Of a stretch of DNA of 64,000 nucleotides, positions 1-64,000 are shown piece by piece. Numbering within the stretch: the first letter of the stretch is position 1; every line of letters begins with the position of its first letter. A model generated the notes under the pieces. The model was not told the DNA's origin. It saw only the letters and a program-made list of their open reading frames with translations, and made no database searches. A program made the position numbers and the translations under genes. The DNA is from Streptomyces sp. TLI_235 (GTDB lineage Bacteria > Actinomycetota > Actinomycetes > Streptomycetales > Streptomycetaceae): NCBI GenBank assembly GCA_002300355.1, contig NSGV01000001.1, positions 1,736,001 to 1,800,000 of the forward strand, written 5' to 3'.

Positions 1-212
1 TGCCGCTCGCCCCCGTGGTGGAGGGCCTGCGGACGGCCTGGTTCGGCCGCGGCTTCGGCCACGAGACCTGGGGCGGCGCCCCGCTGGAGCGGCTCGACCT
101 GCTGCACGGCTGGGCACACGCCGCCCCCTCCCTGCTGATGATCGCCGCCTGGGGCGCCGCCGCCGCCGTGCTCGGCCGGCGGCTGTTCCACTGGGAGCCC
201 CGACGCGGCTGA
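1..212 (+). CDS. ABC-2 type transporter permease, C-terminal fragment
   Basis: The reading frame is open from base 3 and runs off the left edge, so only the last ~69 residues are visible. They contain one hydrophobic segment (around LLMIAAWGAAAAVLG) followed by a short basic tail ending in FHWEPRRG. A final membrane helix, then an arginine-rich tail with an F-x-W motif, is the usual end of DrrB-like ABC-2 exporter permeases. Such permeases pair with an ATPase that should lie to the left of the window. The family call rests on this short tail only; any polytopic membrane protein of similar topology cannot be excluded. Confidence 0.5.
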   Translation, partial: PLAPVVEGLRTAWFGRGFGHETWGGAPLERLDLLHGWAHAAPSLLMIAAWGAAAAVLGRRLFHWEPRRG

Positions 213-318
213 CCGGCGCGCACCCCGCCCGGCAGGGGTGCGCGGGGCCGCCGCCCGGATGTGCGAGAGTGCGGACGGACGGATCGTCGGCAGGCACGGA
301 ACGGGGAGCGTGGGCACG

Positions 319-1812
319 GTGGCAGGGCGGACTTCCGGCAGCACACCGGGCGGAGCCGGCCGAGTGGACGCCGTGGTGGTCGGCGCCGGGCCGAACGGAC
401 TCGCCGCCGCCCTGCTGCTCGCCGCCGCCGGCCTGGAGACCGTCGTGTACGAGGCCGCGGAGACCGTCGGCGGCGGCCTGCGGACCGCCGAGACCACCCT
501 CCCCGGCTTCCGGCACGACCTCTGCTCGGTCGCCCACCCGATGGCCCTGGCCTCGCCGTTCTTCCGGGCCTTCGGCCTCGCCGAACGGGTCGAGCTGCTG
601 CAGCCCCCGGCCGCGTACGCACAGCCGCTGGACGGCGCCCCGGCCGGGATCGCCTACCGCGACCTGGACCGCACCGCCGAGCGGCTCGGCCGCGACGGCC
701 GGGCCTGGCGGGCGCTGTTCGGCCCGCTGGTCGACCGTTGGCAGGGCACCGTCGACGCCGCACTCTCCGACCAGCGCCGTCTCCCCGCCGAGCCGCTGAC
801 GGCCCTTCGGCTGGGCCTGCGGATCGCCGAGTTCGGCACCCCGGCCTGGGGGGCGCGGCTGCGCGAGCCGGCCGCCCGGGCCATGCTCGCGGGCGTCGCC
901 GCGCACGCCGTCGCCCCGCCGCGCGCCTTCGCCCCGGCCGGCGCCGGCGTGCTGCTGGCCGCCCTCGGGCACGCCGTCGGCTGGCCGGTGCCGCGCGGCG
1001 GCAGCCAGGCGATCGCCGACGCGATGGCCGCCGAACTGGTCCGCCTCGGCGGCCGGATCACCACCGGCCACCGCGTCGAGTCGCTCGCCGAACTCCCTCC
1101 CGCCCGCGCCGTCCTGCTCGATCTCACCCCCGCCGGACTGCTCCACCTGGCCGGGCCCGCCCTGCCCGACCGATACGCCCGGCGGCTGCGCGCCTACCGC
1201 TACGGCTCGGCCGTCAGCAAGGTCGACTTCGCGCTGGCGGGGCCGGTGCCCTGGGCCGACCCGGCCTGCGCCGAGGTGGGCACCCTCCACCTGTCCGGCA
1301 CCCGCGAGGAGACCGTCGCCGTCGAACGGGAGGTGGCCGCGGGCCGCCACCCGGCCCGCCCGTACGTACTCGCCGTGCAGCCCGGCATCGTCGACCCCGG
1401 CCGGGCCCCGGCCGGCCGGCACACCCTCTACAGCTACGCCCACGTGCCGCACGGGTCGACGGTGGACGTCGGGGACGCCGTGGAACGGCAGATCGAGCGC
1501 TTCGCCCCCGGCTTCCGCGACCTCGTGCTCGCCAGGACGGTCACCACCGCCGCCGACCAGCAGCTGTACAACGCCAACTACGTGGGCGGCGACATCGGCG
1601 GCGGCGCGATGACCCTATGGCAGACGGCCTTCCGCCCCGTCCCCGCCCTCGACCCGTACGCCACCCCGCTCGACGGCGTCTACCTCTGCTCCGCCGCCAC
1701 CCCGCCCGGCCCCGGCGTCCACGGCATGGCCGGCCTGCACGCCGCCCGCCGCGCCCTGAAGCAGCGCTTCGGCCTCACCGGAGATCCCCTGCACCGCCTG
1801 GCACGGGGCTGA
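319..1812 (+). CDS. FAD-dependent oxidoreductase, phytoene desaturase-like
   Basis: Predicted flavoprotein of the phytoene dehydrogenase/amine oxidase superfamily (COG1233). The dinucleotide-binding motif VVVGAGPNGLAAALLLAAAG lies about 17 residues after the chosen start, followed by the acidic end of the second strand (VVYEAAETVGGGLR). A C-terminal segment near GVYLCSAATPPGPGVHGMAG matches the second FAD-contacting region of the family. The frame is open from a GTG at 238, but the residues before position 364 look non-conserved. I chose the GTG at 319 because a GGGGAG sequence lies about 10 bases upstream; GTG 310 and GTG 364 are alternatives. The substrate is unknown: no carotenoid genes lie nearby, so a role in carotenoid synthesis is not supported. 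Length of roughly 480-500 residues is normal. Confidence 0.85.
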   Translation: MAGRTSGSTPGGAGRVDAVVVGAGPNGLAAALLLAAAGLETVVYEAAETVGGGLRTAETTLPGFRHDLCSVAHPMALASPFFRAFGLAERVELLQPPAAYAQPLDGAPAGIAYRDLDRTAERLGRDGRAWRALFGPLVDRWQGTVDAALSDQRRLPAEPLTALRLGLRIAEFGTPAWGARLREPAARAMLAGVAAHAVAPPRAFAPAGAGVLLAALGHAVGWPVPRGGSQAIADAMAAELVRLGGRITTGHRVESLAELPPARAVLLDLTPAGLLHLAGPALPDRYARRLRAYRYGSAVSKVDFALAGPVPWADPACAEVGTLHLSGTREETVAVEREVAAGRHPARPYVLAVQPGIVDPGRAPAGRHTLYSYAHVPHGSTVDVGDAVERQIERFAPGFRDLVLARTVTTAADQQLYNANYVGGDIGGGAMTLWQTAFRPVPALDPYATPLDGVYLCSAATPPGPGVHGMAGLHAARRALKQRFGLTGDPLHRLARG

Positions 1813-1963
1813 GCCCGGCCGGGTTTGCGGAATCGCCGTTGACGAGCCCGCCGCCGCTGCCGGAGGCTGTCCCGGACCGGCCGTCAGAAGGCCGACCGGA
1901 CCGACCGCTCCGGGGCACGGCGGCCCGTTCCGGCCGACCGAACCGCCGCTCAGGGAGGGAACC

Positions 1964-2542
1964 GTGCAGCCACGGACCCGGGCCGCACTGGCCCTCCTCG
2001 CACCGGCCTCGGCCGCGGCGTTGCTCCTCGTCGGCTGCGTGCCCGGGGCGCAGCACACCGCCGTTCCCGCGCCGTCCGGGGGCGGGCCGACCCACAGCAA
2101 CCGGATCCACACGGGCAGCGAGGCGAGCCCGTCGTACTGGGTGAGGTCCCCGACGGACCGCTTCGCTCTCCTGGTGGAGGAGACCGGATCGAGGAGCGAT
2201 CCCGGTGGCACCCGCCGCCGCGCCGTGATCAGGTCCTACACGCCGCCGTCGTCGTCGACCGGCGAAGGGGCGCTCGGAGTGGTGGTGTGGCGCGACACCA
2301 CCGAGTACGGCACGTTCGCAGACAGCCCGACCTTCCGGTGGGAGGACGCCGGGGACCGTGTCTGGATCGTCCTCACTCCCAACGGGGTGCCCCACCCGAC
2401 GGTCGAGTTCCGTGTGGTCACGGAGGGGGCCGGCGGCACTTGGTCGGCGCGCACGGTCGCGGCGCCGGAGTACGGGGAGGTACCGGAGTCGGTCCTCGGG
2501 AGCATCCCGCAGCCGGTGCGCGGGGAGCTCGGCCTGCCGTGA
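1964..2542 (+). CDS. putative secreted lipoprotein
   Basis: 192-residue protein with a basic N-terminus, a hydrophobic stretch and a lipobox (LLLVGC, Cys at about residue 26). It is therefore predicted to be exported and lipid-anchored outside the cell membrane. The mature part has no recognised domain. It carries a low-complexity Pro/Ser/Gly stretch after the cysteine and then a mixed beta-like region rich in Trp, Val and Arg. The GTG start is supported by the strong ribosome binding site AGGGAGGGA eight bases upstream. It is a single gene facing the convergent grpE-like gene, with a gap of only 10 bp. Function unknown. Confidence 0.7.
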   Translation: MQPRTRAALALLAPASAAALLLVGCVPGAQHTAVPAPSGGGPTHSNRIHTGSEASPSYWVRSPTDRFALLVEETGSRSDPGGTRRRAVIRSYTPPSSSTGEGALGVVVWRDTTEYGTFADSPTFRWEDAGDRVWIVLTPNGVPHPTVEFRVVTEGAGGTWSARTVAAPEYGEVPESVLGSIPQPVRGELGLP

Positions 2543-2552
2543 CCGCCGGTGT

Positions 2553-2999
2553 TCAGGCCGGGCTCGGCGGTTCCGCGACGACGACTTCGGCGGGGCGGAG
2601 CAGCTGGTCGCCGACGCGGTAGCCGGTGCGGACGATCTCGATGCAGATGGGGCCGGAGACCACGGCGGAGCGGGTGTAGCCGATGGCGAGGTGCAGGACG
2701 GGGTCGAAGAGGTCGCCCGGCTCGCCGAAGGACTGCAGGCCGAGGGCGCCGAGCTCGGTCTCCAGGAGGTCGGCGACGGCGCCGAAGCCGTCGACGACCT
2801 CGCCGGCGACGCGGGCCTGGTCGAGGGCGTCGAGCACGGGGAGCAGCCGGCCGAGCACGTTGGCGACGGCGATCTCGCGGACGGCGAGCCGGTCGCGGTG
2901 GACGCGGCGCCGGTAGTTGTCGTACTCGGCCTTGAGCCGGCGCAGGTCCTCGTCGGGCCCGGCGTGCGGGCCCTCTCCGTCGCCTGCCGAGTGCGCCAT
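2553..2999 (-). CDS. grpE: GrpE-like nucleotide exchange factor, short form
   Basis: Predicted co-chaperone that accelerates ADP release from a DnaK/Hsp70 protein. Residues 17-45 form the end of the long helix (LRRLKAEYDNYRRRVHRDR, matching the conserved K-x-E-x-x-N-x-x-R-R pattern). Residues 90-145 give the C-terminal beta domain, with the family pattern of a hydrophobic run, E-I-x-R-x-G-Y, then LLRPAEVVVA. The protein has 148 residues against about 200 for the usual GrpE, because most of the N-terminal coiled coil is missing. There is no dnaK, dnaJ or hspR next to it, so it is probably a second, stand-alone copy. The ATG start is supported by GGAGGGA nine bases upstream. A longer reading frame upstream is the antisense shadow of the zinc-ribbon and ROK genes. 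Confidence 0.85.
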   Translation of the reverse strand: MAHSAGDGEGPHAGPDEDLRRLKAEYDNYRRRVHRDRLAVREIAVANVLGRLLPVLDALDQARVAGEVVDGFGAVADLLETELGALGLQSFGEPGDLFDPVLHLAIGYTRSAVVSGPICIEIVRTGYRVGDQLLRPAEVVVAEPPSPA

Positions 3000-3041
3000 G
3001 AACCGGACTCCCTCCGGACGGTATCCGCGGCCCCTGAAACC

Positions 3042-3070
3042 GGGATAATTCTGGATAAAGGGCTTGTCAA
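3042..3070 (-). promoter_or_regulatory. sigma70-type promoter for the grpE-like gene
   Basis: On the minus strand TTGACA (3070-3065) is followed after 17 bases by TATCCC (3047-3042), about 43 bases before the grpE start. The -35 box is perfect and the spacing ideal; the -10 box is weaker. No CIRCE or HAIR inverted repeat is visible beside it, so heat-shock control through HrcA or HspR is not supported by the sequence. Confidence 0.55.
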
Positions 3071-3095
3071 GGGCCGAGGCAGGGAGGTAGGCGCG

Positions 3096-3461
3096 ATGAT
3101 CACCGAACTGGCCGTGGAGCGGGTCGAATTCACCTGTGGACAGTGCTGGCACCACTGGTCCGTGGACTACGACGTCCAGCACTACCGGGACGACGACGGC
3201 GCCGACTGGGAGCAGTTCTCCCACGACGGCATCGGCGCGGCCTCCCCGTACACACCGGACGGCGGCGTGCCGTGTCCGCAGTGCGGGCGGCACTGGGTCG
3301 GCCACCTCGTCGCCCGGCGGCTGGTGCCGCTGGCCGGTTCGACCGGGGACGCTCCGCGCCACCGCATCCCGGACCGCGAGAGCCACCGGCCGGACCGCTT
3401 CGGGGCACCGCTGCTGTCCGGCACCGTCCGCCCGGAGCCGCACCCGACGCCACCGAGCTGA
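3096..3461 (+). CDS. zinc-ribbon-like hypothetical protein
   Basis: 121-residue protein of unknown function with two CxxC pairs (CGQC near residue 15 and CPQC near residue 62) about 47 residues apart, a spacing that could form one zinc-ribbon. Between them lies an acidic, aromatic-rich segment; the C-terminal ~45 residues are Pro/Arg-rich and probably disordered. No signal peptide or membrane helix is seen. The ATG start has the strong ribosome binding site GGGAGGT. It is transcribed divergently from the grpE-like gene, and the two share the ~96-bp intergenic region. It could bind nucleic acid or a protein partner, but nothing decides this. Confidence 0.65.
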   Translation: MITELAVERVEFTCGQCWHHWSVDYDVQHYRDDDGADWEQFSHDGIGAASPYTPDGGVPCPQCGRHWVGHLVARRLVPLAGSTGDAPRHRIPDRESHRPDRFGAPLLSGTVRPEPHPTPPS

Positions 3462-3576
3462 CCCCGACGGCTGCCGCCGTCCATGTGCTGACCTGCGACG
3501 ACGTCCCGCGCGGCGGCCCGTCCCGGCGGGCGTGCCCGGATAGTCTGGCGGCCCACCGAACCGCCCGGGAGCCCCC

Positions 3577-4587
3577 GTGTCCTCGACCGTTCCCACCGAG
3601 AAGGCAGCACCGGCAGCCGCCCGGACGGCCCTGGTCGCGGCCGTCGACATCGGCGGGACGAAGATCGCCGCCGCGCTGGTGGACGCCGCCGGCGCCCTGG
3701 TGGCACAGGTCCGGCGGCCCACCCCGGCCTCGGCGCCCGCCGGGACGGTGCTGGCCGCCGTCCTGGACGCGGTGGAGGAGCTGGCCGGGCACCCGCGCTG
3801 GCCCGAGGCGGCGGCGCTCGGCATCGGCAGCGCCGGCCCGGTGGACGCCGCGGCGGGCACCGTCAGCCCGGTGAACATCGCCGCCTGGCGCGGCTTCCCC
3901 CTGGTGGAGCGGGTCGCCGGGCATCCCGCCGTACGGGTGCCGGTGGCGTTGATCGGGGACGGCGTGGCGATCGCGGAGGCCGAGGCCTGGCAGGGCGCGG
4001 CGGCCGGCTACCGGAACGCCCTGTGCATGGTGGTCTCCACCGGTGTCGGGGGCGGTCTGGTGCTGGACGGCGCGGTGTACCCCGGGCCGTCCGGGAACGC
4101 GGGCCACATCGGCCACATCACCGTGGACCTGGCCGGCCCGCCCTGCCCCTGCGGCAGCCGGGGCTGCGTGGAGCTGTACGCCAGCGGCACCGCGATCGCC
4201 CGGCACGCCCGCGAGCAGGGCCTGCGCCTGCCGGAGGGCGACGCGACGGCCGCCGCCGTCGCCGCGGCCGCCCTGGCCGGGGACGAGGTCGCACTCGCCG
4301 CCTACGACCGGGCGGCCCGGGCCCTCGCGGCAGGGATCGCGGCCACCGCCACCCTGGTCGAGCTGGAGGCGGTGGTGATCGGCGGCGGGGTGGCGCAGTC
4401 GGGCCCGGTGCTGTTCGACCCGCTCGCCCGCCACCTGGCCTCGTACGCCGCGCTCCCCTTCACCCACGGCATCCGGCTGCACCGCGCCGAGCTGGGCACC
4501 GACGCCGGCCTGGTCGGCGCCGCCGCCGCGGCGATGCGCCTGGCCGAGGAGCCCAGCCCCCTCCCGCCCGACCTCACCACCGGCTGA
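3577..4587 (+). CDS. ROK family sugar kinase (glucokinase-like)
   Basis: Cytoplasmic kinase of the ROK family, expected to phosphorylate a hexose with ATP. The phosphate-1 motif AAVDIGGTKIAAALV lies at about residues 20-35. A catalytic-type Asp is found in LIGDGVAIAEAEAW (about residue 129), and the glycine-rich STGVGGGLV follows. The ROK zinc site is intact as CPCGSRGCVE (about residues 189-198). The ~15-residue N-terminal extension before the first strand is not conserved. The GTG start is preceded by CGGGAG. The gene stands alone between unrelated neighbours and has no DNA-binding domain, so it is an enzyme rather than a ROK repressor. Glucose is the most likely substrate, but N-acetyl sugars or others are possible. 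Confidence 0.88.
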   Translation: MSSTVPTEKAAPAAARTALVAAVDIGGTKIAAALVDAAGALVAQVRRPTPASAPAGTVLAAVLDAVEELAGHPRWPEAAALGIGSAGPVDAAAGTVSPVNIAAWRGFPLVERVAGHPAVRVPVALIGDGVAIAEAEAWQGAAAGYRNALCMVVSTGVGGGLVLDGAVYPGPSGNAGHIGHITVDLAGPPCPCGSRGCVELYASGTAIARHAREQGLRLPEGDATAAAVAAAALAGDEVALAAYDRAARALAAGIAATATLVELEAVVIGGGVAQSGPVLFDPLARHLASYAALPFTHGIRLHRAELGTDAGLVGAAAAAMRLAEEPSPLPPDLTTG

Positions 4588-4662
4588 CGGAAGCACCGGC
4601 TGACGGGGGCGCGGGCCGCGCGACGCCGTGCCGCTCCGCGGGCCGCCGGGGCGGTCCGGCGG

Positions 4663-5420
4663 TCAGGTGCAGAGGCTGCCGCTGTGGCATGCGGTGGTGC
4701 CGGGATCGGGCGGGACGGGCACGCCGGCAGGTGGGCGGACCGGGAAGTAGGTGTGGCGGATCCGGACGGCGACCAGGGTTCGGTGGGCCGCGGTGGCCCG
4801 GGTGAGGGCCTCGGCCACCGGGAGCGGGTGGGCCTCGCGGTCGGCGCTGACGGTCCACGGGACGAAGGTGCCGGCCGCCGGCTCGGGCTCGGCGGCGGGC
4901 GCTCCGGGGGTGTAGCCGGTCAGGGCGAGGTGCAGTGGATCGGAGTGGTCCAGCTGCCGTCCGGTCCGCCACCGGTGCCGTCGGGCCGGGCGGCGGTCTC
5001 GCCGATCGGCAGGTCGGGGCGCCAGCCGTGGGCGGTGAGCGCGGCCTCCACGGTGGCCACGGCCGCGGGCGGCGGGTCGGCGAGAGCGAGGTAGCGGATC
5101 ACGTCCCGGGTGCAGGACGGCTCCTCGTAGCCCGCCGCGAATCCGGTCCGGGCGGTGGCGCCGCAGCCGTCGTCGACCGCGTCACCGATCAGGACGGCCC
5201 CGGGCAGGGCGGAGGTGAGTTCGGTGAGCCGCCGGTCCATGTCGGCGCGGGCGTCCTCGTCGACCACCGCGACCGGCCTGGACCTGGCGAGGGCCGCCAC
5301 ATCGGGTGGCGCCGTGGACCGGTGCCAGGTCCAGAGCAGCAGCACCGGCAGTGCGATCAGCGCCGCCGCGGCGAGGGCGCAGCCGCAGCCGGTCCCGTTC
5401 CGCTTTCCCCCCGTACCCAT
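4663..5420 (-). pseudogene. small membrane-anchored protein gene with a frameshift
   Basis: The first reading frame (5420 down to 4920) starts well: a short basic head, one membrane helix (ALAAAALIALPVLLLWTW) and an extracytoplasmic domain with paired cysteines. It then ends abruptly in WTTPIHCTSP. From about 4945 the other minus-strand frame continues as natural protein with high third-position GC, reading PLHLALTGYTPGAPAAE and later TFVPWTVSADREAHPLPVAE, and stops at 4663. The combined length is two more than a multiple of three, which fits one missing base near 4938-4945; restoring a G in the CCGATCC string gives an uninterrupted protein of about 252 residues. No slippery heptamer is visible, so programmed frameshifting is unlikely. 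Family unknown. Real decay and a sequencing error cannot be separated here. Confidence 0.55.
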
Positions 5421-5491
5421 GACTGTGATTCTGACGTGCCGTCAGCACGGTTCGACCACCGACGGATCTCCGTTCGATGACGGACCGCCGC

Positions 5492-6235
5492 TCAGCGGTC
5501 GGCGGCGATGGCGGCGTCGATGCCGGCGAGCGCGATGTCGAGGCCGGTCTCGAACTGGATGTCACGGGAGGCGCGGATCCCACCGTCCTCGGCGGGCGGC
5601 AGCAGGTCGGCGTTCTCGGCGAAGCGGGCGTCCGCCTTCTCCACGAGGCCGCGGACGACCCGGTTGAGTTCGTCCTCGGGCAGGCCGGAGGCCTTGACCC
5701 GCTGCAGCCACTGCGACTCGCCGAGCGCGAAGCCGTAGACGAACTGCAGGACGAGGCCGAGGGCGCCGCCGAGGCGGTCGCCGGTGAGGCCGGTGCGGCG
5801 GATCGCGCCGATCGCGCTGGTGGAGAAGAACAGTGCGTTGGGGCCGAGGGCCAGGAACTGTCCGGCGAGTTGGGCGGCCCAGGGGTGCTCGTGCAGGCAG
5901 CGGCGGTACTCGTGGGCGAGCAGGCGCAGGTGGGCACGCCAGTCGTCGCCGTCGCCGAGCGGGGGGATCCGCATGTCGCCGAAGGCCTCGTCGAGGGCGA
6001 GTTCGAGGAGTTCGTCCTTGTTGTCGACATACCAGTAGACCGACATCGGGGTGACGTCGAGGGCGGCCGCGAGTCTGCGCATGGTGAGGGCCCGCACGCC
6101 GTCCGCGTCGAGCAGGTCGACCGCGGCGCGGACGATCCGCCCGCGGCTGAGGCCCGCGGGGGCGCTGCCGCGGTGGCGTTCCCGGGGCGGGGCCACCCAG
6201 ATGCTGACGCCGGGGTCGCGGGGCTTCTCCGCCAT
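5492..6235 (-). CDS. TetR family regulator of the adjacent MFS pump
   Basis: 247-residue repressor-type protein. The helix-turn-helix lies at about residues 30-75 (RIVRAAVDLLDADGVRALTM, then MRRLAAALDVTPMSVYWYV). The longer C-terminal region with repeated amphipathic helices, including HEHPWAAQL and FVYGFALGESQW, resembles the TetR_C class seen in drug-efflux repressors. The ATG start gives a ~25-residue polar extension before the DNA-binding domain. It lies 65 bp downstream of the MFS transporter on the same strand, so both are probably one transcript starting at the palindromic operator at 7835-7869, giving autoregulation. The inducing ligand is unknown, probably a substrate of the pump. 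Confidence 0.9.
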   Translation of the reverse strand: MAEKPRDPGVSIWVAPPRERHRGSAPAGLSRGRIVRAAVDLLDADGVRALTMRRLAAALDVTPMSVYWYVDNKDELLELALDEAFGDMRIPPLGDGDDWRAHLRLLAHEYRRCLHEHPWAAQLAGQFLALGPNALFFSTSAIGAIRRTGLTGDRLGGALGLVLQFVYGFALGESQWLQRVKASGLPEDELNRVVRGLVEKADARFAENADLLPPAEDGGIRASRDIQFETGLDIALAGIDAAIAADR

Positions 6236-6300
6236 GCTCGTCCTTCGTGCTCGCCGCACGGCCGCGAAGGTGCGGCCGTGCAGCGATCGTAGAGGCCGGA

Positions 6301-7821
6301 TCAGCCCGCCCGGGCCACCGGCTCGGCCGGGGCGGGGGCGGGGGCGGCGGGCGGCATCGCCGCGGCCCGGCCGATCAGCCATGCGGCGACCAGGCCGCCG
6401 GCCAGGACCGCGGCCGCGCCGATGAGCTGGCCGGCGGTGAGGCTGTCGGCGAAGGCCGCGTTGATCCGCTCGGCGGCCCGGGCACCGCCGGCGGCGAGCG
6501 CGTCCGGCAGTGAGCGGGCGGCGGAGTCCGGCAGCCCGGCGGGCAGGGCGGCGGCGAAGTTCGCGGCGAGCACGGCGCCGAGGACGGCGACGCCGAGCGA
6601 GTTGCCGAGTTCGCCGAGGGTGCCCATCAGGCCGGAGCCGACGCCGGCCTTCTCCGGCGGGATGGAGGTCATCACCGCGCCGGCCATGGCGGGTTGGGCG
6701 CAGGCGACGCCCGCGCCCATCATCACCAGGCCGAGCAGGATGCCCGGGTAGGAGCCGTCGTGGCCGAGGAGTGCGATCGCGGCGAGGCCGCCGGCGAGCA
6801 GCGAGAGGCCGGTGGCGATCGCGGCGGGCGGCGAGAGCCTGGCGGTGAGCCGTATGCCGGTTCCGGTGAGGTTGAGCGCGACGACGGTGAGCGCCATCGG
6901 CGCGGTGCGCAGTCCGGCCGCGAGCGGTCCGTAGTGGAGGACGAACTGCAGGTGCTGGGTGAGCAGGAAGAGCGAGCCGCCCATGCCGAAGCTGACCAGG
7001 ACGCCGCCGGAGACGGCGCCGCGGAACCGGGCGTTGCGGAAGAACGCGAGGTCGAGCAGCGGGTGTTCGATCCGCCGCTCCCACAGGGCGAAGGCCAGCA
7101 GGAAGAGCAGGCCGAGGCCGCCGGCGAGCAGGGTGCGGGGTGCCGTCCAGCCGTAGCCGGGGCCCTGGATGACGGCGTAGACCAGGCCGGTGAGGCCGGC
7201 CGTGGAGAGTGCGGCGCCGAGCAGGTCGGGGCGGTCGCCGCGCGGGTCCTTGGACTCCGGCACGAGCCGGCCGACGGCGATCAGGCCGAGTGCGGCGACC
7301 GGCAGGTTGACCAGGAAGGTGGAGCCCCACCAGAAGTGGTTCAGCAGCAGGCCGCCGATGACCGGGCCGAGGGCGACGCCGAGCGAGGCGACGGCCGTCC
7401 AGGCGGCGATGGCCTTGGGCTGCTCGTCGGCGTCGAAGGTGCGGACGACGATGGCGAGACTGGTGGCGAGCAGGAGGCTGCCGCCGACGCCCATGCCGGC
7501 GCGGGCCGCGATCAGCTCGCCGGGGTCGGAGGCGAGGGCGGCGGCGAGCGAACCGACGCCGAACAGGGCGAGGCCGATCATCTGGACCCTCTTGCGGCCG
7601 TACCGGTCGGCGAGGCCGCCGGCGGCGATCAGCAGTCCGGCCTGGGCCAGCGAGTAGGCGCCGATGACCCACTGGGTCTGGGAGGTGGTGGCGCCGAGTT
7701 CCTCGGTGAGGGAGGGCACGGCGACGTTGAGGATGGTGTTGTCGAGGATCACGACGAGCTGTGCCAGACAGATGACGGCGAGGATCACCCATCGGTCCGG
7801 GCGGCGTTGGGGATCGGTCAT
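6301..7821 (-). CDS. MFS multidrug efflux transporter, DHA2 family (14 TM)
   Basis: Drug:proton antiporter of the EmrB/QacA type, about 506 residues. The N-terminus shows motif D1 (LVVILDNTILNVAVPSLTEE), motif A (GGLADRYGRKRVQM) and motif C (GVALGPVIGGLL). The last ~300 residues add further hydrophobic helices to the 14 expected. The C-terminal Pro/Ala tail is cytoplasmic and not conserved. I chose the ATG at 7821 (MTDPQRRPDRW) instead of the longer frame from 7890, because the extra residues would be encoded inside the operator palindrome. It is the first gene of a two-gene unit with the TetR gene. The substrate cannot be predicted. Confidence 0.92.
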   Translation of the reverse strand: MTDPQRRPDRWVILAVICLAQLVVILDNTILNVAVPSLTEELGATTSQTQWVIGAYSLAQAGLLIAAGGLADRYGRKRVQMIGLALFGVGSLAAALASDPGELIAARAGMGVGGSLLLATSLAIVVRTFDADEQPKAIAAWTAVASLGVALGPVIGGLLLNHFWWGSTFLVNLPVAALGLIAVGRLVPESKDPRGDRPDLLGAALSTAGLTGLVYAVIQGPGYGWTAPRTLLAGGLGLLFLLAFALWERRIEHPLLDLAFFRNARFRGAVSGGVLVSFGMGGSLFLLTQHLQFVLHYGPLAAGLRTAPMALTVVALNLTGTGIRLTARLSPPAAIATGLSLLAGGLAAIALLGHDGSYPGILLGLVMMGAGVACAQPAMAGAVMTSIPPEKAGVGSGLMGTLGELGNSLGVAVLGAVLAANFAAALPAGLPDSAARSLPDALAAGGARAAERINAAFADSLTAGQLIGAAAVLAGGLVAAWLIGRAAAMPPAAPAPAPAEPVARAG

Positions 7822-7834
7822 TCCCGGCTCCACT

Positions 7835-7869
7835 CTTCTACGGCGTACAATGCTTGTACAGCGTAGAAG
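7835..7869. promoter_or_regulatory. TetR operator palindrome upstream of the MFS gene
   Basis: Two 16-base arms, 7835-7850 (CTTCTACGGCGTACAA) and 7854-7869 (TTGTACAGCGTAGAAG), flank a 3-base centre. Fourteen of 16 positions pair in the inverted repeat. The site ends 14 bases before the MFS start and overlaps the region where its promoter must lie. The core GTACAA-N3-TTGTAC is typical of TetR family operators, so the TetR protein encoded two genes downstream is the obvious ligand. Confidence 0.75.
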
Positions 7870-7929
7870 GGCGCCCGCGCGGAGCGCCACCGGTTTCTCC
7901 CCGGAGGCGGCGCGCGCCGGGACGCCGGG

Positions 7930-8412
7930 TCACAGACCGGCGCGGATCTCCTCCAGGGACTCCTGCATCAGCGACCGGGCCCGGGTGAACCAGTCGGCCA
8001 GCACCGCGACCTCGTCCGGGCCGTAGTCGGCGAAGAGGGCGCCGAGGCGGGCGTAGAACGGCCCGTAGGCCTCCATGATCCGCTGCTGGGCCGAGGGGTC
8101 CATCGCGATCCTGACCTTGCGCCGGTCGTCCGGGTCGGGCGCGCGGCGCGCGTAGCCCGCCTTCTCCAGGCGGTTGAGGACGCCGGTGACGGCCCCGGTG
8201 GTGAGGTTGGCCCGTTCGGCGAGGTCGCCGGCGGCGAGCGAGTCGCCCGCCAGCTCCGCCTCGATGAGGAAGCCGATGCAGGTCAGGTCGGTGGTGTTGA
8301 GGCCGAGCCGGGCCGCGAGGTCCTGCTGCCCGAAGTGGGCGAGGGCGATCATCCGGTCCATCGCCCGCAGGGCCTGTTCGGGGGTTGCTGCCGGGCGCGG
8401 CTTGCCTTCCAA
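7930..8412 (-). CDS. MarR family transcriptional regulator
   Basis: Winged-helix dimeric regulator of about 160 residues. The recognition region lies around residues 60-105: LAAGDLAERANLTTGAVTGV for the helix-turn-helix and GYARRAPDPDDRRKVRIAM for the wing, with the family's conserved D-x-R-D/R-R. The first and last helices form the dimer interface. I prefer the TTG at 8412 because AAGGAG lies seven bases upstream; the ATG at 8430 would put the operator inside the coding region. An inverted repeat at 8423-8443 suggests autoregulation. The divergent membrane protein gene at 8524 and the MFS gene 108 bp downstream are possible targets. Confidence 0.88.
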   Translation of the reverse strand: MEGKPRPAATPEQALRAMDRMIALAHFGQQDLAARLGLNTTDLTCIGFLIEAELAGDSLAAGDLAERANLTTGAVTGVLNRLEKAGYARRAPDPDDRRKVRIAMDPSAQQRIMEAYGPFYARLGALFADYGPDEVAVLADWFTRARSLMQESLEEIRAGL

Positions 8413-8422
8413 GGACAGTCTC

Positions 8423-8443
8423 CTTAGCATCTAAGTTACTTAG
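8423..8443. promoter_or_regulatory. probable MarR operator
   Basis: Three five-base arms alternate: CTTAG (8423-8427), CTAAG (8431-8435), CTTAG (8439-8443), with 3-base spacers. Each neighbouring pair is a perfect inverted repeat. This AT-rich element stands out in a GC-rich region and lies immediately upstream of the preferred marR start, in the divergent promoter region shared with the gene at 8524. Confidence 0.6.
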
Positions 8444-8523
8444 CTCGTGAGATAAAAGGTCGCGAGATAGACGTCGTCCCCGCGGGCCTGCGGCGACGGC
8501 ACCATCACACCAAACGAGGAGAC

Positions 8524-8934
8524 ATGAGCGCACACGGCGACCACGACATGGGGCACACCGTCGCCGGCTGGACGGGCTCGCTGCTCGCCGTCGCCGGCAC
8601 GGCGGTGGCCGGCACCGCCTTCGCGGCCGGCTCGGCGACCGGGCTCCTGCTGGGCCTCGCGATGCTGCCCGCCGCCGCCCTCACCACCTGGCTGCTGCAC
8701 CTGGCGGGCTGGGGCAAGGCCACCGGCCCGCGCCCGCACGGCCGCCGGGACTGGCGGCTGCGCGACCCCGGAGCCGGGCACGGGCACCCGGACTGCCTGG
8801 GCTGCCGGCTGGCCGGGCGCGGACGCCGGACACCCGCTCCCGAACGGGCCTTCCCCTCACCGGAACGGGTGCGCGCGCAGGCGCCGCGGACCACCGCCCA
8901 GCAGGTCAGGGCAGCGTCCAGAACTGGGTCGTGA
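8524..8934 (+). CDS. small membrane protein, HGxxPAAW-like
   Basis: 136-residue protein. The N-terminus (MSAHGDHDMGHTVAGWTG) has the His/Gly-rich head followed by a tryptophan that I associate with the small actinobacterial HGxxPAAW membrane proteins. Two membrane helices follow at about residues 17-38 and 40-62, then a cytoplasmic tail with a Cys pair (CLGC near residue 91). The start is set by GAGGAG five bases upstream. The last 29 bp overlap the convergent ABM gene. Role unknown; the divergent marR gene may regulate it. The family assignment is from memory of the N-terminal pattern and is moderate. Confidence 0.6.
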   Translation: MSAHGDHDMGHTVAGWTGSLLAVAGTAVAGTAFAAGSATGLLLGLAMLPAAALTTWLLHLAGWGKATGPRPHGRRDWRLRDPGAGHGHPDCLGCRLAGRGRRTPAPERAFPSPERVRAQAPRTTAQQVRAASRTGS

Positions 8935-9877
8935 CGAGGAAGAAGACCACGACCCAGAACACGGTCGCCGCGGCGACGACGCCGAGGCCGACGAGGTTGG
9001 TCCTCGCCACCGGCTCGTCGGGCCTCGGCCGCAGCCACCGTTTGAGCAGCCGGTTCACGTAGTACGGCATCGTGAGGAAGGTCATGATGAAGCTCGACAG
9101 CAGGTTGCCCACGAGCAGCCCGAGCCAGAGCGGCATGTGCAGCGGCGACAGGGCGAGCGTCAGCAGCACCACGGTGGGGTAGAGGCCGACCCAGACCGCG
9201 AGGGCGGTCTTGGCCTCCGAGGGCGGCGGCGCTTCCCTGCCGTTCTCGTCGAAGGCGAACCAGCTGCCGAACGAGTTGTCGATCGTGTGCAGTTTGTACT
9301 CGTTGAACTTCCTGCCCTCGGCGAGGATCTCCCGCCGTTCGGCCGACGTCAGCCAGGCGTCGAGGTGCTCGGCGTTGTCGAACCGGTACAGCGTGGTCCA
9401 TTCCTCCTGCAGCCCCTCGATCGGGCGGAAGAGCTCGGTGCCGCGGTAGCCCTCGAAGGTGCTCTCCTCCTGGCTCATGCGGTGCTGCCAGGCGAGGAAG
9501 TCGTCGATGTGGTTGGGGTGGACGCGGTGGGTGACCACCACGGTCACCAGCGGATCCGGCGGCCTGGTGCCGCCGCTGACCACCTGCTGGGTGGCGGGAC
9601 CGTCGAAATAGCCGCGGCCGACGTCAAGCATCGTCTGCCGGGTGGCGCTGTTGATCCACGCCTGCAGGTGGGCGATCGAGTCGAACCGGTACACGACGAC
9701 CCAGTCGGGCTGCAGGGGTGTCGGCGGGGAGATCTCGGCGCCGAGGTACCCGGCGTAGTCGGCGGCGGCACTGTTGACGTCCAGCTGCCACGTCGCGTAC
9801 TCCCGGTCCCGTCCGGGCCGGACCTTCTGGCCGATGATGGCCGTTGCCGTGGCGCCGTTGCGCTCTTCGGTGCTCAT
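8906..9877 (-). CDS. membrane-anchored double ABM-domain protein
   Basis: 323-residue protein with two antibiotic-biosynthesis-monooxygenase (ABM) ferredoxin-like domains. The first is at about residues 12-105 and the second at about 110-205; both show the repeated pattern of a WVVVYRFDSIAHLQAW-like strand/helix (second copy WTTLYRFDNAEHLDAW). Two or three membrane helices follow at about residues 228-320. This two-domain plus membrane layout matches COG3224 proteins. Its start overlaps the end of the molybdenum hydroxylase gene by ATGA, so it is translated with that enzyme. ABM domains can oxidise polyphenols or quinols without cofactors, but in this context a role in membrane attachment or electron transfer to quinone for the hydroxylase is equally possible. 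Confidence 0.8.
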   Translation of the reverse strand: MSTEERNGATATAIIGQKVRPGRDREYATWQLDVNSAAADYAGYLGAEISPPTPLQPDWVVVYRFDSIAHLQAWINSATRQTMLDVGRGYFDGPATQQVVSGGTRPPDPLVTVVVTHRVHPNHIDDFLAWQHRMSQEESTFEGYRGTELFRPIEGLQEEWTTLYRFDNAEHLDAWLTSAERREILAEGRKFNEYKLHTIDNSFGSWFAFDENGREAPPPSEAKTALAVWVGLYPTVVLLTLALSPLHMPLWLGLLVGNLLSSFIMTFLTMPYYVNRLLKRWLRPRPDEPVARTNLVGLGVVAAATVFWVVVFFLVTTQFWTLP

Positions 9878-12600
9878 GTCGCTCGGCCCGTCGGCGCCGA
9901 CCTGCTCTCGGCGAGCCGGCTGTAGATCCGTTCCGGGGTCAGCGGCAGCGCACGGTGGCGGACGCCCGTGGCGTCGTGGAGCGCGTTCGCCAGCGCCGGG
10001 GCCACCGGGTTGATGCAGCACTCCGCCATCCCCTTGGACCTCATGGGCCCGAAGGAGTCCGACGACTCCACCAGGAGCACGTCGGTGCGGGGGACGTCGG
10101 CGTACGTGGGGATGCGGTAGTTGCGGAAGTTCGGGTTGACCATGACTCCGTCGGCGTCGACGTGGTGGTTCTCGGTCAGCGCGAAGCCGATTCCCTGGGC
10201 GACACCGCCCTCCACCTGCCCGCGGACCTGTGCGGGGTTGATCACCACGGCGGCATCGGTCGCCTGGACGCTGTAGAGGACCCGGATCTCGCCCGTCACC
10301 CGGTGCACGGCGATCCGGAACCCCTGCGTGTTGGAGGTGACGCTCCGGGGCGACCCGTAGGCCTTGCGGGCGGCGGTGAAGCGGATCCCGCGCGCCCTGG
10401 CCAGTGCGACGAGCTCGGCCAACGACACCCGCCGGTCGCCGCAGACGACACCGTCGTCGTCCATCGAGCACAGGACGAGGTGGACGCCCGTGTACGCGGC
10501 GGCGAACTCCAGGATGCGGTCGCGCACGGCGCCGGCCGCCCGCAGTACCGCGTTGCCCGCCACGAAGAGGCCGGCGCTCGCGAAGGCGCCGGTGTCGAAC
10601 CCCGTGCGGTCGGTGTCGGACTGGACCAGGCGGATCCGCGACGGTGTCGTGCCCAACTGGTCGGCCGCGATCTGCACATGGGCGGTCGAGGTGCCCTCGC
10701 CGAACTCGACCGTCCCGACCGCCAGCTGGTAGACGAGGTCGTCGCCGAGCGTGACCCAGGCCTCCGAGACGTGGTCGGTCGGGGGCGCGGTCTCGTGCAG
10801 CGAACTCGCCACGCCCGTCCCGACGAGCCACCCCAGACCGGGCGGCGGCCCGTCGGCCGTACGGGCCAGGGCGTCGGCCACCAGATCGATGCACCTCCCG
10901 AGTCCGTCCTCGGTGAACATCACGTCGTCGGGGCCGTCGTGCAGGGCGACGAGCGGATCGCCCGGGCGCACGATGTTGCGCCGCCGCAGTTCGAGCGGGT
11001 CGATGTGCAACGCGCGGGCCAGCTCGTCCATCGCCGACTCCACGGCGAACGCCGGCTGCGTCATTCCGTAGCCGCGCAGGGCCCCGCTCGGAACGGTGTT
11101 CGTGTAGACGGAGAAGGCGTCGTACTTCTTGTTGGGGCAGCGGTAGATCATGACGGCCGCACCGCCCGCGAACAGCGTCTCGCCGCCGTGGTTGCCGTAG
11201 GCGCCCGTGTTCGACACATTGCGGACCTGGAACGCCGTGAGGGTTCCGTCCGCCTTCGCACCGAGCCTGACCGTCAACGTCATCGGATGCCTGGGCGAGG
11301 CGGTGGTGAACTCCTCCTCGCGGGTGTACTCGAAGCAGACCGGCCGGCCGGTGTCCAGGGTGGCGAGCGCGACCAGATCCTCCGAGATCACCTCCTGTTT
11401 GCCGCCGAAGCCACCGCCGACGCGTCGGCAGAACACCCGGAGCTGGTCCGGCCGCAATGCGAAGAGGTAGGCGAGTTTGACCTTCGCGATGGAGGGCGAC
11501 TGCGAACTGGTACGGACGTTCAGGCGGCCGTCCTCCATCCAGGCGATCGATCCGTGGGTCTCGAGATGCGCGTGCTGCACCCGCGGTGAGAAGTACGTGC
11601 CCTCGTGGATCACCTCGGCCTCGGCGAACCCCGCGTCGACGTCACCGATGTGCGAATGGAGCTCGAGCAGGATGTTGTGGACGGGATCGCGGACGAAGGG
11701 GTCCGCCGTGCCGTGCAGCTGCGGCGCCCCCTCGGCCATGGCCTCCTCGGGGTCGAACACCGCCGGCAGGGGCTCGTAGTCGACGACGACCCTCCGGCAG
11801 CCCTCCTCCGCCGCCGCGACCGTGTCGGCCAGGACGGCGACGACGCGTTGGCCGACGAAGCGCACCGTGTCGTCGAGGACGAAGGTGTCGTCCGGATCGA
11901 CGAGATGGTCGGTGTGGATCGCCGTGGTGAAGCGCTTGCGCGGCACGTCCTCCCAGGTGTAGACCCGCTGCACTCCGGGGACGGCGAGTGCGGCGGTCTT
12001 GTCGATCGAGACGATCCGGGCGTGCGCATGCGGTGAGTGCAGCACCTTGAGGTGCAGCATGCCGTCGATGTGCGTGTCCATCGTGAACTCGGCGCGACCG
12101 GTCACCACGTCGTTGGCCGCCGGCGCACCGACGCTCGTCCCGACGGCCTTTCCGGGCACGGCCGTCTCCACGCCGGCGACGCCCCGCACCGCGTCCTCGA
12201 TCGCCCGATAGCCCGTGCAGCGGCAGAGGTTGCCCTTCAACGCCCTCGGCAGGTCCTCCTTCTGGGCCTCGGTGAAGGTGGCGGACGTCATGATCATCCC
12301 TGCGGTGCAGAAACCGCACTGGAAACCCGGGGCATCACGGAACCGGCGCTGCATCGGATGCAGGTTCCCCGGTGATCCGAGACCCTCGATCGTCGTCACC
12401 TCACGGCCCTCCGCACGGAAGGCGGGGGTGATGCAGCTGTGCACCGGACTGCCGTCCAGCCACACCGTGCAGGCGCCGCAATCGCCCGCGTCACAGCCCT
12501 TTTTGACGCCGTGGTGACCGAGTTGCCGGAGGAAGGTGCGAAGGCACTGGCCGGGGGCCGGTTCCTCCTCGAAGCCCCTGCCGTTCACGATGTAGGTCAT
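9874..12600 (-). CDS. molybdenum hydroxylase, fused 2Fe-2S and Mo-binding subunit
   Basis: 908-residue xanthine dehydrogenase-family enzyme with the iron-sulfur and molybdenum parts in one chain, as in the aldehyde oxidoreductase of Desulfovibrio. The first 2Fe-2S site has Cys 36, 41, 44 and 56 (GCDAGDCGACTVWLDG). The second has Cys 95, 98, 126 and 128 (CGFCTAG and CRCTG). The Mo domain starts at about residue 170, and a glycine-rich loop GGGFGGKQEV binds the molybdopterin. The family's active-site glutamate is seen in KGMAECCINP, where the usual Gly-Glu-Pro-Pro has become Ala-Glu-Cys-Cys. Electrons would pass to the FAD subunit encoded just upstream (ATGA overlap). The substrate, an aldehyde or N-heterocycle, is unknown. 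Confidence 0.9.
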   Translation of the reverse strand: MTYIVNGRGFEEEPAPGQCLRTFLRQLGHHGVKKGCDAGDCGACTVWLDGSPVHSCITPAFRAEGREVTTIEGLGSPGNLHPMQRRFRDAPGFQCGFCTAGMIMTSATFTEAQKEDLPRALKGNLCRCTGYRAIEDAVRGVAGVETAVPGKAVGTSVGAPAANDVVTGRAEFTMDTHIDGMLHLKVLHSPHAHARIVSIDKTAALAVPGVQRVYTWEDVPRKRFTTAIHTDHLVDPDDTFVLDDTVRFVGQRVVAVLADTVAAAEEGCRRVVVDYEPLPAVFDPEEAMAEGAPQLHGTADPFVRDPVHNILLELHSHIGDVDAGFAEAEVIHEGTYFSPRVQHAHLETHGSIAWMEDGRLNVRTSSQSPSIAKVKLAYLFALRPDQLRVFCRRVGGGFGGKQEVISEDLVALATLDTGRPVCFEYTREEEFTTASPRHPMTLTVRLGAKADGTLTAFQVRNVSNTGAYGNHGGETLFAGGAAVMIYRCPNKKYDAFSVYTNTVPSGALRGYGMTQPAFAVESAMDELARALHIDPLELRRRNIVRPGDPLVALHDGPDDVMFTEDGLGRCIDLVADALARTADGPPPGLGWLVGTGVASSLHETAPPTDHVSEAWVTLGDDLVYQLAVGTVEFGEGTSTAHVQIAADQLGTTPSRIRLVQSDTDRTGFDTGAFASAGLFVAGNAVLRAAGAVRDRILEFAAAYTGVHLVLCSMDDDGVVCGDRRVSLAELVALARARGIRFTAARKAYGSPRSVTSNTQGFRIAVHRVTGEIRVLYSVQATDAAVVINPAQVRGQVEGGVAQGIGFALTENHHVDADGVMVNPNFRNYRIPTYADVPRTDVLLVESSDSFGPMRSKGMAECCINPVAPALANALHDATGVRHRALPLTPERIYSRLAESRSAPTGRAT

Positions 12601-13424
12601 GCCGGGCCCCCGGCTGTGAGTTCGCGGCGAATCTCTTCGGCGAAGTGCTGTGTCAGGTGGCGGCGGTGGTCGGGGGTCCCGTTGGGGTCCGCGAACCAGA
12701 CGCCGGCGGGGATCGCGTCGACGCTGCGCCGCAGCGTGTCGGCGTCGGGCGTGGTGTCGAAGGCCAGGCGCACGGGCCGCGTGGTGCCGGCGGTGACGGT
12801 GAGCACCAGGTCGCTCGTTCCCGGCGTCCGGGTGCCGATGAGGAAGACCGTCGAACGGCCGAGGCGGGTCAGCGAGAAGCGGCGGTGCGCGGTGCGTTTC
12901 CTCAGGGCGCGCGCGGGAACGTCGATGCGCCGCAGGATTTCCCCGGGCCCGAGGATGTTCCGGTTGTTGCCGGTGACGAAGTCGTGGGCGTCGACGGTGC
13001 GCACCGACCCGTCGGGAGCCCACAGTTCGTACGTCGCCTCGAGTGCGACCGTCAGGGTGATCATCGGGCCGGCCGGCAGCGACATGCAGATGTTGCCGCC
13101 GACGGTCGCCGAGTTCCAGACCTTGAACGAGGACAGGAACGCTTCACAGCTCGTCGCCAGGAGGGGGCCGGCGGTCCAGTCGCCGGGCGGCTCGAAGGCA
13201 TGGAGGTCACGGACGGTGCACGTTGCGCCGATGGTGAGACCCGTGTCGCTCGGGACGAGCGGATCCCAGCGTAACGACGTCAGGTCGATCAGGCGGCTGA
13301 GGTGCGGCTGCTCCACGGAGTACAGCCACGTTCCGCCGGCGAGCCAGGCGTCGCCCTCGCGCCAGTCCGCGCCCGGACGGTCGGCCGGCCGTCGCACGAC
13401 TTCGGTGATGGTGTTGAGGTCCAT
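12597..13424 (-). CDS. molybdenum hydroxylase FAD-binding subunit (CoxM-like)
   Basis: 275-residue FAD subunit of the xanthine dehydrogenase family. The FAD-binding N-terminal half has WLAGGTWLY (the family's L-A-G-G-T/Q motif, about residue 30) and ATVGGNICMSLPAGP (about residues 110-125). The C-terminal half is the CO-dehydrogenase flavoprotein-like domain. I chose the ATG at 13424 (MDLNTITEVV) because it aligns with the normal family start; the frame is open to 13493. It is the first gene of a three-gene coupled unit (this gene, the FeS/Mo subunit, the ABM protein). The 84 bp between it and the kinase gene upstream leave room for a promoter or read-through; I see no clear terminator there. 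Confidence 0.9.
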   Translation of the reverse strand: MDLNTITEVVRRPADRPGADWREGDAWLAGGTWLYSVEQPHLSRLIDLTSLRWDPLVPSDTGLTIGATCTVRDLHAFEPPGDWTAGPLLATSCEAFLSSFKVWNSATVGGNICMSLPAGPMITLTVALEATYELWAPDGSVRTVDAHDFVTGNNRNILGPGEILRRIDVPARALRKRTAHRRFSLTRLGRSTVFLIGTRTPGTSDLVLTVTAGTTRPVRLAFDTTPDADTLRRSVDAIPAGVWFADPNGTPDHRRHLTQHFAEEIRRELTAGGPA

Positions 13425-13508
13425 GGGAATTGATCTCGGCTCACTGAACTCGTCGAATCCGACGGGTCGCGACATGCGCCGGGAGCGGCACAACCTCGAG
13501 CGACAGGG

Positions 13509-14591
13509 TCATGTTCCGGCCGCTGCGGTCGAGCTGTTCGAGGAAGGACCGGCGGGCGCTGGATTACTTTTCGAGCGTACCGCGGAACGGGCCGGCAGGT
13601 GCGGCCGGACGGCCCCGGCCGTCGCAGGCCCGTAGGCGTCGGCGAGCCGGCACAGGAAGTCGGCCGGGTCGAAGGGGTACTCCTGGGTGCCTACGGTCTC
13701 CAGGACGAGGGTGGCGAGCTGGCAGCCGACCCGGGCGGCGGTGAGCACGGGCAGCTGCCACACCGTTGCGGCCAGGAAGCCGGCCCGGAAGGCGTCGCCG
13801 ACCCCGGTGGGATCGGCCTTGGCCCGCTCGGGCGGCGGGGCGGTCTCGACGGGCTGCTCACCGCGGCGCTCGATGCGGACGCCGTCGGCCCCCAGTGTGG
13901 TGATCCAGCTGCCGACCCGGTCGAGGACCTGGGCCTCGGTCAGCCCGGTGCGGTGCAGCAGCAGTTCCCGCTCGTAGGCGTTGGTGAACAGCAGGTCTGC
14001 GCCCGTGACGAGGTGGACGGCCTCCTCGGCGGAGAGCCGGGCGAGCTGCTGGGACGGATCCGCCGCGAACGGGATGCCCGCGTCCCGGCACTCCTGCGTC
14101 CGGTGCTGCATGGCCGCCGGGTCGTCCGGGCCGATCAGGACAAGCCGGGCGGGGCCGGTCCGGGCGAGCACCCCGGTGAGGTCGATGTCCGCGGCGCTGG
14201 CCATCGCCCCCGGGTAGAAGGAGGCGATCTGGTTCTGGTCCCGGTCGGTGGTGCACAGGAACCGGGCGGTGAGGAGGTCCGGCACGGTCAGCACCCCGGC
14301 GGTGTCGACGCCGTTGGCTCGCAGCCAGGCGTCGTACTCGCCGTGGTCCGCGCCGGCGGCGCCGACCAGTACGGGGGCGAGCCCGAGCCGGCCGAGGCCG
14401 AGGGCGATGTTGGCGCCCACCCCGCCGCGCCGCACCTCCAGCCCCTCCACCAGGAAGGAGAGCGAGACCCGGTCGAGGCGGTCGGGCAGCAGCTGGTCGG
14501 TGATCGACCCCGGGAAGACCATCAGGTGGTCGGTGGCGATCGACCCGCTGACGACGATCCGCCCGGCGGGGTGGTGCACGGAGCCTGTCAA
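13509..14591 (-). CDS. PfkB family carbohydrate/nucleoside kinase
   Basis: Ribokinase-fold kinase of about 360 residues. The N-terminal PfkB signature is present as RRGGVGANIALGLGRLG (about residues 55-71), and the C-terminal active site as DPTGVGDAFRAGFLAA, with the catalytic Asp in GVGD (about residue 266). The last ~40 residues are a Pro/Ser/Ala tail, longer than usual for the family. The TTG start has GGAAGGA five bases upstream; a GTG at 14579 is an alternative. It follows the flavin-dependent monooxygenase genes by 29 bp and is probably the last gene of the long ABC/monooxygenase transcript. It may phosphorylate the sugar or nucleoside part of the imported compound. Adenosine-kinase-like activity is possible. 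Confidence 0.85.
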   Translation of the reverse strand: MTGSVHHPAGRIVVSGSIATDHLMVFPGSITDQLLPDRLDRVSLSFLVEGLEVRRGGVGANIALGLGRLGLAPVLVGAAGADHGEYDAWLRANGVDTAGVLTVPDLLTARFLCTTDRDQNQIASFYPGAMASAADIDLTGVLARTGPARLVLIGPDDPAAMQHRTQECRDAGIPFAADPSQQLARLSAEEAVHLVTGADLLFTNAYERELLLHRTGLTEAQVLDRVGSWITTLGADGVRIERRGEQPVETAPPPERAKADPTGVGDAFRAGFLAATVWQLPVLTAARVGCQLATLVLETVGTQEYPFDPADFLCRLADAYGPATAGAVRPHLPARSAVRSKSNPAPAGPSSNSSTAAAGT

Positions 14592-14620
14592 GGGGGTCCT
14601 TCCGGGGACGAGAGGGCGGG

Positions 14621-15715
14621 CTACCAGCCGCGGCGGGCGGCCGGGACGCGGCTGCCGCGGCGGAGCCGGGCCACCAGGGCGCGGCGCAGTTCCCGGTCGT
14701 GGTCGGTCTCGGTGGGGAGGTCGAGCTGGACGATGTCCACACCCGCCGAGCGGAGCAGGCCGATGCGGTCGGCGACGGTGTCCGGGGAGCCGGTGTAGGC
14801 GGCGGCGAGCGAGCGGCGGACGTAGGCGGCGACCTGGTCGGGCCCGTGCCGGGGGTCGGACCGGCCGCGTTCGCGGTCCCGGTCGAGCTGGACGGCCTCG
14901 GCGAAGCGGTGGGCGCCGGGGCCGGCGGTGAGCCGCAGGGCGTCGCGGCGCAGGCGGCGGACCCGCTCGCGGGCGGTCTCGTCGGTGTCGTCGAGGACGA
15001 CGGTGACGTGCCGCCAGATCCGCAGGGTGCGGCCGTGCTCGGCCGCGGCGGCGCGGACCTCGGCGATCCGGCGGCGGGTGTCGGGCAGCGGCAGCGGTCC
15101 CACCGCGTAGACGTCGGCGTACCGGGCGGCGAGGGCGAGGCCCTCCGGGGAGGAGCCGCCGAAGGAGAGCAGTTCGCCGCCCGGGTCGGGGCGCAGGCCG
15201 GGCCGGGCGCCGTGCACCCGGTAGAACTCGCCGTCGAAGTCGATGTCCCGGTCGGCCGCGAGGTAGCGCCGGAACACCTCCAGGTACTCGCCGGCCCGGC
15301 GGTAGCGGTCGGCCTTGCCGAGCAGGTCGCCGTCGCGGGCGACGTCCAGGTCGCTGGAGCCGAGGATGACGTGGGCCGCCGCACGGCCGCCGGAGAGCCG
15401 GTCCAGGGTGGCGAGGGCGCGGGCGGCGGCGGTCGGGGCCGTGGTGCCGACGCGGTGGGCGACGGCGACCCGCAGCCGGTCCGTCGCGGCGAGCGCCCAG
15501 CCCGCCACCAGCCACGGGTCGGGCCACGAGCTGGACTGCACGACCAGGGCGGAGTCCAGTCCGTCCTCCTCCAGTTCGCGTGCGGTGCGGGCGACGTGCG
15601 ACGGGTCGGCGGTGCGGTCCCGCGGGTCGGGGGCGTGGCGCAGCGCCTGCCGCTCCTGCGGGGTGCGGCCGGTGACGGGGGCGGACCGGACGCCGCCGCG
15701 GATCTCCAGTTCCAT
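14621..15715 (-). CDS. LLM class flavin-dependent oxidoreductase (SsuD-like)
   Basis: Bacterial-luciferase-like monooxygenase, 364 residues, close in layout to alkanesulfonate monooxygenase SsuD. Visible features are an early strand with DSALVVQSSSWPDPWLVAGW, the R-V-A-V-A-H-R strand, RALATLDRLSGGR and the family's G-S-S-P-E-G phosphate loop in FGGSSPEGLALA. It would use FMNH2 or F420H2 supplied by a separate reductase, none of which is encoded next to it. The start is firm: GAGGAGGT lies seven bases upstream of the ATG. It lies 24 bp downstream of a second LLM oxidoreductase and in line with the importer, so the two probably oxidise the imported compound in sequence. Desulfonation is one possibility. 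Confidence 0.88.
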   Translation of the reverse strand: MELEIRGGVRSAPVTGRTPQERQALRHAPDPRDRTADPSHVARTARELEEDGLDSALVVQSSSWPDPWLVAGWALAATDRLRVAVAHRVGTTAPTAAARALATLDRLSGGRAAAHVILGSSDLDVARDGDLLGKADRYRRAGEYLEVFRRYLAADRDIDFDGEFYRVHGARPGLRPDPGGELLSFGGSSPEGLALAARYADVYAVGPLPLPDTRRRIAEVRAAAAEHGRTLRIWRHVTVVLDDTDETARERVRRLRRDALRLTAGPGAHRFAEAVQLDRDRERGRSDPRHGPDQVAAYVRRSLAAAYTGSPDTVADRIGLLRSAGVDIVQLDLPTETDHDRELRRALVARLRRGSRVPAARRGW

Positions 15716-15739
15716 CGGTGGGACCTCCTCGGATCGGGA

Positions 15740-16765
15740 CTACCCGGCCGCGGGGCCGAGACGGGCGAGGGTGTCGAGCAGGCGGGCCCGGCTGACGAAG
15801 ACCTCGGGCGGCAGCGAGACGTACAGCTGGATGGTGGTGACGCCGGGCAGGTGGTACTGCAGGATGCGTTCGCGGCACTCCTCGGGCGAGCCGCTGATGA
15901 ACAGACCGTCCACGGCCTCGTCGGGCAGCGCCTTCTGGGCGCCGTCGGGGTCGCCGGCCGCCCAGCGTTCGTGGGTCTCGGCGAGCAGCTTGCCGTTGCC
16001 GAGCCACTCGTGGAACCTGCGGTACGGCTCGCGGTTGAGGATCCACGCGAGGAACGGGCGGCTGGCCCGGTGGGCGTAGTCGGTGTCCTCGGTGGGGCAG
16101 ACGAAGACCTTGACGACGAGCTCCTTGCCGGGCGGCTGCGGGCCGACGGCGTTCAGCACGGTGGGCAGGTCCTTGGGGAACAGCAGGTTGGTGATGGCGC
16201 CGTCCCCCTCGGTGAAGCCGAGCCGGAGCATGCCGGGGCGGAGCGCGCCCAGGATGACCTTGACCGGTTCGGCCGGCGGGTGCGGCAGCCGGTAGCCGGT
16301 GATGGAGAAGGTGTCGAAGTCCCCGGCGATGTGCTCGCCGCGCAGGGCGCGGGTGACGAAGCGGAGCACGTCCCGGGTGCGCTTGAACGGCTCGTCGAAG
16401 GGGATGCCGTTGATGTCGGTGACATGCGCCGGGACGGACGCGCCGATGCCCAGCAGGACCCGGCCGGGGGCGAGTTGGGCGAGGGTGGCGGCGGTCTGGG
16501 CGAGCACCGCGGGCCCCCGGGTGTGCACCGGGACGATGCCGGTGGCGATGCGCAGACCCGGGGACCACGCGGCGGTGGCGGCCAGCGGGGTGAAGGCGTC
16601 GGTGCCGCCGCCCTCCGCGCTCCAGACGTCGGTGTAGCCGAGGTCGGGGAGCCGTTCGACGAGGAAGCGGTGCCGGTCGATGGTGAGTCCCGGCAGCGGC
16701 AGGGTGATGCCCCACTTCGGCGGTGCGGCCGGGGTGCGGCCGTGCGGTGGGTACGGGGCGGTCAT
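15740..16765 (-). CDS. LLM class F420-type flavin-dependent oxidoreductase
   Basis: 341-residue luciferase-fold oxidoreductase, from a different subfamily than its neighbour. Its pattern (KWGITLPLPG, then GYTDVWSAEGGGTDAFTPLA, then RVLLGIGASVPAH) resembles the mycobacterial/actinobacterial F420-dependent class. The distance from start to the first strand is normal. GGAAGGAAG upstream supports the ATG. It sits between the solute-binding protein gene (49 bp upstream) and the SsuD-like gene, so it should be co-transcribed with the ABC importer. Whether FMN or F420 is the cofactor cannot be settled by reading. Substrate unknown. Confidence 0.88.
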   Translation of the reverse strand: MTAPYPPHGRTPAAPPKWGITLPLPGLTIDRHRFLVERLPDLGYTDVWSAEGGGTDAFTPLAATAAWSPGLRIATGIVPVHTRGPAVLAQTAATLAQLAPGRVLLGIGASVPAHVTDINGIPFDEPFKRTRDVLRFVTRALRGEHIAGDFDTFSITGYRLPHPPAEPVKVILGALRPGMLRLGFTEGDGAITNLLFPKDLPTVLNAVGPQPPGKELVVKVFVCPTEDTDYAHRASRPFLAWILNREPYRRFHEWLGNGKLLAETHERWAAGDPDGAQKALPDEAVDGLFISGSPEECRERILQYHLPGVTTIQLYVSLPPEVFVSRARLLDTLARLGPAAG

Positions 16766-16814
16766 GGCGGTGGACTTCCTTCCTCGGGCGGTTCGGTGCA
16801 GTGGACGGGCCCGG

Positions 16815-18440
16815 TCAGGGGCGGACCCGGACGGTGGTGAGGTCGAGGAACCACGACTGCGGCTGGACGAGGCCCTCGACCTTGGGCGAGAGCGCCCGCG
16901 GGTTGCGGTCGTTGACCACGAACAGCCAGGGCGCGTCCTGGGTCACCAGGGAGAGCGCCTTGCGGTGGTCGGCCTGCCGCTTCGGCTGGTCCGGCGAGCC
17001 GGACGCGGTCGCGAGCAGCGTGTCGACCTGCGGGTTGGCGTAGTGACCCGTCCAGAACGGGCTCTTGGAGCCGATGAACAGCGGCAACAGCGCCTCGGAC
17101 TGGAACAGCGTGGTGGACTGCGCGATCGCGTCGGACCCCAGGGCGACCTGGCCCTTCGCCTCGGCACTGATCAGGGTGGACCAGTCCGTGGTGCGCAGCT
17201 CCACCTTGATGCCGACGGCGGCGAGGTCGCGCTGGATCGCCTCGGAGATCGGCACCGGCAGCAGGTTGCCGGAGCCGCCCGTCGGTACAGTCACCGAGGT
17301 GGCGAAGCCGCCGGCGAGACCGGCCTCGGCGAGCAACTGCTTGGCCTTGGCGGGGTCGTAGGAGTACACGTCGCCGGCCGGGTCGTAGGCGGCGGTGGCG
17401 CGGGGCGCGGCCTGGAACGCCGGGTCCGCGGTGCCGTGCAGCAGCTTCTCGGCGATCGCCCTGCGGTCGATCGCGTAGTTGGCGGCCCGCCGCACCCGCG
17501 GGTCGTTCCACGGCGCCTTGGCGGTGTCCAGGATCCAGTACCAGAGGTGGTCGTAGCTGTTGGTGGCGATCCGCACCCCGTCGGCCTTGAGACTGTCGAT
17601 GTCGTCCGGGTTCGGGTACTCGATCCAGTTGACGCCGCCGGAGCGCAGCGCGGCGGTGCGGGCGGCGGCGTCCGGCAGGGACTTGACGATCAGCCGGTCG
17701 AGTTTGGGGGCGCCGCGCCAGTACGACCTGTTGGCGACGAGTTCGATCTCCTTGCCCTCGCTCTGCGAGGCGAACGTGAACGGGCCGGTGCCGACCGGGT
17801 GCTGGGAGAAGTTCGCCGAGCCGGTCTTCTTGACGGCGGTCGGGCTGGCGATCAGCACGTGCGTCAGGTCCTCCGGGAAGTGGCCGTTGGGCTCCTTGGT
17901 GACGAGTTCGACGTGGTCGGCGTCGGTCTTCCGGTAGGAGACGACGTCGCCGGCGTACTCCTTCGCCGCGGCGCCGAGCGCGTCGGTGAACTCGGGGCTC
18001 TGCTTGTTCAGGTAGCGGTCGAGGTTGAAGACGACGGCGTCCGCGTCGAAGAGGGTGCCGTCCTGGAAGCTGACGCCCTTACGGAGGGCGAAGGTCCAGG
18101 TCTTCGCGTCCGCGGCGACCTGCCAGGACTCGGCCAGGGCACCGGTGACCACGGGCGGCCGGTCGGTGTCCTTCAGCAGCTCGTAGCGGGTGAGGCCCTC
18201 GTAGATCTGGAAGCTGACGAGGCGCTTGCCCTCGAATCCGGCGCCGCCGATCACGGTGTCCGGGTTGGGCAGTTTGCCGGTGGCGCCGATCACCAGGGTG
18301 CCGCCGCGGCCGCCGGAGCCGGCCGCGTCACCCGCGCCCGCGGTGGTGCCGGAGGCGCAGCCGGCGGCCGCGAACAGGACGGCGGCGGCCGCCAGTGCGC
18401 CGGATCTGGAGCGGGGAGCGTGCGTGTGACTGTTCGTCAT
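16815..18440 (-). CDS. ABC transporter solute-binding lipoprotein (SBP_bac_5)
   Basis: 541-residue extracellular binding protein of the oligopeptide/nickel/opine class. The signal peptide ends in a lipobox (LFAAAGC, Cys at about residue 28), so it is lipid-anchored. After a Gly/Ala linker the family core begins with GATGKLPNPDTVIGG. Further family patterns are LAESWQVAADAKTWTFALRK with FQDGTLFDADAVVFNLDR (residues ~120-160) and the typical RRAANYAIDRRAIAE segment (about residue 323). It lies 73 bp downstream of the second ATPase gene. Gene order permease-permease-ATPase-ATPase-binding protein is complete, so this is a full importer. The ligand may be a peptide, a glycoside or a sulfonated compound; the monooxygenases downstream argue for something that is oxidised after uptake. 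Confidence 0.92.
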   Translation of the reverse strand: MTNSHTHAPRSRSGALAAAAVLFAAAGCASGTTAGAGDAAGSGGRGGTLVIGATGKLPNPDTVIGGAGFEGKRLVSFQIYEGLTRYELLKDTDRPPVVTGALAESWQVAADAKTWTFALRKGVSFQDGTLFDADAVVFNLDRYLNKQSPEFTDALGAAAKEYAGDVVSYRKTDADHVELVTKEPNGHFPEDLTHVLIASPTAVKKTGSANFSQHPVGTGPFTFASQSEGKEIELVANRSYWRGAPKLDRLIVKSLPDAAARTAALRSGGVNWIEYPNPDDIDSLKADGVRIATNSYDHLWYWILDTAKAPWNDPRVRRAANYAIDRRAIAEKLLHGTADPAFQAAPRATAAYDPAGDVYSYDPAKAKQLLAEAGLAGGFATSVTVPTGGSGNLLPVPISEAIQRDLAAVGIKVELRTTDWSTLISAEAKGQVALGSDAIAQSTTLFQSEALLPLFIGSKSPFWTGHYANPQVDTLLATASGSPDQPKRQADHRKALSLVTQDAPWLFVVNDRNPRALSPKVEGLVQPQSWFLDLTTVRVRP

Positions 18441-18513
18441 GGTGTTTCCTCGGTCGGTTCGGCGGTGCGGACGGTGCGGGGGACCTCGGGCGGTTCAAGG
18501 GGTGGCGGGCGGT

Positions 18514-19302
18514 TCAGGGGGTGGCGGGGCGGCCGGTGGCGGCTTCCAGCAGGGCCCGGGTGTACGGGTGGGCCGGCGCGGACCACAGCTCGGCGGCCGG
18601 GCCCTCCTCCAGCACCCGGCCGTTCCGCAGCACGAGCACCCGGTGGGCCACGTGCCGGACGACGGCCAGGTCGTGCGAGATGAACAGGTAGGCGAGGCCG
18701 GTGGCCTCCTGGAGCCCGGTCAGCAGGTCGAGCAGGCGGGCCTGCACACTGCGGTCCAGGGCGGACGTCGGCTCGTCGCAGACCACCAGGTCGGGGCCGG
18801 CGGCCAACGCCCGTGCCACCGCCACCCGCTGCACCTGCCCGCCGGACAGCTCCCGCGGGAAGCGGCGGGCCAGAGCCGGATCCAGGCCGACCTGGTGGAA
18901 CAGCGCCGCCACCGCCTCGGGCCGCTCGCGGCGCGGCGTGCCGTGCAGGCGCAGCGCGAAGGCCACCGCCTCGCCCGACCGCAGGGCGGGGTTGAGGGAG
19001 CCGCGCGGATGCTGGGGGACGAACTGGAGCTCGGCGCGGACGGCGCGGCCGCGGCGGCCGCGCAGCCGGGACGGGTCCTGGCCGGCGAAACGGACGGTGC
19101 CGGTGTCCGGGCGGAGCAGGCCGAGGGCGAGCCGGGCGAGAGTGGACTTCCCGGAGCCGGACTCGCCGACCAGGCCGAGGGTCTCCCCGGCGCGGACGGT
19201 GAGGTCGACGCCGTCGAGCGCGAGGCGCGGGCCGAAGTGCTTTGTCACTTTGTCGATGTGGAGCAGCGGGACGGTGCGTGCGGCGTCGGCGGGCCGGGTC
19301 AT
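18514..19302 (-). CDS. ABC importer ATPase (DppF/OppF-like)
   Basis: 262-residue ATP-binding subunit. Walker A is GESGSGKST (about residues 48-56), the Q-loop Gln lies in FVPQHP, the ABC signature is ELSGGQVQRVAVARAL and Walker B ends DLVVCDEPTSALD. The switch His is in FISHDLAVV. The sequence matches the second (F-type) ATPase of oligopeptide importers. The C-terminal oligopeptide-transporter extension is shortened to HPYTRALLEA plus a few residues. The 82-bp gap to the other ATPase gene contains the short palindrome GGCCCCATGGGGGCC, without a convincing promoter. Confidence 0.92.
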   Translation of the reverse strand: MTRPADAARTVPLLHIDKVTKHFGPRLALDGVDLTVRAGETLGLVGESGSGKSTLARLALGLLRPDTGTVRFAGQDPSRLRGRRGRAVRAELQFVPQHPRGSLNPALRSGEAVAFALRLHGTPRRERPEAVAALFHQVGLDPALARRFPRELSGGQVQRVAVARALAAGPDLVVCDEPTSALDRSVQARLLDLLTGLQEATGLAYLFISHDLAVVRHVAHRVLVLRNGRVLEEGPAAELWSAPAHPYTRALLEAATGRPATP

Positions 19303-19384
19303 CGGGCCACCGTCCCGGGGATGCCCCCACCCGCGAGGGAAGGCCCCATGGGGGCCGGGCTTCTCCTGGTGGCGGTGGTGGCGG

Positions 19385-20164
19385 TCATCGGGGCGCTCCC
19401 GGGTCGGCGGCGACCAGGGTCGCGGTGAAGGTGTGGGCGGGGTCGTCGAGGACGCGGGTGGCGGGGCCGCGTTCGACGACGCGGCCGGCCTGCATGACGG
19501 CGACCTCGCCGCCGATCCGGCGGGCGGCCGCCAGGTCGTGGGTGACGAGCAGCAGGGCGATGCCGCAGTCGGTGCGGAGGGTGCCGAAGAGGTCGAGGAT
19601 GCGGCTGCGGACGAGGGCGTCCAGGGCGGTGGTCGGTTCGTCGGCGATGAGCAGTTCGGGGCCGCAGGAGACGGCGACGGCGATCGCGGCGCGTTGGCGG
19701 AGACCGCCGGAGAGTTCGTGCGGGTGGGCGCGGGCGACCCGTTCGGGGTCGGGGACGCCGGCGGTGGCGAGCAGTCGGAGGGCGTCGGCGAGGGCGGCCC
19801 GGCGGGAGTCGGCGGCCTTGTGGCGGCGCAGCACCTCGGTGATCTGCGGGCCGATCCGGCGCAGCGGGTCGAGGACGGCGGCAGGGTCCTGCGGGACGTA
19901 GCCGATGCGGCGGCCGCGGATCCGGCCGAGGGCGCGTTCGTCGAGGCCGAGCAGGTCGGTGCCGGCGAGCCGGATGCGTCCGGTGACGGCGGCGCCGCGG
20001 CCGGGCAGGCCGAGGATGCTGCGGGCGACGGTGGTCTTGCCGCTGCCGGATTCGCCGAGCAGGACGAGGGCGCCGCCGGCGGCGAGGTCGAGGGTGACGC
20101 CGTCGGCGGCCCGGACGCCGCCGGGGTGGGTGACGGTGAGGTCGTCGACGCGGAGCAGGCTCAT
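19385..20164 (-). CDS. ABC importer ATPase (DppD/OppD-like)
   Basis: 259-residue ATP-binding subunit and partner of the F-type ATPase. Walker A is GESGSGKTT (about residue 36), the signature is ELSGGLRQRAAIAVAV (Gln replaced by Leu in LSGGQ, as is common in D-type subunits), and Walker B is ELLIADEPTTALD. The ATG at 20164 overlaps the permease stop codon as ATGA and aligns with family starts, whereas the reading frame upstream to 20332 is antisense-like filler. It lacks the long C-terminal 4Fe-4S extension of some OppD proteins. Translation is coupled to the permease, as expected for stoichiometric assembly. Confidence 0.92.
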   Translation of the reverse strand: MSLLRVDDLTVTHPGGVRAADGVTLDLAAGGALVLLGESGSGKTTVARSILGLPGRGAAVTGRIRLAGTDLLGLDERALGRIRGRRIGYVPQDPAAVLDPLRRIGPQITEVLRRHKAADSRRAALADALRLLATAGVPDPERVARAHPHELSGGLRQRAAIAVAVSCGPELLIADEPTTALDALVRSRILDLFGTLRTDCGIALLLVTHDLAAARRIGGEVAVMQAGRVVERGPATRVLDDPAHTFTATLVAADPGAPR

Positions 20165-21003
20165 CGGACGGCCTCCGGCAGCAGTGCGCCGCGGTCGCCG
20201 ATGCGCTGCCGCAGCCCCTCCCCCAGGGTGGTGAACACCACCGAGACGGCGAGCACGGCCAGGCCCGGCAGTACCGCGGGCCAGGGGTGGGTGAACAGGG
20301 CGGGCCGCAGTTCGTCGAGCATGGCGCCCCATTCGGGGGTGGGCGGGGTGACGCCCAGCCCGAGGAAGGAGAGCCCGGCGGCGTAGGCGACGGCGAGGCC
20401 GACCAGCGAGGAGGCGTAGACGAGGACAACCGGGGCGACCACCGGGACGACCTGGCGCAGGGCCACGGTGAGCGGGCCGGCGCCGGAGACCCGGGCGGCC
20501 TCCAGGTACTCGGCGGTGCGGATCCGCCGGACCTCGGTGTAGGCGACCCGGGCGACGGCGGGGGTGAGAACCACGGAGAGGGCGAGCAGGGTCGCGCCGA
20601 GGCCGGGCCTCAGCAGGGTGGCGACGGCGATCGCCAGCAGCACGCCGGGGAAGGCGTACAGCACGTCGAGGGTGCGCAGCAGGGCCTGTTCGAGGATCCG
20701 CCCGCCGAGGCCGGCCGTGATGCCGAGCAGGGTGCCGGCGGCGGTGGCGGCGGCGACGGGCACCAGGCCGCCGGTGAGCGAGGCCCGGCCGGCCCAGATC
20801 AGCCGGCTGAGCAGGTCGCGGCCCTGGCTGTCGGTGCCGAGCGGGTGGCCGGGGCTGCCGGGGTCGAGGAGGCGGTCCTGCAGGTGGCCGGCGGTCGGGT
20901 CGTACGGGGCGAGCAGTGGTGCGGCGGCGGCGACGAGGACGACGAGCAGCGCGAGTGCGGCGGGGACGGCGACGGCGGGGTCCCGGAGCGGGCTGCGGGC
21001 CAT
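20161..21003 (-). CDS. ABC importer permease (DppC-like)
   Basis: 280-residue inner-membrane subunit. A first helix (ALALLVVLVAAAAPLLAPYDP) is followed by the family's N-terminal motif GHPLGTDSQGRDLLSRLIWAGR. Further helices follow, and the EAA loop that contacts the ATPase is seen as YLEAARVSGAGPLTVALRQV. The C-terminal segment GLSFLGLGVTPPTPEWGAML is diagnostic for the DppC/OppC class. It starts 1 bp after the DppB-like gene ends and overlaps the next ATPase gene. Confidence 0.92.
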   Translation of the reverse strand: MARSPLRDPAVAVPAALALLVVLVAAAAPLLAPYDPTAGHLQDRLLDPGSPGHPLGTDSQGRDLLSRLIWAGRASLTGGLVPVAAATAAGTLLGITAGLGGRILEQALLRTLDVLYAFPGVLLAIAVATLLRPGLGATLLALSVVLTPAVARVAYTEVRRIRTAEYLEAARVSGAGPLTVALRQVVPVVAPVVLVYASSLVGLAVAYAAGLSFLGLGVTPPTPEWGAMLDELRPALFTHPWPAVLPGLAVLAVSVVFTTLGEGLRQRIGDRGALLPEAVR

Positions 21004-21004
21004 C

Positions 21005-21949
21005 TCAGGTCCTCGTCCGCGGGTCGATGGCGGCGTGCGCGGTGTCGACGACGAGGTTGACGCCGACGAAGCCGGTGGCGACGACCAGCACCCCGCCCTG
21101 GACGAGCGGCAGGTCGCGGGCGGCGAGCGCGTCGTACAGCAGCCGGCCGAGGCCGGGCCAGGCGAACAGGGTCTCCACGAAGACCACCCCCTCCAGCAGG
21201 TAGGCGAGTTGCAGGCCGCCGATGGCGAGCAGGGCGGGCGAGGCGTTGTGCACGCAGTGCCGCAGGACGGCGGCCCGGGAGAGGCCGCGGGCGCGCAGTC
21301 CGTCGGCGAGGTCGCCGGCGAGGACGGTGCCGAGGGCGGCGCGGAAGACCCGGGCGGTGAGACCGAGCGGGACGAGGGCGGCGGCGACGGCGGGCAGCAC
21401 CAGGTGCCGGGCGAGGTCGGCGGCGCCGCCGTCGCCGAACACGTCGTGGGTGCCGCCGGCGGGCAGCCAGCGCAGCCGGACGGCGACCACGGCGATCAGC
21501 ACCAGCGCCACCGAGTACTGCGGGGCGGAGACCGCGAGGGTGGAGGCGGCGCCGGAGAGCCGGCCGAGCGGGCCACGCGGCCGGAGCGCGCCGAGGGCGC
21601 CGAGCAGGACGCCGCCGACGAGGACGAGCAGGAAGGCGGCGGCGGTGAGGGTCAGGGTCTGGCCGATCGCGGGGAGCAGCAGCCGGCCGACCGGCCGCTG
21701 GTCGGCGATCGAGGTGCCGAGGTCGCCGGTGAGGGCGTGCCGCAGCCAGGAGAGGTACTGGACGGGCAGCGGGCGGTCCAGGCCGAGGCGGGCGGTGAGT
21801 TCGGCGCGGGCCTCGGGGGGTGCGCCGGGGCCGAGGAAGGCGGCCACCGGGTCGCCGGGGACGAGGGCGACGGTGGCGAAGACCACGACGGTGACGCCGA
21901 GCAGGGTCGGGACGGCCAGCAGCAGGCGGCGGAGCAGGAATCCGGTCAC
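21005..21949 (-). CDS. ABC importer permease (DppB-like)
   Basis: 314-residue permease and first gene of the importer operon. It begins FLLRRLLLAVPTLLGVTVVV, the usual DppB start, with FLGPGAPPEARAELTARLGL and LDRPLPVQYLSWLRHALTGD in the first loop. The cytoplasmic coupling loop contains LRARGLSRAAVLRHCVHNA, and FVETLFAWPGLGRLLYDAL matches the conserved late segment. The GTG start has GGAGGG upstream. The promoter must lie in 21950-22200, between this gene and the divergent leaderless ORF/LuxR region, but no clean -35/-10 pair is visible on this strand. Confidence 0.92.
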   Translation of the reverse strand: MTGFLLRRLLLAVPTLLGVTVVVFATVALVPGDPVAAFLGPGAPPEARAELTARLGLDRPLPVQYLSWLRHALTGDLGTSIADQRPVGRLLLPAIGQTLTLTAAAFLLVLVGGVLLGALGALRPRGPLGRLSGAASTLAVSAPQYSVALVLIAVVAVRLRWLPAGGTHDVFGDGGAADLARHLVLPAVAAALVPLGLTARVFRAALGTVLAGDLADGLRARGLSRAAVLRHCVHNASPALLAIGGLQLAYLLEGVVFVETLFAWPGLGRLLYDALAARDLPLVQGGVLVVATGFVGVNLVVDTAHAAIDPRTRT

Positions 21950-22205
21950 CCGCCGGCCCTCCGGGGCGGGGCGCCGGGCGGGACGGCGGGCGGGCTGGGC
22001 ATGGCGGGTGTCCTTCCGGGCGGTTCGAGGGTGCGGCCGGTCCCGCGGCCTGGGCCTGCGGTGTTCGCTGTGACGAAGGTTGCGGTCGGGCGGAGCGGAC
22101 AGCCAGTCAGGAGTTCATGCTGATACCGCCGGTCATAGGAGCCGGTGCCGTGACGGGTGGGACTCCGTTTGCCGCTGCCCCGCCCGGCAGGGGCCCGTCC
22201 TGTCC

Positions 22206-22235
22206 TTGACCTGCTGCGAGAGCCGGACCTAGGGT
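22206..22235 (+). promoter_or_regulatory. sigma70-type promoter driving a leaderless ORF
   Basis: TTGACC (22206-22211) is followed after 18 bases by TAGGGT (22230-22235), close to the HrdB consensus. The ATG of the 32-codon ORF begins six bases after the -10 box, at the expected transcription start, so the message would be leaderless. This is probably also the promoter for the LuxR gene downstream. Confidence 0.55.
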
Positions 22236-22241
22236 GCTCAT

Positions 22242-22340
22242 ATGGCTTATCGGCGGACCGACTTCACCCATGTCGGGATCGGCGGCTCGTGGCACCGCAG
22301 GTGCTTCGACGAGCTGTGTCCGCGCCGCGTCCCGCGCTGA
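22242..22340 (+). CDS. 32-residue leaderless small ORF, possible leader peptide
   Basis: An ATG at the predicted transcription start opens a 32-codon frame: MAYRRTDFTHVGIGGSWHRR, then CFDELCPRRVPR, then TGA. It has two cysteines four residues apart, many arginines, a tryptophan and two histidines, and no membrane helix. Lack of a ribosome binding site fits leaderless translation, common in actinobacteria. It lies 209 bp upstream of the LuxR gene; the gap contains a GC-rich inverted repeat (22428-22445), so a leader-peptide or attenuation role is plausible. A structural or toxin peptide, or chance, are alternatives. A second very short frame (22506-22562, 18 codons, MPYRTDSPSDQGGSRWQH) overlaps the LuxR start and loosely resembles it. 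Confidence 0.4.
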   Translation: MAYRRTDFTHVGIGGSWHRRCFDELCPRRVPR

Positions 22341-22549
22341 CCGCCCGGCGACCGCCCGCCGCCCGGCCGGCGCCCCTCCTCCTTCCGGGATCCGCCCCCG
22401 CCCGCCGTCTCCGCCTGCCCGGAGTCGGCCGCCGCGGTCGGCGGCTCCCCGCCGTTGTGCCGCGCCCGTCCGGCCGGCCCGCCACCTCCGAGGGGACGCA
22501 CCGCCATGCCGTACCGCACCGACTCGCCCTCCGACCAGGGGGGTTCGCG

Positions 22550-23455
22550 ATGGCAACACTGACCCAGCTGGCCGTGCCGACCGGGCCGCGCAACTGCCGG
22601 CACCCGGTCCGCCGGACCCCGCGCGCTGCGGCCGCCGCACCGGTGGACACGCTGCACGCCGAGATCGACAATCCGCTCGACCTGCTGGCCGGCCACCAGT
22701 TGCTCGCCGATCCCGCCCCGGAGCCGCCGGGCAGACCGGGCACGGCGGCCGCCGGCTGCCCCTGCGGCCACCCGATGTGCCCGGGTGACGGCCACCGGCC
22801 GGACACCGTCCGGGTGTTCCTGGTGGAGCGGCACCCGGTGGCCGCGGCCGGGCTGCGCTCGGTGCTGTCCACGGTGCCCGGGCTGACGGTGGCCGGCTCG
22901 GCCGCCGACCCGCTGCGCGCGCTGCCCGCGGTCCGGCGGGTCCGCCCGGACGTGCTGCTGCTGGGCCGCGGCGGCGGCCTCGGCGAGGACCTGGCGGCGG
23001 TGGCGGCGCTGCGCGGGCCGGACGGTGCGCCGGACGCGCGGGTGCTGCTGCTGCGGCGGGCGGAGTCCACCGCCGAGGCGAGCCGGATCCTGCTGGCCGG
23101 CGCCAGTGGTTGCTTCCCGCTCGACCTGCCCGAGGAGCGGATCATCTCTGCCGTCCAACTCGCCGCCGCGGGCGGCTCGGTGTTCCTCCCGGCGCCGCCC
23201 GCGGCCCGCAGCCACGCCGCCTGGCCGCCCGGGCAGCCGGCCGAGCCCCCGCCGCAGCAGGTCGGGCTGACCGCACGGGAGCGGGAGGTCCTCGCCAAGC
23301 TCGCGCTCGGGCTGAGCAACGCCGAGATAGGGCGCGAACTCGCCCTCGCGGAGGCCACCGTGAAGAAGCACCTGACGCAGGCGATGCGCAAGACCGGCCA
23401 CTCCGACCGGCTGCGCGCCGCGCTGTACGCGCACCGGCACGGCCTGGCCGGCTGA
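22550..23455 (+). CDS. orphan LuxR/NarL-type regulator with degenerate receiver
   Basis: 301-residue DNA-binding protein. The N-terminal ~85 residues are unusual and contain a Cys/His cluster, GCPCGHPMCPGDGH. Residues ~87-205 fold like a NarL-type receiver, but the phosphorylation machinery is lost. The acidic pair is replaced (VERHP for VDDHP). The phosphoacceptor Asp is Gly (RPDVLLLGRGGGLG). The conserved Thr and Lys positions are Arg and Leu (LLLRRAES, CFPLDL). The C-terminal LuxR helix-turn-helix (about residues 239-300) is intact: LTAREREVLAKLALGLSNAE and EATVKKHLTQAMRKTG. No histidine kinase is adjacent. The ATG follows GGGGGG. It lies just upstream of the five-gene operon at 23727-29176 on the same strand and is its likely regulator, probably controlled by abundance or a ligand rather than phosphorylation. 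Confidence 0.85.
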   Translation: MATLTQLAVPTGPRNCRHPVRRTPRAAAAAPVDTLHAEIDNPLDLLAGHQLLADPAPEPPGRPGTAAAGCPCGHPMCPGDGHRPDTVRVFLVERHPVAAAGLRSVLSTVPGLTVAGSAADPLRALPAVRRVRPDVLLLGRGGGLGEDLAAVAALRGPDGAPDARVLLLRRAESTAEASRILLAGASGCFPLDLPEERIISAVQLAAAGGSVFLPAPPAARSHAAWPPGQPAEPPPQQVGLTAREREVLAKLALGLSNAEIGRELALAEATVKKHLTQAMRKTGHSDRLRAALYAHRHGLAG

Positions 23456-23474
23456 GCACCCGCCGCACCACCGC

Positions 23475-23513
23475 CCGGAGGGCGGGTCCCGTCGCACGGG
23501 GCCCGCCCTCCGG
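23475..23513 (+). terminator. strong hairpin terminator after the LuxR gene
   Basis: Inverted repeat CCGGAGGGCGGG ... CCCGCCCTCCGG with further CCC/GGG pairing around the loop GTCGCAC. It begins 20 bases after the luxR stop codon and has no T-tract, as usual in streptomycetes. It separates the regulator transcript from the operon downstream. Confidence 0.7.
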
Positions 23514-23520
23514 CGCGTCC

Positions 23521-23567
23521 GGGGACGACGGGCGACCGGTCGACGGACGCGGGGACGAAGGGCGACC
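23521..23567. repeat. 17-bp direct repeat upstream of the biosynthetic-like operon
   Basis: GGGGACGACGGGCGACC (23521-23537) recurs as GGGGACGAAGGGCGACC (23551-23567), one mismatch, with a 30-bp period (about three helical turns). It lies 50-100 bp upstream of the putative promoter at 23623-23650, a position suited to an activator binding side by side. Confidence 0.5.
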
Positions 23568-23622
23568 TTCGGAGCACATCGACGCCGCCGATCGTCGCCC
23601 GGGGCGGCTCCGTTCGGGGCTT

Positions 23623-23650
23623 CTGACGGCACGTCGGCGCTTCGTAGCGT
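23623..23650 (+). promoter_or_regulatory. possible promoter of the five-gene operon
   Basis: CTGACG (23623-23628), a 16-base spacer and TAGCGT (23645-23650) form a weak sigma70-like promoter. A transcript would begin near 23657, about 70 bases before the first gene. The weak boxes and the direct repeat upstream suggest a need for an activator. Confidence 0.35.
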
Positions 23651-23726
23651 GGCGACGAGCGAGGCGGAGCCCGAAGGCCGCCACGCCCCCACGTCTCAGG
23701 CCACGTCCGGCCGAAGGGAGAGCCCG

Positions 23727-24515
23727 ATGGGCGACGCGTCCGACGGCACCATCGCACACACCGGCGACCGGGCCGGCCCGGCACCGGCGCATCCGCCCGC
23801 CACCACGGCCGTCCTGGCCGCGCACCGGGACGGCGGCCACCGGCCCGAACCGCAGCGCTCGCCGTACCGGTCGATGCCGGACGCCGAACGCTCCGCCCTG
23901 TGGCGCCGCCGCCTGCACGAGGCCGAGGCCGGGCTCACCCGGTACCTGGTCTCCCGCGGCGACGAGGTGCAACTGGCCGACTGGTTCGCCCTGCAGGCGG
24001 AGATCTTCGCCGACCTGCCCGACCCGGCCACCGCGCCCGCCGCCGAGTGGCAGCGGGTCTTCTTCCGCGGGCAGGCGCTGATGGAGCGCTTCCTGGTCGC
24101 CCGGTACGGCGAGCAGGTGCTGGCGGACTGGGCACGGTCCAACGCCGAGGTGCACCGCGAGGTGGAACCCGACCTCGGCCGGGGCGCCGCCGACCCGATC
24201 CACCGGATCGCCCGGCAGGCCGAACTCTACGGCTCCGACTACGAGTTCGACGAAGACGAGCCGCCCGGCGCGGACCGCGCGGCGCTGACCATCACGCACT
24301 GCGCGATCTGGGACTACCGGGAGAAGGCCCGCCGCGGCGGCGTCCGGCTCACCCTCGCCTCCCCGTGCACCTACTGCACCGAGGCGCTGTCCGCGAACAT
24401 CCGCGCCAAGGGCTACCGCCCCGCGCACCGGCTGCGCAGCGGCCCCACCGGCCACGGCTGCCGCTGGGAGGCCGCCCGCCCCGACCAGCAGACCGACGAA
24501 ACCCGGGAGTCCTGA
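23727..24515 (+). CDS. ATC-hydrolase-like protein, first gene of coupled operon
   Basis: 262-residue cytoplasmic protein. The first ~45 residues are low-complexity; a helical middle part (RSALWRRRLHEAEAGLTRYL, then AEWQRVFFRGQALMERFLVA) follows. The C-terminal ~75 residues hold a cysteine motif, CTYC near residue 214 and a late Cys in GPTGHGCRWE, preceded by ITHCAIWDYREKARRGG. This layout resembles proteins of the L-2-amino-thiazoline-4-carboxylate (ATC) hydrolase family, which share such a C-terminal Cys pattern and are often found in natural-product clusters. The match is by pattern only. The ATG has GGGAG seven bases upstream, and the stop overlaps the next start (TGATG). It may process a sulfur- or nitrogen-containing ring, or bind the pathway substrate. 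Confidence 0.6.
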   Translation: MGDASDGTIAHTGDRAGPAPAHPPATTAVLAAHRDGGHRPEPQRSPYRSMPDAERSALWRRRLHEAEAGLTRYLVSRGDEVQLADWFALQAEIFADLPDPATAPAAEWQRVFFRGQALMERFLVARYGEQVLADWARSNAEVHREVEPDLGRGAADPIHRIARQAELYGSDYEFDEDEPPGADRAALTITHCAIWDYREKARRGGVRLTLASPCTYCTEALSANIRAKGYRPAHRLRSGPTGHGCRWEAARPDQQTDETRES

Positions 24516-26344
24516 TGTGCGGAGTGACCGGCTGGGTCGACTGGGAGACCGACCTGCGCCACCAGGAGCGCCTGCTCCGGGAGATGACCGCCACCCTGGC
24601 CTGCCGCGGCCCGGACGCGGACGGCCTGTGGCTGTCCCGGCACGCCGCGATCGGCCACCGCCGGCTGTCGGTGATCGACCTGGACGGCGGCGCCCAGCCG
24701 CAGGCCGACACCGCCCCGCCCGGCGTCGTCCTCGGCTACAACGGCGAGCTGTACAACCACCGCGAGCTGCGCCGCGAACTCGAAGCCCTCGGGCAGGTGT
24801 TCCGCACCCGCTCGGACACCGAGGTGGTGCTCCGTGCCCACCTCGCGTGGGGCCGCGAGGCGCCGCGCCGCTTCAACGGCATCTTCGCGTACGCCCTGTG
24901 GGACGCCCGCGCCGAGGAGCTGCTGCTCGTCCGGGACCGCCTCGGCATCAAACCGCTGTACTGGCACGCCCACCGCACCGGGGTGCTGTTCGGCTCGGAG
25001 CCCAAGGCGCTGCTGGCGAACCCGCTGCTGCCCGCCGAACTCGACGCCACGGGCGTCGCCGAGCTGTTCGCGCTGCCCGCCGCGCCGACGCCGGGGCACG
25101 GCCTGTTCCGCGGGCTGCACGAGGTGCGGCCCGGCCACCTGGTCGCCGTCACCCGGAGCTCCACCCGCGAACTGCGCTGGTGGGCACTGCAGTCGCAGCC
25201 GCACGACGACGGCGAGCAGGCCACCCGCGAGCGGGTGCGGGCGCTGCTGGCCGACGCGGTGGAACGCCAGCTGGTCAGCGACGTGCCGCTGTGCACCCTG
25301 CTCTCCGGCGGCGTCGACTCCAGCGCGATCACCGCGCTGGCCGCCGCCGCCCGGGAACGGGCCCGCCAGGGCAAGATCACCAGCTTCTCGGTGGACTTCC
25401 CCGGCAGCGCCGAGCGCACCCCGGACGCCTGGCGCACCACCCGCGACGCCCCGTTCGTGCAGGCCGCCGCGGAGCACATCGGCACGCTGCACACCTCCGT
25501 CCTCGTCCCCGACGACGACCTGCTGGACGCCCGGGCCGCGGTGCTCCGTGCCCGCGACCGGCCCGGCTGGGGCGAGATGGACGCCTCGCTGCACCTGCTC
25601 TTCCGCGAGGTGCGGCGGCGCTCCACCGTCGCGCTGTCCGGCGAGGCCGCGGACGAGATCTTCGGCGGCTACCCGTACTTCCACGACCCGGCCGCGCTGG
25701 CCTCCGGCACCTTCCCCTGGCTGCACGGCCGCACCACCCCGGCCGCGCTGCTGCGGCCCGAGGTGCGCGCCGAGGTCCGGCCCGGGGAGTACACCGCGGA
25801 GGCGTACCGGCGCACCCTCGCCGAGGTGCCGCGACTGCCGGGCGAGGCGCCCGCGGACGCGAAGGTGCGCGAGGTGTTCCACCTGGCGCTGACCCGCTGG
25901 CTGCCGCCGCTGCTGGACCGGGTCGACCGGGTCTCGATGTCGGTCGGCCTGGAGGTTCGGGTGCCGTTCTGCGACCACCGGCTGGTGGAGTACCTGTGGA
26001 ACGTGCCGTGGGCGCTCAAGGCCCCCGGCGGCCGCTCCAAGGGGCTGCTGCGGGACGCCGTCCGCGACCTGCTGCCGCCGCAGGTCACCGACCGGCCCAA
26101 GAGCGGCTACCCGTCGACCCCGGCCGTCCGCTACACCGAGGTGCTCACCGCCCGCGCCCGGGACCTGCTCGCCGACCCGAACGCCCCGGTCTTCGACCTG
26201 GTCGACCGGGCACTCGTCCGCCGGCACCTCGCCGAGGGGCGGCCGCTGCCGAGCCCGCGCACCGCACCGAACCCGGTCGGCGGCCTGGACCACCTCGTCC
26301 AGGTCGACGAGTGGCTGCGCGCCTACCGGGTGGGGCTGCGATGA
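24515..26344 (+). CDS. asparagine synthase-like glutamine amidotransferase
   Basis: 609-residue AsnB-type enzyme. The N-terminal nucleophile is Cys2 (MCGVTGW), exposed after Met removal, and the Ntn-glutaminase domain covers residues ~2-205 (LGYNGELYNHRELRREL, RDRLGIKPLYW). The ATP-pyrophosphatase domain begins near residue 220, with the PPi loop LSGGVDSSAI at about 263-272. Later family patterns are SGEAADEIFGGYPYFHD and VGLEVRVPFCDHRLVEYLWN. All catalytic elements for amide formation from glutamine and an adenylated carboxylate look intact. Because it is locked in an operon with a hydroxylase and a methyltransferase (TGATG and ATGA overlaps on both sides), it probably amidates a pathway acid rather than making cellular asparagine. 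Confidence 0.9.
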   Translation: MCGVTGWVDWETDLRHQERLLREMTATLACRGPDADGLWLSRHAAIGHRRLSVIDLDGGAQPQADTAPPGVVLGYNGELYNHRELRRELEALGQVFRTRSDTEVVLRAHLAWGREAPRRFNGIFAYALWDARAEELLLVRDRLGIKPLYWHAHRTGVLFGSEPKALLANPLLPAELDATGVAELFALPAAPTPGHGLFRGLHEVRPGHLVAVTRSSTRELRWWALQSQPHDDGEQATRERVRALLADAVERQLVSDVPLCTLLSGGVDSSAITALAAAARERARQGKITSFSVDFPGSAERTPDAWRTTRDAPFVQAAAEHIGTLHTSVLVPDDDLLDARAAVLRARDRPGWGEMDASLHLLFREVRRRSTVALSGEAADEIFGGYPYFHDPAALASGTFPWLHGRTTPAALLRPEVRAEVRPGEYTAEAYRRTLAEVPRLPGEAPADAKVREVFHLALTRWLPPLLDRVDRVSMSVGLEVRVPFCDHRLVEYLWNVPWALKAPGGRSKGLLRDAVRDLLPPQVTDRPKSGYPSTPAVRYTEVLTARARDLLADPNAPVFDLVDRALVRRHLAEGRPLPSPRTAPNPVGGLDHLVQVDEWLRAYRVGLR

Positions 26345-26868
26345 GCGCGCCCGCCCGCCCGGCGCCGGCCCTCGACGAGGCCTTCCGGGCCGCCGCCCGC
26401 CGCTGGACGACCGGCGTCGCGGTGGTCACCACCCGCTCCGGCGAGGAGGTGTTCGCCAAGACGGTCTCGTCGTTCTGCACCCTCTCGCTGGACCCGCTGC
26501 TGGTCAGCGTGGCCGTCACCCGGCACAGCCCGCTGGCGGCCGCGGTCCGCGGCAGCGGCCGGTTCGCACTCTCCGTCCTGACCGACCGTCAGATAGCGGC
26601 GGCCCGGCGGTTCGCCACCCCGGGCGCGGGACGGGCACTCGGGGAGTTCACCGCCGTGCCGATGCGCGCCGAGGCCACCGGCGCACCCGTTCTCGAAGCC
26701 GCGCTCGCCTGGTTCGACTGCCGGCTGCACGGCGTCCTGCCCGGCGGTGACCACGTCCTGCTGGTCGGCAGGGTCGCCGCCGCGGAGGCCGTCCCCGGCG
26801 AACCGCTGCTCTACCACGACGGCCAGTACCACACACTCGCCCATCCCTCACCTGGAGTTGGCGCATGA
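26341..26868 (+). CDS. flavin reductase (HpaC-like)
   Basis: 175-residue NAD(P)H:flavin oxidoreductase of the flavin-reductase-like split-barrel family. Visible signatures are RRWTTGVAVVTT near the N-terminus, then FCTLSLDPLLVSVAVTRHSP and FALSVLTDRQIAAARRF. The late GGDHVLLVGRV and PLLYHDGQYHTL close the barrel. It overlaps both neighbours by ATGA and directly precedes the HpaB/PvcC-type monooxygenase. Together they should form a two-component system in which this enzyme supplies FADH2. Confidence 0.9.
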   Translation: MSAPARPAPALDEAFRAAARRWTTGVAVVTTRSGEEVFAKTVSSFCTLSLDPLLVSVAVTRHSPLAAAVRGSGRFALSVLTDRQIAAARRFATPGAGRALGEFTAVPMRAEATGAPVLEAALAWFDCRLHGVLPGGDHVLLVGRVAAAEAVPGEPLLYHDGQYHTLAHPSPGVGA

Positions 26869-28337
26869 CCCTGCTCGACACCCCCGCCACCGCGCGGGGC
26901 CTGCTCACCGGCGACCGGTACCGGGCCGAGCTCGACGACGGGCGCGAGCTCTACCTCGACGGCAAGCGGATCGGCAACCCCGCCGAGCACCCCGCCTTCC
27001 GGCCCGCCGCCGACGAACTCGCCCGCCTGCTCGACCTGCAGCACGACCCCGAGCACCGCGAGCTGCTCACCTGGAAGGACCCGGAGACCGGCCTCAGGCT
27101 CGCGCGCGCCTACCAACCGCCGCGCACCCCGGAGGAGTTGCAGGTGCAGCGGCGCAGCGCCGAGTTCTGGCACGCCGAGGCGCTCGGACAGCAGGGCCGC
27201 TCCCCCGCCTTCATGGCCTCGATCGCCGTCGGCGTGTACGACTTCCGGCACCGGCTGGCCGGCAACGACCCGCGGTTCGGCGCCAACGCCGAGGCCTGGT
27301 ACCGGCACTGCGCGACCAACGACCTCGTCCTGTCGCACGCGCTCGGCGACCCGCAGATCGACCGCTCCGCCGACCCGGTGGAGGAGCCCGACCTGGCGCT
27401 GCGGGTGCTGGAGGAGAACGACCGGGGCATCGTGGTGCGCGGCGCCAAGCAGCTCACCACGCTGGCGCCGCTCGCCCACGAGGTGCTGGTGTACCTGTCG
27501 GCGTCGTTCGCGCAGCGCCGCGGCGAGCAGTTCGTGGTCTGGTTCGCGCTGCCGCTGAACACCCCGGGCCTGGTCACCCTGGCCCGGGAGCCGCTCGGCA
27601 GCGCCCCCTGGGGCCACGCCCATCCGCTCGGCGCCCGCTTCGACGAGCAGGACGCCATGCTGTTCTTCGACGACGTGCTCGTCCCCTGGGACCGCGTCCT
27701 GCTGCTCCGCGACGCCGACCTCGCCCGGGTCGGCCTCGGCCGGATCAACGCCTGGAGCGCGTACATCGGCCACGTCCGCTACCGGGAGCGGCTACGCGCC
27801 CTGCTCGCCACCGCCACGCTGGTCGCCGAGTCGATCGGCGTGGACGGCTTCCGCAACGTCCAGGAGGACCTCGGCCGGCTCGCCGGGTACGCCGAGCTCA
27901 CCGAGTACTTCCTGGACGCCGCCGAGGCCCGCGGCGGCGTCACCGACGGCGGCCTGTTCGCACCCGGCGACACCGCCGCCTCCCGGGTGTGGTCGGCCGA
28001 GGTGGCCGCCGAGGCGGTCGCGATCGTCCGCCGGATCGGCGCCTCCGGCCTGCTGATGCAGCCCACCGCCGGCGACCTCGCCAACCCCCGGTTGCGGCCG
28101 CACCTCGACCGGTACATGCGCGGCCGCGGCATCGACGCGGAACGCAAGTCCCGGCTGTTCCGGCTCGCCTGGGAGCTCACCGGCGACGGCTTCGGCCAGC
28201 GCCAGGACCTCTACGAGTACGTGCACCGCGGCGACCTCGCCCGCAACCGGATCAACCTGTTCAAGCGCTACGACCAGAGCGCCGCCCGCACGCGGCTGCT
28301 GCAGCTCGTCGACAACCCCCAGGAGGCCCAGCAGTGA
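26865..28337 (+). CDS. FADH2-dependent aromatic monooxygenase (HpaB/PvcC family)
   Basis: 490-residue oxygenase component of the 4-hydroxyphenylacetate 3-hydroxylase type. Typical elements are RGLLTGDRYRAELDDGRELY at the start and LDLQHDPEHRELLTWKDPE. The central substrate/flavin region has GIVVRGAKQLTTLAPLAHEV and DDVLVPWDRVLLLRD. The late helical region holds NPRLRPHLDRYMRGRGIDAE. It would ortho-hydroxylate a phenol (or carry out a related oxidation, as PvcC does) with FADH2 from the reductase encoded just before. Coupled to the next gene by a GTGA overlap. The native substrate may be a tyrosine-derived acid or a later intermediate; its distance from catabolic genes argues against simple 4-hydroxyphenylacetate degradation. 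Confidence 0.9.
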   Translation: MTLLDTPATARGLLTGDRYRAELDDGRELYLDGKRIGNPAEHPAFRPAADELARLLDLQHDPEHRELLTWKDPETGLRLARAYQPPRTPEELQVQRRSAEFWHAEALGQQGRSPAFMASIAVGVYDFRHRLAGNDPRFGANAEAWYRHCATNDLVLSHALGDPQIDRSADPVEEPDLALRVLEENDRGIVVRGAKQLTTLAPLAHEVLVYLSASFAQRRGEQFVVWFALPLNTPGLVTLAREPLGSAPWGHAHPLGARFDEQDAMLFFDDVLVPWDRVLLLRDADLARVGLGRINAWSAYIGHVRYRERLRALLATATLVAESIGVDGFRNVQEDLGRLAGYAELTEYFLDAAEARGGVTDGGLFAPGDTAASRVWSAEVAAEAVAIVRRIGASGLLMQPTAGDLANPRLRPHLDRYMRGRGIDAERKSRLFRLAWELTGDGFGQRQDLYEYVHRGDLARNRINLFKRYDQSAARTRLLQLVDNPQEAQQ

Positions 28338-29176
28338 CCGCGTCCGCCGTCGAGATCCAGGCCCGCACCCTCGCCGGGTACGCCGACGCCAGCCGGCTCC
28401 GCCAGGTGCACGACCGCGACTGGGTGCTCGACCTCCTGCCCGACGGGCCGCAGACCCTGGTCGACCTCGGCAGCGGCATCGGCCAACTGCTGCAGGCCGC
28501 CCTCGAACGCTTCCCCTCGCTGCGGGTCGCCGTCGGCCTGGAACGCTCCGAGCACCGGATCGCCGAGGCCGCCGAACGCCTCCACGCGTACGGCGCCCGG
28601 GTCGCCCTGCACCAGGCCGACCTCACCGACCCGCAGCCACTGCCGCACCGGCCGGACGCGGTCACCATGACCTCCGTCCTGCACTGGCTGTTCCCGCACG
28701 AGGAGCGGATCTTCGCCTGGGCGGCCCGGCACCTCGCCCCCGGCGGGCAGTTCCTGCTCACCACCTACCACCCGGCCCGCGACGAGCACGGCCTCGGCGG
28801 CGAGGACGACATCGTCCGCGACGCCCTGGTCGCCCTCGGCACGGCACGCGCGGACGTGCCCGGCCTGTTCGCCGCGGCCGGCGTGCTGCCGATCGCCACC
28901 CGCACCCGCACCGTCGACGACCTGGCCCGCGTGCTGCGACCGCGCCTCGCCGTCGCCGGCCACCGGGAGCGGGACGCCGTCGTCACCGTGGAGAGCGCCG
29001 AACAGTACGCGCACTTCCACGCCGCCACCTTCGGCGACTACTACAGCCGCCTCGCACCGCCGGACCTGCGCGCCGACTTCTTCCGCGCCGTCGGCGAGGC
29101 CGCCCGGCAGCGGCAGCGGCAGCTCGGCCACGTCAGCCACATGCCCGTCCGCCTCTGGCAGCTCACCACGCACTGA
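28334..29176 (+). CDS. SAM-dependent methyltransferase, last gene of the operon
   Basis: 280-residue class I methyltransferase. Motif I is TLVDLGSGIGQLLQAAL (about residues 40-56), the acidic end of strand 2 is VGLERSEHRIAEAA, and the motif around VTMTSVLHWLFPHEERIF gives strand 4. HLAPGGQFLLTTYHP is strand 5. The C-terminal ~100 residues are helical and would form the substrate lid. The GTG start overlaps the stop of the hydroxylase gene, so the product is probably made with it. An O-methylation of the newly introduced hydroxyl group is the simplest reading; N- or C-methylation is possible. Confidence 0.88.
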   Translation: MTASAVEIQARTLAGYADASRLRQVHDRDWVLDLLPDGPQTLVDLGSGIGQLLQAALERFPSLRVAVGLERSEHRIAEAAERLHAYGARVALHQADLTDPQPLPHRPDAVTMTSVLHWLFPHEERIFAWAARHLAPGGQFLLTTYHPARDEHGLGGEDDIVRDALVALGTARADVPGLFAAAGVLPIATRTRTVDDLARVLRPRLAVAGHRERDAVVTVESAEQYAHFHAATFGDYYSRLAPPDLRADFFRAVGEAARQRQRQLGHVSHMPVRLWQLTTH

Positions 29177-29281
29177 CGCGCCGTCAACAGGCCGTCGGCC
29201 GACCGCCGCACCTCCCGCGACGGCCGGCCGGGGGCGCCTACGCTGGACCCGACCGCACCACCTCCGCCCGAGGAGCCCACC

Positions 29282-30130
29282 GTGTCAACTCCCGCCGCGA
29301 GCCAGGAACTCGGCGCCTTCCTGCGCGCCCACCGCGAACTGCTCAAGCCCGCCGACGTCGGCCTCACCGCCACCGCCCGCCGCCGCACCCCCGGGCTGCG
29401 CCGCGAGGAGGTCGCCTCGCTCTCCGGCGTGGGACTCGCCTGGTACACCTGGCTGGAGCAGGGCCGCGTCACCGCCTCCCGGCAGGTCCTGGAGGCGGTC
29501 GCCCGCGCGCTGCGCCTCGACGCGGCGGGGCTGCGGCACGCCATGCGGCTCGCCGGCTACCACGAGCCCGCCGCCCCGGGCGGCGACACCGGCCCGGACC
29601 GGCTCGCCGCCGCCGTCCAGCCCGTCCTCGACTCCTGGCCGACCAGCCCCGCCGTCCTGCTCGACCGGCACTTCGACCTGCTCGGCTGGAACACCCCCTG
29701 GGCCGCGCTCTGGGGCCCGCCCGAGGCCGTCCCCGCCGACCGCCGCAACCTCATGTGGCTGATGGCCGCGGACCGCCGGCTGCGCGAGGTCCTGCACGAC
29801 TGGGAGCCGCTCGCCATGAACGTCTTCCAGCACTTCCGCGCCCAGGCCGGCCCCGCCCTCGCCGACCCGCGCACCGGCGAGGTCTACCGCCACCTGGACG
29901 CCGACGCGCCGGAGCTCCGCCACTGGTGGGGATGCCACTCCGTGGCGGAGCTCACGGTCCGCACGGTCACCGTCGAACCGGCCGGCATCGGCCCCGTCCG
30001 GCTGACCCTTTCGTCCTTCCACCCGGTCGACGACCCGACCGCCCTCGTCCTCCTCTTCACCCCCGCCGACCCCGCCGCCCGCACCCGCATGACCGCGCTC
30101 CTCGACCACCCCCTCCGCAGCGCGGGCTAG
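29282..30130 (+). CDS. helix-turn-helix regulator with MmyB-like ligand domain
   Basis: 282-residue regulator. Residues ~8-80 form an XRE-type helix-turn-helix preceded by the family's RRTPGLRREEVASLSGVGLA and WYTWLEQGR pattern. Residues ~105-275 match the MmyB-like PAS-type ligand-binding domain: LLDRHFDLLGWNTPWAALWG, then RNLMWLMAADRRLREVLHDW and VYRHLDADAPELRHWWGCHS. The GTG start has GAGGAG six bases upstream. It ends 8 bp from the convergent MFS gene, a common partner for such regulators, and follows the methyltransferase gene by 105 bp. Its target may be the pump or an enzyme elsewhere; nothing in the sequence decides this. Confidence 0.88.
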   Translation: MSTPAASQELGAFLRAHRELLKPADVGLTATARRRTPGLRREEVASLSGVGLAWYTWLEQGRVTASRQVLEAVARALRLDAAGLRHAMRLAGYHEPAAPGGDTGPDRLAAAVQPVLDSWPTSPAVLLDRHFDLLGWNTPWAALWGPPEAVPADRRNLMWLMAADRRLREVLHDWEPLAMNVFQHFRAQAGPALADPRTGEVYRHLDADAPELRHWWGCHSVAELTVRTVTVEPAGIGPVRLTLSSFHPVDDPTALVLLFTPADPAARTRMTALLDHPLRSAG

Positions 30131-30137
30131 GCCCCGG

Positions 30138-31358
30138 TCAGGCCCGCTGCAGGCGCGCGGTCACCAGCCACCCGCCGGCCGCCGCGACGACCGCCAGCCC
30201 GACGCCGACCGCGCCGGCCCCCACCGTGACGTCCGCGAAGGAGCCGACCGCCCAGGCGCCGAGCCCCGTCCCCGCGTACATCGTCGAGGTCAGCCAGGCA
30301 CTGGAGGTGGCCCGCAGCTCCGGCGCCGCCGTCCCCGCCAGCGTCTGCTGGTCGGTCACGAAGCCTCCCGAGGCGAGGAACCACACCGTCACGCCGGCGA
30401 GTGCGAGGACGATTCGGGGCCCGCCGACGGCCAGTCCGATGCCGGCCGCCAGCAGCAGGCCCCAGAGCGGCAGCAGCGGCAGGTTGTCCCGTCCGGCGGC
30501 CCGCGCCCGGTCCCCGAGCCGTCCGCCGAGGAGAGATCCGACCACGCTGCCGGCGCCGACGAGCACGCCGACCAGGCCCAGCGCCTCCACCGAGAGGTCG
30601 AACCGCTGCACCAGCACCGCCCCGAGGAAGGTGTACGCGCCGAGGTTGGCCGCGTGGAAGACGGTGTTGACGAGCAGGGCCCGCCGCAGCGCCGGATCAG
30701 CCCAGCCCGCGAGCACGGCCCGGAGCGCACCGCCAGCCTGCCCCTGCACCGCCGAGCCGCCGGCCTGCCTGAGCAGCAGCGGCACGGCCGCCGCCGTCCC
30801 GACCGCGAGCGCCCAGAAGGCGGAGCGCCAGCCGGCCAGCCCGGTGAGGAAGCCGCCGAGCGGAACCCCGATCACCTGGCCGGCGGAGAACAGGGCCATG
30901 CCGAGGCCGAGGGCGCGCCCGCGGACGGCGTCCGGTGCGGTCTCCGCGATGTGTGCCCAGATCGCCGGTCCGGCCGCGGCGGCGGCGAGCCCGGCCACGG
31001 CGCGGGAGACGACGAGCAGGGTCCGCCCGGTGGAGAGTGCCGCGGCGGCGTTGGAGAGCACGAAGAGCAGCGTCCCCGCGATCAGTGTGCGCCGCCGGCC
31101 GAACCGGTCGCTGAGCAGCCCGAGGAAGGGCGCGAAGACCGCGTACACCAGGACGTACGCGGTGACGCTGGAGGCCGCGGCGGCCTCGCTCACCCGGATC
31201 GAGTCGGCGATGGTCGGCAGCAGCGGGGAGACCAGGAAGGTCTCGGTGCCGAACAGGAACAGCAGCAGGAAGACTCCGGCGTACCGCAGCCGGTCGAACG
31301 GCTGCGCCGGCGCTTCGGAGGTCGGCGGCGACGCGGACACACTGGTCACGGCCCTCAC
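30138..31358 (-). CDS. MFS transporter (12 TM)
   Basis: 406-residue major facilitator with about 12 hydrophobic segments. Motif A between helices 2 and 3 is present (FLGLLSDRFGRRRTLIAG), and the second-half equivalent is GSLLGGRLGDRARAAGR. The central loop is short, as in DHA1-type drug exporters and sugar-efflux proteins. The start is uncertain: GTG 31358 and GTG 31349 are both possible, with GAAGGG better placed for the latter. The neighbouring MmyB-like regulator is convergent, and the sterol-desaturase-like gene is divergent, sharing a ~145-bp intergenic region. Substrate unknown. Confidence 0.88.
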   Translation of the reverse strand: MRAVTSVSASPPTSEAPAQPFDRLRYAGVFLLLFLFGTETFLVSPLLPTIADSIRVSEAAAASSVTAYVLVYAVFAPFLGLLSDRFGRRRTLIAGTLLFVLSNAAAALSTGRTLLVVSRAVAGLAAAAAGPAIWAHIAETAPDAVRGRALGLGMALFSAGQVIGVPLGGFLTGLAGWRSAFWALAVGTAAAVPLLLRQAGGSAVQGQAGGALRAVLAGWADPALRRALLVNTVFHAANLGAYTFLGAVLVQRFDLSVEALGLVGVLVGAGSVVGSLLGGRLGDRARAAGRDNLPLLPLWGLLLAAGIGLAVGGPRIVLALAGVTVWFLASGGFVTDQQTLAGTAAPELRATSSAWLTSTMYAGTGLGAWAVGSFADVTVGAGAVGVGLAVVAAAGGWLVTARLQRA

Positions 31359-31502
31359 ACCCTTCGGGAGGCCCTTCGCGGGCAGATGGACTCAGGCCGG
31401 GCCATCGTGTGCCGGTGCCGGGCGGCCAACCAGACAGGCGATCATCCTGTGACCGCCGCTCACAGGCTCCCGCGCGTCCCGGGCACGTGGCAGGCTGGGG
31501 CG

Positions 31503-32288
31503 GTGGACGGATTCCTAGGGTGGGCCGCCCGGTTGGGCACGGGCGAGGTGGTGGCGGGGGCGCTGCTGTTCAACGTCGGGCTGCTCGCCGCGGCGGTGGC
31601 CGGGGGGCAGCTGCTGGTCCGGCGGTACGGCGACCGGCGGGTGGCACCCGTCCCCGGGCCGGTGACCGGCGCGGAGATCGCGCTGACGGTGGTCGCGGTC
31701 GTGCTCAACAGCGGTGTGGGGGTGGCCGGCTGGGCGCTGTGGAAGGCGGGCCGGATCAGCCTGTCCGCCGCGACCGGCCCGCGGGTGCTGCTCGAACTCC
31801 TGGCGTTCACCCTGGTCATGGACGCGCTGGCGTACGCGGGGCACTGGATCGCGCACCGCCGCCGGCTGTACCGGCTGGCGCACGAGATGCACCACCGCTA
31901 TCCGGATCCCCGGCCCTCGACGCTGTTCGTGCTGCACCCGCTGGAGGTGATGGGCTTCGGCGGGGCGTGGCTGACGATCCTGACGGTGTGGGAGCTGTCG
32001 GCGCTCGCGCTCGGCGGGTTCGTGCTGCTCAACCTGGTGTTCGGGCTGCTCGGCCACCTCGGGGTGGAGCCGCTGCCGGCCCGGGTGCGGCGGTGGCCGC
32101 TGTTCCGCTGGGTGGCGCTGCCGATGTTCCACGTCGGCCACCATCTCGACCCGGGCGTGAACTTCGGTTTCTACACGACCGTGTGGGACCGCCTGTTCGG
32201 CACCGTCGACCCGGCGTACGACCGGATGCGACACGCCGTCGACCCTGCCGCGGCCCGGCTGTCGGATGCCCTTCAATCACCGGCATGA
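31503..32288 (+). CDS. sterol desaturase / fatty acid hydroxylase superfamily protein
   Basis: 261-residue integral membrane di-iron oxygenase-like protein with about five membrane helices. The histidine clusters expected for the iron site are in order: HWIAH (about residue 113), HEMHH (about residue 129) and HVGHH (about residue 214). It would hydroxylate or desaturate a membrane lipid. The GTG at 31503 is preceded by GGGGC; a GTG at 31449 in the same frame is an alternative. It overlaps the HIT gene by ATGA, an unusual coupling. The physiological substrate is unknown. Confidence 0.87.
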   Translation: MDGFLGWAARLGTGEVVAGALLFNVGLLAAAVAGGQLLVRRYGDRRVAPVPGPVTGAEIALTVVAVVLNSGVGVAGWALWKAGRISLSAATGPRVLLELLAFTLVMDALAYAGHWIAHRRRLYRLAHEMHHRYPDPRPSTLFVLHPLEVMGFGGAWLTILTVWELSALALGGFVLLNLVFGLLGHLGVEPLPARVRRWPLFRWVALPMFHVGHHLDPGVNFGFYTTVWDRLFGTVDPAYDRMRHAVDPAAARLSDALQSPA

Positions 32289-32701
32289 GCTGTCTCTTCT
32301 GCGAGGTCGTGGCCGGTGGTTCGGACACCCACCGGGTGTTCGAGGACGAGGCCGCGGTGGCGTTCCTGGACCACCGTCCGCTGTTCCCCGGCCATGTGCT
32401 GGTGGTACCGCCGCGGCACGTGCCGACCCTGACCGACCTGCTGCCGGAGGAGATCGGGCCGTACTTCGCCCGGGTCCAGCGGATCGCCGCGGCCGTGGAG
32501 TCGGCGATGGCGGCCGCGGGCAGCTTCGTCGCCGCGAACAACCGGATCAGCCAGTCGGTGCCGCACCTGCACGTCCACGTGGTGCCGCGCAATCCCAAGG
32601 ACGGCCTGCGCGGCTTCTTCTGGCCTCGGACGCGCTACCGGGACGAGGCGCACGCCGCCGGGACGGCCGCCCTGATCCGGTCCGCGCTGGACGCCGGTTG
32701 A
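32285..32701 (+). CDS. HIT family nucleotide hydrolase/transferase
   Basis: 138-residue histidine-triad protein. The N-terminal zinc-type CLFCEVV motif, the fold signature FLDHRPLFPGHVLVVPPRHV and the catalytic triad HLHVHVVP (about residues 98-105) are all intact. Such proteins cleave adenylated or other nucleoside-phosphate linkages. The ATG overlaps the stop of the preceding membrane protein gene (ATGA). The ~30-residue C-terminal tail with FFWPRTRYRDEA is typical of the actinobacterial branch. Confidence 0.9.
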   Translation: MSCLFCEVVAGGSDTHRVFEDEAAVAFLDHRPLFPGHVLVVPPRHVPTLTDLLPEEIGPYFARVQRIAAAVESAMAAAGSFVAANNRISQSVPHLHVHVVPRNPKDGLRGFFWPRTRYRDEAHAAGTAALIRSALDAG

Positions 32702-32747
32702 GCGGGCCCGGCGCCGGCTGTCAGAGGCATGGGGCATGCTCCGCGGC

Positions 32748-33272
32748 ATGGACAAGCAGCAGTTCTGGGATGTGATCGAAGAAGCCCGCAGGCCGGGCCC
32801 GGACGACGCCGAGGCCGTCGTCGAGCGGGCCAGCGCCCTCCTCGCCGCCCGCCCGCGGCAGGAGATCATCGCCGCCCAGCAGCTCCTCTGGGACCTGATG
32901 GCGGAGTCCTACCGGGGCGACCTGTGGGGCGCCGCGTACCTGATCAACGGCGGCTGCTCGGACGACGGTTTCGACTACTTCCGCGGCTGGCTGATCACCC
33001 GGGGACGCGAGGTCTTCGAGCGGGCCGTCGCCTCCCCCGACAGCCTCGCCGAGCTGCCGGTCGTCCGCGCGGCGGCCGCGGAGTACGAGGAGATGGAGTG
33101 CGAGGGCACCCTCGGCCTGGCCTGGGACGCGCACCTCGCCGCCACCGGCGAGCAGTTGTCCGGTGACTGCTACACCATCGCCTACCCCGAGATCGTCTTC
33201 GGCTGGGACTTCGAGGACGCGCAGGCCACGGCCCGCGAGCTGCCCCTGCTCTCCGCCCTGTACAGGCGGTGA
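32748..33272 (+). CDS. DUF4240 domain protein
   Basis: 174-residue cytoplasmic protein of the DUF4240 family. Its hallmark pattern is visible: an N-terminal QFWDVIEEARRPG, the middle DLWGAAYLINGGCSDDGFDY and FRGWLITRGREVFERAV, and a final CYTIAYPEIVFGWDFED. The domain is widespread in actinobacteria and in WGR/DUF4240 proteins but has no settled biochemical role. I chose ATG 32748 (MDKQQFW), which matches the family start; ATG 32736 lies four codons upstream. It stands alone with the small genes that follow. Confidence 0.85.
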   Translation: MDKQQFWDVIEEARRPGPDDAEAVVERASALLAARPRQEIIAAQQLLWDLMAESYRGDLWGAAYLINGGCSDDGFDYFRGWLITRGREVFERAVASPDSLAELPVVRAAAAEYEEMECEGTLGLAWDAHLAATGEQLSGDCYTIAYPEIVFGWDFEDAQATARELPLLSALYRR

Positions 33273-33357
33273 ACCCCGGCGCGCGGGCCCAACGTGCGCG
33301 CCCGACACGCGCCTCGGCCATCGGCCGCCCGCGCCGGGGCCCGCGCACAATGACGGT

Positions 33358-33531
33358 ATGACAGGTCTCATGAAGTTCAGCGGAGCCTCGAAGAACCTGA
33401 CCTTCGACGAACTGGAGAAGTTCGTCCAGGCCGCACGCAAGGCCGGGGTGGGCGGCAAGCAGCCCGTCACCGCCGTCGTCTCCACCACCGGCAAGCTCAA
33501 GCAGCTCCAGGTGTACCTCGACGGGGAGTGA
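33358..33531 (+). CDS. 57-residue conserved-looking small protein
   Basis: Small basic cytoplasmic protein: [20 protein letters not shown] continues into a helix ([10 protein letters not shown]) and ends with two predicted strands ([10 protein letters not shown], then [10 protein letters not shown]). The alternating strand pattern and high third-position GC argue that it is real. The helix plus two-strand layout could be a small nucleic-acid- or ligand-binding fold. No ribosome binding site stands out before the ATG. Function unknown. Confidence 0.55.
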
Positions 33532-33602
33532 TCCGGGCGGCCCGGCCGATCGGGGACAATGGGCGGGTACCGAGTACCTCCGCACCGAGGAGACGACGCA
33601 CG

Positions 33603-34448
33603 TTGTCCAGCCGGCAGCCCGCCCCCGTGCCCGCCACGGACCGCCCCGACCTGCGGTCCGACTGCTCACGCTGCTTCGGCCTGTGCTGCGTCGCCCTGCC
33701 GTTCGCCGCCTCCTCGGACTTCGCCGCCACCAAGGACGCGGGCACCCCCTGCGGCAATCTGCAGGCCGACTTCCGCTGCGGCATCCACACCCGGCTCCGC
33801 GAGAAGGGCTACCGCGGCTGCACCGTCTTCGAGTGCTTCGGCGCCGGGCAGAAGGTCTCGCAGATCACCTTCGGCGGCGAGGACTGGCGGCAGAACCCGG
33901 GCTCGGCCCGGCAGATGTTCGCGGTGTTCCCGGTGCTGCGGCAGCTCCAGGAGCTGCTGCACTACCTCGCCGAGGGCCTCGCCCTGCCCGCCGCCCGGCC
34001 CGTCCACCCCGAACTGCGGCGCGCCTTCGAGGCGACCGAGCGCCTCACCCTCGGCACCGCCGAGGAGATCACCGCGCTGGACGTCCCGGCCGTCCGCCAG
34101 GAGGTCAACACCCTGCTGCTGCGGGTCGGCGAACTCGTCCGCGCCGGGGTGCCCGGCCGCACCCGCAACCACCGCGGCGCCGACCTGATCGGCGCCCGCC
34201 TCAAGGGGGCGAACCTGCGCGGCGCCAACCTCCGCGGCGCCTGCCTGATCGCCGCCGACCTCGACCGCGCCGACCTGCGCAGCGCCGACCTCATCGGGGC
34301 CGACCTGCGGGACGCCGACCTGAGCGGCGCCGACCTCACCGGCGCGATCTTCCTCACCCAGGCGCAGGTCAACGCGGCCCGCGGCGACGCCGCCACCCGC
34401 CTGCCGACCGGCCTCGACCGCCCGGCCCACTGGTCCGCGGCCCGCTGA
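33603..34448 (+). CDS. YkgJ-like Cys cluster and pentapeptide repeat protein
   Basis: 281-residue protein in two parts. The N-terminal ~75 residues hold a cysteine cluster (CSRCFGLCC, then further Cys in [14 protein letters not shown] and [11 protein letters not shown]), the pattern of zinc/iron-chelating YkgJ-like domains. A helical middle section follows. Residues ~195-250 are pentapeptide repeats of the A(D/N)LxxA type ([20 protein letters not shown], then [20 protein letters not shown]), forming a right-handed beta-helix. I chose the TTG at 33603 because GAGGAG lies ten bases upstream; the frame is open to 33528, but that part overlaps the previous stop and looks unconserved. Pentapeptide proteins can mimic DNA, but a function is not implied here. 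Confidence 0.82.
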
Positions 34449-34530
34449 GGCCGGCCCGGTGGACGACCCCGCCGGCGCAGCGGGCGGAAATCGGATGACC
34501 GGTCGCGGCACGGTGTCTAGGCTCGCCGGG

Positions 34531-35159
34531 ATGTCCGCGCACAGTTCTGGAGTCCGGGTGACCGACCTGCCGTTCCGCGCCGTCCGGGCCGCTCACGACG
34601 AGCGGAGCCTGGTCGTCTACCAGGCGTACCGCGTGGAGATCGCGGAGGCGGCCCTGTCGGCGGGCACGTTCGTCCCGCCGTTCAAGCGGGAGCGGATGAC
34701 CTGGATCAAGCCCTCGTTCCGCTGGATGATGTACCGCTCGGGCTGGGCGTCCAAGCCGGGCCAGGAACGGGTGTTGGCGGTCCGGATCAGCCGGGCCGGC
34801 TTCGAGCAGGCGCTCGCGCTGGCCTGCCCGAGCCATCACGACCGGCGCTGCCACGCCTCTCGCGAGGAGTGGCGGGCCGAGCTGGCGACCAGCCCGGTCC
34901 GCGTCCAGTGGGATCCGGAACGGTCCACCCGGCTCGGCGCGTTGGAGCACCGGGCGCTGCAACTCGGCCTGCCGGGCGGGCGGTGGACGACTACGTGGAC
35001 GAGTGGATCATCGGGATCACCGACGCGACCGCGCTCGCGCACGAGGCCCGGGCGCTGGTCCGCGACGGGCGCACCGACCTCGCGGACGCGCTGATCCCGG
35101 CCGAGACGCCGTACCCGCTGCCCGAGCACCTGTCGGCCCGGATCGGCGCCACCGCCTGA
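34531..35159 (+). pseudogene. DUF4291 family gene with a single-base frameshift
   Basis: Residues 1-150 are a clear DUF4291 protein (RAAHDERSLVVYQAYRVEIA, then FVPPFKRERMTWIKPSFRWM and SPVRVQWDPERSTRLGALEH). After LQLGLPGG (about 34980) that frame turns to low-complexity WTTTWTSGSSG. The family continues in another plus-strand frame as AVDDYVDEWIIGITDATALA and ends PYPLPEHLSARIGATA at 35159. One G is missing from the GGG run at 34978-34980: adding it gives an uninterrupted ~209-residue protein with normal family sequence across the joint. The total length is two more than a multiple of three. Either the gene is recently broken or the base is a homopolymer error. Function of DUF4291 is unknown. 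Confidence 0.75.
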
Positions 35160-35172
35160 CCGGGCGGGCCGC

Positions 35173-35715
35173 TCAGGCGGGCGGCTCCTGCCGGGCGGCG
35201 GGCAGCACCGGCCCCGGCGGCAGGGCGACCTGCGGGTCGGAGGCGCTGCGCACCCGCGTCCAGGAGTCGTGGTCGGCCTGGACGATCTCCTCGTACGCGG
35301 CGAGGAACTCCGCGACCTGCGCCGGGTCGGGCTCGTCGTCCGTGAGGCCGGTGCGGTGGAAGGCGAGCCGGCGGTCCAGCGCGGCGAGCCGGTGCACGGT
35401 GTCGGAACGCTGCAGCCACAGGGCGCGGTGCGAGAAGAACGCCTGCCAGGCGGCGAGCACGGTGATCGCGGCGCCGAGGCCGAGCGCGACGTCGGACAGC
35501 CACTGCCGGGTGGGCTCGCCCACCTGCACGCCGAGCAGCACGGTGATCAGCGCCGAGAGACTGACCGTGGAGATCTGCAGACCGAAGGCGCGCTTGCGGT
35601 CGGCATCCCGGCGCCGGGTCCGGATCCGCAGCTGGCCGCGCACCTCCGCCTCCACGAAGGACAGTTGACGACGGCCCGGGCTCTCGCCCGCACCGTCCGC
35701 AGCGCTTCCCGCCAT
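35173..35715 (-). CDS. two-TM protein, DUF4231/SLATT-like
   Basis: 180-residue protein with two adjacent membrane helices (about residues 46-66 and 71-92: ISTVSLSALITVLLGVQVGE, then DVALGLGAAITVLAAWQAFF) between an N-terminal basic helix and a C-terminal helical domain. That layout, with RTRRRDADRKRAFGLQ before and ALDRRLAFHRTGL after, fits the DUF4231/SLATT 2TM proteins. Related SLATT proteins act as membrane effectors in nucleotide-signalling immunity, but no sensor or nucleotidyltransferase gene is adjacent, so such a role is not supported here. The ATG has GAGGAG eight bases upstream. It ends 14 bp from the convergent DUF4291 gene. Confidence 0.65.
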   Translation of the reverse strand: MAGSAADGAGESPGRRQLSFVEAEVRGQLRIRTRRRDADRKRAFGLQISTVSLSALITVLLGVQVGEPTRQWLSDVALGLGAAITVLAAWQAFFSHRALWLQRSDTVHRLAALDRRLAFHRTGLTDDEPDPAQVAEFLAAYEEIVQADHDSWTRVRSASDPQVALPPGPVLPAARQEPPA

Positions 35716-35823
35716 TGGCCAGCTCCTCTCCCCCGCGGCCGGAGCCGCCAGTCTGCCAGCTCGCCCGGCCACCCGTGCGGAATCCGGTGGGACGCGGAGC
35801 CCGCCCCACCGCGTTAGAAGGTC

Positions 35824-36354
35824 ATGGACCGCACAACGACGACGCGCCTGGCGCCCACCGAGCCGCCGGCCTTCCTCGACTTTGCTGCGGCGAGGGGGCA
35901 CCACCTGGTCAGAACGGCCTATCTGCTGACCGGTGGTGACGCACACCTCGCCGAGGACCTGGCGCAGGAGACGCTCGGTCGGCTGTTCGGCCGGTGGCGC
36001 AAGGTGTCCCGGATGGCGAACCCGGCAGGGTACGCGCAGACCGTCCTGGTCAACACCTTCCTGTCGTACCGGCGCCGGCGCAGCAGCAGCGAGCACGTGA
36101 CGGACACCTTCGCCGAGACGGCGCAGGCCGCACCGGACCCGGCGCTACGGGTGACGCTGCTGAAGGCGCTCGGCGAACTGCCGCCCCAGGACCGGGCGGT
36201 GCTGGTGCTCCGCTACTGGGAGGACCGCAGCGCGGAGGAGACCGCGGCGGTGCTGCGGCTCAGCCCGAGCACGGTGCGCTCGCGCAGCAGCCGGGCACTG
36301 GCCCGGATGCGGACGGTGCTCGGCGATGACCTCGACGCGCTCGTCCACCCCTGA
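35824..36354 (+). CDS. SigE-family RNA polymerase sigma factor
   Basis: 176-residue ECF-type sigma factor. Region 2 covers about residues 22-88 (LVRTAYLLTGGDAHLAEDLA, QETLGRLFGRWRKV, NPAGYAQTVLVNTFLSYRRR). Region 4 covers about 112-168 (LLKALGELPPQDRAVLVLRY with the helix-turn-helix SAEETAAVLRLSPSTVRSRS). The spacing and the short linker are typical of the actinobacterial SigE-family class. A membrane-anchored protein follows 37 bp downstream and probably acts as its anti-sigma factor. I found no convincing GGAAC-type autoregulatory promoter upstream. Confidence 0.92.
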   Translation: MDRTTTTRLAPTEPPAFLDFAAARGHHLVRTAYLLTGGDAHLAEDLAQETLGRLFGRWRKVSRMANPAGYAQTVLVNTFLSYRRRRSSSEHVTDTFAETAQAAPDPALRVTLLKALGELPPQDRAVLVLRYWEDRSAEETAAVLRLSPSTVRSRSSRALARMRTVLGDDLDALVHP

Positions 36355-36391
36355 CCGACGACCAGAGTACGAAAGGATGCGGAGAACGACG

Positions 36392-37579
36392 ATGTCCGTC
36401 GAGGAGAGCTTCACCACCGTCCTGCGGTCGGCGGCCGACCTGGCCCCCGAGCCGAACGCCCTGGCCTTCGCGCAGGGTGCGGCGGCCCGCGGTGTGCGCC
36501 GCCGCCGGCGGCGCCGGGCCACCGTGCTGGCCGGTGCCGCGGCGATGGTCGCGGCCGTGCTGGCCACCGGTTCGCTGCCGGCCCTGCACGGCGACCGCGC
36601 ACCGGCGGCCCAACCCGGGTCCGCGGTCAGCGGGGAGTACATGCGCGACGCCCTGGTCTCGCTGCTGCCGAGCGGCCGGGTCACCAGTGCCATGGGCTTC
36701 ACCGGGAACGAGAGCGAGGTGAAGGGCGGCCCGTTCGCCGTCGTCGACCTGGAGACGGCGAACACCGGCGGGCAGATCACCCTATCCGTCGACCGGATCT
36801 CCACGCCCGTGACCGAGTCCTCGCGCGGTGCGCACTGCTTCGACCCGTCGGAGCGGGCGACCCAGAGCTGCAGCCGCACGGTGCGGCCGGACGGCTCGGT
36901 GCTGATGGTGAACGTGCTGCTGCCGGAGCAGCCCGGCATGGGCAAGACCCTGGTCGCGACGTACACCAGGCCGGACGGGCGCCAGGTGCGCGTCGACACC
37001 TACAACCGGGACGGCCGGCCGGAGCCCCCGCTCACCCCCGAGCAGGCGGTCGCGGTGGCGACGAGCGGTGTCTGGGACGTCACGTTCGACGGTGTCCGGG
37101 TGACCGACCCGCCGAAGCCCGGGGTGTCCACGCCGCCGCCGTCCGCCCTGCTCGCCACGGTGACGAAGCTGCTGCCGGACGGCGCGGTGGCGGGCCCGGC
37201 CGACGGGCTCGCGATGCCGGGCCGGGTGCGGCTGCAGGTCACCCTGGACGGCCGGACGAGCTGGCTCTCGGTCACCGTGGAGCCGAAGTGGCAGGAGGGC
37301 GAGCAGTCCGACCCGCGGAGGACGTTCGAGTCCGGCCACGGCCCGGAGCTGACGCACACCGCGGACGGCACCTCCGTGGTGGTCCGCGCCCAGCGGGAGT
37401 CCGACGGGACGGACGGCCCGGAGGTGCAGTGGGGCGCCGAGGCCCTCCACCCGGACGGCACCCGGGTGACCGTCGACGAGTGGAACGGCCCCGACGCCCG
37501 CACCTTCCTGCCGGGCGCCCCCGCCCTCACCGTCGACCAGCTCAGGGCCCTGGCCACCGCCCCCGCGTGGCGCGGCTGA
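36392..37579 (+). CDS. membrane-anchored probable anti-sigma factor/sensor
   Basis: 395-residue protein. A short cytoplasmic N-terminus (~45 residues, MSVEESFTTVLRSAADL, then an Arg-rich RRRRRRRATVLAG) is followed by one membrane helix (about 46-66) and a large extracytoplasmic region rich in Thr, Gly and Val with no known domain. The layout (short inner part, arginine cluster, single helix, outer domain) and position after a SigE-family gene fit the membrane partner of the sigma factor. The canonical zinc-binding anti-sigma motif (HxxxCxxC) is absent, so inhibition would be by another means. I chose ATG 36392 rather than 36326/36377 because GGAGAACG sits seven bases upstream. Confidence 0.7.
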   Translation: MSVEESFTTVLRSAADLAPEPNALAFAQGAAARGVRRRRRRRATVLAGAAAMVAAVLATGSLPALHGDRAPAAQPGSAVSGEYMRDALVSLLPSGRVTSAMGFTGNESEVKGGPFAVVDLETANTGGQITLSVDRISTPVTESSRGAHCFDPSERATQSCSRTVRPDGSVLMVNVLLPEQPGMGKTLVATYTRPDGRQVRVDTYNRDGRPEPPLTPEQAVAVATSGVWDVTFDGVRVTDPPKPGVSTPPPSALLATVTKLLPDGAVAGPADGLAMPGRVRLQVTLDGRTSWLSVTVEPKWQEGEQSDPRRTFESGHGPELTHTADGTSVVVRAQRESDGTDGPEVQWGAEALHPDGTRVTVDEWNGPDARTFLPGAPALTVDQLRALATAPAWRG

Positions 37580-37588
37580 CGGGCCGGG

Positions 37589-39256
37589 TCAGCCTCCGGC
37601 CGCCCGCAGGGCCCCGCGCACCCGCTCCCGCGCGGTCACCGCATCCGGTGCGCTGCGCGCGATCGCGGCGAGCCGTCGGCAGTCCGCGAGGGTGTGCCCG
37701 GCGAGGGCGGCCCGGACCTCGGGGAGGCAGGCGGGTGCGGCGGAGAGTCCGGTGACGCCGAGGCCGACGAGCACGAGCGCGAGGTCGGGGTCGGCGGCGG
37801 CCTCGCCGCACACCCCGACCGGCACACCGTGCGGCGCGGCCCCCTGTGCGGTGGCCGCGACCAGGTCGAGCAGTGCGGGCTGCCACGGGTCGAGCAGGTC
37901 GGCGAGGGCGCCGAGGGTGCGGTCGGCGGCGAAGGTGTACTGGGCGAGGTCGTTGGTGCCGATGCTGAGGAAGTCGCAGGCCTCGGCGAGCCGGTCGGCG
38001 CGCAGTGCGGCGGCCGGCACCTCCACCATGGCCCCGGCGAGGGGGAGGCCGTGGGCGCGCACCCGCGCCGCGAAGTCGGCGGCCTCGGCGGGCAGCGACA
38101 CCATGGGCGCCATGACCCGGACCTCGGCGCCGCTGCCACGGGCGGCCGCGGCGACGGCGGCGAGCTGGGTCTCCAGCAGCTGCGGGTCGCGGGTGGCGGT
38201 GCGCAGTCCGCGGACGCCGAGCGCGGGGTTCTCCTCGTCGGCGGCGGTGGCGAAGGGCAGCGGTTTGTCGGCGCCGGCGTCCAGGGTGCGGACGGTGACG
38301 CGGCGTCCGGCGAAGGCTTCGAAGACGGCCCGGTAGGCGGCGGTCTGCTCCGCGAGGCCGGGTGCCTGCTCGCGGTCGAGGTAGAGGAACTCGGTGCGGA
38401 ACAGGCCGACGCCCTCGGAATCGGCGGCGGCCGCGGCGGCGAGTTCGTGCGCGGCACCGAGGTTGACCAGCAGTGCCACGGGGTGTCCGTCGGCGGTGCG
38501 GCCCGGTCCGGTGCTGCGGGCGGCGCGGGCCCGGCGGGCCCGGTCCTCCTCGGTCGCGCGCCGGACGGCCTCGGGCGCCGGGTCGGGGTGGACGGTGCCG
38601 TCCGCGGCGAGGACGAGCACGCTCTGCCCGTCCCGCAGCGCGCCGGCACCGGCGCAGCCGACGACGGCGGGCAGGCCGAGCGCCTTGGCGAGGATCGCGG
38701 TGTGGCTGGTGGGGCCGCCGCGGACGGTGACCAGGGCGAGCACCTTGGCGGGGTCGAGGTCGGCGGTGTCGGCCGGCGCGAGGTCGTCGGCGACGAGGAT
38801 GCAGGGGTGCCCCGGGTCGGGCAGGCCCGGCGGGGGCAGTCCGAGCAGCCGCGCGACGGCGCGGTCACGGAGGTCGTCGAGGTCGGCGGCGCGTTCGGCG
38901 AAGTAGCCGCCGGCGGCGAGCAGCGCGCCCCGGAAGCCCTCGTAGGCGGCGGTGACGGCGTGCGGGCCGTCGGTGCCGGCGGCGACGAGTTCGGCGGCCC
39001 GGACGGCGAGCACCGGGTCGGCGGCGATCATCGCCTGTGCGGTGAGGACGTCGGCCGCGGTGCCGCCGGCACGGGCGGCGCGGGCCTCCAGGTCGGCGAC
39101 GACCGCGGCGAGGGCGGCCCGGACGGCTGCCGTCTCGCCCGCCGGGTCGGTGACCGGGCGGGGCGGCGGCAGCTCCGGGGCCGGGGCCGCCTTGGCGACC
39201 GGCCCGGCGGCGACGCCGCGTCCGACTCCGATGCCGGTGAGGGGTGCGCCGGTCAC
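37589..39256 (-). CDS. ptsI: PTS enzyme I
   Basis: 555-residue phosphoenolpyruvate-protein phosphotransferase, the first step of the sugar PTS. The phosphorylated His is in GGPTSHTAILAKALGLPAVV (about residue 184). The PEP-binding TIM barrel shows EGVGLFRTEFLYLDRE, GVRGLRTATRDPQLLETQLA and the active-site Cys in PVGVCGEAAADP. All catalytic residues look intact. The GTG start overlaps the ptsH stop as GTGA, so HPr and enzyme I are co-translated. The pair diverges from fruR-fruK-fruA, bringing all fructose PTS parts into one locus. In S. coelicolor, as I recall, ptsH, ptsI and the fru genes lie apart, so this arrangement is noteworthy. Confidence 0.93.
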   Translation of the reverse strand: MTGAPLTGIGVGRGVAAGPVAKAAPAPELPPPRPVTDPAGETAAVRAALAAVVADLEARAARAGGTAADVLTAQAMIAADPVLAVRAAELVAAGTDGPHAVTAAYEGFRGALLAAGGYFAERAADLDDLRDRAVARLLGLPPPGLPDPGHPCILVADDLAPADTADLDPAKVLALVTVRGGPTSHTAILAKALGLPAVVGCAGAGALRDGQSVLVLAADGTVHPDPAPEAVRRATEEDRARRARAARSTGPGRTADGHPVALLVNLGAAHELAAAAAADSEGVGLFRTEFLYLDREQAPGLAEQTAAYRAVFEAFAGRRVTVRTLDAGADKPLPFATAADEENPALGVRGLRTATRDPQLLETQLAAVAAAARGSGAEVRVMAPMVSLPAEAADFAARVRAHGLPLAGAMVEVPAAALRADRLAEACDFLSIGTNDLAQYTFAADRTLGALADLLDPWQPALLDLVAATAQGAAPHGVPVGVCGEAAADPDLALVLVGLGVTGLSAAPACLPEVRAALAGHTLADCRRLAAIARSAPDAVTARERVRGALRAAGG

Positions 39257-39531
39257 CGGACGGCGTCCAGGTCGTCGGCGAGCAGCGCGGCGAGTTCGCC
39301 GAGGGCGGCCCGGGCGGCGGTCTCGTCGCCGTCGGCGGTGAGTTCCAGGGTGTCGCCGTGGCCGGCGGCAAGGGAGAGGACGGAGAGCAGGCTGCGGGCG
39401 TCCACCGGGGTCTGGCCGGGGCGGCCGACGCCGACCTTGACGCTCTGCCGGGCGGCGGCCCGGACGAAGACGGAGGCGGGCCGGGCGTGCAGGCCGCTCT
39501 GCGAGCCGACGGTGACCTGGAGCTGGGGCAT
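39253..39531 (-). CDS. ptsH: PTS phosphocarrier protein HPr
   Basis: 92-residue HPr that passes phosphate from enzyme I to the fructose permease. The active-site His15 is in SGLHARPASVFV. The regulatory-site region follows (DARSLLSVLSLAAGHGD, Ser47), although an HPr kinase is not generally expected in streptomycetes. The ATG at 39531 follows GAAGGA; a 12-residue upstream extension in the same frame is not needed. Its promoter (39709-39738) overlaps one of the two 21-bp operator-like sites, so it should be induced by fructose together with the divergent fru genes. Confidence 0.93.
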   Translation of the reverse strand: MPQLQVTVGSQSGLHARPASVFVRAAARQSVKVGVGRPGQTPVDARSLLSVLSLAAGHGDTLELTADGDETAARAALGELAALLADDLDAVR

Positions 39532-39697
39532 GGGGAGTCCTTCGGGGTTCACGCGGGTGGGGTTCACGCGGGTGGGTCCGGTCGGGGTGCGGGCTGTCCG
39601 AACGGGCGGGCCGGAACGGGGCCGCAGGCCCGGTACCGGCGGTGGGGGCGGGCCGCGGGTACCGGGCGGTCGGGTGGGTTACGCGCCCGTCACCGGG

Positions 39698-39718
39698 CCG
39701 TTCATTTGGTTTTACGCC
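39698..39718 (-). promoter_or_regulatory. operator-like site at the ptsHI promoter
   Basis: A 21-bp element, CCGTTCAT-N5-TTTACGCC, read on the plus strand. It covers the -10 box of the ptsH promoter. The same element occurs inverted at 39813-39833 with 17 of 21 bases identical. The likely ligand is the DeoR/FruR protein encoded next door. Confidence 0.6.
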
Positions 39719-39738
39719 CGGCTCGCTCGCCATGTCAA
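39709..39738 (-). promoter_or_regulatory. promoter of ptsH-ptsI
   Basis: On the minus strand TTGACA (39738-39733) is followed after 18 bases by TAAAAC (39714-39709). The 5' leader to the ptsH start would be about 170 bases. The -10 box lies inside the operator-like site. Confidence 0.6.
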
Positions 39739-39772
39739 CGCAATCGGGCAGAAATCCCACATGTTCGGACTC

Positions 39773-39800
39773 TTGATTTTCCGGGGCTTCCGCGTATCGT
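39773..39800 (+). promoter_or_regulatory. promoter of fruR-fruK-fruA
   Basis: TTGATT (39773-39778), a 16-base spacer and TATCGT (39795-39800). The predicted start, near 39807, is six bases before the second operator-like site, so a bound repressor would block promoter clearance. Confidence 0.55.
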
Positions 39801-39812
39801 CGGAGGCAACCA

Positions 39813-39833
39813 GGCGTAAACAGACATGAACGG
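39813..39833 (+). promoter_or_regulatory. operator-like site at the fruR promoter
   Basis: The reverse complement of this 21-bp element reads CCGTTCAT-N5-TTTACGCC, matching the site at 39698-39718 in 17 of 21 positions. Centre-to-centre distance is 115 bp, about 11 helical turns, so DNA looping between the two divergent promoters is possible. Confidence 0.6.
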
Positions 39834-39845
39834 ACCCGATCCCAC

Positions 39846-40607
39846 ATGTACGCTCCCGAGCGTCAGCAGCAGATCCTGCAGCTCGCCCAGAGCAGGGGCC
39901 GCGTCGACGTCCCCTCGCTCGCCGAGGAGTTCAACGTCACGCAGGAGACCATCCGGCGCGACCTCAGCACCCTCGACCGGGCCGGGCTGCTGCGCCGCGT
40001 GCACGGCGGGGCACTGCCCGCCGGCGCGCTGCACCTGGAGCCCGGGCTCGCCGAGCGGGACTCCACCGCCGCGGACGAGAAGGAGCGGATCGCCAGGGCC
40101 GCACTGGCCCTGCTGCCCGCCGAGGGCAGCGTGCTGCTGGACGCCGGCACCACCGTCTCCCGGCTGGCGGCGCTGCTGCCCGCGGACAGCACGCTGACCG
40201 TGGTCACCAACGCGCTGCCGGTCGCGGCCCGCCTGGCCGACCACCCGTCGCTCTCGCTGCACCTGGTCGGCGGCCGGCTCCGGCACCGCACCCACGCGGC
40301 CGTCGACGACTGGGCGCTGCGCGCGCTCGCCGACGTGCACGCCGACGTGGCCGTGGTGGCCACCAACGGCTTCTCGCCGGAGGGCGGGCTCTCCACGCCG
40401 GACCTCGCCGAGGCCGCGGTGAAGCGGGCGATGATCGCGGGGGCGCGCCGGATCGTGCTGGTCGCGGACTCCTCCAAGTACGGGGCCCGGCACTTCGCCC
40501 GGTTCGGCTCGCTGGAGCAGGTCGACGTCCTGGTCACCGACACCGGGCTGACCGACCGGCAGACCGCAGAGATCGAACTACTCGGACCGGAAGTGATCCG
40601 CGCATGA
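39846..40607 (+). CDS. fruR: DeoR family fructose operon repressor
   Basis: 253-residue repressor. The N-terminal DeoR helix-turn-helix (about residues 5-57) reads RQQQILQLAQSRGRVDVPSL, then EEFNVTQETIRRDLSTLDRA and LLRRVHGGAL. The sugar-phosphate-binding C-terminal domain has LLDAGTTVSRLAALLP, LTVVTNALPVA and the final LVADSSKYGARHFARFG with the conserved D-x-S-K. The effector is presumably fructose 1-phosphate, the product of the permease encoded downstream. It overlaps fruK by ATGA. The 5' leader is short, and no strong ribosome binding site is visible before the ATG. Confidence 0.92.
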   Translation: MYAPERQQQILQLAQSRGRVDVPSLAEEFNVTQETIRRDLSTLDRAGLLRRVHGGALPAGALHLEPGLAERDSTAADEKERIARAALALLPAEGSVLLDAGTTVSRLAALLPADSTLTVVTNALPVAARLADHPSLSLHLVGGRLRHRTHAAVDDWALRALADVHADVAVVATNGFSPEGGLSTPDLAEAAVKRAMIAGARRIVLVADSSKYGARHFARFGSLEQVDVLVTDTGLTDRQTAEIELLGPEVIRA

Positions 40608-41548
40608 TCGTCACCGTCACCCCCAATCCCAGCCTCGACCGCACCTACGAGCTGCCCGAGCTCGCCCGCGGCGAGGTGAACCGGGCCACCGGGGACCGGC
40701 TGGACCCGGGCGGAAAGGGCGTGAACGTGGCCCGTGCGCTGACTGCGGCCGGCCACCGCACCGCCGCCGTACTGCCGCTCGGCGGTGCCCCCGGCCGGCT
40801 GCTGGCCGAGCTGCTGCACCGTCAGGACATCGACGTGGCGGCCGTCCCGGTGGCCGGCGACACCCGGATCAACGTGTCGATCGTCGAGCGCAACGGCCCG
40901 CTCACCAAGGTCAACGCGCCCGGCCCGCACCTGTCCGCCGAGGAGTCCGCGGCCCTGCTCGCCGCGGTCCGCCAGCAGGCCGCCGGCGCGGACGTGGACT
41001 GGCTGGCCTGCTGCGGCAGCCTGCCGCGCGGCCTCGCCCCCGCCTGGTACGCCGAGCTGGTCGCCGAGGCGCACCGGGGTGGCGCACGGATCGCGGTGGA
41101 CACCTCCGGCCCGGCCCTGCTCGCCTCGCTGGCGGCCGGCCCGGACGTGGTCAAGCCCAACCGGGAGGAGCTCGCCGAGGCGGTCGGCCGGCCGGTCGCC
41201 ACCCTCGGCGCGGCGCTGGACGCGGCCCACCGTCTGCGCGAGCTGGGCGCCCAGCAGGTGCTGGCCAGCCTGGGCCCGGACGGGATGCTGCTGGTCGCCG
41301 ATGACGGCGCCTGGTACGGCACGGCGCCGGTCGACGAGGTCCGCAGCGACGTCGGCGCCGGCGACGCCTCGCTGGCCGGCTTCCTGAGCGCGGGCGGCAG
41401 CGGCCCCAAGGCGCTGGCCTCCGCGCTGGCGCACGGTGCGGCGGCCGTCCGGCTTCCCGGCAGCGTGATGCCGATCCCGGCGGATCTGGAGCCGGACGGC
41501 GTCGTGGTGACCGCCGACATGCCGAGGGAGCTGCCGTTGGGTCGCTGA
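40604..41548 (+). CDS. fruK: 1-phosphofructokinase
   Basis: 314-residue PfkB-family kinase that converts fructose 1-phosphate to fructose 1,6-bisphosphate. It begins MIVTVTPNPSLDRTYELPEL, characteristic of 1-phosphofructokinase and tagatose-6-phosphate kinase. The first PfkB motif follows (DPGGKGVNVARALTAAGHRT) and the catalytic base is in the C-terminal SDVGAGDASLAGFL (about residue 251). Coupling to fruR and position before the fructose permease make the substrate assignment secure. The gap of 119 bp to fruA is longer than the other junctions, and I see no terminator or extra operator copy in it. Confidence 0.94.
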   Translation: MIVTVTPNPSLDRTYELPELARGEVNRATGDRLDPGGKGVNVARALTAAGHRTAAVLPLGGAPGRLLAELLHRQDIDVAAVPVAGDTRINVSIVERNGPLTKVNAPGPHLSAEESAALLAAVRQQAAGADVDWLACCGSLPRGLAPAWYAELVAEAHRGGARIAVDTSGPALLASLAAGPDVVKPNREELAEAVGRPVATLGAALDAAHRLRELGAQQVLASLGPDGMLLVADDGAWYGTAPVDEVRSDVGAGDASLAGFLSAGGSGPKALASALAHGAAAVRLPGSVMPIPADLEPDGVVVTADMPRELPLGR

Positions 41549-41667
41549 ACCACGGGCGGCCCTGAGGGCCGCGGACGCGCACCGGCCGCCGTGCGGCCGA
41601 CCGGAAGGACCTGGGGGCAGGAACCGACCACGCAGCACCGATGCACGACTGGTGAAGGACCGACACG

Positions 41668-43662
41668 ATGAGCGACAACGGCAGACTGATCACACCTGCG
41701 CTCGTGGATCTCTACCTCGCCCCCGACGACAAGACGGAGGCCCTCCGCGCCCTGGCCCAGCGGCTGGCCGCCGACGGCCGGGTCACCGACCTCGACGGCT
41801 TCCTCGCCGACGTGGCCGCCCGCGAGGCGCAGGCGCCGACCGGCCTGGGTGACGGGATCGGCATCCCGCACTGCCGCTCGGCCCACGTCACCCGGCCGAG
41901 CCTGGCTTTCGGCCGCAGCACCCGCGGCCTGGACTTCGCCGCCCCGGACGGACGTCCGGCCGACCTGGTCTTCCTGATCGCCGCACCGGACGGCGCGGAC
42001 GACGCCCATCTGCAGATCCTCGCCGCGCTGGCCCGCCGGCTGATGGACCCGGAGTTCACCGGCGCGCTGCGCTCGGCGACCGACCCGGGCACGGTGGCCG
42101 CCCTGGTCAACGGCGAGGACGCCCCCGCCGCGCCCGGGGCCCCGGAGCCGGCTGCCACGCCCGAGGCCGCGAAGCCGGCCGCCGCGGGCCCGCGGCTGGT
42201 CGCGGTGACCTCCTGCCCGACCGGCATCGCACACACCTACATGGCCGCCCAGGCCCTGGAGCAGGCCGCCGCCCGGGCCGGCGCCGACATCCGGGTGGAG
42301 ACCCAGGGCTCGGCCGGCTCGACCCGGCTGGACCCGGCGGTGATCGCGGCCGCGGACGCGGTGATCCTCGCGCACGACGTGGAGGTCCGCGACCGCGCCC
42401 GGTTCGCCGGCAAGCCCACGGTGGACGTCGGGGTGAAGGCGGGCGTCAACCGGGCGGACGAGCTGGTCGCCGAGGCCGTGGCACTGGCCGCGGCCGCCCC
42501 CGCCCGCACTGCGGAGCTGGCGACCGCCCCGGTGCCGGCGCAGCGGCAGGAGCACTGGGCGAGGCGGCTGCGCGGCTACCTGATGACGGGCGTCAGCTAC
42601 ATGATCCCGTTCGTCGCGGCGGGCGGTCTGCTGATCGCGCTGGGCTTCGCGCTCGGCGGGTACCGGATCTCCTCGGCGCCGTCGGTGGTCGGCCACTTCG
42701 ACTGGGCCTCCCAGCACAGCTGGGCGGCGCTGCTGTTCCAGACCGGCGCGGCCGCGTTCGGCTTCCTGGTGCCGATCCTGGCCGGGTTCATCGCGTACGC
42801 GATCGCGGACCGGGCGGCACTGGCCGCGGGCATCGTCGGGGGCGCGGTCTCGGTGACGGTCGGCGCGGGCTTCCTGGGCGGTATCGCCGCCGGTCTGATC
42901 GCGGGCCTGCTGGTGCGCTGGATGGTCGGCTGGAAGGTGCCGCGGGGGATCGCCGGGATCATGCCGGTGGTGGTGATACCGCTGCTGTCGGTGGCCGTGG
43001 TCGGCTTCCTGATGTTCGTGGTGCTGGGTTCGCCGATCGCTTCCGCGATGTCGGCGCTGACGGACTGGCTGAACGGCCTGTCGGGCACCAACGCGATCCT
43101 GCTCGGCCTGCTGCTGGGCGCGATGATGGCCTTCGACATGGGCGGTCCGCTGAACAAGGTGGCGTACACCTTCGCGGCCGGCGCGCTGACCACCGCGGGC
43201 TCGGTGCCGGACGCGGGCAGCCTGAAGGTGATGGCCGCGGTGATGGCGGCCGGGATGACGCCGCCGCTGGGCCTGGCTCTGGCGACCACCGTGCGGCGCC
43301 GGCTGTTCACCCGCGAGGAGCGGGAGAACGGCAAGGCGGCCTGGGTGCTCGGCGCCTCGTTCATCACCGAGGGCGCGATCCCGTTCGCGGCGGCCGACCC
43401 GCTGCGGGTGATCCCCTCGGCGATTGCGGGCAGCATGGTCGCGGGCGGCCTGACGATGGCCTTCGGTTCGACGCTGCGGGCCCCGCACGGCGGCATCTGG
43501 GTGCTGCCGCTGATCGGCAGCCCGATGCTCTACCTGGTGGCGATCGCCGCCGGCACGGTGGTCACCGCCGGTCTGGTGATCCTGCTGAAGGGGCTGCGCC
43601 GGCCCGTCCCGGCGGCCGCGCCGGAGACGGAGCCCTCGGGCAAGGTGCTGGCGGCGGCCTGA
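41668..43662 (+). CDS. fruA: PTS fructose transporter subunit IIABC
   Basis: 664-residue fructose permease carrying all three PTS domains in the order IIA-IIB-IIC. IIA covers about residues 1-150, with the phosphorylated His in GIGIPHCRSAHV (about residue 66). IIB covers about 172-270, with the phosphorylated Cys in SCPTGIAHTYMAAQALEQ (about residue 182). IIC fills the rest with about eight to ten membrane helices, opening YLMTGVSYMIPFVAAGGLLI and containing ITEGAIPFAAADPLRVIPS, the family's substrate-site segment. It imports fructose as fructose 1-phosphate using phosphate from HPr. A strong hairpin follows directly, ending the operon. Confidence 0.95.
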   Translation: MSDNGRLITPALVDLYLAPDDKTEALRALAQRLAADGRVTDLDGFLADVAAREAQAPTGLGDGIGIPHCRSAHVTRPSLAFGRSTRGLDFAAPDGRPADLVFLIAAPDGADDAHLQILAALARRLMDPEFTGALRSATDPGTVAALVNGEDAPAAPGAPEPAATPEAAKPAAAGPRLVAVTSCPTGIAHTYMAAQALEQAAARAGADIRVETQGSAGSTRLDPAVIAAADAVILAHDVEVRDRARFAGKPTVDVGVKAGVNRADELVAEAVALAAAAPARTAELATAPVPAQRQEHWARRLRGYLMTGVSYMIPFVAAGGLLIALGFALGGYRISSAPSVVGHFDWASQHSWAALLFQTGAAAFGFLVPILAGFIAYAIADRAALAAGIVGGAVSVTVGAGFLGGIAAGLIAGLLVRWMVGWKVPRGIAGIMPVVVIPLLSVAVVGFLMFVVLGSPIASAMSALTDWLNGLSGTNAILLGLLLGAMMAFDMGGPLNKVAYTFAAGALTTAGSVPDAGSLKVMAAVMAAGMTPPLGLALATTVRRRLFTREERENGKAAWVLGASFITEGAIPFAAADPLRVIPSAIAGSMVAGGLTMAFGSTLRAPHGGIWVLPLIGSPMLYLVAIAAGTVVTAGLVILLKGLRRPVPAAAPETEPSGKVLAAA

Positions 43663-43677
43663 CGACACGTCACCTTC

Positions 43678-43710
43678 GGGGTGCGGTGCGCGACCTGCGC
43701 GCCGCACCCC
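43678..43710 (+). terminator. terminator after fruA
   Basis: GGGGTGCGG pairs with CCGCACCCC around an inner GCGC/GCGC stem (loop GACCT). The hairpin begins 15 bases after the fruA stop, without a T-tract. Confidence 0.7.
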
Positions 43711-43714
43711 GTCG

Positions 43715-43850
43715 TCATGCCGCGGGCGGGGCGGCGAGCAGTCGGCGGCAGTGCTCGACGAAGCCGGCCAGCGCGAACTCGAAGGCGGCGTCGGCGCGCG
43801 GGGCGGGGCTGGCGGCGAGGGCGGCGGCGAGCCGGGGGGTGGCGGTCTCC
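43715..43850 (-). pseudogene. TetR regulator remnant (C-terminal end only)
   Basis: The minus strand reads PRLAAALAASPAPRADAAFE, then FALAGFVEHCRRLLAA, then a stop at 43715. The phenylalanine-rich helix F-x-F-A-L-x-x-F is the characteristic last helix of TetR family repressors, and third-position GC is high. No DNA-binding domain exists upstream: at about 43850 the sequence becomes the plus-strand permease remnant. Only ~40 residues remain, so no function is expected. See the permease remnant for the inferred deletion. Confidence 0.5.
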
Positions 43851-44159
43851 ACCGCGATCGCCGTGCTGGTGCACTTCCGCCGGATCCGGCACGGCGAGGG
43901 CGCCCTGCGCACCGTGTGGGCCCCCGCCGGCGCGGCGGCGCTGCTGCTCGGCGCGCTCTACCTGCTGATCGACAGGATCGAGTACCTGACGGCGGCCGGC
44001 ACCGGCACCAACCTGCTGCTGGTCCTGCTCGTCCCGGCCGTCCTCGCCGTCGGCCTGCTGATCGCCGCCCGGCTGCGCCGCACCCGCCCCGACGCCTACG
44101 CCCGGTTCGCGGCCGAGACCGCCGGGGCCACAGCGTCCGCCGAGACCGCCGACCACTGA
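43846..44159 (+). pseudogene. APC family amino acid permease remnant (C-terminal end only)
   Basis: In the plus frame from about 43846 the sequence reads STAIAVLVHFRRIRHGEGAL, then two or three membrane helices (WAPAGAAALLLGALYLLIDR and NLLLVLLVPAVLAVGLLIAA), and ends RRTRPDAYARFAAETAG, the typical tail of APC permeases. About 100 of the usual ~480 residues remain and no start with a ribosome binding site exists; an ATG at 43686 in frame is fortuitous. The permease should begin to the left, exactly where the TetR remnant (minus strand) should begin to the right. The two were therefore divergent neighbours, and one deletion removed both 5' halves. An amidohydrolase gene follows 19 bp downstream. 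Confidence 0.6.
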
Positions 44160-44178
44160 CAAACCCGAGGAGCACCCC

Positions 44179-45780
44179 TTGGCCACCGCCGACCTGCTGC
44201 TGACCGGCGCCCGCGTCCGCACCCGGGACCCCGCCCGCCCCCACGCCACCGCGGTCGCCGTCACCGACGGCCTGATCACCGCGGTCGGCGACGACCTCGC
44301 CGGGCTGCGCGGCCCTCGGACCACCGTCCTCGACCTGGGCGGCGCCACCCTCACCCCCGGCCTCACCGACGGCCACACGCACCCGCTGATGGGCCTGGAA
44401 CTCGCCACCGGCCTCGACCTCGGCGGCTGCCGCACCCTCGACGAGCTGCGGGCCGTGCTCGCCGACGCCGCCCGCCGCACCCCGCCCGGCGGACGGATCA
44501 CCGGCTGGAACCTCGACCACAACACCTTCGGCCACCGCCCGATCAGCCGCGACCTCGTCGAGGACGTGCTCGGCGGCGCCCCCGCCCTGCTCCGCCTCTA
44601 CGACGCGCACTCCGCGCTCGCCTCCGGCTCCGCCCTGGCCGCCGCCGGCATCGACGGCCCGCACCGCTTCGCCCAGCGCGCCGAGGTGGTCTGCGACGCC
44701 GACGGCCGGCCCACCGGCCACCTGGTCGAGCACGCCGCGATCGACCTCGTCGCCCGCCTCGTCCCGCCCGCCCCCGCCGCCGAGCGCCGCGCCCGGCTCC
44801 TGGAGCTGCTGCACGGCATGGCCGCGACCGGCCTCACCGCCGGCCACGTCATGGACCTCCAGACCGCGGACGCCCTGGAGCTGCTCACCGGTCTGGAGGA
44901 CGCGGCCGACCTGCCGGTCCGGCTGCGCCTCCACCCGTGGTGCATGCCCGGCGACGGCGAGGAGGGCGTCGACCACCTGATCGGCCTGCAGAAGCGGGCC
45001 GGCCGCGACTGGCTGGTCGGCGGCGTCAAGTTCTTCATCGACGGCACCGTCGAGGGCGGCACCGCCTGGCTGGAGCACCCCGACTGCCACGGCCAGGGCA
45101 CCGAGGCCTTCTGGCCCGACCCGGCCGAGTACGCGCGGGCACTGCACCGGCTGGACGCGGCCGGCGTGGCCACCGCCACGCACGCCATCGGCGACGCCGG
45201 CGTCCGCCACGTCCTGGACACCGTCGAGGCACTCGGCACCCCGCGCGCCCGGCACCGGATCGAGCACATCGAGACCGTCCCGGACAGCCAGCTGCCGCGG
45301 TTCGCCGCCCTCGGCGTCGCCGCCTCCATGCAGCCGGGCCACACCGCCTACACCCGGGCCGACCACTCCGACGCCTGGTCCCAGCGGCTCGGCACCGAAC
45401 GCGCCGACCGCGCCTGGCGCTGCCGCGACCTGCGCGAGGCCGGCGCCACCCTGGTGCTCGGCTCGGACTGGCCGATCGCACCGTACGGCGCCCGCGGGGT
45501 GCTCGCCGCGGCCCGGCTGCGCCGCCCGGCCGGCTCGCCGGACACCGTCCCCGTCCGGCCGGAGCAGGCGCTCACCGGGCTGATGGCACTGGAGGGGTGC
45601 ACCACGCACGCGGCCCGGGCGATCGGCGAGCAGACCGTGGCCGGTCGGATCGCCCCCGGCTACCGCCCCGACCTCACCGCCTTCGCCCTCGACCCGGTGG
45701 ACGCCCCCGCCGACGAGGTCGCCGACGCCCCCGTCCTGCTCACCGTGGTCGCCGGCCGGATCGTCCACCGCACCGTCTGA
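44179..45780 (+). CDS. YtcJ-like metal-dependent amidohydrolase
   Basis: 533-residue amidohydrolase of the YtcJ/amidohydrolase_3 class. Metal-binding features are in order: DGHTHPLMG (about residue 69), the central barrel segments with FFIDGTVEGGTAWLEHPDCH, then ATHAIGDAGVRHVLDTVEAL, RHRIEHIETVPDSQLPRF and the late LGSDWPIAPYGARGVLAA. The catalytic residues look intact. The TTG start has GAGGAG six bases upstream. It lies directly after a permease remnant, so it was probably the second gene of a transport/hydrolysis pair whose own promoter was lost with the deletion. Expression might now depend on read-through or a cryptic promoter. Substrate: unknown amide or lactam. Confidence 0.9.
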   Translation: MATADLLLTGARVRTRDPARPHATAVAVTDGLITAVGDDLAGLRGPRTTVLDLGGATLTPGLTDGHTHPLMGLELATGLDLGGCRTLDELRAVLADAARRTPPGGRITGWNLDHNTFGHRPISRDLVEDVLGGAPALLRLYDAHSALASGSALAAAGIDGPHRFAQRAEVVCDADGRPTGHLVEHAAIDLVARLVPPAPAAERRARLLELLHGMAATGLTAGHVMDLQTADALELLTGLEDAADLPVRLRLHPWCMPGDGEEGVDHLIGLQKRAGRDWLVGGVKFFIDGTVEGGTAWLEHPDCHGQGTEAFWPDPAEYARALHRLDAAGVATATHAIGDAGVRHVLDTVEALGTPRARHRIEHIETVPDSQLPRFAALGVAASMQPGHTAYTRADHSDAWSQRLGTERADRAWRCRDLREAGATLVLGSDWPIAPYGARGVLAAARLRRPAGSPDTVPVRPEQALTGLMALEGCTTHAARAIGEQTVAGRIAPGYRPDLTAFALDPVDAPADEVADAPVLLTVVAGRIVHRTV

Positions 45781-45790
45781 ACGGTCCGAC

Positions 45791-46498
45791 CTACGGCCAG
45801 AGCAGCGTGCTGGTCCAGGCGGCCCGGCCGATCCCCGGCCCGGTGCGGGTGTACCGCAGCCGGACGTGCCGGCGGCCCGGGTCGCCCTGCCAGAACTCCA
45901 CCTCGGCGGCGCGCAGCGTGTAAACGGTGTGCCCGGAGGCCACCAGCTCCGGGTCGGTCTCCAGCAGCAGCTGGGCCTCGTCGGCCGCCAGGTCGTACGC
46001 CGCGAGCGAGCCGAGCGGCTCGCTCTGCCGGCCCACCAGCGAGGACACCTTGGCGCCGGGCGAGCGCCCGCGGAACTCGTCCGCCGAGACGCCCGGCGGG
46101 GCGGCCTCGACGGCCCCCCGGACCCGGACCTGACGCCCCAGCGGCGGCCAGTACACGCTGAGCGCGGCCATCGGGCTGAGCGCCAGCTGGCGGCCCTTGG
46201 GGCTCTCCGCCTCGCCGGCGAAGACCCAGGTGCCCTCGGCCGCGTCCACGTCGCGCAGCACCAGCGCCCGGGCGTCCGGGACACCGTCGGCGTCGACCGT
46301 GGAGAGGGTCATCACCTGCGGGTCGAGCACGCCCGCCTCGAAGGCCTGCACCAGCCAGTCCACGAAGAGCGGTCCCGGCTCGGCCGGGGCCAGGTCGGGG
46401 TCGAAGAGCGGCAGCTCGCGGACCATCGGCGGCCGGTCGCGCAGCATCTCGCCGACCGGGCTCGGCCGGTACCTGTCGAACCCGTCGCCCGCCACCAT
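45791..46498 (-). CDS. pdxH: pyridoxine/pyridoxamine 5'-phosphate oxidase
   Basis: 235-residue FMN enzyme that makes pyridoxal 5'-phosphate. Family features include the FMN-binding MTLSTVDADGVPDARALVLR, the middle SPMAALSVYWPPLGRQVRVR and GRSPGAKVSSLVGRQSEPLG, and the C-terminal EFWQGDPGRRHVRLRYTR, where substrate phosphate is bound. The final residues differ from the typical WxxxxLAP ending (AAWTSTLLWP), normal for actinobacterial members. The ATG at 46498 is closely preceded by GGGAGG. It lies downstream of glutamate decarboxylase, a PLP enzyme, on the same strand, so cofactor supply and use are genetically linked. Confidence 0.9.
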   Translation of the reverse strand: MVAGDGFDRYRPSPVGEMLRDRPPMVRELPLFDPDLAPAEPGPLFVDWLVQAFEAGVLDPQVMTLSTVDADGVPDARALVLRDVDAAEGTWVFAGEAESPKGRQLALSPMAALSVYWPPLGRQVRVRGAVEAAPPGVSADEFRGRSPGAKVSSLVGRQSEPLGSLAAYDLAADEAQLLLETDPELVASGHTVYTLRAAEVEFWQGDPGRRHVRLRYTRTGPGIGRAAWTSTLLWP

Positions 46499-46537
46499 CG
46501 GCCTCCCGTTCCGTTCGTTCGTCCCGATGCCACCACC

Positions 46538-46569
46538 GTACTCAGTGGTGGAAGTACTCAGTGGTGGAA
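46538..46569. repeat. 16-bp perfect tandem duplication at the gad 3' end
   Basis: GTACTCAGTGGTGGAA occurs twice back to back (46538-46553 and 46554-46569). The right copy contains the last codons and the stop of the glutamate decarboxylase gene; the left copy lies in the gap before pdxH. CCACCAC upstream can pair with GTGGTGG, so the duplication also creates a small hairpin. It is probably a replication-slippage event. Confidence 0.7.
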
Positions 46570-47946
46570 ACCGACACGGTCCGCCTCGTGCGGATGTCCC
46601 TGTTCGAGCCGCTTGATCGCCCGGCGCATGTCCTCGGCGAGCAGCTCGATCTCGTCCCGGTCGACGCCGTGCCGCACCAGGACGCGCTGGATGACCGTCT
46701 CCTGGCGGTCCGGCGGCAGCGGGTACGAGGGCACCTGCCAGCCGCGCATCCGCAGCAGGTCGGAGAGGTCGTACAGACTCCAGCTGACCGAGTCCGGGTC
46801 GGTCAGCGTGTAGGAGACGGCCGGCAGTGCGCCGACGCCGTCGTAGAGCAGGGTGAAGGGGCCCATCTCGGCGACCTGCCGGGCGAGGTGCTGCGCGGTG
46901 TCGGCGCAGGCCTGGTAGACCCGCCGGTACCCCTCGCGGCCCAGGCGCAGGAACATGAAGTACTGGGTGACGACCTGTCCGCCGGGGCGGGAGAAGTTCA
47001 GGGCGAGGGTCGGCATGTCGCCGCCGAGGTAGTCGACGTGGAAGACCAGGTCGTCCGGCAGCGCGGCCTGGTCCCGCCACAGCGCCCAGCCGACACCGAG
47101 CGGGGCCATGCCGTACTTGTGGCCCGAGGCATTGATCGAGGCGACCCGCGGCAGGCGGAAGTCCCAGACCAGGTCACGGTGGAGGAAGGGCGCGATGAAC
47201 CCGCCGGACGCCGCGTCGACGTGCAGCGGCACATCGAGGCCGCTCTCCACCTGCATGCGGTCCAGCTCGGCCGCGATCTCCGCGACCGGCTCGTAGGTGC
47301 AGGTGTAGGTCACACCGAGGATCGCGACGACGCCGATGGTGTTCTCGTCGACGTACTCGCGCAGCTGGTGCGGCTGCAGGCCGGTCGCCCCGGGCTCCAC
47401 CGGCACCTGGCGCAGCTCCACGTCGAAGTACCGGGCGAACTTCTCCCAGCACACCTGCACTGGCCCGCACACCAGGTTCGGGCGCTCGGTCGACTGGCCG
47501 GCGGCGCGCCGCCGGTCCCGCCACCGCCACTTCAGGGCGAGGCCGCAGAGCATGGCCGCCTCGCTGGAGCCGGTGGTCGAGCAGCCGACCGCGTTGGTGC
47601 CGGCGGCACCGGCCGGGGCGTGCCAGAGGTCGGCGAGGATGTTGACGCAGCGGGACTCGATCTCCGCGGTCTGCGGGTACTCGTCCTTGTCGACGATGTT
47701 CTTGTCGAGGCACAGGTCCATCAGACGGCGGACCTCGTCGTCAGCCCAGGTGGTGCAGAAGGTGGCGAGGTTCTGCGCGGCGTTGCCGTCCAGCAGCAGC
47801 TCGTTGCGCAGCAGTTGGAAGACCACCGACGGCGGCGCCGGGAAGTCCGGCATGGCCCGCTTCGGCAGCGGGCGCTCGCTCAGCGGCGAGGCGAAGATGT
47901 CGACGGCCGGGTCGGCCGCCGGTTCCTGGGCGTTGTGCAAAGCCAC
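46558..47946 (-). CDS. gadB: glutamate decarboxylase
   Basis: 462-residue PLP enzyme converting glutamate to 4-aminobutyrate. The PLP-binding lysine is in SINASGHKYGMAPLGVGWAL (about residue 275), and the conserved HVDAASGGFIAPFL and GCSTTGSSEAAMLCGLALKW are present. The N-terminus LPKRAMPDFPAPPSVVFQLL and NELLLDGNAAQNLATFCTTW match GadA/GadB proteins. The GTG start has GAGGTG five bases upstream. No antiporter gene is adjacent, so an acid-resistance role is not shown. A GABA shunt role is possible. Confidence 0.92.
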   Translation of the reverse strand: MALHNAQEPAADPAVDIFASPLSERPLPKRAMPDFPAPPSVVFQLLRNELLLDGNAAQNLATFCTTWADDEVRRLMDLCLDKNIVDKDEYPQTAEIESRCVNILADLWHAPAGAAGTNAVGCSTTGSSEAAMLCGLALKWRWRDRRRAAGQSTERPNLVCGPVQVCWEKFARYFDVELRQVPVEPGATGLQPHQLREYVDENTIGVVAILGVTYTCTYEPVAEIAAELDRMQVESGLDVPLHVDAASGGFIAPFLHRDLVWDFRLPRVASINASGHKYGMAPLGVGWALWRDQAALPDDLVFHVDYLGGDMPTLALNFSRPGGQVVTQYFMFLRLGREGYRRVYQACADTAQHLARQVAEMGPFTLLYDGVGALPAVSYTLTDPDSVSWSLYDLSDLLRMRGWQVPSYPLPPDRQETVIQRVLVRHGVDRDEIELLAEDMRRAIKRLEQGHPHEADRVGFHH

Positions 47947-48152
47947 CGCGGCACCTCTTCGTGTTTGTCCGACAGCTTCCTCCCGGACCCTACGGTCGGC
48001 CGCCGGGCCCCGACAGCGGGCGTACTCCAATCCGGCTGCGCCCCCGGCCGGTGCCGACCGTTCCGGGCACCCGGACGGCCCAGTCCGGTTGCCGACCCCG
48101 ACGACCGGACGGACGGTCGGGACATCCGCACGTCTCCGAAAGGGAGATCGAC

Positions 48153-48581
48153 ATGGCCTCCACCTCCGTCCCGCCGGGCCCCGCCACCGGGGGCCTGCCA
48201 CCGCGTCAGAACAGCGGCTGGGTCACCGGGCTGGTGCTCTTCGCCGGCGTGGTCATGCTGGTCACCGGCTTGGTCGACCTGTTCCAGGGGATCGTCGCCG
48301 TCGCCCAGGACCAGCTGATCGTCACCACGCCGAACTACGTGTTCAAGTTCGATGTGACGTCCTGGGGCTGGATCCACATCATCCTGGGCCTGCTGGTCGC
48401 CCTGATCGGCCTCTGTGTGCTCCGCGGCATGACCTGGGCCCGCTACGCGGGCATCGCAGTCGCCTCGCTGAGCCTCATCGCGAACTTCCTGTGGCTGCCG
48501 TACTACCCGCTGTGGAGCATCGTGATCATCGCCATGGACATCTTCGTCATCTGGGCGCTGGCGGTGTACCGGCGGGACTGA
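48153..48581 (+). CDS. four-TM small membrane protein (DUF7144-like)
   Basis: 142-residue protein with four membrane helices (about residues 22-45, 70-92, 96-113 and 116-136). A W/G-rich pattern (SGWVTGLVLFAGVVMLVTGL, then FDVTSWGWIHIILGLLVALI) is typical of a common actinobacterial small membrane family. Two extracytoplasmic aromatic loops lie between helices 1-2. The ATG has AGGGAGA six bases upstream. A strong hairpin terminator follows. Role unknown, possibly envelope-related. Confidence 0.75.
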   Translation: MASTSVPPGPATGGLPPRQNSGWVTGLVLFAGVVMLVTGLVDLFQGIVAVAQDQLIVTTPNYVFKFDVTSWGWIHIILGLLVALIGLCVLRGMTWARYAGIAVASLSLIANFLWLPYYPLWSIVIIAMDIFVIWALAVYRRD

Positions 48582-48598
48582 GCGCCCGCCTTCGGAGC

Positions 48599-48628
48599 GG
48601 CCGCGGCACCCGGGCGGGTGCCGCGGCC
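48599..48628 (+). terminator. perfect 13-bp hairpin terminator
   Basis: GGCCGCGGCACCC pairs perfectly with GGGTGCCGCGGCC around the loop GGGC, 18 bases after the stop of the membrane protein gene. It separates that gene from the LysR gene downstream. Confidence 0.75.
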
Positions 48629-48660
48629 GGCGGCGTGCCCGCCCCGGTTAGGCTGCGGGC

Positions 48661-49584
48661 ATGCCCAGTGGTGACACCTCAGGACCGCTCGACCTCGGCC
48701 TGCTGCGGACCTTCCTGGCCGTGCACCGCTCCGGCTCCTTCACCGCCGCCGCCCGGCTGCTGCGGCTCTCGCAGCCCACCGTCACCGCGCAGATCCGCAC
48801 CCTGGAGCAGCAGCTCGGCCGGCCGCTGTTCGAACGGCTGCCGCGCGGGGTCGCCGCCACCGCCGCGGCGGACGCCCTCGCCGCGGAGGTCGCCGGCCCG
48901 CTGGACGCGCTCGCGGCCGTCGCCGAGCGGGGCGCCGACGGCACCGAGGCGGCGGCCGAACCGGTGCACCTCGCGGGTCCGGCCGAGTTCCTGAGCGTCT
49001 GCGCGCTGCCCGCCCTCGCCCCGCTGGTCGGGGCCGGACTTCGGCTGCGCGTCACCGCCGGGCTCACCGACGACCTGCTGGCCGGGCTGCGGGCCGGCCG
49101 GCACGACCTGGTGGTGGCCACCTCCCGGCCTCGCGGGCGGGCGCTCAGCGCCGTCCCGCTCGCCGACGAGGAGTTCGTGCTGGTCGCCGGGCCCGACTGG
49201 GCCGGGCGGATCGGCCCCGGACGGGTCGCCGCGGAGGGGCCGGCCGCGCTGCGCGGTGTGCCGCTGGTCGTCTACGCCGAGGACCTGCCGATCGCCCGCC
49301 GGTACTGGCGGCACGTCTTCGGCACCCGGCTGACCGGGCCGGCCGCCGCTGTGGTGCCCGACCTGCGCGGGGTGGCCGCGGCGGTCGCCGCGGGCGCCGG
49401 GATCAGTGTGCTGCCCCGCTACCTGTGCGCGGCCGGACTCGCCGCCGGCACGCTGGTACCGCTGCTGGAACCGGACGACCCGCCGATCAACACGGCCTGG
49501 CTGGTCCGGCGGGCCGGCGCCGCCGAACCCCGCCCGGTCGCGCGGGTCCGCGGACGGCTGCTCGCGGCGGCGCCTGGCTGGTGA
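48661..49584 (+). CDS. LysR family transcriptional regulator
   Basis: 307-residue regulator. The N-terminal helix-turn-helix lies at about residues 10-70 (LGLLRTFLAVHRSGSFTAAA, then RLLRLSQPTVTAQIRTLEQQ and LGRPLFERLPRGV). The effector-binding domain begins near residue 100 and contains LRVTAGLTDDLLAGLRAGRH and the typical AAVAAGAGISVLPRYLCAAG. It ends 4 bp from the convergent thioesterase gene. No divergent gene exists, so its target is not the usual neighbour; the thioesterase or a distant locus are possible. Gene order gives no ligand hint. Confidence 0.9.
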   Translation: MPSGDTSGPLDLGLLRTFLAVHRSGSFTAAARLLRLSQPTVTAQIRTLEQQLGRPLFERLPRGVAATAAADALAAEVAGPLDALAAVAERGADGTEAAAEPVHLAGPAEFLSVCALPALAPLVGAGLRLRVTAGLTDDLLAGLRAGRHDLVVATSRPRGRALSAVPLADEEFVLVAGPDWAGRIGPGRVAAEGPAALRGVPLVVYAEDLPIARRYWRHVFGTRLTGPAAAVVPDLRGVAAAVAAGAGISVLPRYLCAAGLAAGTLVPLLEPDDPPINTAWLVRRAGAAEPRPVARVRGRLLAAAPGW

Positions 49585-49588
49585 AACG

Positions 49589-50008
49589 TCAGAGACCCAC
49601 CGCGGCGGGGTCGGCGGCGAGGGCGCGCATCGGCTCGCGCGCGTCCTCGACCAGTCGTCGGGCCGCCAGGTCGAGGAAGCCGCCGACACCGCTGACCTCC
49701 GCGGCGAGGGTGCCGTCCGCCTTCACGATCGTCTGCTCGACGCCGAAGGTCTTGCCGCCGCCCCACACGAACCGGCAGCTGACCGCCACCTCGTCACCGG
49801 CCCGCAGCTCCCGCCGGTAGCGGATCGTCGTCTCCAGCACCACCGGCCCGACGTCCTTCGCCAGCAGATCGGCCTGCCGGATCCCGGCGTGCTCCAGGTA
49901 CGCCCAGCGGGCGTGCTCGGCGTACTGGAGGTAGACCGACTGGTTGAGGTGGCCCTGCGAATCGGTCTCGTAGCCGCGGACGGTGATCGGCACAGTGAAT
50001 TCGGTCAT
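49589..50008 (-). CDS. acyl-CoA thioesterase, hot-dog fold (4HBT-like)
   Basis: 139-residue hot-dog thioesterase. The 4-hydroxybenzoyl-CoA thioesterase pattern is seen in VRGYETDSQGHLNQSVYLQY (the Asp and the N/H-x-N motif) followed by AEHARWAYLEHAGI and TIRYRRELRAGDEVAV. The active-site Asp is in YETDSQGH (about residue 16). I chose ATG 50008 (MTEFTVP); a 7-residue extension to 50029 is not needed. Single gene, with a 78-bp gap to the ThDP-enzyme gene. Substrate: an acyl-CoA, type unknown. Confidence 0.88.
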   Translation of the reverse strand: MTEFTVPITVRGYETDSQGHLNQSVYLQYAEHARWAYLEHAGIRQADLLAKDVGPVVLETTIRYRRELRAGDEVAVSCRFVWGGGKTFGVEQTIVKADGTLAAEVSGVGGFLDLAARRLVEDAREPMRALAADPAAVGL

Positions 50009-50086
50009 GCCCCGAACAGTACGGGGCATCGCGCCGAGGGCGCCGGGGAATGGCGGGTGCGCCGCCAGGGGCGCAGGGAACTCTCC

Positions 50087-51715
50087 CTATGCGTCGAGGT
50101 GGGTGGGGGCGAACATGCGGAGGAGGGCGGGGAGGACGACCACGCTCGGGCCTGGGGTGGCCAGGGCGGTGGCGAGGTCGGCCCGGAGGGTCTCCGGGGT
50201 GGTGGCGGTGGCCGGGACGCCGAAGGACTCGGCGAGGCGGAGGAAGTCCGGGCGGGCGAGTTCGGTGGCGGTGGCCTCGCCGAAGGTGTCGGTCATGTAT
50301 TCGCGGAGGATGCCGTACCCGCCGTCGTCCACGATCAGCCAGGTGACGTCGAGGTCGTGCTGGCGGGCGGTGGCGAGTTCGGCGATCGAGTACATGGCGC
50401 CGCCGTCGCCGGAGACGGCGAGGACGGGGCGGCCGGGCAGGGCGGCGGCCGCGCCGAGGGCGGCCGGGAAGCCGTAGCCGAGGCCACCTGCGCCCTGGGC
50501 GGAGTGCATGGCGCCGGGCCGGCGGGCGTCCCACGCGGACCAGGCCCAGTAGCCGAGGATCGTCATGTCGAAGAAGGCCGGGGAGTCGTCCGGCAGTGCG
50601 GCCCGCACCGCGGCCAGCACCTGCTGCTCCAACTCCAGCCCCTGGCCGTCGATCCGGGCCCGGACCCGCTTCAGCAGGTCGACGGCGACCGCCTCCGCGC
50701 GGCCGTCAGGCTCCTGTCCCGGGACGGAGTCGGCGAGGGCGGCGAGGGCGAGCCGGGCGTCCGCGTGGATGCCGAAGGCGGGGTGGTTGGACTCGAGCTT
50801 TCCGAGGTCGGCCTCGACTTGGATCAGCTGCCCGTGCGGGGCGAACGTGTGGTAGTTGCTGGAGAGTTCGCCGAGGCCGGAGCCGACGACCAGCAGGACG
50901 TCGGCGTTCTCCAGCAGTTCGGTGGTGTGCCGGTCCTCCAGCCAGGACTGCAGCGAGAGCGGGTGCTCCCAGGGGAAGGCGCCCTTGGCGCCGAAGGTGC
51001 AGGCCACCGGGGCACGCAACAGCTCGGCCAGGCGCAGCAGTTCGTCGGTCGCGCCAGCCCGGACGACTCCGCCGCCGGCGAGGATCACCGGGTTCTCGGC
51101 CTCGGCGAGCAGCACCGCGGCCTCGGCGACGAGTTCGGCGCGCGGCGCCAGCGGCCGGGGCTCGGCCCGCAGTCCGGTGACCCGCGGCACGGTGGTGGGG
51201 GCGAGCAGCACGTCCTGCGGGATCTCGACCCACACCGGCCCGTACGGGACGGTGAGCGCGGACTCCCACGCGGCGGCCAGCGCGGAGGGGATCTGCGAGG
51301 CGGTGCGCGCGGTGTGCACGGACTTCACCACGTCGCGGAAGCTGGCCTGCTGGTCGACGAGTTCGTGCAGGTAGCCGCGGCGGCGTCCGCCGAGTCCGGC
51401 GGAGGGGATCTGCGAGGAGACGGCGAGCACGGGGGCGGAGGCGGCGGCGGCCTCCTGCAGGGCGGCGAGCGAGGTGAGCGCGCCGGGGCCGGTGGAGAGG
51501 AACAGCGGGGCGACGGTGCCGGCGGTGCGGGCGTAGCCGTCGGCGGCGAAGCCGGCGTTGTTCTCCACCCGCAGGCCGACGTAGCGGAGCCGGGAGCGGC
51601 GCAGCGCGTCGAACAGGCCGAGGGCGTGCTGGCCGGGGAGGCCGAAGACGGTTTCGGCACCGAGGTTGGCGAGGGACTCGACGACCAGGTCGCCGCCGTT
51701 GCGGACGTGGGTCAT
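50087..51715 (-). CDS. ThDP-dependent enzyme (acetolactate synthase-like)
   Basis: 542-residue member of the acetolactate synthase/benzoylformate decarboxylase family. The N-terminal Pyr domain has [16 protein letters not shown] and the catalytic-type Glu in [17 protein letters not shown] (about residue 51). The C-terminal PP domain has the ThDP motif [20 protein letters not shown] ending DDGGYG, with the usual Asn pair replaced by Asp. No acetolactate synthase small subunit is adjacent, so branched-chain synthesis is unlikely. It overlaps the agmatinase-like gene by ATGA and belongs to the transporter/ureohydrolase unit. It may cleave a 2-oxo acid released from the guanidino compound. Confidence 0.85.
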
Positions 51716-52674
51716 GCGCGCTCCTCGGCGATCCGGCGGGCCATCAGGGTGGTCAGCTCGTAGGCGGTGTGGGAGGCGGCCACGGAGGTGATCTCGGCGT
51801 GGTCGTAGGCGGGGGCGACCTCGACGAGGTCGGCGGAGACGAGGTTGCAGCCAGCCAGTCCGCGGAGGATCTCCAGGAGTTCGCGGGAGGTGAGGCCGCC
51901 CGCCTCGGGGGTGCCGGTACCGGGGGCGTGTGCGGGGTCGAGGACGTCGATGTCGATGGAGACGTACAGCGGGCGGTCGCCGATCCGCTCGCGGAGCTGC
52001 TGGGCGATCTCGTCGACGCCGCGGCGCATCACGTCGGCGGAGGTGACGATGCCGAAGCCGAGCTTCTCGTCGTCGGTGAGGTCCTGGCGGCCGTAGAGCG
52101 GGCCGCGGGTGCCGACGTGGCTGAGGGCGGAGGTGTCGAGGATGCCCTCCTCGACGGCGCGGCGGAAGGGGGTGCCGTGGGTGTACTCGGCACCGAAGTA
52201 GGTGTCCCAGGTGTCGAGGTGGGCGTCGAAGTGGAGCAGGGCGACCGGGCCGTGCTTGTCGGCGACGGCGCGCAGCAGCGGCAGGGCGATGGTGTGGTCG
52301 CCGCCGAGGGTCATCAGCCGGGCGCCGGTGGCGAGCAGGTCGCGGGCGGCGGCCTCGACGGTGTCGACGGCCTCGTTGATGTCGAACGGGTTGGCCGCGA
52401 CGTCGCCGGCGTCGGCGACCTGGGCGAGTGCGAACGGTGAGGCGTCCTGCGCCGGGTTGTAGGGCCGCAGCAGGCGGCTGGCCTCGCGGATCGCGTTGCC
52501 GCCGAACCGCGCGCCCGGCCGGTAGGAGACCCCGGCGTCGAACGGGACGCCGACCACGGCGATGTCGGTGCTGCCGACCTCGTCCAGGCGGGGCAGCCGG
52601 GCGAAGGTGGCGGGGCCGGCGTAGCGCGGGACGCGGGACGAGTCGATCGGGCCGCGCGGTTCGGTGGTGCTCAT
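51712..52674 (-). CDS. agmatinase-family ureohydrolase
   Basis: 320-residue manganese ureohydrolase. Metal-binding motifs are intact: [11 protein letters not shown] (about residue 127), [16 protein letters not shown] (about residue 150) and the late [19 protein letters not shown] (about residue 234). It therefore hydrolyses a guanidino group to urea, with agmatine, 4-guanidinobutyrate or guanidinopropionate as the usual substrates of close relatives. The sequence alone does not choose between them. Co-translated with the ThDP enzyme and 38 bp downstream of the sodium symporter gene. Divergent PucR is the probable regulator. Confidence 0.9.
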
Positions 52675-52712
52675 GTCTTCCCTCGGATGGGTCGGTGGGT
52701 CGGGGGTGCCGG

Positions 52713-54176
52713 TCAGGCGGCCGCGGGGACGGCCTCGGCCTCGACCGGCGCACGGCCGTCCAGGCGCTCGCGCCAGCGCTCCAGCAGGCGCTCGTCGGTG
52801 GGCCGGGTGGCCAGGCTGACGGCCAGGTAGGCGACCAGGCTGGCACCCAGGCCGTAGTAGATCGGCTCGTTGGCGAGGGTGCCCTTGAGGACCATCAGGG
52901 TGATCACGGTGACGCCGCCGGCCGTCATCGCGGCGAGTGCGCCGGGCAGGTTGCCGCGGCGCCAGACCAGGCCGCCGAGGATCGGCACCAGCAGTCCGCC
53001 GACCAGCAGGTTGTAGGCGACGGTGAGGGCGGCGAGGACGTCGTCGAGCAGGCAGGCCAGGCCGATGGAGACGGCGCCCAGGACGATGATCGCCAGCCGG
53101 TTGGAGCCGACCTCGTCGTGGTCGGCCTGCGGGCGGACCTTTCCGCCGCGGGCGCGCAGCCACTGCCAGATGTCGTTGTTGGCGACGGTCGCCGAGGCGA
53201 TCAGCGCGCCGCTGGCGGTGGACATCATCGCGGAGAGCGCGGCGGCCAGCACCAGGCCCTTCACGCCGGTCGGCAGGGTGGTCTTGACGATGGTCGCGAA
53301 GGCGCTGTCGGCGCCGGCCAGCTCGGGGTGCAGGGCCTTGGTGGCCATACCGATGACGGCGCCGGCGAGGCCGTAGACCAGGCAGTAGAGGCCGGCCACG
53401 GTGCCGCCGTGCGAGGCGACCCTGTCGGTGCGGGCGGTGAACACGCGCTGCCAGATGTCCTGGCCGATCAGCATGCCGAAGGTGTAGATCAGCACGAAGG
53501 TGAGGATCGACTCGCCGCCGATGGAGCCGAAGGAGAGGTAGCCGTCGGGCAGCTTGTCCGCCATGGCGCTCCAGCCGCCGGCCTTGATCACGGCGATCGG
53601 CAGCAGCAGCACCAGCACGCCGATCGACTTGACCACGAACTGCACCATGTCGGTGAGGGTGATCGACCACATGCCGCCGAGCGCCGAGTAGCCGACCACG
53701 ATGGCGCCGCCGATCACCACGGCCGCCCAGCGGGGCACGTCGAAGAGCACGTCGAAGACGGTGGCGTAGGCGATGGTCGAGGTGACGGCCAGCATCAGGG
53801 TGTAGACCCACATCACCACGCCGGAGATGACGCTGGCCGCGTCGCCGTAGCGCAGCGAGAGCATCTCGGCGACGGTGTAGACCTTCAGCCGGGCGATCCG
53901 GGCCGAGAAGAGGATGCTCAGGGCGAGCAGGCCGAGGCCGATCGCGAAGACCATCCAGGCGCCGGAGAGGCCGTAGGTGTAGCCGAGGCGGACGCCGCCG
54001 ATGGTGGAGGCTCCGCCGAGCACGACGGCCGCCATGGTTCCGGTGTACATCAGCGGGCCGAGGCGGCGTCCGGCGACCAGGAAGTCGCTCTTGGAGCGGG
54101 CGCGCCTTCTGCCCCACCAGCCGACGGCGATGATGCCCGCCAGGTAGCAGGTCATCACGACGTAGTCGATGGCCAT
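52713..54176 (-). CDS. sodium:solute symporter (SSS family)
   Basis: 487-residue symporter with about 13 membrane helices. The SSS signature is seen in [40 protein letters not shown], the sodium-site [20 protein letters not shown] and [13 protein letters not shown]. The ATG follows GGAGG by five bases. It is the first gene of the unit with the agmatinase-like and ThDP enzymes and diverges from pucR. The probable cargo is the guanidino compound processed by the two enzymes. Confidence 0.9.
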
Positions 54177-54421
54177 GTGGTCCTCCGATCCGGCTCGCCG
54201 CGCTGCGGGTGCGGGTGCCGGGGTGCTCGTGGGGGACGGCTGCCGCGGCCGGAAGGGGGGCCGGCCGCGGCGCCTGAGGGGGACGGGTGCGGGCCCGACG
54301 CTCGGTGGCGTCCTCGGCCCGTGCTGAAACGGTAAGAGCAACGGCAGGGGTGTTGAAGTGTCGTAATCGTCCATTCTTTATGATCCGAGTGGAGGATTCG
54401 TCCATCGGAAGGAGGCCGGGC
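54177..54421. promoter_or_regulatory. divergent promoter region of the symporter and pucR genes
   Basis: 245 bp. The first ~140 bp are a GC-rich leader of the symporter gene. The AT-rich core (54330-54400) contains TTGAAG (54352-54357) followed after about 18 bases by TTTATG, a possible pucR promoter. The octamer TCGTCCAT occurs twice (54367-54374 and 54398-54405), 31 bp apart, one copy on each side of the predicted start, and may be a PucR site. Confidence 0.4.
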
Positions 54422-55978
54422 ATGTCCGCACCGCCCGTCCCGGCGGTTCCGCGCGCCCCGGAGCCGGGCACGCCCGCCCTGCCGCTGCGGGTGCTGCTCG
54501 GTGCGCCCGGCCTCGGCCTGGAGCAGATCGCCGGGCCCCGCGACGACCGGCTGATCGGCACCATCGGCACCACCGAGCTGCCCGACCCGGCGCCCTACCT
54601 GTCCGGCGGGGAGCTGCTGCTGACCGCGGGTGTCCGCTTCCCTCCGACACCGGAGGCGGTGGACGCCTATGTGCGCAGTGTCGCCGCCGCGGGGATCGCG
54701 GCGCTCGGCTTCGGCATCGCGCCCGTCCACGACGAGGTGCCGGCCGTGCTGGTCGAGGCCTGTGAGCGGCACTCGCTGCCGCTGGTCCGGGTGCCGCCGG
54801 CGACGCCGTTCGTGGCGGTCAACCGGGCCGCGTACGCGTTCATGGCCGAGGCCCGCAGCCGTGACCTGCGGCTGGTGTCCGAGGCCCAGTCGGCGCTCGC
54901 CTCGGCCGCCGCCCGGCCGGACGCCCTGCAGGCCGTCCTCCACCAGCTGGCCGTCCGCACCGGCTCCTGGACGGTGCTGCTGGCCGCGTCCGGGCAGGAG
55001 CTCTTCGCCGCCGGGGAGCGCCCCGCCGCCCCGGCCCCGCGGCAGCTGCGCGAGCTCGCCGCCCGCACCGCCGCCCGGCGCTCCGACCGGCCGGGCCGCA
55101 CCGCGCCGCCGACCGCCGCCGCCGAACACCTCGAAGGGCGGCACCTGACCGTCCACACCCTGCCCGGCGGCCTCGCCCTCGGCATCGCCGCCGACACCCC
55201 GCCCAGCAGCGTCCACCGCTCGGTCACCGGTGTCGCCGCCGTGCTGCTCGCCCTGCTCACCAGCCCGCGGCACGCGCTCGGCGCCGACACCCGCGGCTCC
55301 GGGGCCCTCGTCCGGCTGTTGCTCGGCGCGGCGCCCACCGACGTGGCCGCCCTGCTGCAACCGGACGGCGCCGCCGACGGCCGCTGGATCGTCGTCGCCG
55401 GACGGCGGACCCGGCCCGGCCGCGGCGACGACCCCGTCCAGGTGGCCGCGCTCGGCACCGCCCTCGGCACCCCCTACCTGGACGTCTCCGGCAGCGACCT
55501 GCGGGCCCTCGTCCCCGGGGCGTCCGCCCCCGACCCGGCCGCGGCCGCCCGACTCGGCTGGACCCTCGGCCTGAGCGCCCCCACCGGAGCGGACACGCTG
55601 GGGCACGCCGCCGTCCATGCCGACCGCGCCCTGCGGCGGGCCCTCACGGCCGGGCGGGCCGCCGCACAGCAGCGGGACGAGGCCCTGAGCGTGCACGCGC
55701 TCGTCCCCGAGGGCGAGGCGCGGGCCCACGCCGAGGCCCTCCTCGCGCCGCTCGCCGAGGCCGGCGCCCCCGGCCCGGACGTGCTCCGCGACACCCTGAC
55801 CGTCTGGCTCGCCCACCACGGCAGCTGGGACCGCAGCGCCGCCGCCCTCGGACTCCACCGCAACACCGTCCGCCAGCGGATCACCCGCGTCGCCGACCTC
55901 CTCGCCGCCGACCTGAACGACCCCGACGTCCGCATGGAACTCTGGTTCGCCCTCCGCCACCTCCCGGCCGACGGGTAG
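54422..55978 (+). CDS. PucR family transcriptional regulator
   Basis: 518-residue regulator. The N-terminal purine-catabolism-type sensor domain spans about residues 20-145 ([40 protein letters not shown] and [11 protein letters not shown]). The middle region is poorly conserved. The C-terminal helix-turn-helix is seen in [20 protein letters not shown] with [20 protein letters not shown] (about residues 455-500). The ATG at 54422 has the strong site GGAAGGAGG six bases upstream; an ATG at 54380 in frame is less likely. It diverges from the symporter/ureohydrolase unit, the usual arrangement for PucR regulators of nitrogen-compound catabolism. Confidence 0.9.
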
Positions 55979-56011
55979 GACGCGCCCCCGGTCGGCTCCG
56001 CCCCTACCTCC

Positions 56012-56265
56012 TCAGACTCGCCGGGAGCCAGGCGACGGGAGGGCGAGGATGCCGAGGGCGACGGCTCCGAACAGGGAGGCGAGCCATGCGAAGACGCCTC
56101 CGCCCGCCGAGGCAGCCGCCTCGACGGCGAGAACCACGCGTATTCGGCGGCGGCGAGCGGCGACGGCTCGAAGTCCGCGCCGTGGACGAGCCGGACGTCC
56201 CGCCGGGCGCCGAACAGCAGCCGGACCACGACCAGGCACCCGCCGGCGGGGCCACGGAACCGCAC
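56012..56265 (-). pseudogene. possible small membrane protein gene with a frameshift
   Basis: A GTG at 56265, four bases after a G-rich site, opens a frame with high third-position GC (VRFRGPAGGCLVVVRLLFGA, then HGADFEPSPLAAAEYA). Near 56140 this frame turns into unlikely sequence that runs antisense into pucR. The adjoining frame continues VVLAVEAAASAGGGVFAWLA, then SLFGAVALGILALPSPGSRRV, a plausible membrane helix, and stops at 56012. The total length is two more than a multiple of three, again one base short. Two short unrelated frames overlap the same stretch. This is the least certain of the three frameshift candidates; chance is possible. Confidence 0.3.
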
Positions 56266-56285
56266 GAGGCCCCCCGGGGTGGTGG

Positions 56286-57053
56286 TCAGTGCCGGTCGGT
56301 GAAGGAGCCGTGGCGGCCGGCGCCGGCGGCGAAGCGGGCGGCGCCCTCGCCGGCCTCGGGCAGGGAGCGCAGGCCGTGCCGGAGTTCGTTGTCGAGGGCG
56401 GCCTGTTCTCCGAGGCCGTCCTGTTCGAGGACGGAGAGCCGGTCCTCGCGCATGCAGGTCTGCGGGAAGCGGGCGATCTCGGCGGCGAGCCGTTCGGCGG
56501 CCTGCCGGGAGGTGCCGCGGGGTACGACGCGGTCGACCAGGCCGATGGCCCTGGCCTCGGTGGCGTCGACCGGGCGGCCGGTGAGGACGAGGTCCATGGC
56601 GCGGCCGGCGCCGATCAGCCGGGGGAGCCGGACGGTTCCGCCGTCGATCAGGGGGACGCCCCAGCGGCGGCAGAACACGCCGAAGACGGCGTCCTCCTCG
56701 GCGACCCGCAGGTCGCACCAGAGGGCGAGTTCGAGGCCGCCCGCGACGGCGTGGCCGGAGACGGCGGCGATCACGGGCTTGGAGAGGCGCATCCGGGTGG
56801 GGCCCATCGGCCCGTCGCCTTCGGGGGCGACCCGGTTGCCGTCGGCGGTGCCGAAGGCCTTGAGGTCGGCGCCGGCGGAGAAGGTGCCGCCTTCGCCCCA
56901 GAGGACGGCGACGGAGGCCTCGGGGTCGGCGTCGAAGGAGCGGAAGGCCTCGGCGAGGGCCTGGGCGGTGGGCCCGTCGACGGCGTTGCGGGACTCGGGC
57001 CGGGCGATCACGACGGTGGTCACCGGTCCGCTGCGTTCGGTGCGTACGGGCAT
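56286..57053 (-). CDS. enoyl-CoA hydratase/isomerase family protein
   Basis: 255-residue crotonase. The oxyanion-hole segments are FSAGADLKAFG (about residue 61) and SGHAVAGGLELALWCDLRVA (about residues 97-116), followed by FGVFCRRWGVPLIDGGTVRL with PRLIGAGRAMDLVLTGRP. The V-P-L-I-D-G-G-T-V-R-L motif is typical of the actinobacterial EchA-like group that lacks one of the two hydratase glutamates, so hydratase activity is not certain; isomerase or other crotonase chemistry is possible. I chose ATG 57053 (MPVRTER) rather than the longer frame to 57167. Single gene, divergent from the 57300 gene. Confidence 0.87.
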   Translation of the reverse strand: MPVRTERSGPVTTVVIARPESRNAVDGPTAQALAEAFRSFDADPEASVAVLWGEGGTFSAGADLKAFGTADGNRVAPEGDGPMGPTRMRLSKPVIAAVSGHAVAGGLELALWCDLRVAEEDAVFGVFCRRWGVPLIDGGTVRLPRLIGAGRAMDLVLTGRPVDATEARAIGLVDRVVPRGTSRQAAERLAAEIARFPQTCMREDRLSVLEQDGLGEQAALDNELRHGLRSLPEAGEGAARFAAGAGRHGSFTDRH

Positions 57054-57299
57054 GTGTGCCGGTCCTCCTCGCTGCCTCGGCCACCGCCGACCGGTGGACG
57101 GACCCCATCGAACCAGAACTCCGCCGCCCGGACGAGGGCGCCGCGCGGCGGGGTCCGGGCGGTCCACTGACAGCCGCTCATACTATGATCTGCCGCCGGG
57201 GATTGGGTGGCACACGATCCGGCGGCCACACCGCCGACAGCCGTCCGACCCGACGGGGACAGCGCGGACGGGAAGCCGTCCGACGGGGGAAGGACCGCC

Positions 57300-58232
57300 A
57301 TGGCAGGCAGCCATTACAGAGTGTCGCCCGACCAGCTCGACCGCTTGGCGAAGGAGTGGCAGGCCCAGGCCGAACGCCTCGAACGGGTCGCGGCCAAGGT
57401 CGACGCGCTCTCGGGCAAGTTCCGCACCGCCGAGATCGAGACCCTGATCACCCGCGGCGTGCTCGCCACCGGGATCGTGCTGGCGGCCGAACAGGCCGTC
57501 CAGGACGCCGGGCAGAGCGCCGCCACGACGGCGAAGGCCCTGCACAAGGACGCCGCCGGGATCAGGCACTGCGCCGACAACTACCGCGAGGCCGAGGAGC
57601 ACGCCGGCAAGCAGCTGCCCGGCGGCGGCCACCACACCCCGCCCAAGTCGCCCGGCAAGCCCGGCGGCAGCGGCGGGCACCACGGCGGCGGCCACCAGGG
57701 CGGCAGCGGCGGTCACGACGGCGGCGGCAGCGGCGGGCACCACCCGATGCCCTCCTCGCCGAACCCGCATGGCAAAATCCCGATGTCCGACGTCGACTAC
57801 GGCGGCGCCGGCTCGTGGAAGAGCGGCCGGGCCGCCTGCGAGGACTACGTCAACCAGGCGCTCGACACCATGGGCATCAAGGACCCGCAGGCCCGGGCCA
57901 ACTGGATGCGCGGCCTGCTCACCATGACCCAGCGCGAGTCCTCGTACAACGACTCGCACTGGCTGGTGAACAAGAACGACAGCAACGCCTGGGGCCCGAC
58001 CCAGTCGGACGGCGCGCCGCTGCACTCCTCGCGCGGCCCCTGGCAGTGCATCCCGGACACCTTCGCCGCCTACCACCAGCCGGGCACGTCCACCAAGATC
58101 TACGACCCGGTGGCCAGCGCGTGCGCGTCCATGAACTACATGATGGCGCGCTACCACGTCTCACCGGACGGCCACGACCTGGCCGCCAAGGTCGCCCAGG
58201 CCAACCCGAACCACGGCCCGCAGGGCTACTGA
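57300..58232 (+). CDS. ESX-like helical domain fused to a transglycosylase domain
   Basis: 310-residue protein. The first ~105 residues form a helical hairpin like WXG100/type VII secretion proteins (YRVSPDQLDRLAKEWQAQAE, then AAGIRHCADNYREAEEHAGK) and there is no Sec or Tat signal. Residues ~110-158 are a Gly/His-rich linker (GGSGGHHGGGHQGGSGGHDG). Residues ~165-310 are a lytic-transglycosylase (SLT-like) domain with the catalytic Glu in MTQRESSYND (about residue 215) and downstream WGPTQSDGAPLHSSRGPWQC. The ATG has GGAAGGA five bases upstream. It probably leaves the cell by a type VII-like route and cuts peptidoglycan. The lipoprotein gene 57 bp downstream may be its partner. No ESX secretion genes are in the window. 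Confidence 0.8.
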   Translation: MAGSHYRVSPDQLDRLAKEWQAQAERLERVAAKVDALSGKFRTAEIETLITRGVLATGIVLAAEQAVQDAGQSAATTAKALHKDAAGIRHCADNYREAEEHAGKQLPGGGHHTPPKSPGKPGGSGGHHGGGHQGGSGGHDGGGSGGHHPMPSSPNPHGKIPMSDVDYGGAGSWKSGRAACEDYVNQALDTMGIKDPQARANWMRGLLTMTQRESSYNDSHWLVNKNDSNAWGPTQSDGAPLHSSRGPWQCIPDTFAAYHQPGTSTKIYDPVASACASMNYMMARYHVSPDGHDLAAKVAQANPNHGPQGY

Positions 58233-58288
58233 CCGTCCGCGCCGGCCCCGTGCGGCCGGCCGTCGAAAACAGGAAGAGCCACCACACC

Positions 58289-59101
58289 GTGTCCCGACAC
58301 ACCACGGCGCTGCGCGCCGCCACCGCCGTCTCCGCCGCCGTGCTCGCCCTCGGCGCGCTGACCGCCTGCGACCCGGCCGAACCGTCCGCCGCGCCGAGCG
58401 CCGCCGCCCCGAGCCCCGCCGCGCCGTCCGCCGCCGACACCACCCCGGCCGCCGGGGACGCCGCCTCGCCGGCCGCCTCCCCCGGCACCAAGTCGGGCGG
58501 TGCCACCGGCCCCGCCGTCGGCGGCATCCCCGCCTCCGCCTGGATGAAGGGCGCCGACCTGCCGCTGAACGCCGCCTACCACTGGCCCGCGCAGGCCGGG
58601 AAGGCGAAGGCGGTCAAGAACGGCGAGCCGTTCGCCTTCGAGACGCTCTGCGACTCCGCCCGCTCCCAGGACCTCACCGGCCTCGGGACCGGCAGTGACG
58701 GCGCGCAGTCCCTGCTCAGCGGCGGCACCGACGAGTGGCAGGTCCAGCAGACCGTCGTCCACTTCAAGGGCACCTCCAGCGGCGCCGTGCAGTCGGCCGG
58801 CGCGCTGCTGCGCGGCCTGACCGAGGAGGTCAAGGCCTGCGCCCCCGACGGCGCCACCCCCTCGGTGAAGGTCACCGCCGAGGACCCGGCCTACCTGGCC
58901 GCCACCATCACCCTCAAGCAGGGCAGCGGCGGCATCACCGTCCACGAGTACCTGACGACCACCTCGACCACCGTCGCCGAGCTGACCGTCTACGGCCCGT
59001 ACGGCACCAAGAAGCCCAAGGCTGCCTGGACGGTCAAGGACGACACCGCCGTGCTGCGTCTGCTGGGGGCCCCGCTCTGCGACGCCTTCAAGAACTGCTG
59101 A
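58289..59101 (+). CDS. secreted lipoprotein downstream of the transglycosylase
   Basis: 270-residue protein. A signal peptide ends in a lipobox (LGALTAC, Cys at about residue 27), followed by a ~50-residue Ala/Ser/Pro linker. The folded part (residues ~80-270) contains predicted alternating strands with three cysteines (ETLCDSARSQD, VKACAPDGATP, LCDAFKNC at the end), probably disulfide-bonded outside the cell. No domain recognised. The GTG has AGGAAGAG about ten bases upstream. It lies 57 bp after the transglycosylase gene, so both are likely one transcript for cell-wall or lytic activity. Confidence 0.75.
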   Translation: MSRHTTALRAATAVSAAVLALGALTACDPAEPSAAPSAAAPSPAAPSAADTTPAAGDAASPAASPGTKSGGATGPAVGGIPASAWMKGADLPLNAAYHWPAQAGKAKAVKNGEPFAFETLCDSARSQDLTGLGTGSDGAQSLLSGGTDEWQVQQTVVHFKGTSSGAVQSAGALLRGLTEEVKACAPDGATPSVKVTAEDPAYLAATITLKQGSGGITVHEYLTTTSTTVAELTVYGPYGTKKPKAAWTVKDDTAVLRLLGAPLCDAFKNC

Positions 59102-59125
59102 CGCCTCCCGGTTACCGACGATCCA

Positions 59126-62100
59126 TCAGTACACGTCTCGGACATAGCGCTTGTCCGCGGCCAGCTGTTTGACGTAGGCGGCCGCGCCCTCCTCGCTCAG
59201 CCCGCCCTGGGCGGCGACGATCTCGTGGAGGGCGCGGTCGACGTCCCTGGCCATCCGGCCGGCGTCGCCGCAGACGTAGAAGTGCGCGCCCGCCTCCAGC
59301 CACGTCCACAGCCGGGGGCCGTGCTCACGCATCCGGTCCTGGACGTAGACCTTGTTCCGCTGGTCGCGGGAGAACGCCAGGTCCAGCCGGGAGAGCACGC
59401 CGTCCGCGCCGAGGGCCGTGAGCTCGTCCTCGTAGTAGTGGTCGGTGGCGCGCCGCTGTTCACCGAAGAACAGCCAGTTGCCGCCGTGGTGGCCGCGGGC
59501 GCGGCGCTCGTCCAGGAAGCCCTTGAACGGAGCGACGCCGGTGCCCGGCCCGACCATCACGGCGGGCACCGCCGGGTCGGCCGGCGGGCGGAAGTGCGGC
59601 GAGCGCTGCACGAAGACCCGCACCGGGATGTCGGGGGCCGCGTCCGCCAGGAAGGACGAGGCCACGCCCTTGCGGCGGCGCCCGGCCGGGTTGTCGAACC
59701 GCAGCACGGAGACGGTGAGTTGGACCTTGGTCGGGTCGACGAGCGGGCTGGACGAGATCGAGTAGAGCCGCGGCTGGAGCTTCTTCAGCACGTCCACCCA
59801 CTCCTGGGCGGTCGCCTTCACCGGGTACTCGGTCACCAGGTCGACCGCCTGCCGGCCCCAACTCCACTGCGCCAGCTCGTCCTTGTTGTCCGGTCGGAGC
59901 AGCTTGCGGAGCAGCCGGTCGTCGGCCGTGCGCTCGGCGGCGAAGCGCAGCAGGTCGGTGGTGATCCGGGTCAGGTCGAGGTGCCGGTGCAGCGCCTCGG
60001 AGAGCGTGGTGCGCCCCGCTCCGGCGAGTTCGACCTCGGTGTCGGGGTGCTGGTCGGTCGCCGCCAGCCACTCCACCACCAGCTCGGGGCAGTTGACCGG
60101 CCAGACGCCGAGCGCGTCGCCGGACTCGTAGGCCAGGGTGCCGCTGTCGCCGAGGTCGAAGGTGAACTGGCGGACCTCCTTGGCGGCGCCCGGCAGGCTG
60201 AGCAGCCGGTTGCCGACCAGGGTGGCGGTGAACGGGTCGGCCTTGGTCGGTCTGGCCGGGGGCGCCACCGCCGGGGCGGGCCCGGCGGCGAGGGCGGTCA
60301 GCACCTGCTCCAGCCACGCGGCGGCGGCCGGCTCGTAGTCGGGTTCGCAGTCGACCCGCGGCAGCAGCCGGACGGCGCCGAGTTCGGCGAGGCGCTCGTC
60401 CAGGCGGCGGCCGTGGCCGCAGAAGTCGTGGTAGCTGGAGTCGCCGAGGGCGAGCACCGCGTACCGGACGTCGTCGAAGCGGGCGGCACCGGCGCCGGTG
60501 AGCTGCTGCCAGAAGTCGGCGCCGTTGTCGGGGGCGTCGCCGTCGCCGAAGGTGCTGCTCACCACCAGCAGGTCGGTGCCGGCCGCGAGCATGCCGGGGG
60601 CGCAGTCCGCCATGGCGAGGACGGTCGGGGTGCGCCCGGTCTCGGCGAGGCGGGCGGCGGCGGCCGCGGCGAGCTCCTCGGCGTTGCCGGTCTGCGAGGC
60701 GTACAGCAGGACCAGCGGGCGGGCGCCGGGGGCGGCCTCGGGCGCGGGCGCCGGGGCCGGCAGCGGGACCGGCCCGGGGGCCCGGTCGGGTGCGGCCGCA
60801 CGGGAGAACATGCCGGCGAGGACACCGTCGACCCAGAGTGCGTGCGCCGGGTCGAAGGGGGCGTCGGCGGGCAGCACGGGCACGGTGCCGGCCGGGGCGG
60901 TGGCCCCGAGGCCGGCCAGGTACCCGGCCAGGTAACGGCGTTCGTGGTCGGCGAGGGCGGGTGGCGCGGCCAGGTCGGTGAGCGCGAAGAGCCGGGTGAG
61001 GGCCGCGGCGGGCGTGCCGGCGGCGACCGCCGCGGTGAGGACGGGCCCGGGCTCCGGGGCGGGGTCGGCGACGGCCGCGACCCGGGTGAGCGAGACCGCG
61101 CAGACCTTGAACTCGGGTTGGAACGAGACCGGGTCGACGGCGTCGTTGGTGACCGCGTTGATGCCGAGGTACTCGCCGAACATGTCGTTCCAGTGGAAGG
61201 GCGCGAAGCAGGTTCCGGGGAGGACCCGGTCGGTGACGACCACGGGCAGCACGGCGCGCCCGCGCCGGGAGGCGACCTCCAGCCGGTCGCCGTCGGCCAC
61301 GTGGAGGGCGGCGGCGTCCTCGGGGTGGACCTCGACGAACGGGCCCGGGTTGAGCTTGTTGAGCTTGGCGACCTTGCCGGTCTTGGTGAGGGTGTGCCAC
61401 TGGTGCTGCACCCGGCCGGTGTTCAGCACGAACGGGTAGTCGTCGTCGGGCAGTTCGGCCGGCGCCAGGTGCGGGCGGGCGTAGAACCGGGCCCGGCCGG
61501 AGGCGGTCGGGAAGGCGAGGCGCGGCCGGGAGCCGTCCGCGCGGACCAGCGGCTCCTGACTGACACCGTCGTTGAGGTACCGGACGGGGTTGCGGTCCGA
61601 CCCGCCGGGGGCGCAGGGCCACTGGGCGGGGCCCTCCCGCAGCCGGTCGTAGGACACGCCGCGGACGTCCCAGCCGGTCTTGGGGTTCCAGGCCTGCTTG
61701 AGCTCCTCGAAGACCTCCTCGGCGGAGGCGTAGCTGAAGGCGTCGGCGTAGCCCATGGCGCAGGCCACGTCGGCGATCAGCCGCCAGTCGGGCCGGGCCT
61801 GCCCGGGCGGGTCGACGACGCCCTGGACGAGGGTGAGGTTGCGCTCGGAGTTGACCATGACGCCGTCCGACTCGGCCCAGAGCGTGGCGGGCAGCACCAC
61901 GTCCGCGTAGGCGTTGGTCTCGGTCTCGGTGAACACGTCCTGGGTGATGACGAGTTCGGCGGCCTCCAGGCCCTCGATGACGGTGCGCCGGTTGGCCACC
62001 GAGGCGACCGGGTTGGTGCAGATGATCCAGCAGGCCTTGACCTCCCCCTCGGCCATCCGCTCGAACATCTCGACGGTGCCGGCGCCGCCCTCCGGGCGGA

Positions 62101-63259
62101 GCGCGCCCCGCTCGATGCCCCAGAGGTCCTCCATGAAGGCCCGTTCGGCCTCGACCAGGGTGGAGCGCTGTCCGGGCAGGCCGGGGCCCATGTAGCCCAT
62201 CTCGCGGCCGCCCATGGCGTTCGGCTGGCCGGTGAGCGAGAACGGGCCGCTGCCGGGGCGGCAGATGGCGCCGGTGGCCAGGTGCAGGTTGACCAGGGCG
62301 TTGGTGTTCCAGGTGCCGTGGGTGGACTGGTTGAGCCCCATCGTCCAGCAGCTCATCCACTCCCCCGCGGTGCCGATCCACTCCGCGGCCTGCCGGATGT
62401 CCGCCTCGGCGAGCCCGGTCAGTTTGGCGACCGCGGCCGGCGGGTGGTCGGCGAGCAGGTCGGGCAGTTCCTCCCAGCCCTCGGTGAACTCCTCGATGAA
62501 CGCCGGGTCGGTGTGCCCGCCGGCCACCAGCAGGTGCAGCAGGCCGTTGAGCAGGGCGAGGTCGGTGCCGGGGCGGATCTGCAGGAAGAGGTCGGCCTTG
62601 TCGGCGGTCGCGGAGCGCCTCGGGTCGACGACGATCAGCTTGGCCCCGGCCTTGACCCGGTCCATCATCCGCAGGAAGAGGATCGGGTGGCAGTCCGCCA
62701 TGTTGGAGCCGATGACCAGGAAGACGTCGGCCCGCTCGAAGTCCTCGTAGGAGCCGGGCGGCCCGTCGGCGCCCAGCGACAGCTTGTAGCCGGAGCCCGC
62801 GCTGGCCATGCACAGGCGGGAGTTGGACTCGATCCGGGAGGTCCGGACGAAGCCCTTGGCCAGCTTGTTGGCGAGGTACTGCGCCTCCAGCGACATCTGG
62901 CCGGAGACGTAGAGCGCCAGCGCGTCCGGCCCGTGTTCGTCGATGATCGCGCGCAGCCGTCCGGCGACGGCGGCGACCGCGGCGTCCACGTCGACGGCCG
63001 ACGGTTCCTCGCCGCGGCCGGCCCGGACGAGGGCGGTGCCGATCCGGCCGGGCGCGGCCATCATGTCGGCGTGGGTGGCGCCCTTGGTGCAGAGCCGGCC
63101 GGCGTTGGCGGGGTGCGCCTGGTCGCCGGAGGCCTTGACGGCCCTCCGGCGACCCTCGGCGTCACGGGCGACGTCCAGCACGATGCCGCAGCCGACCCCG
63201 CAGTACGAGCAGGCCGTCCTCACCCGGCTGGTCTCGGTCTGCTGTGTCGGCACCGTCAC
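59126..63259 (-). CDS. assimilatory nitrate reductase fused to a sulfite-reductase-type flavoprotein
   Basis: 1377-residue fusion enzyme. Part one (residues ~1-720) is a Mo-bis-MGD nitrate reductase: a 4Fe-4S site from Cys 17, 20, 24 and 57 ([17 protein letters not shown]), the Mo ligand Cys150 in [20 protein letters not shown], and the dinucleotide-binding domain near [19 protein letters not shown]. Part two is a CysJ/NADPH-P450-reductase-like diflavin module. The flavodoxin domain begins near residue 847 ([17 protein letters not shown]), FAD binding starts near 1000 ([12 protein letters not shown]), and the NAD(P)H domain ends YVRDVY. The polypeptide should carry electrons from NAD(P)H to nitrate by itself. 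The GTG start has GAGAGGGG upstream. Tandem GlnR-like boxes lie 110 bases upstream. Confidence 0.92.
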
Positions 63260-63367
63260 GGCTGCCCCTCTCGTGGCCGCCGGTCCGGGCCCCCGCGTGC
63301 GGTGTACGGGGCCGCGCCGACCGGCCGGGCGGGTCGCTCCCACCTGTGTCCACCGTAGAAAGGCCCT

Positions 63368-63406
63368 GTTGCACGGAGGTGACGTGCGGGGTTCCGCGGC
63401 CGTTAA
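63368..63406 (-). promoter_or_regulatory. tandem GlnR boxes upstream of the nitrate reductase gene
   Basis: Two sites on the minus strand fit the GlnR pattern gTnAC-n6-GnAAC. The first is TTAAC-n6-GGAAC (63406-63391), with T in place of the first G. The second is GTCAC-n6-GCAAC (63383-63368). They are seven bases apart (23-bp phase), and TACGGT (63357-63352) lies ten bases downstream as a possible -10 box. This suits activation of nitrate assimilation by the global nitrogen regulator GlnR. Confidence 0.6.
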
Positions 63407-63453
63407 GGCTGCCGCACTGGAGGTCGCCCGGGGTGTGAGGCCCCGGGGCGGGG

Positions 63454-63780
63454 TCAGCCCTCGGGGGCCAGCTCGGCCATCTCGCCCCAGCCGTCGACCG
63501 GCGCGTCGACGTAGATGATCTGCGGCTTGGCGGCGATCGTCCTCGGCAGTTCGGCCATGGCCGCCTTGAAGTGGTCGGAGTTGACGTGGGCGGCCCCGGC
63601 GTCGGCGGACTCGAAGGCCTCCAGCAGCACGTACACCTGCGGGTCGTCGACGCTGCGGGACCACTCGAAGAAGATGTTGCCGGGCTCCTCGCGGGTGGCC
63701 CGGGTGAAGTCGCCGACCAGCGACATCCAGCTGTCCGCGTACTCGGGCCGGGCGGTGAACTTGACGTTGATCAGGATCAT
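63454..63780 (-). CDS. ABM-type quinol monooxygenase-like protein
   Basis: 108-residue single-domain ABM protein. The ferredoxin-like pattern is visible: [20 protein letters not shown], then [20 protein letters not shown] and [20 protein letters not shown], and [20 protein letters not shown]. Relatives (YgiN/LsrG-like) oxidise quinols or isomerise small metabolites. The ATG has GAGGAGC six bases upstream. The IclR-type gene ends 29 bp upstream on the same strand, so the regulator may control it. Nitrate reductase upstream control elements lie immediately beyond its stop codon. Confidence 0.88.
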
Positions 63781-63809
63781 GCGGTGCTCCTCGGTGATGT
63801 GGCGGACGG

Positions 63810-64000
63810 TCAGCCGAACTGCCGTGCGGCGCGGGTCAGGACGTCGCCGATCCGGCCGCGCGCGGCCCGGTCGGCGGTGGGCAACGAGACGGAGAGCGCC
63901 CTGGCCGGCCCGCCGCCGCCGGCAGGCGGCAGCGGTACGGCCAGGCAGGTCCAGTCGGGGTCGTACTCGCCGACCGAGACCGCGAGGCCGAGCCGGCGGA
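63810..64000 (-). CDS. IclR family regulator, C-terminal fragment
   Basis: The minus-strand frame is open to the right edge and ends at 63810. The visible ~63 residues read [20 protein letters not shown], then [20 protein letters not shown] and [20 protein letters not shown]. The strand pattern with L-A-V-P-L, A-L-S-V-S and a final R-x-G-x-x-L-x-x-A-A helix is the end of the IclR ligand-binding domain. The DNA-binding part lies outside the window. It may regulate the ABM gene that follows 29 bp downstream. Confidence 0.75.

Follow-up and report, generated by a model that had tools for sequence, protein, structure and literature searches.

Organization of the locus

The window examined here is a stretch of 64,000 nucleotides from Streptomyces sp. 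TLI_235 (contig NSGV01000001.1, positions 1,736,001 to 1,800,000). It contains a conserved block of 15 genes at 14621–31340 (Table 1), inside which lies an operon of five plus-strand genes, beginning with that for P0001. The preliminary description had these five genes chained by TGATG, ATGA, ATGA and GTGA overlaps, and the sequence agrees: the P0001 and AsnB genes share one nucleotide in TGATG, ATGA links AsnB to the flavin reductase and the latter to HpaB, and GTGA joins HpaB to the methyltransferase (MT). Because of these overlaps all five products are predicted to be translationally coupled. The Pfam domains likewise bear out the identities first assigned to AsnB, the flavin reductase, HpaB and the methyltransferase. 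The domain scan, which covered 54 of the 57 genes called in the window, revealed no NRPS, PKS or carrier domain, as noted at the outset; the other three calls are of 53–69 aa.

Table 1. Features of the conserved cluster (positions in the window)
Feature	Position	Strand	Remarks
LLM-B, luciferase-like monooxygenase	14621-15715	-	nearest solved structure: SsuD alkanesulfonate monooxygenase
LLM-A, luciferase-like oxidoreductase	15740-16765	-	nearest solved structure: F420-dependent Mer
Solute-binding protein SBP_bac_5, Opp/Dpp-type importer	16815-18440	-	
Importer ATPase 1	18514-19302	-	
Importer ATPase 2	19385-20164	-	
Importer permease 1	20161-21003	-	
Importer permease 2	21005-21949	-	
LuxR-type regulator	22157-23455	+	start codon uncertain, 22550 alternative
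Upstream region of the five-gene operon	23456-23726	+	recurrent words
P0001 (orphan family, hub gene of the cluster family)	23727-24515	+	predicted H-NOX/TRAPP/V4R-like fold
AsnB-type glutamine-dependent amidotransferase	24515-26344	+	GATase_7 and Asn_synthase (Pfam); Cys2, SGGVDSS
Flavin reductase	26341-26868	+	PF01613 Flavin_Reduct
HpaB-family FADH2 monooxygenase, oxygenase component	26865-28337	+	HpaB_N/HpaB (Pfam)
SAM-dependent class-I methyltransferase (MT)	28334-29176	+	Pfam
MmyB-like XRE regulator	29282-30130	+	HTH_31 and MLTR_LBD
MFS transporter, probable exporter	30138-31340	-	

Relatives of the cluster were located via P0001, giving 42 named loci that encode P0001 relatives; all five operon genes are found in 25 of these, mostly with the same overlaps. 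Among the 25, a start codon producing a four-nucleotide overlap occurs at the AsnB/flavin reductase junction in 25, at flavin reductase/HpaB in 19 and at HpaB/MT in 20, and one producing a one-nucleotide overlap at P0001/AsnB in 14, as counted by a script that takes the start nearest the stop and so favours overlaps. This recurrence of exact overlaps would appear to exceed chance, the counts being made without a shuffled control.

The view of the five genes as the whole unit proved too narrow and was rejected, since the importer, LLM, regulator and MFS neighbours accompany the operon in other loci too, and are about as well conserved in identity; two LLMs, the importer, two regulators and the MFS protein bring the unit to 15 genes, all of which are present in 13 of the 42 loci. 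The right edge is clear: the gene at 31548–32288 is found in only two of these 13 complete loci, 11 of which extend at least 2.6 kb past the MFS gene. The left edge is less sure, the PfkB gene at 13509–14579 being found in L013 (partial sequence), L014 and L017; six of the complete loci extend about 1 kb to that side, and two of these carry it.

P0001, the first protein of the operon

P0001 had been labelled ATC-hydrolase-like, and "ATC hydrolase" is the UniRef name of two of its relatives. The label did not hold: P0001 gave no Pfam match at E ≤ 10, PF14196 was not among the families matched by 22 members of the P0001 family at E ≤ 1, and the host genome contains no PF14196 match. Five PF14196-type proteins (one below the cut-off) pooled, and three singly, gave probabilities below 1% against A1 in hhalign, with a thin profile. 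Membership in the ATC hydrolase sequence family was therefore rejected.

Comparison of structural models places the predicted fold of P0001 with the HNOB/V4R/TRAPP group. The accessible text of PMC5847659 likens HNOB (PF07700), V4R (PF02830) and PF14196 to a single domain and on that basis treats them as related. The predicted likeness of P0001 to this group extends to a cysteine cluster: C192, C214, C217 and C245 are invariant in 22 of 22 aligned sequences and perhaps represent a putative zinc site. Their spacing is 22, 3, 28, whereas the accessible portion of PMC7108781 gives 22, 3, 8 for the H-NOX protein of S. oneidensis, where the second ligand is His. According to the same portion, His103 is invariant in the set of H-NOX proteins aligned there, whereas no invariant His occurs in the P0001 alignments of 22 or 18 sequences, and the identification of P0001 as a heme-type H-NOX was rejected for want of this proximal ligand. 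MopR with catechol or phenol ranked 39–40 in one Foldseek list (E ~0.016), with the second P0001 model only, and no V4R structure is among the matches listed in the VIA comparisons of the P0001 model.

It is conceivable that P0001 acts as a regulatory subunit or as a sensor that binds a ligand, in the manner of the V4R aromatic sensors, and that the chemistry is left to the other four genes. The fold group, as assigned from models, includes the sensors H-NOX and MopR, and a single 539-aa frame in Methylosinus sp. Sm6 (L048) is a P0001 homologue fused to a MT homologue. Yet Pfam reveals no DNA-binding domain in P0001, its gene is the first of the operon, many charged and aromatic residues are invariant in the family, and in L052, where the contig ends just upstream, MT and MFS are the sole representatives of the cluster families beside P0001 and there is little else to catalyse. 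We consider a sensor unlikely. In our preferred reading P0001 would bind and convert the aromatic substrate, working beside the methyltransferase, as the fused homologue in the one Methylosinus genome suggests.

Predicted amidation and hydroxylation

The window AsnB has the GATase_7 and Asn_synthase domains, Cys2 and the SGGxDS signature of AsnB-type amidotransferases, and passes TIGR01536 (473.2 bits, cut-off 267.1). The intact Cys2 and PPi loop (SGGVDSS) of the preliminary description recur beyond the window, as Cys2 and SGG[VL]DS[ST], in all 41 AsnB rows with a start inside the locus sequence; one of the rows is the host genome repeated, one ends at a contig end, and the AsnB proteins of L047 and L050, which start outside the locus sequence, were excluded. 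The first-type AsnB proteins from P0001 clusters form one clade (98/99), proteobacterial loci included.

The solved structure nearest to this AsnB by sequence is 7ylz, TsnB9, which aligns over nearly the full length at 514 bits, against 153.6 bits for E. coli AsnB; TsnB9 is 44% identical to the window protein. This raises the question of whether a TsnB9-like hydroxyamidotransferase makes an aromatic hydroxamic acid here, as S. angustmyceticus makes benzohydroxamic acid via such an enzyme (PMC13418202, accessible portion). The TsnB6/7/9 cassette of trichostatin A and benzohydroxamic acid resembles the cluster in employing an AsnB-type enzyme on a free carboxylic acid. TsnB9, however, acts together with TsnB6 and TsnB7 (PMC13418202, same portion), whereas the window cluster has no AurF-like (TsnB7-type) partner and no PKS; the two AurF-family genes of the host genome, whose presence would favour a hydroxamate, both lie far from it. 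Moreover, TsnB9 falls outside the cluster clade, pairing with another host-genome AsnB with weak support (87/68), though on a long branch, and Dip5, a proposed amide former, is said in the accessible part of PMC13122635 to have TsnB9-like insertions. Hydroxamate formation by TsnB9 logic was rejected because of the missing AurF-family gene and the position of TsnB9 in the tree, and we regard it as very unlikely.

For carboxamide formation by AsnB-type enzymes there are precedents. Dipyrimicin is, we assume, the product of a bipyridine assembly line. In both siderochelin (SidA) and dipyrimicin (Dip5; role proposed), which come from actinobacteria, an AsnB-type enzyme tailors a small aromatic acid that binds metal, and deletion of SidA greatly lowers the amide and raises the acid; the systems differ from ours in their assembly, a PKS route being proposed for siderochelin, and the accessible portions of the two papers make no mention of a P0001 homologue (PMC11481915, PMC13122635). 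The phenazine and dermacozine clusters combine, by annotation, an AsnB homologue (PhzH) with an adjacent DAHP synthase (PhzC) for an aromatic carboxamide, whereas HpaB, P0001 and an importer go unmentioned in the text available (PMC7143476). SoaC offers an AsnB-type carboxamide precedent assayed in vitro (PMC13284220, in part). No phenazine core gene was recognised among the 54 scanned genes of the window besides a distant PNPOx-type gene (45791–46498).

The oxygenase carries the HpaB_N and HpaB domains and adjoins its flavin reductase partner, a likeness to the two-component monooxygenases PvcC and SgcC, which we take to be HpaB-type. Unlike 4-hydroxyphenylacetate 3-hydroxylases, it scores below the TIGR02309 cut-off (325.6 bits, 480.2 needed). 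Arg and His are kept at two aligned positions, presumably R100 and H142 of Thermus HpaB; among 120 homologues the His is present in all and the Arg in 119, the remaining one being gapped. At a further position, which we assume to correspond to Tyr104, the window protein has Phe. Four loci (L046, L047, L049, L050) pair an AMP-binding-like protein of 359 aa with an aldehyde-dehydrogenase-like protein of 470 aa, a pair absent from the window that may resemble, judging by weak Pfam matches, GriC/GriD, presumably the carboxylate reductase of grixazone.

Distribution and proposed role of the cluster

The linkage anticipated across relatives was searched for, and the 25 loci with all five genes speak against a chance gathering of scattered genes. 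AsnB and MFS each occur in 37 of the 42 loci, importer parts in 31, MT in 30, HpaB in 27 and a nearby DAHP synthase in nine. For L038, and in part for L041, L047 and L050, the gene content comes from tblastn, with matches below 60 bits dropped and L055–L061, L064 and L065 excluded from its tabulation, and several loci end at contig ends (e.g., L019, L023, L037), absences there not being losses. Among 61 same-genus genomes P0001 is present in 15, once as a fragment; HpaB (E ≤ 1e-120) occurs in exactly the 14 with near-full-length P0001, whereas the remaining 47, of which 46 are P0001-negative, gave no match at this threshold. The A1 search of the phylum found only the host genome among 396 (seven candidates scored per genome). 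In the class, HpaB at E ≤ 1e-150 was found in two of 394 genomes, with four candidates per genome scored. Besides the host this was G575, in which the 19.9 kb compared contain P0001, HpaB, importer, LuxR, XRE and part of MT, with AsnB and flavin reductase unmatched. A plasmid search gave four weak partial matches.

Three of the 61 genomes (G024, G032, G026; two events) keep the importer without an intact core, and genomes retaining importer, LLM-A and XRE also hold remnants of the missing genes; G026 and locus L054, whose contigs are equally long, look like one and the same record. In G021 and G028, LLM-A and XRE are the sole cluster genes kept. From these sequences we infer that three loss events removed biosynthesis and left uptake or oxygenase genes. 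LLM-A and XRE as an ancestral pair was rejected, if not fully, because a 171-bp piece between these genes in L073 resembles the perm2 upstream region of G026, which fits deletion better.

The cluster is best read as an undescribed, NRPS- and PKS-independent one for a small aromatic carboxamide. Among the matches listed in searches of open-licence papers, judged by titles, the openings of abstracts and selected passages, there was no described pathway with such a cluster, in keeping with the failure to recognise the gene set initially. We propose tentatively, with confidence a little short of even, that the 15 genes turn a shikimate-derived aromatic acid into this carboxamide, for which the MFS protein is the likely exporter and the Opp/Dpp-type system the likely route of re-uptake. 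The hydroxylation, methylation and amidation originally envisaged are plausible from gene content; for the small aromatic or amino-acid-derived acid named there we propose a shikimate-derived one, to which the DAHP synthase near nine of the loci points. The flavin reductase and HpaB would hydroxylate a phenol ring, the methyltransferase would methylate, and AsnB would use glutamine and ATP to amidate the carboxylate. The genes for LLM-A and LLM-B are in line with those of the importer, and the two enzymes would probably act on the compound once it has returned, or on what it breaks down to.

The same arrangement, both LLM genes following the importer genes on one strand, might instead reflect import of a foreign aromatic or peptide-like compound, its oxidation by the LLMs and HpaB, and detoxification or recycling by AsnB and MT, with no de novo synthesis. 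The retention of LLM-A and XRE alone in G021 and G028, the esterases and alpha/beta hydrolases of L034, L037, L038 and L040, and the lack of a scaffold-building enzyme in the window cluster are in its favour. Glutamine- and ATP-dependent amidation is, however, rarely used in degradation, the DAHP synthase and the prevalent MFS gene suit synthesis better, and Xenorhabdus L053 has P0001, two AsnB, MFS and DAHP synthase with the importer queries unmatched in 17.5 kb; we hold this to be somewhat unlikely. Quite unlikely, in our judgement, is an antibiotic cluster with self-protection, in which MFS exports, LLM-A inactivates and XRE senses: the frequency of MFS and the two genomes with LLM-A and XRE but without biosynthesis would suit it, yet a toxin importer would do harm and is kept by the three genomes named above.

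Under the carboxamide reading, the non-producers that keep uptake would fit a molecule circulating between strains. A broader and rather unlikely extension is that P0001 enzymes of H-NOX/V4R fold underlie a novel class of public-good molecules, shikimate-derived aromatic carboxamides formed without an assembly line, exported, perhaps metal-loaded, and re-imported by Opp-type (actinobacteria) or TonB (some proteobacteria) systems, with "cheater" relatives that keep uptake and have lost synthesis. If the proposal is true, actinobacteria and some proteobacteria possess a cluster family whose signature protein gave no significant Pfam-A match in our scans, so that it could be overlooked when genomes are searched by NRPS, PKS or known families. 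The P0001 family would then exemplify the H-NOX/V4R fold at work in biosynthesis. The product's social or nutritional role would be directly testable, because one genus includes strains that produce it, strains with uptake only and strains with remnants.

By gene content the cluster shows the exporter–importer combination expected of a siderophore or metallophore (MFS in 37 and importer in 31 of the 42 loci). Iron control was rejected, as 14001–31500 contains no DtxR-like box, the best match having 7 mismatches in 19 positions to the box that we assumed for DtxR. Zur- and Nur-type boxes gave best matches with five and two mismatches, respectively, in the same scan, made without a chance control. 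Upstream of the operon, words such as ACCTTCGGAG and CGTTCGGGGC recur in up to 13 of the 18 stretches compared (60–900 bases; three longer ones excluded).

The operon and the larger gene unit

The preliminary description had proposed a five-gene operon as the pathway unit. Its five frames and their overlaps are present in the window sequence as claimed, and the search for the same five-family set recovered it complete in 25 of the 42 loci encoding relatives of P0001, the product of the first gene. The linkage thus stands; the real unit is larger, as genes across a stretch of 15 recur alongside the operon, and all 15 are found in 13 of 42 loci (L013-L018, L021, L022, L029-L031, L033 and L036). 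By gene, the counts among the 42 are AsnB and MFS, 37 each; the importer and any luciferase-like protein (LLM), 31 each; methyltransferase, 30; flavin reductase, 29; XRE, 28; HpaB, 27; and DAHP synthase, nine. The right edge of the unit is clear, the left edge less so.

Within the 25 five-gene loci a -4 overlap is available for AsnB/reductase in all 25, HpaB/methyltransferase in 20 and reductase/HpaB in 19, and a -1 overlap for P0001/AsnB in 14. Purine-rich, Shine-Dalgarno-like stretches precede the operon starts by eye, the weakest at the flavin reductase. The window corresponds to G000:C1:1736001-1800000 in a genome of 9.25 Mb, and close homologues occur in Kitasatospora and Streptomyces. 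The upstream region carries the recurrent words ACCTTCGGAG and CGTTCGGGGC and the near-repeat GGGGACGACGGGCGACC / GGGGACGAAGGGCGACC, possibly a regulator site. In L016, the XRE and MFS matches are doubled in mirror image with equal scores, from either inverted duplication or faulty assembly.

Coordinates of the features discussed (window positions unless prefixed)
Feature	Coordinates	Strand	Content
15-gene unit	14621-31340		LLM-B, LLM-A, SBP, two ATPases, two permeases, LuxR, five operon genes, XRE, MFS
Operon	23727-29176	+	P0001, AsnB, flavin reductase, HpaB, methyltransferase
Operon upstream region	23456-23726		words and near-repeat
Mirrored matches	L016:15867-18812		XRE, MFS
Second AsnB	G000:C2:876417-878258		own genome
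AurF-family N-oxygenases	G000:C1:1109257-1110078; G000:C2:955656-956480		own genome
Fused frame	L048:9941-11560		539 aa
Sigma-factor-like gene	35824-36354
Pfam-less protein	36392-37579		395 aa
Pfam-less proteins	57321-59101		303, 283 aa
Putative catabolic unit	50087-55978		arginase-family, TPP-enzyme, symporter, PucR
Molybdopterin oxidoreductase	59126-63181		1351 aa

Enzyme identities and a putative pathway

Pfam secures the assignments of the AsnB, flavin reductase, HpaB and methyltransferase. The window AsnB has Cys2 and SGGVDSS, and Cys2 with SGG[VL]DS[ST] occurs in 41/41 AsnB rows taken from the loci. In the AsnB tree, where several long rows are of unsure placement, the first-type AsnB of P0001 clusters forms a single clade (98/99), outside which fall the hydroxyamidotransferase TsnB9 and an own-genome paralogue. 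A second AsnB of the own genome, 56% identical to that of the window, is placed beside TsnB9 in this tree. The genome also encodes two AurF-family N-oxygenases distant from the cluster.

The window HpaB scores under the cut-offs of both HpaB equivalogs. It keeps the Arg and His, with Phe at the site of a Tyr that we take to be Tyr104 of Thermus HpaB; the triplet is RFH in 115, RYH in four and gapped in one of the best 120 of 716 homologues above threshold.

The best reading is a putative pathway acting on a shikimate-derived acid, which P0001 would bind and alter, HpaB would hydroxylate with FADH2 supplied by the reductase, the methyltransferase would methylate, and AsnB would amidate, the order of steps being hypothetical. 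Searches of open-licence literature for a described cluster of this kind gave none. Precedents for AsnB-type carboxamide formation come from SidA (PMC11481915), PhzH (PMC7143476) and SoaC (PMC13284220), with a proposed role for Dip5 (PMC13122635); hydroxamate formation is covered in PMC13418202, PMC5719088 and PMC11160463.

Probable loss within the genus and variant clusters

P0001 is present in 15 of 61 same-genus genomes, once as a fragment, and HpaB (E<=1e-120) in exactly the 14 others of these and nowhere else among the 61. LLM-A accompanies P0001 in all 15 and occurs in five P0001-negative genomes, in one at just 50% identity. G024 (L072) and G032 (L074) retain the importer, LLM-A and XRE, with LuxR reduced to a stub; G021 (L071) and G028 (L073) retain LLM-A and XRE as sole cluster genes; in G026 (L075/L054) the importer, both LLMs, XRE, MFS and a partially matching LuxR are retained, and P0001 and the methyltransferase survive as stubs. 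Because G024 and G032 are 90% identical across 15.5 kb and G021 and G028 share flanks, we count three putative loss events. The gene stubs and a 171-bp piece in L073 suggest that the direction was loss of biosynthetic genes. The retained frames tested are open to the window-protein length, within a few residues, which means little at this G+C.

P0001 is common to the variant clusters, with its partner genes exchanged. Those of S. noursei, Embleya and Goodfellowiella have, besides a second AsnB, genes for an amidase and an alpha/beta hydrolase; those of S. hiroshimensis, S. albipurpureus, S. harbinensis and S. inusitatus carry a class-II DAHP synthase and an AMP-binding-like/aldehyde-dehydrogenase-like pair. 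Four Streptomyces species (L046, L047, L049, L050) combine this synthase and pair with an LLM and a second-type AsnB. Among the families queried, Xenorhabdus vietnamensis has only P0001, two AsnB, MFS and DAHP synthase; Telmatospirillum and Methylobacterium have P0001, the methyltransferase and MFS, without AsnB in the DNA covered. In Methylosinus sp. Sm6 (L048), the P0001 homologue and cluster methyltransferase are fused in a single frame. Three of five proteobacterial loci have TonB-receptor-like matches, that of L045 checked by Pfam and those of L043 and L048 resting on 26-27% matches to L045; L052 and L053 have no such match. L060 encodes a protein resembling the ATC hydrolase family (PF14196, under cut-off) beside frames that are, by eye, ketosynthase-like and HPPD-like.

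Other genes in the window

Three predicted proteins have zero Pfam matches, the largest following the sigma-factor-like gene. The molybdopterin oxidoreductase is a fusion protein that also carries flavodoxin, FAD-binding and NAD-binding domains. What looks like a catabolic unit comprises genes of arginase-family, TPP-enzyme and sodium:solute symporter type together with a divergently oriented PucR regulator.
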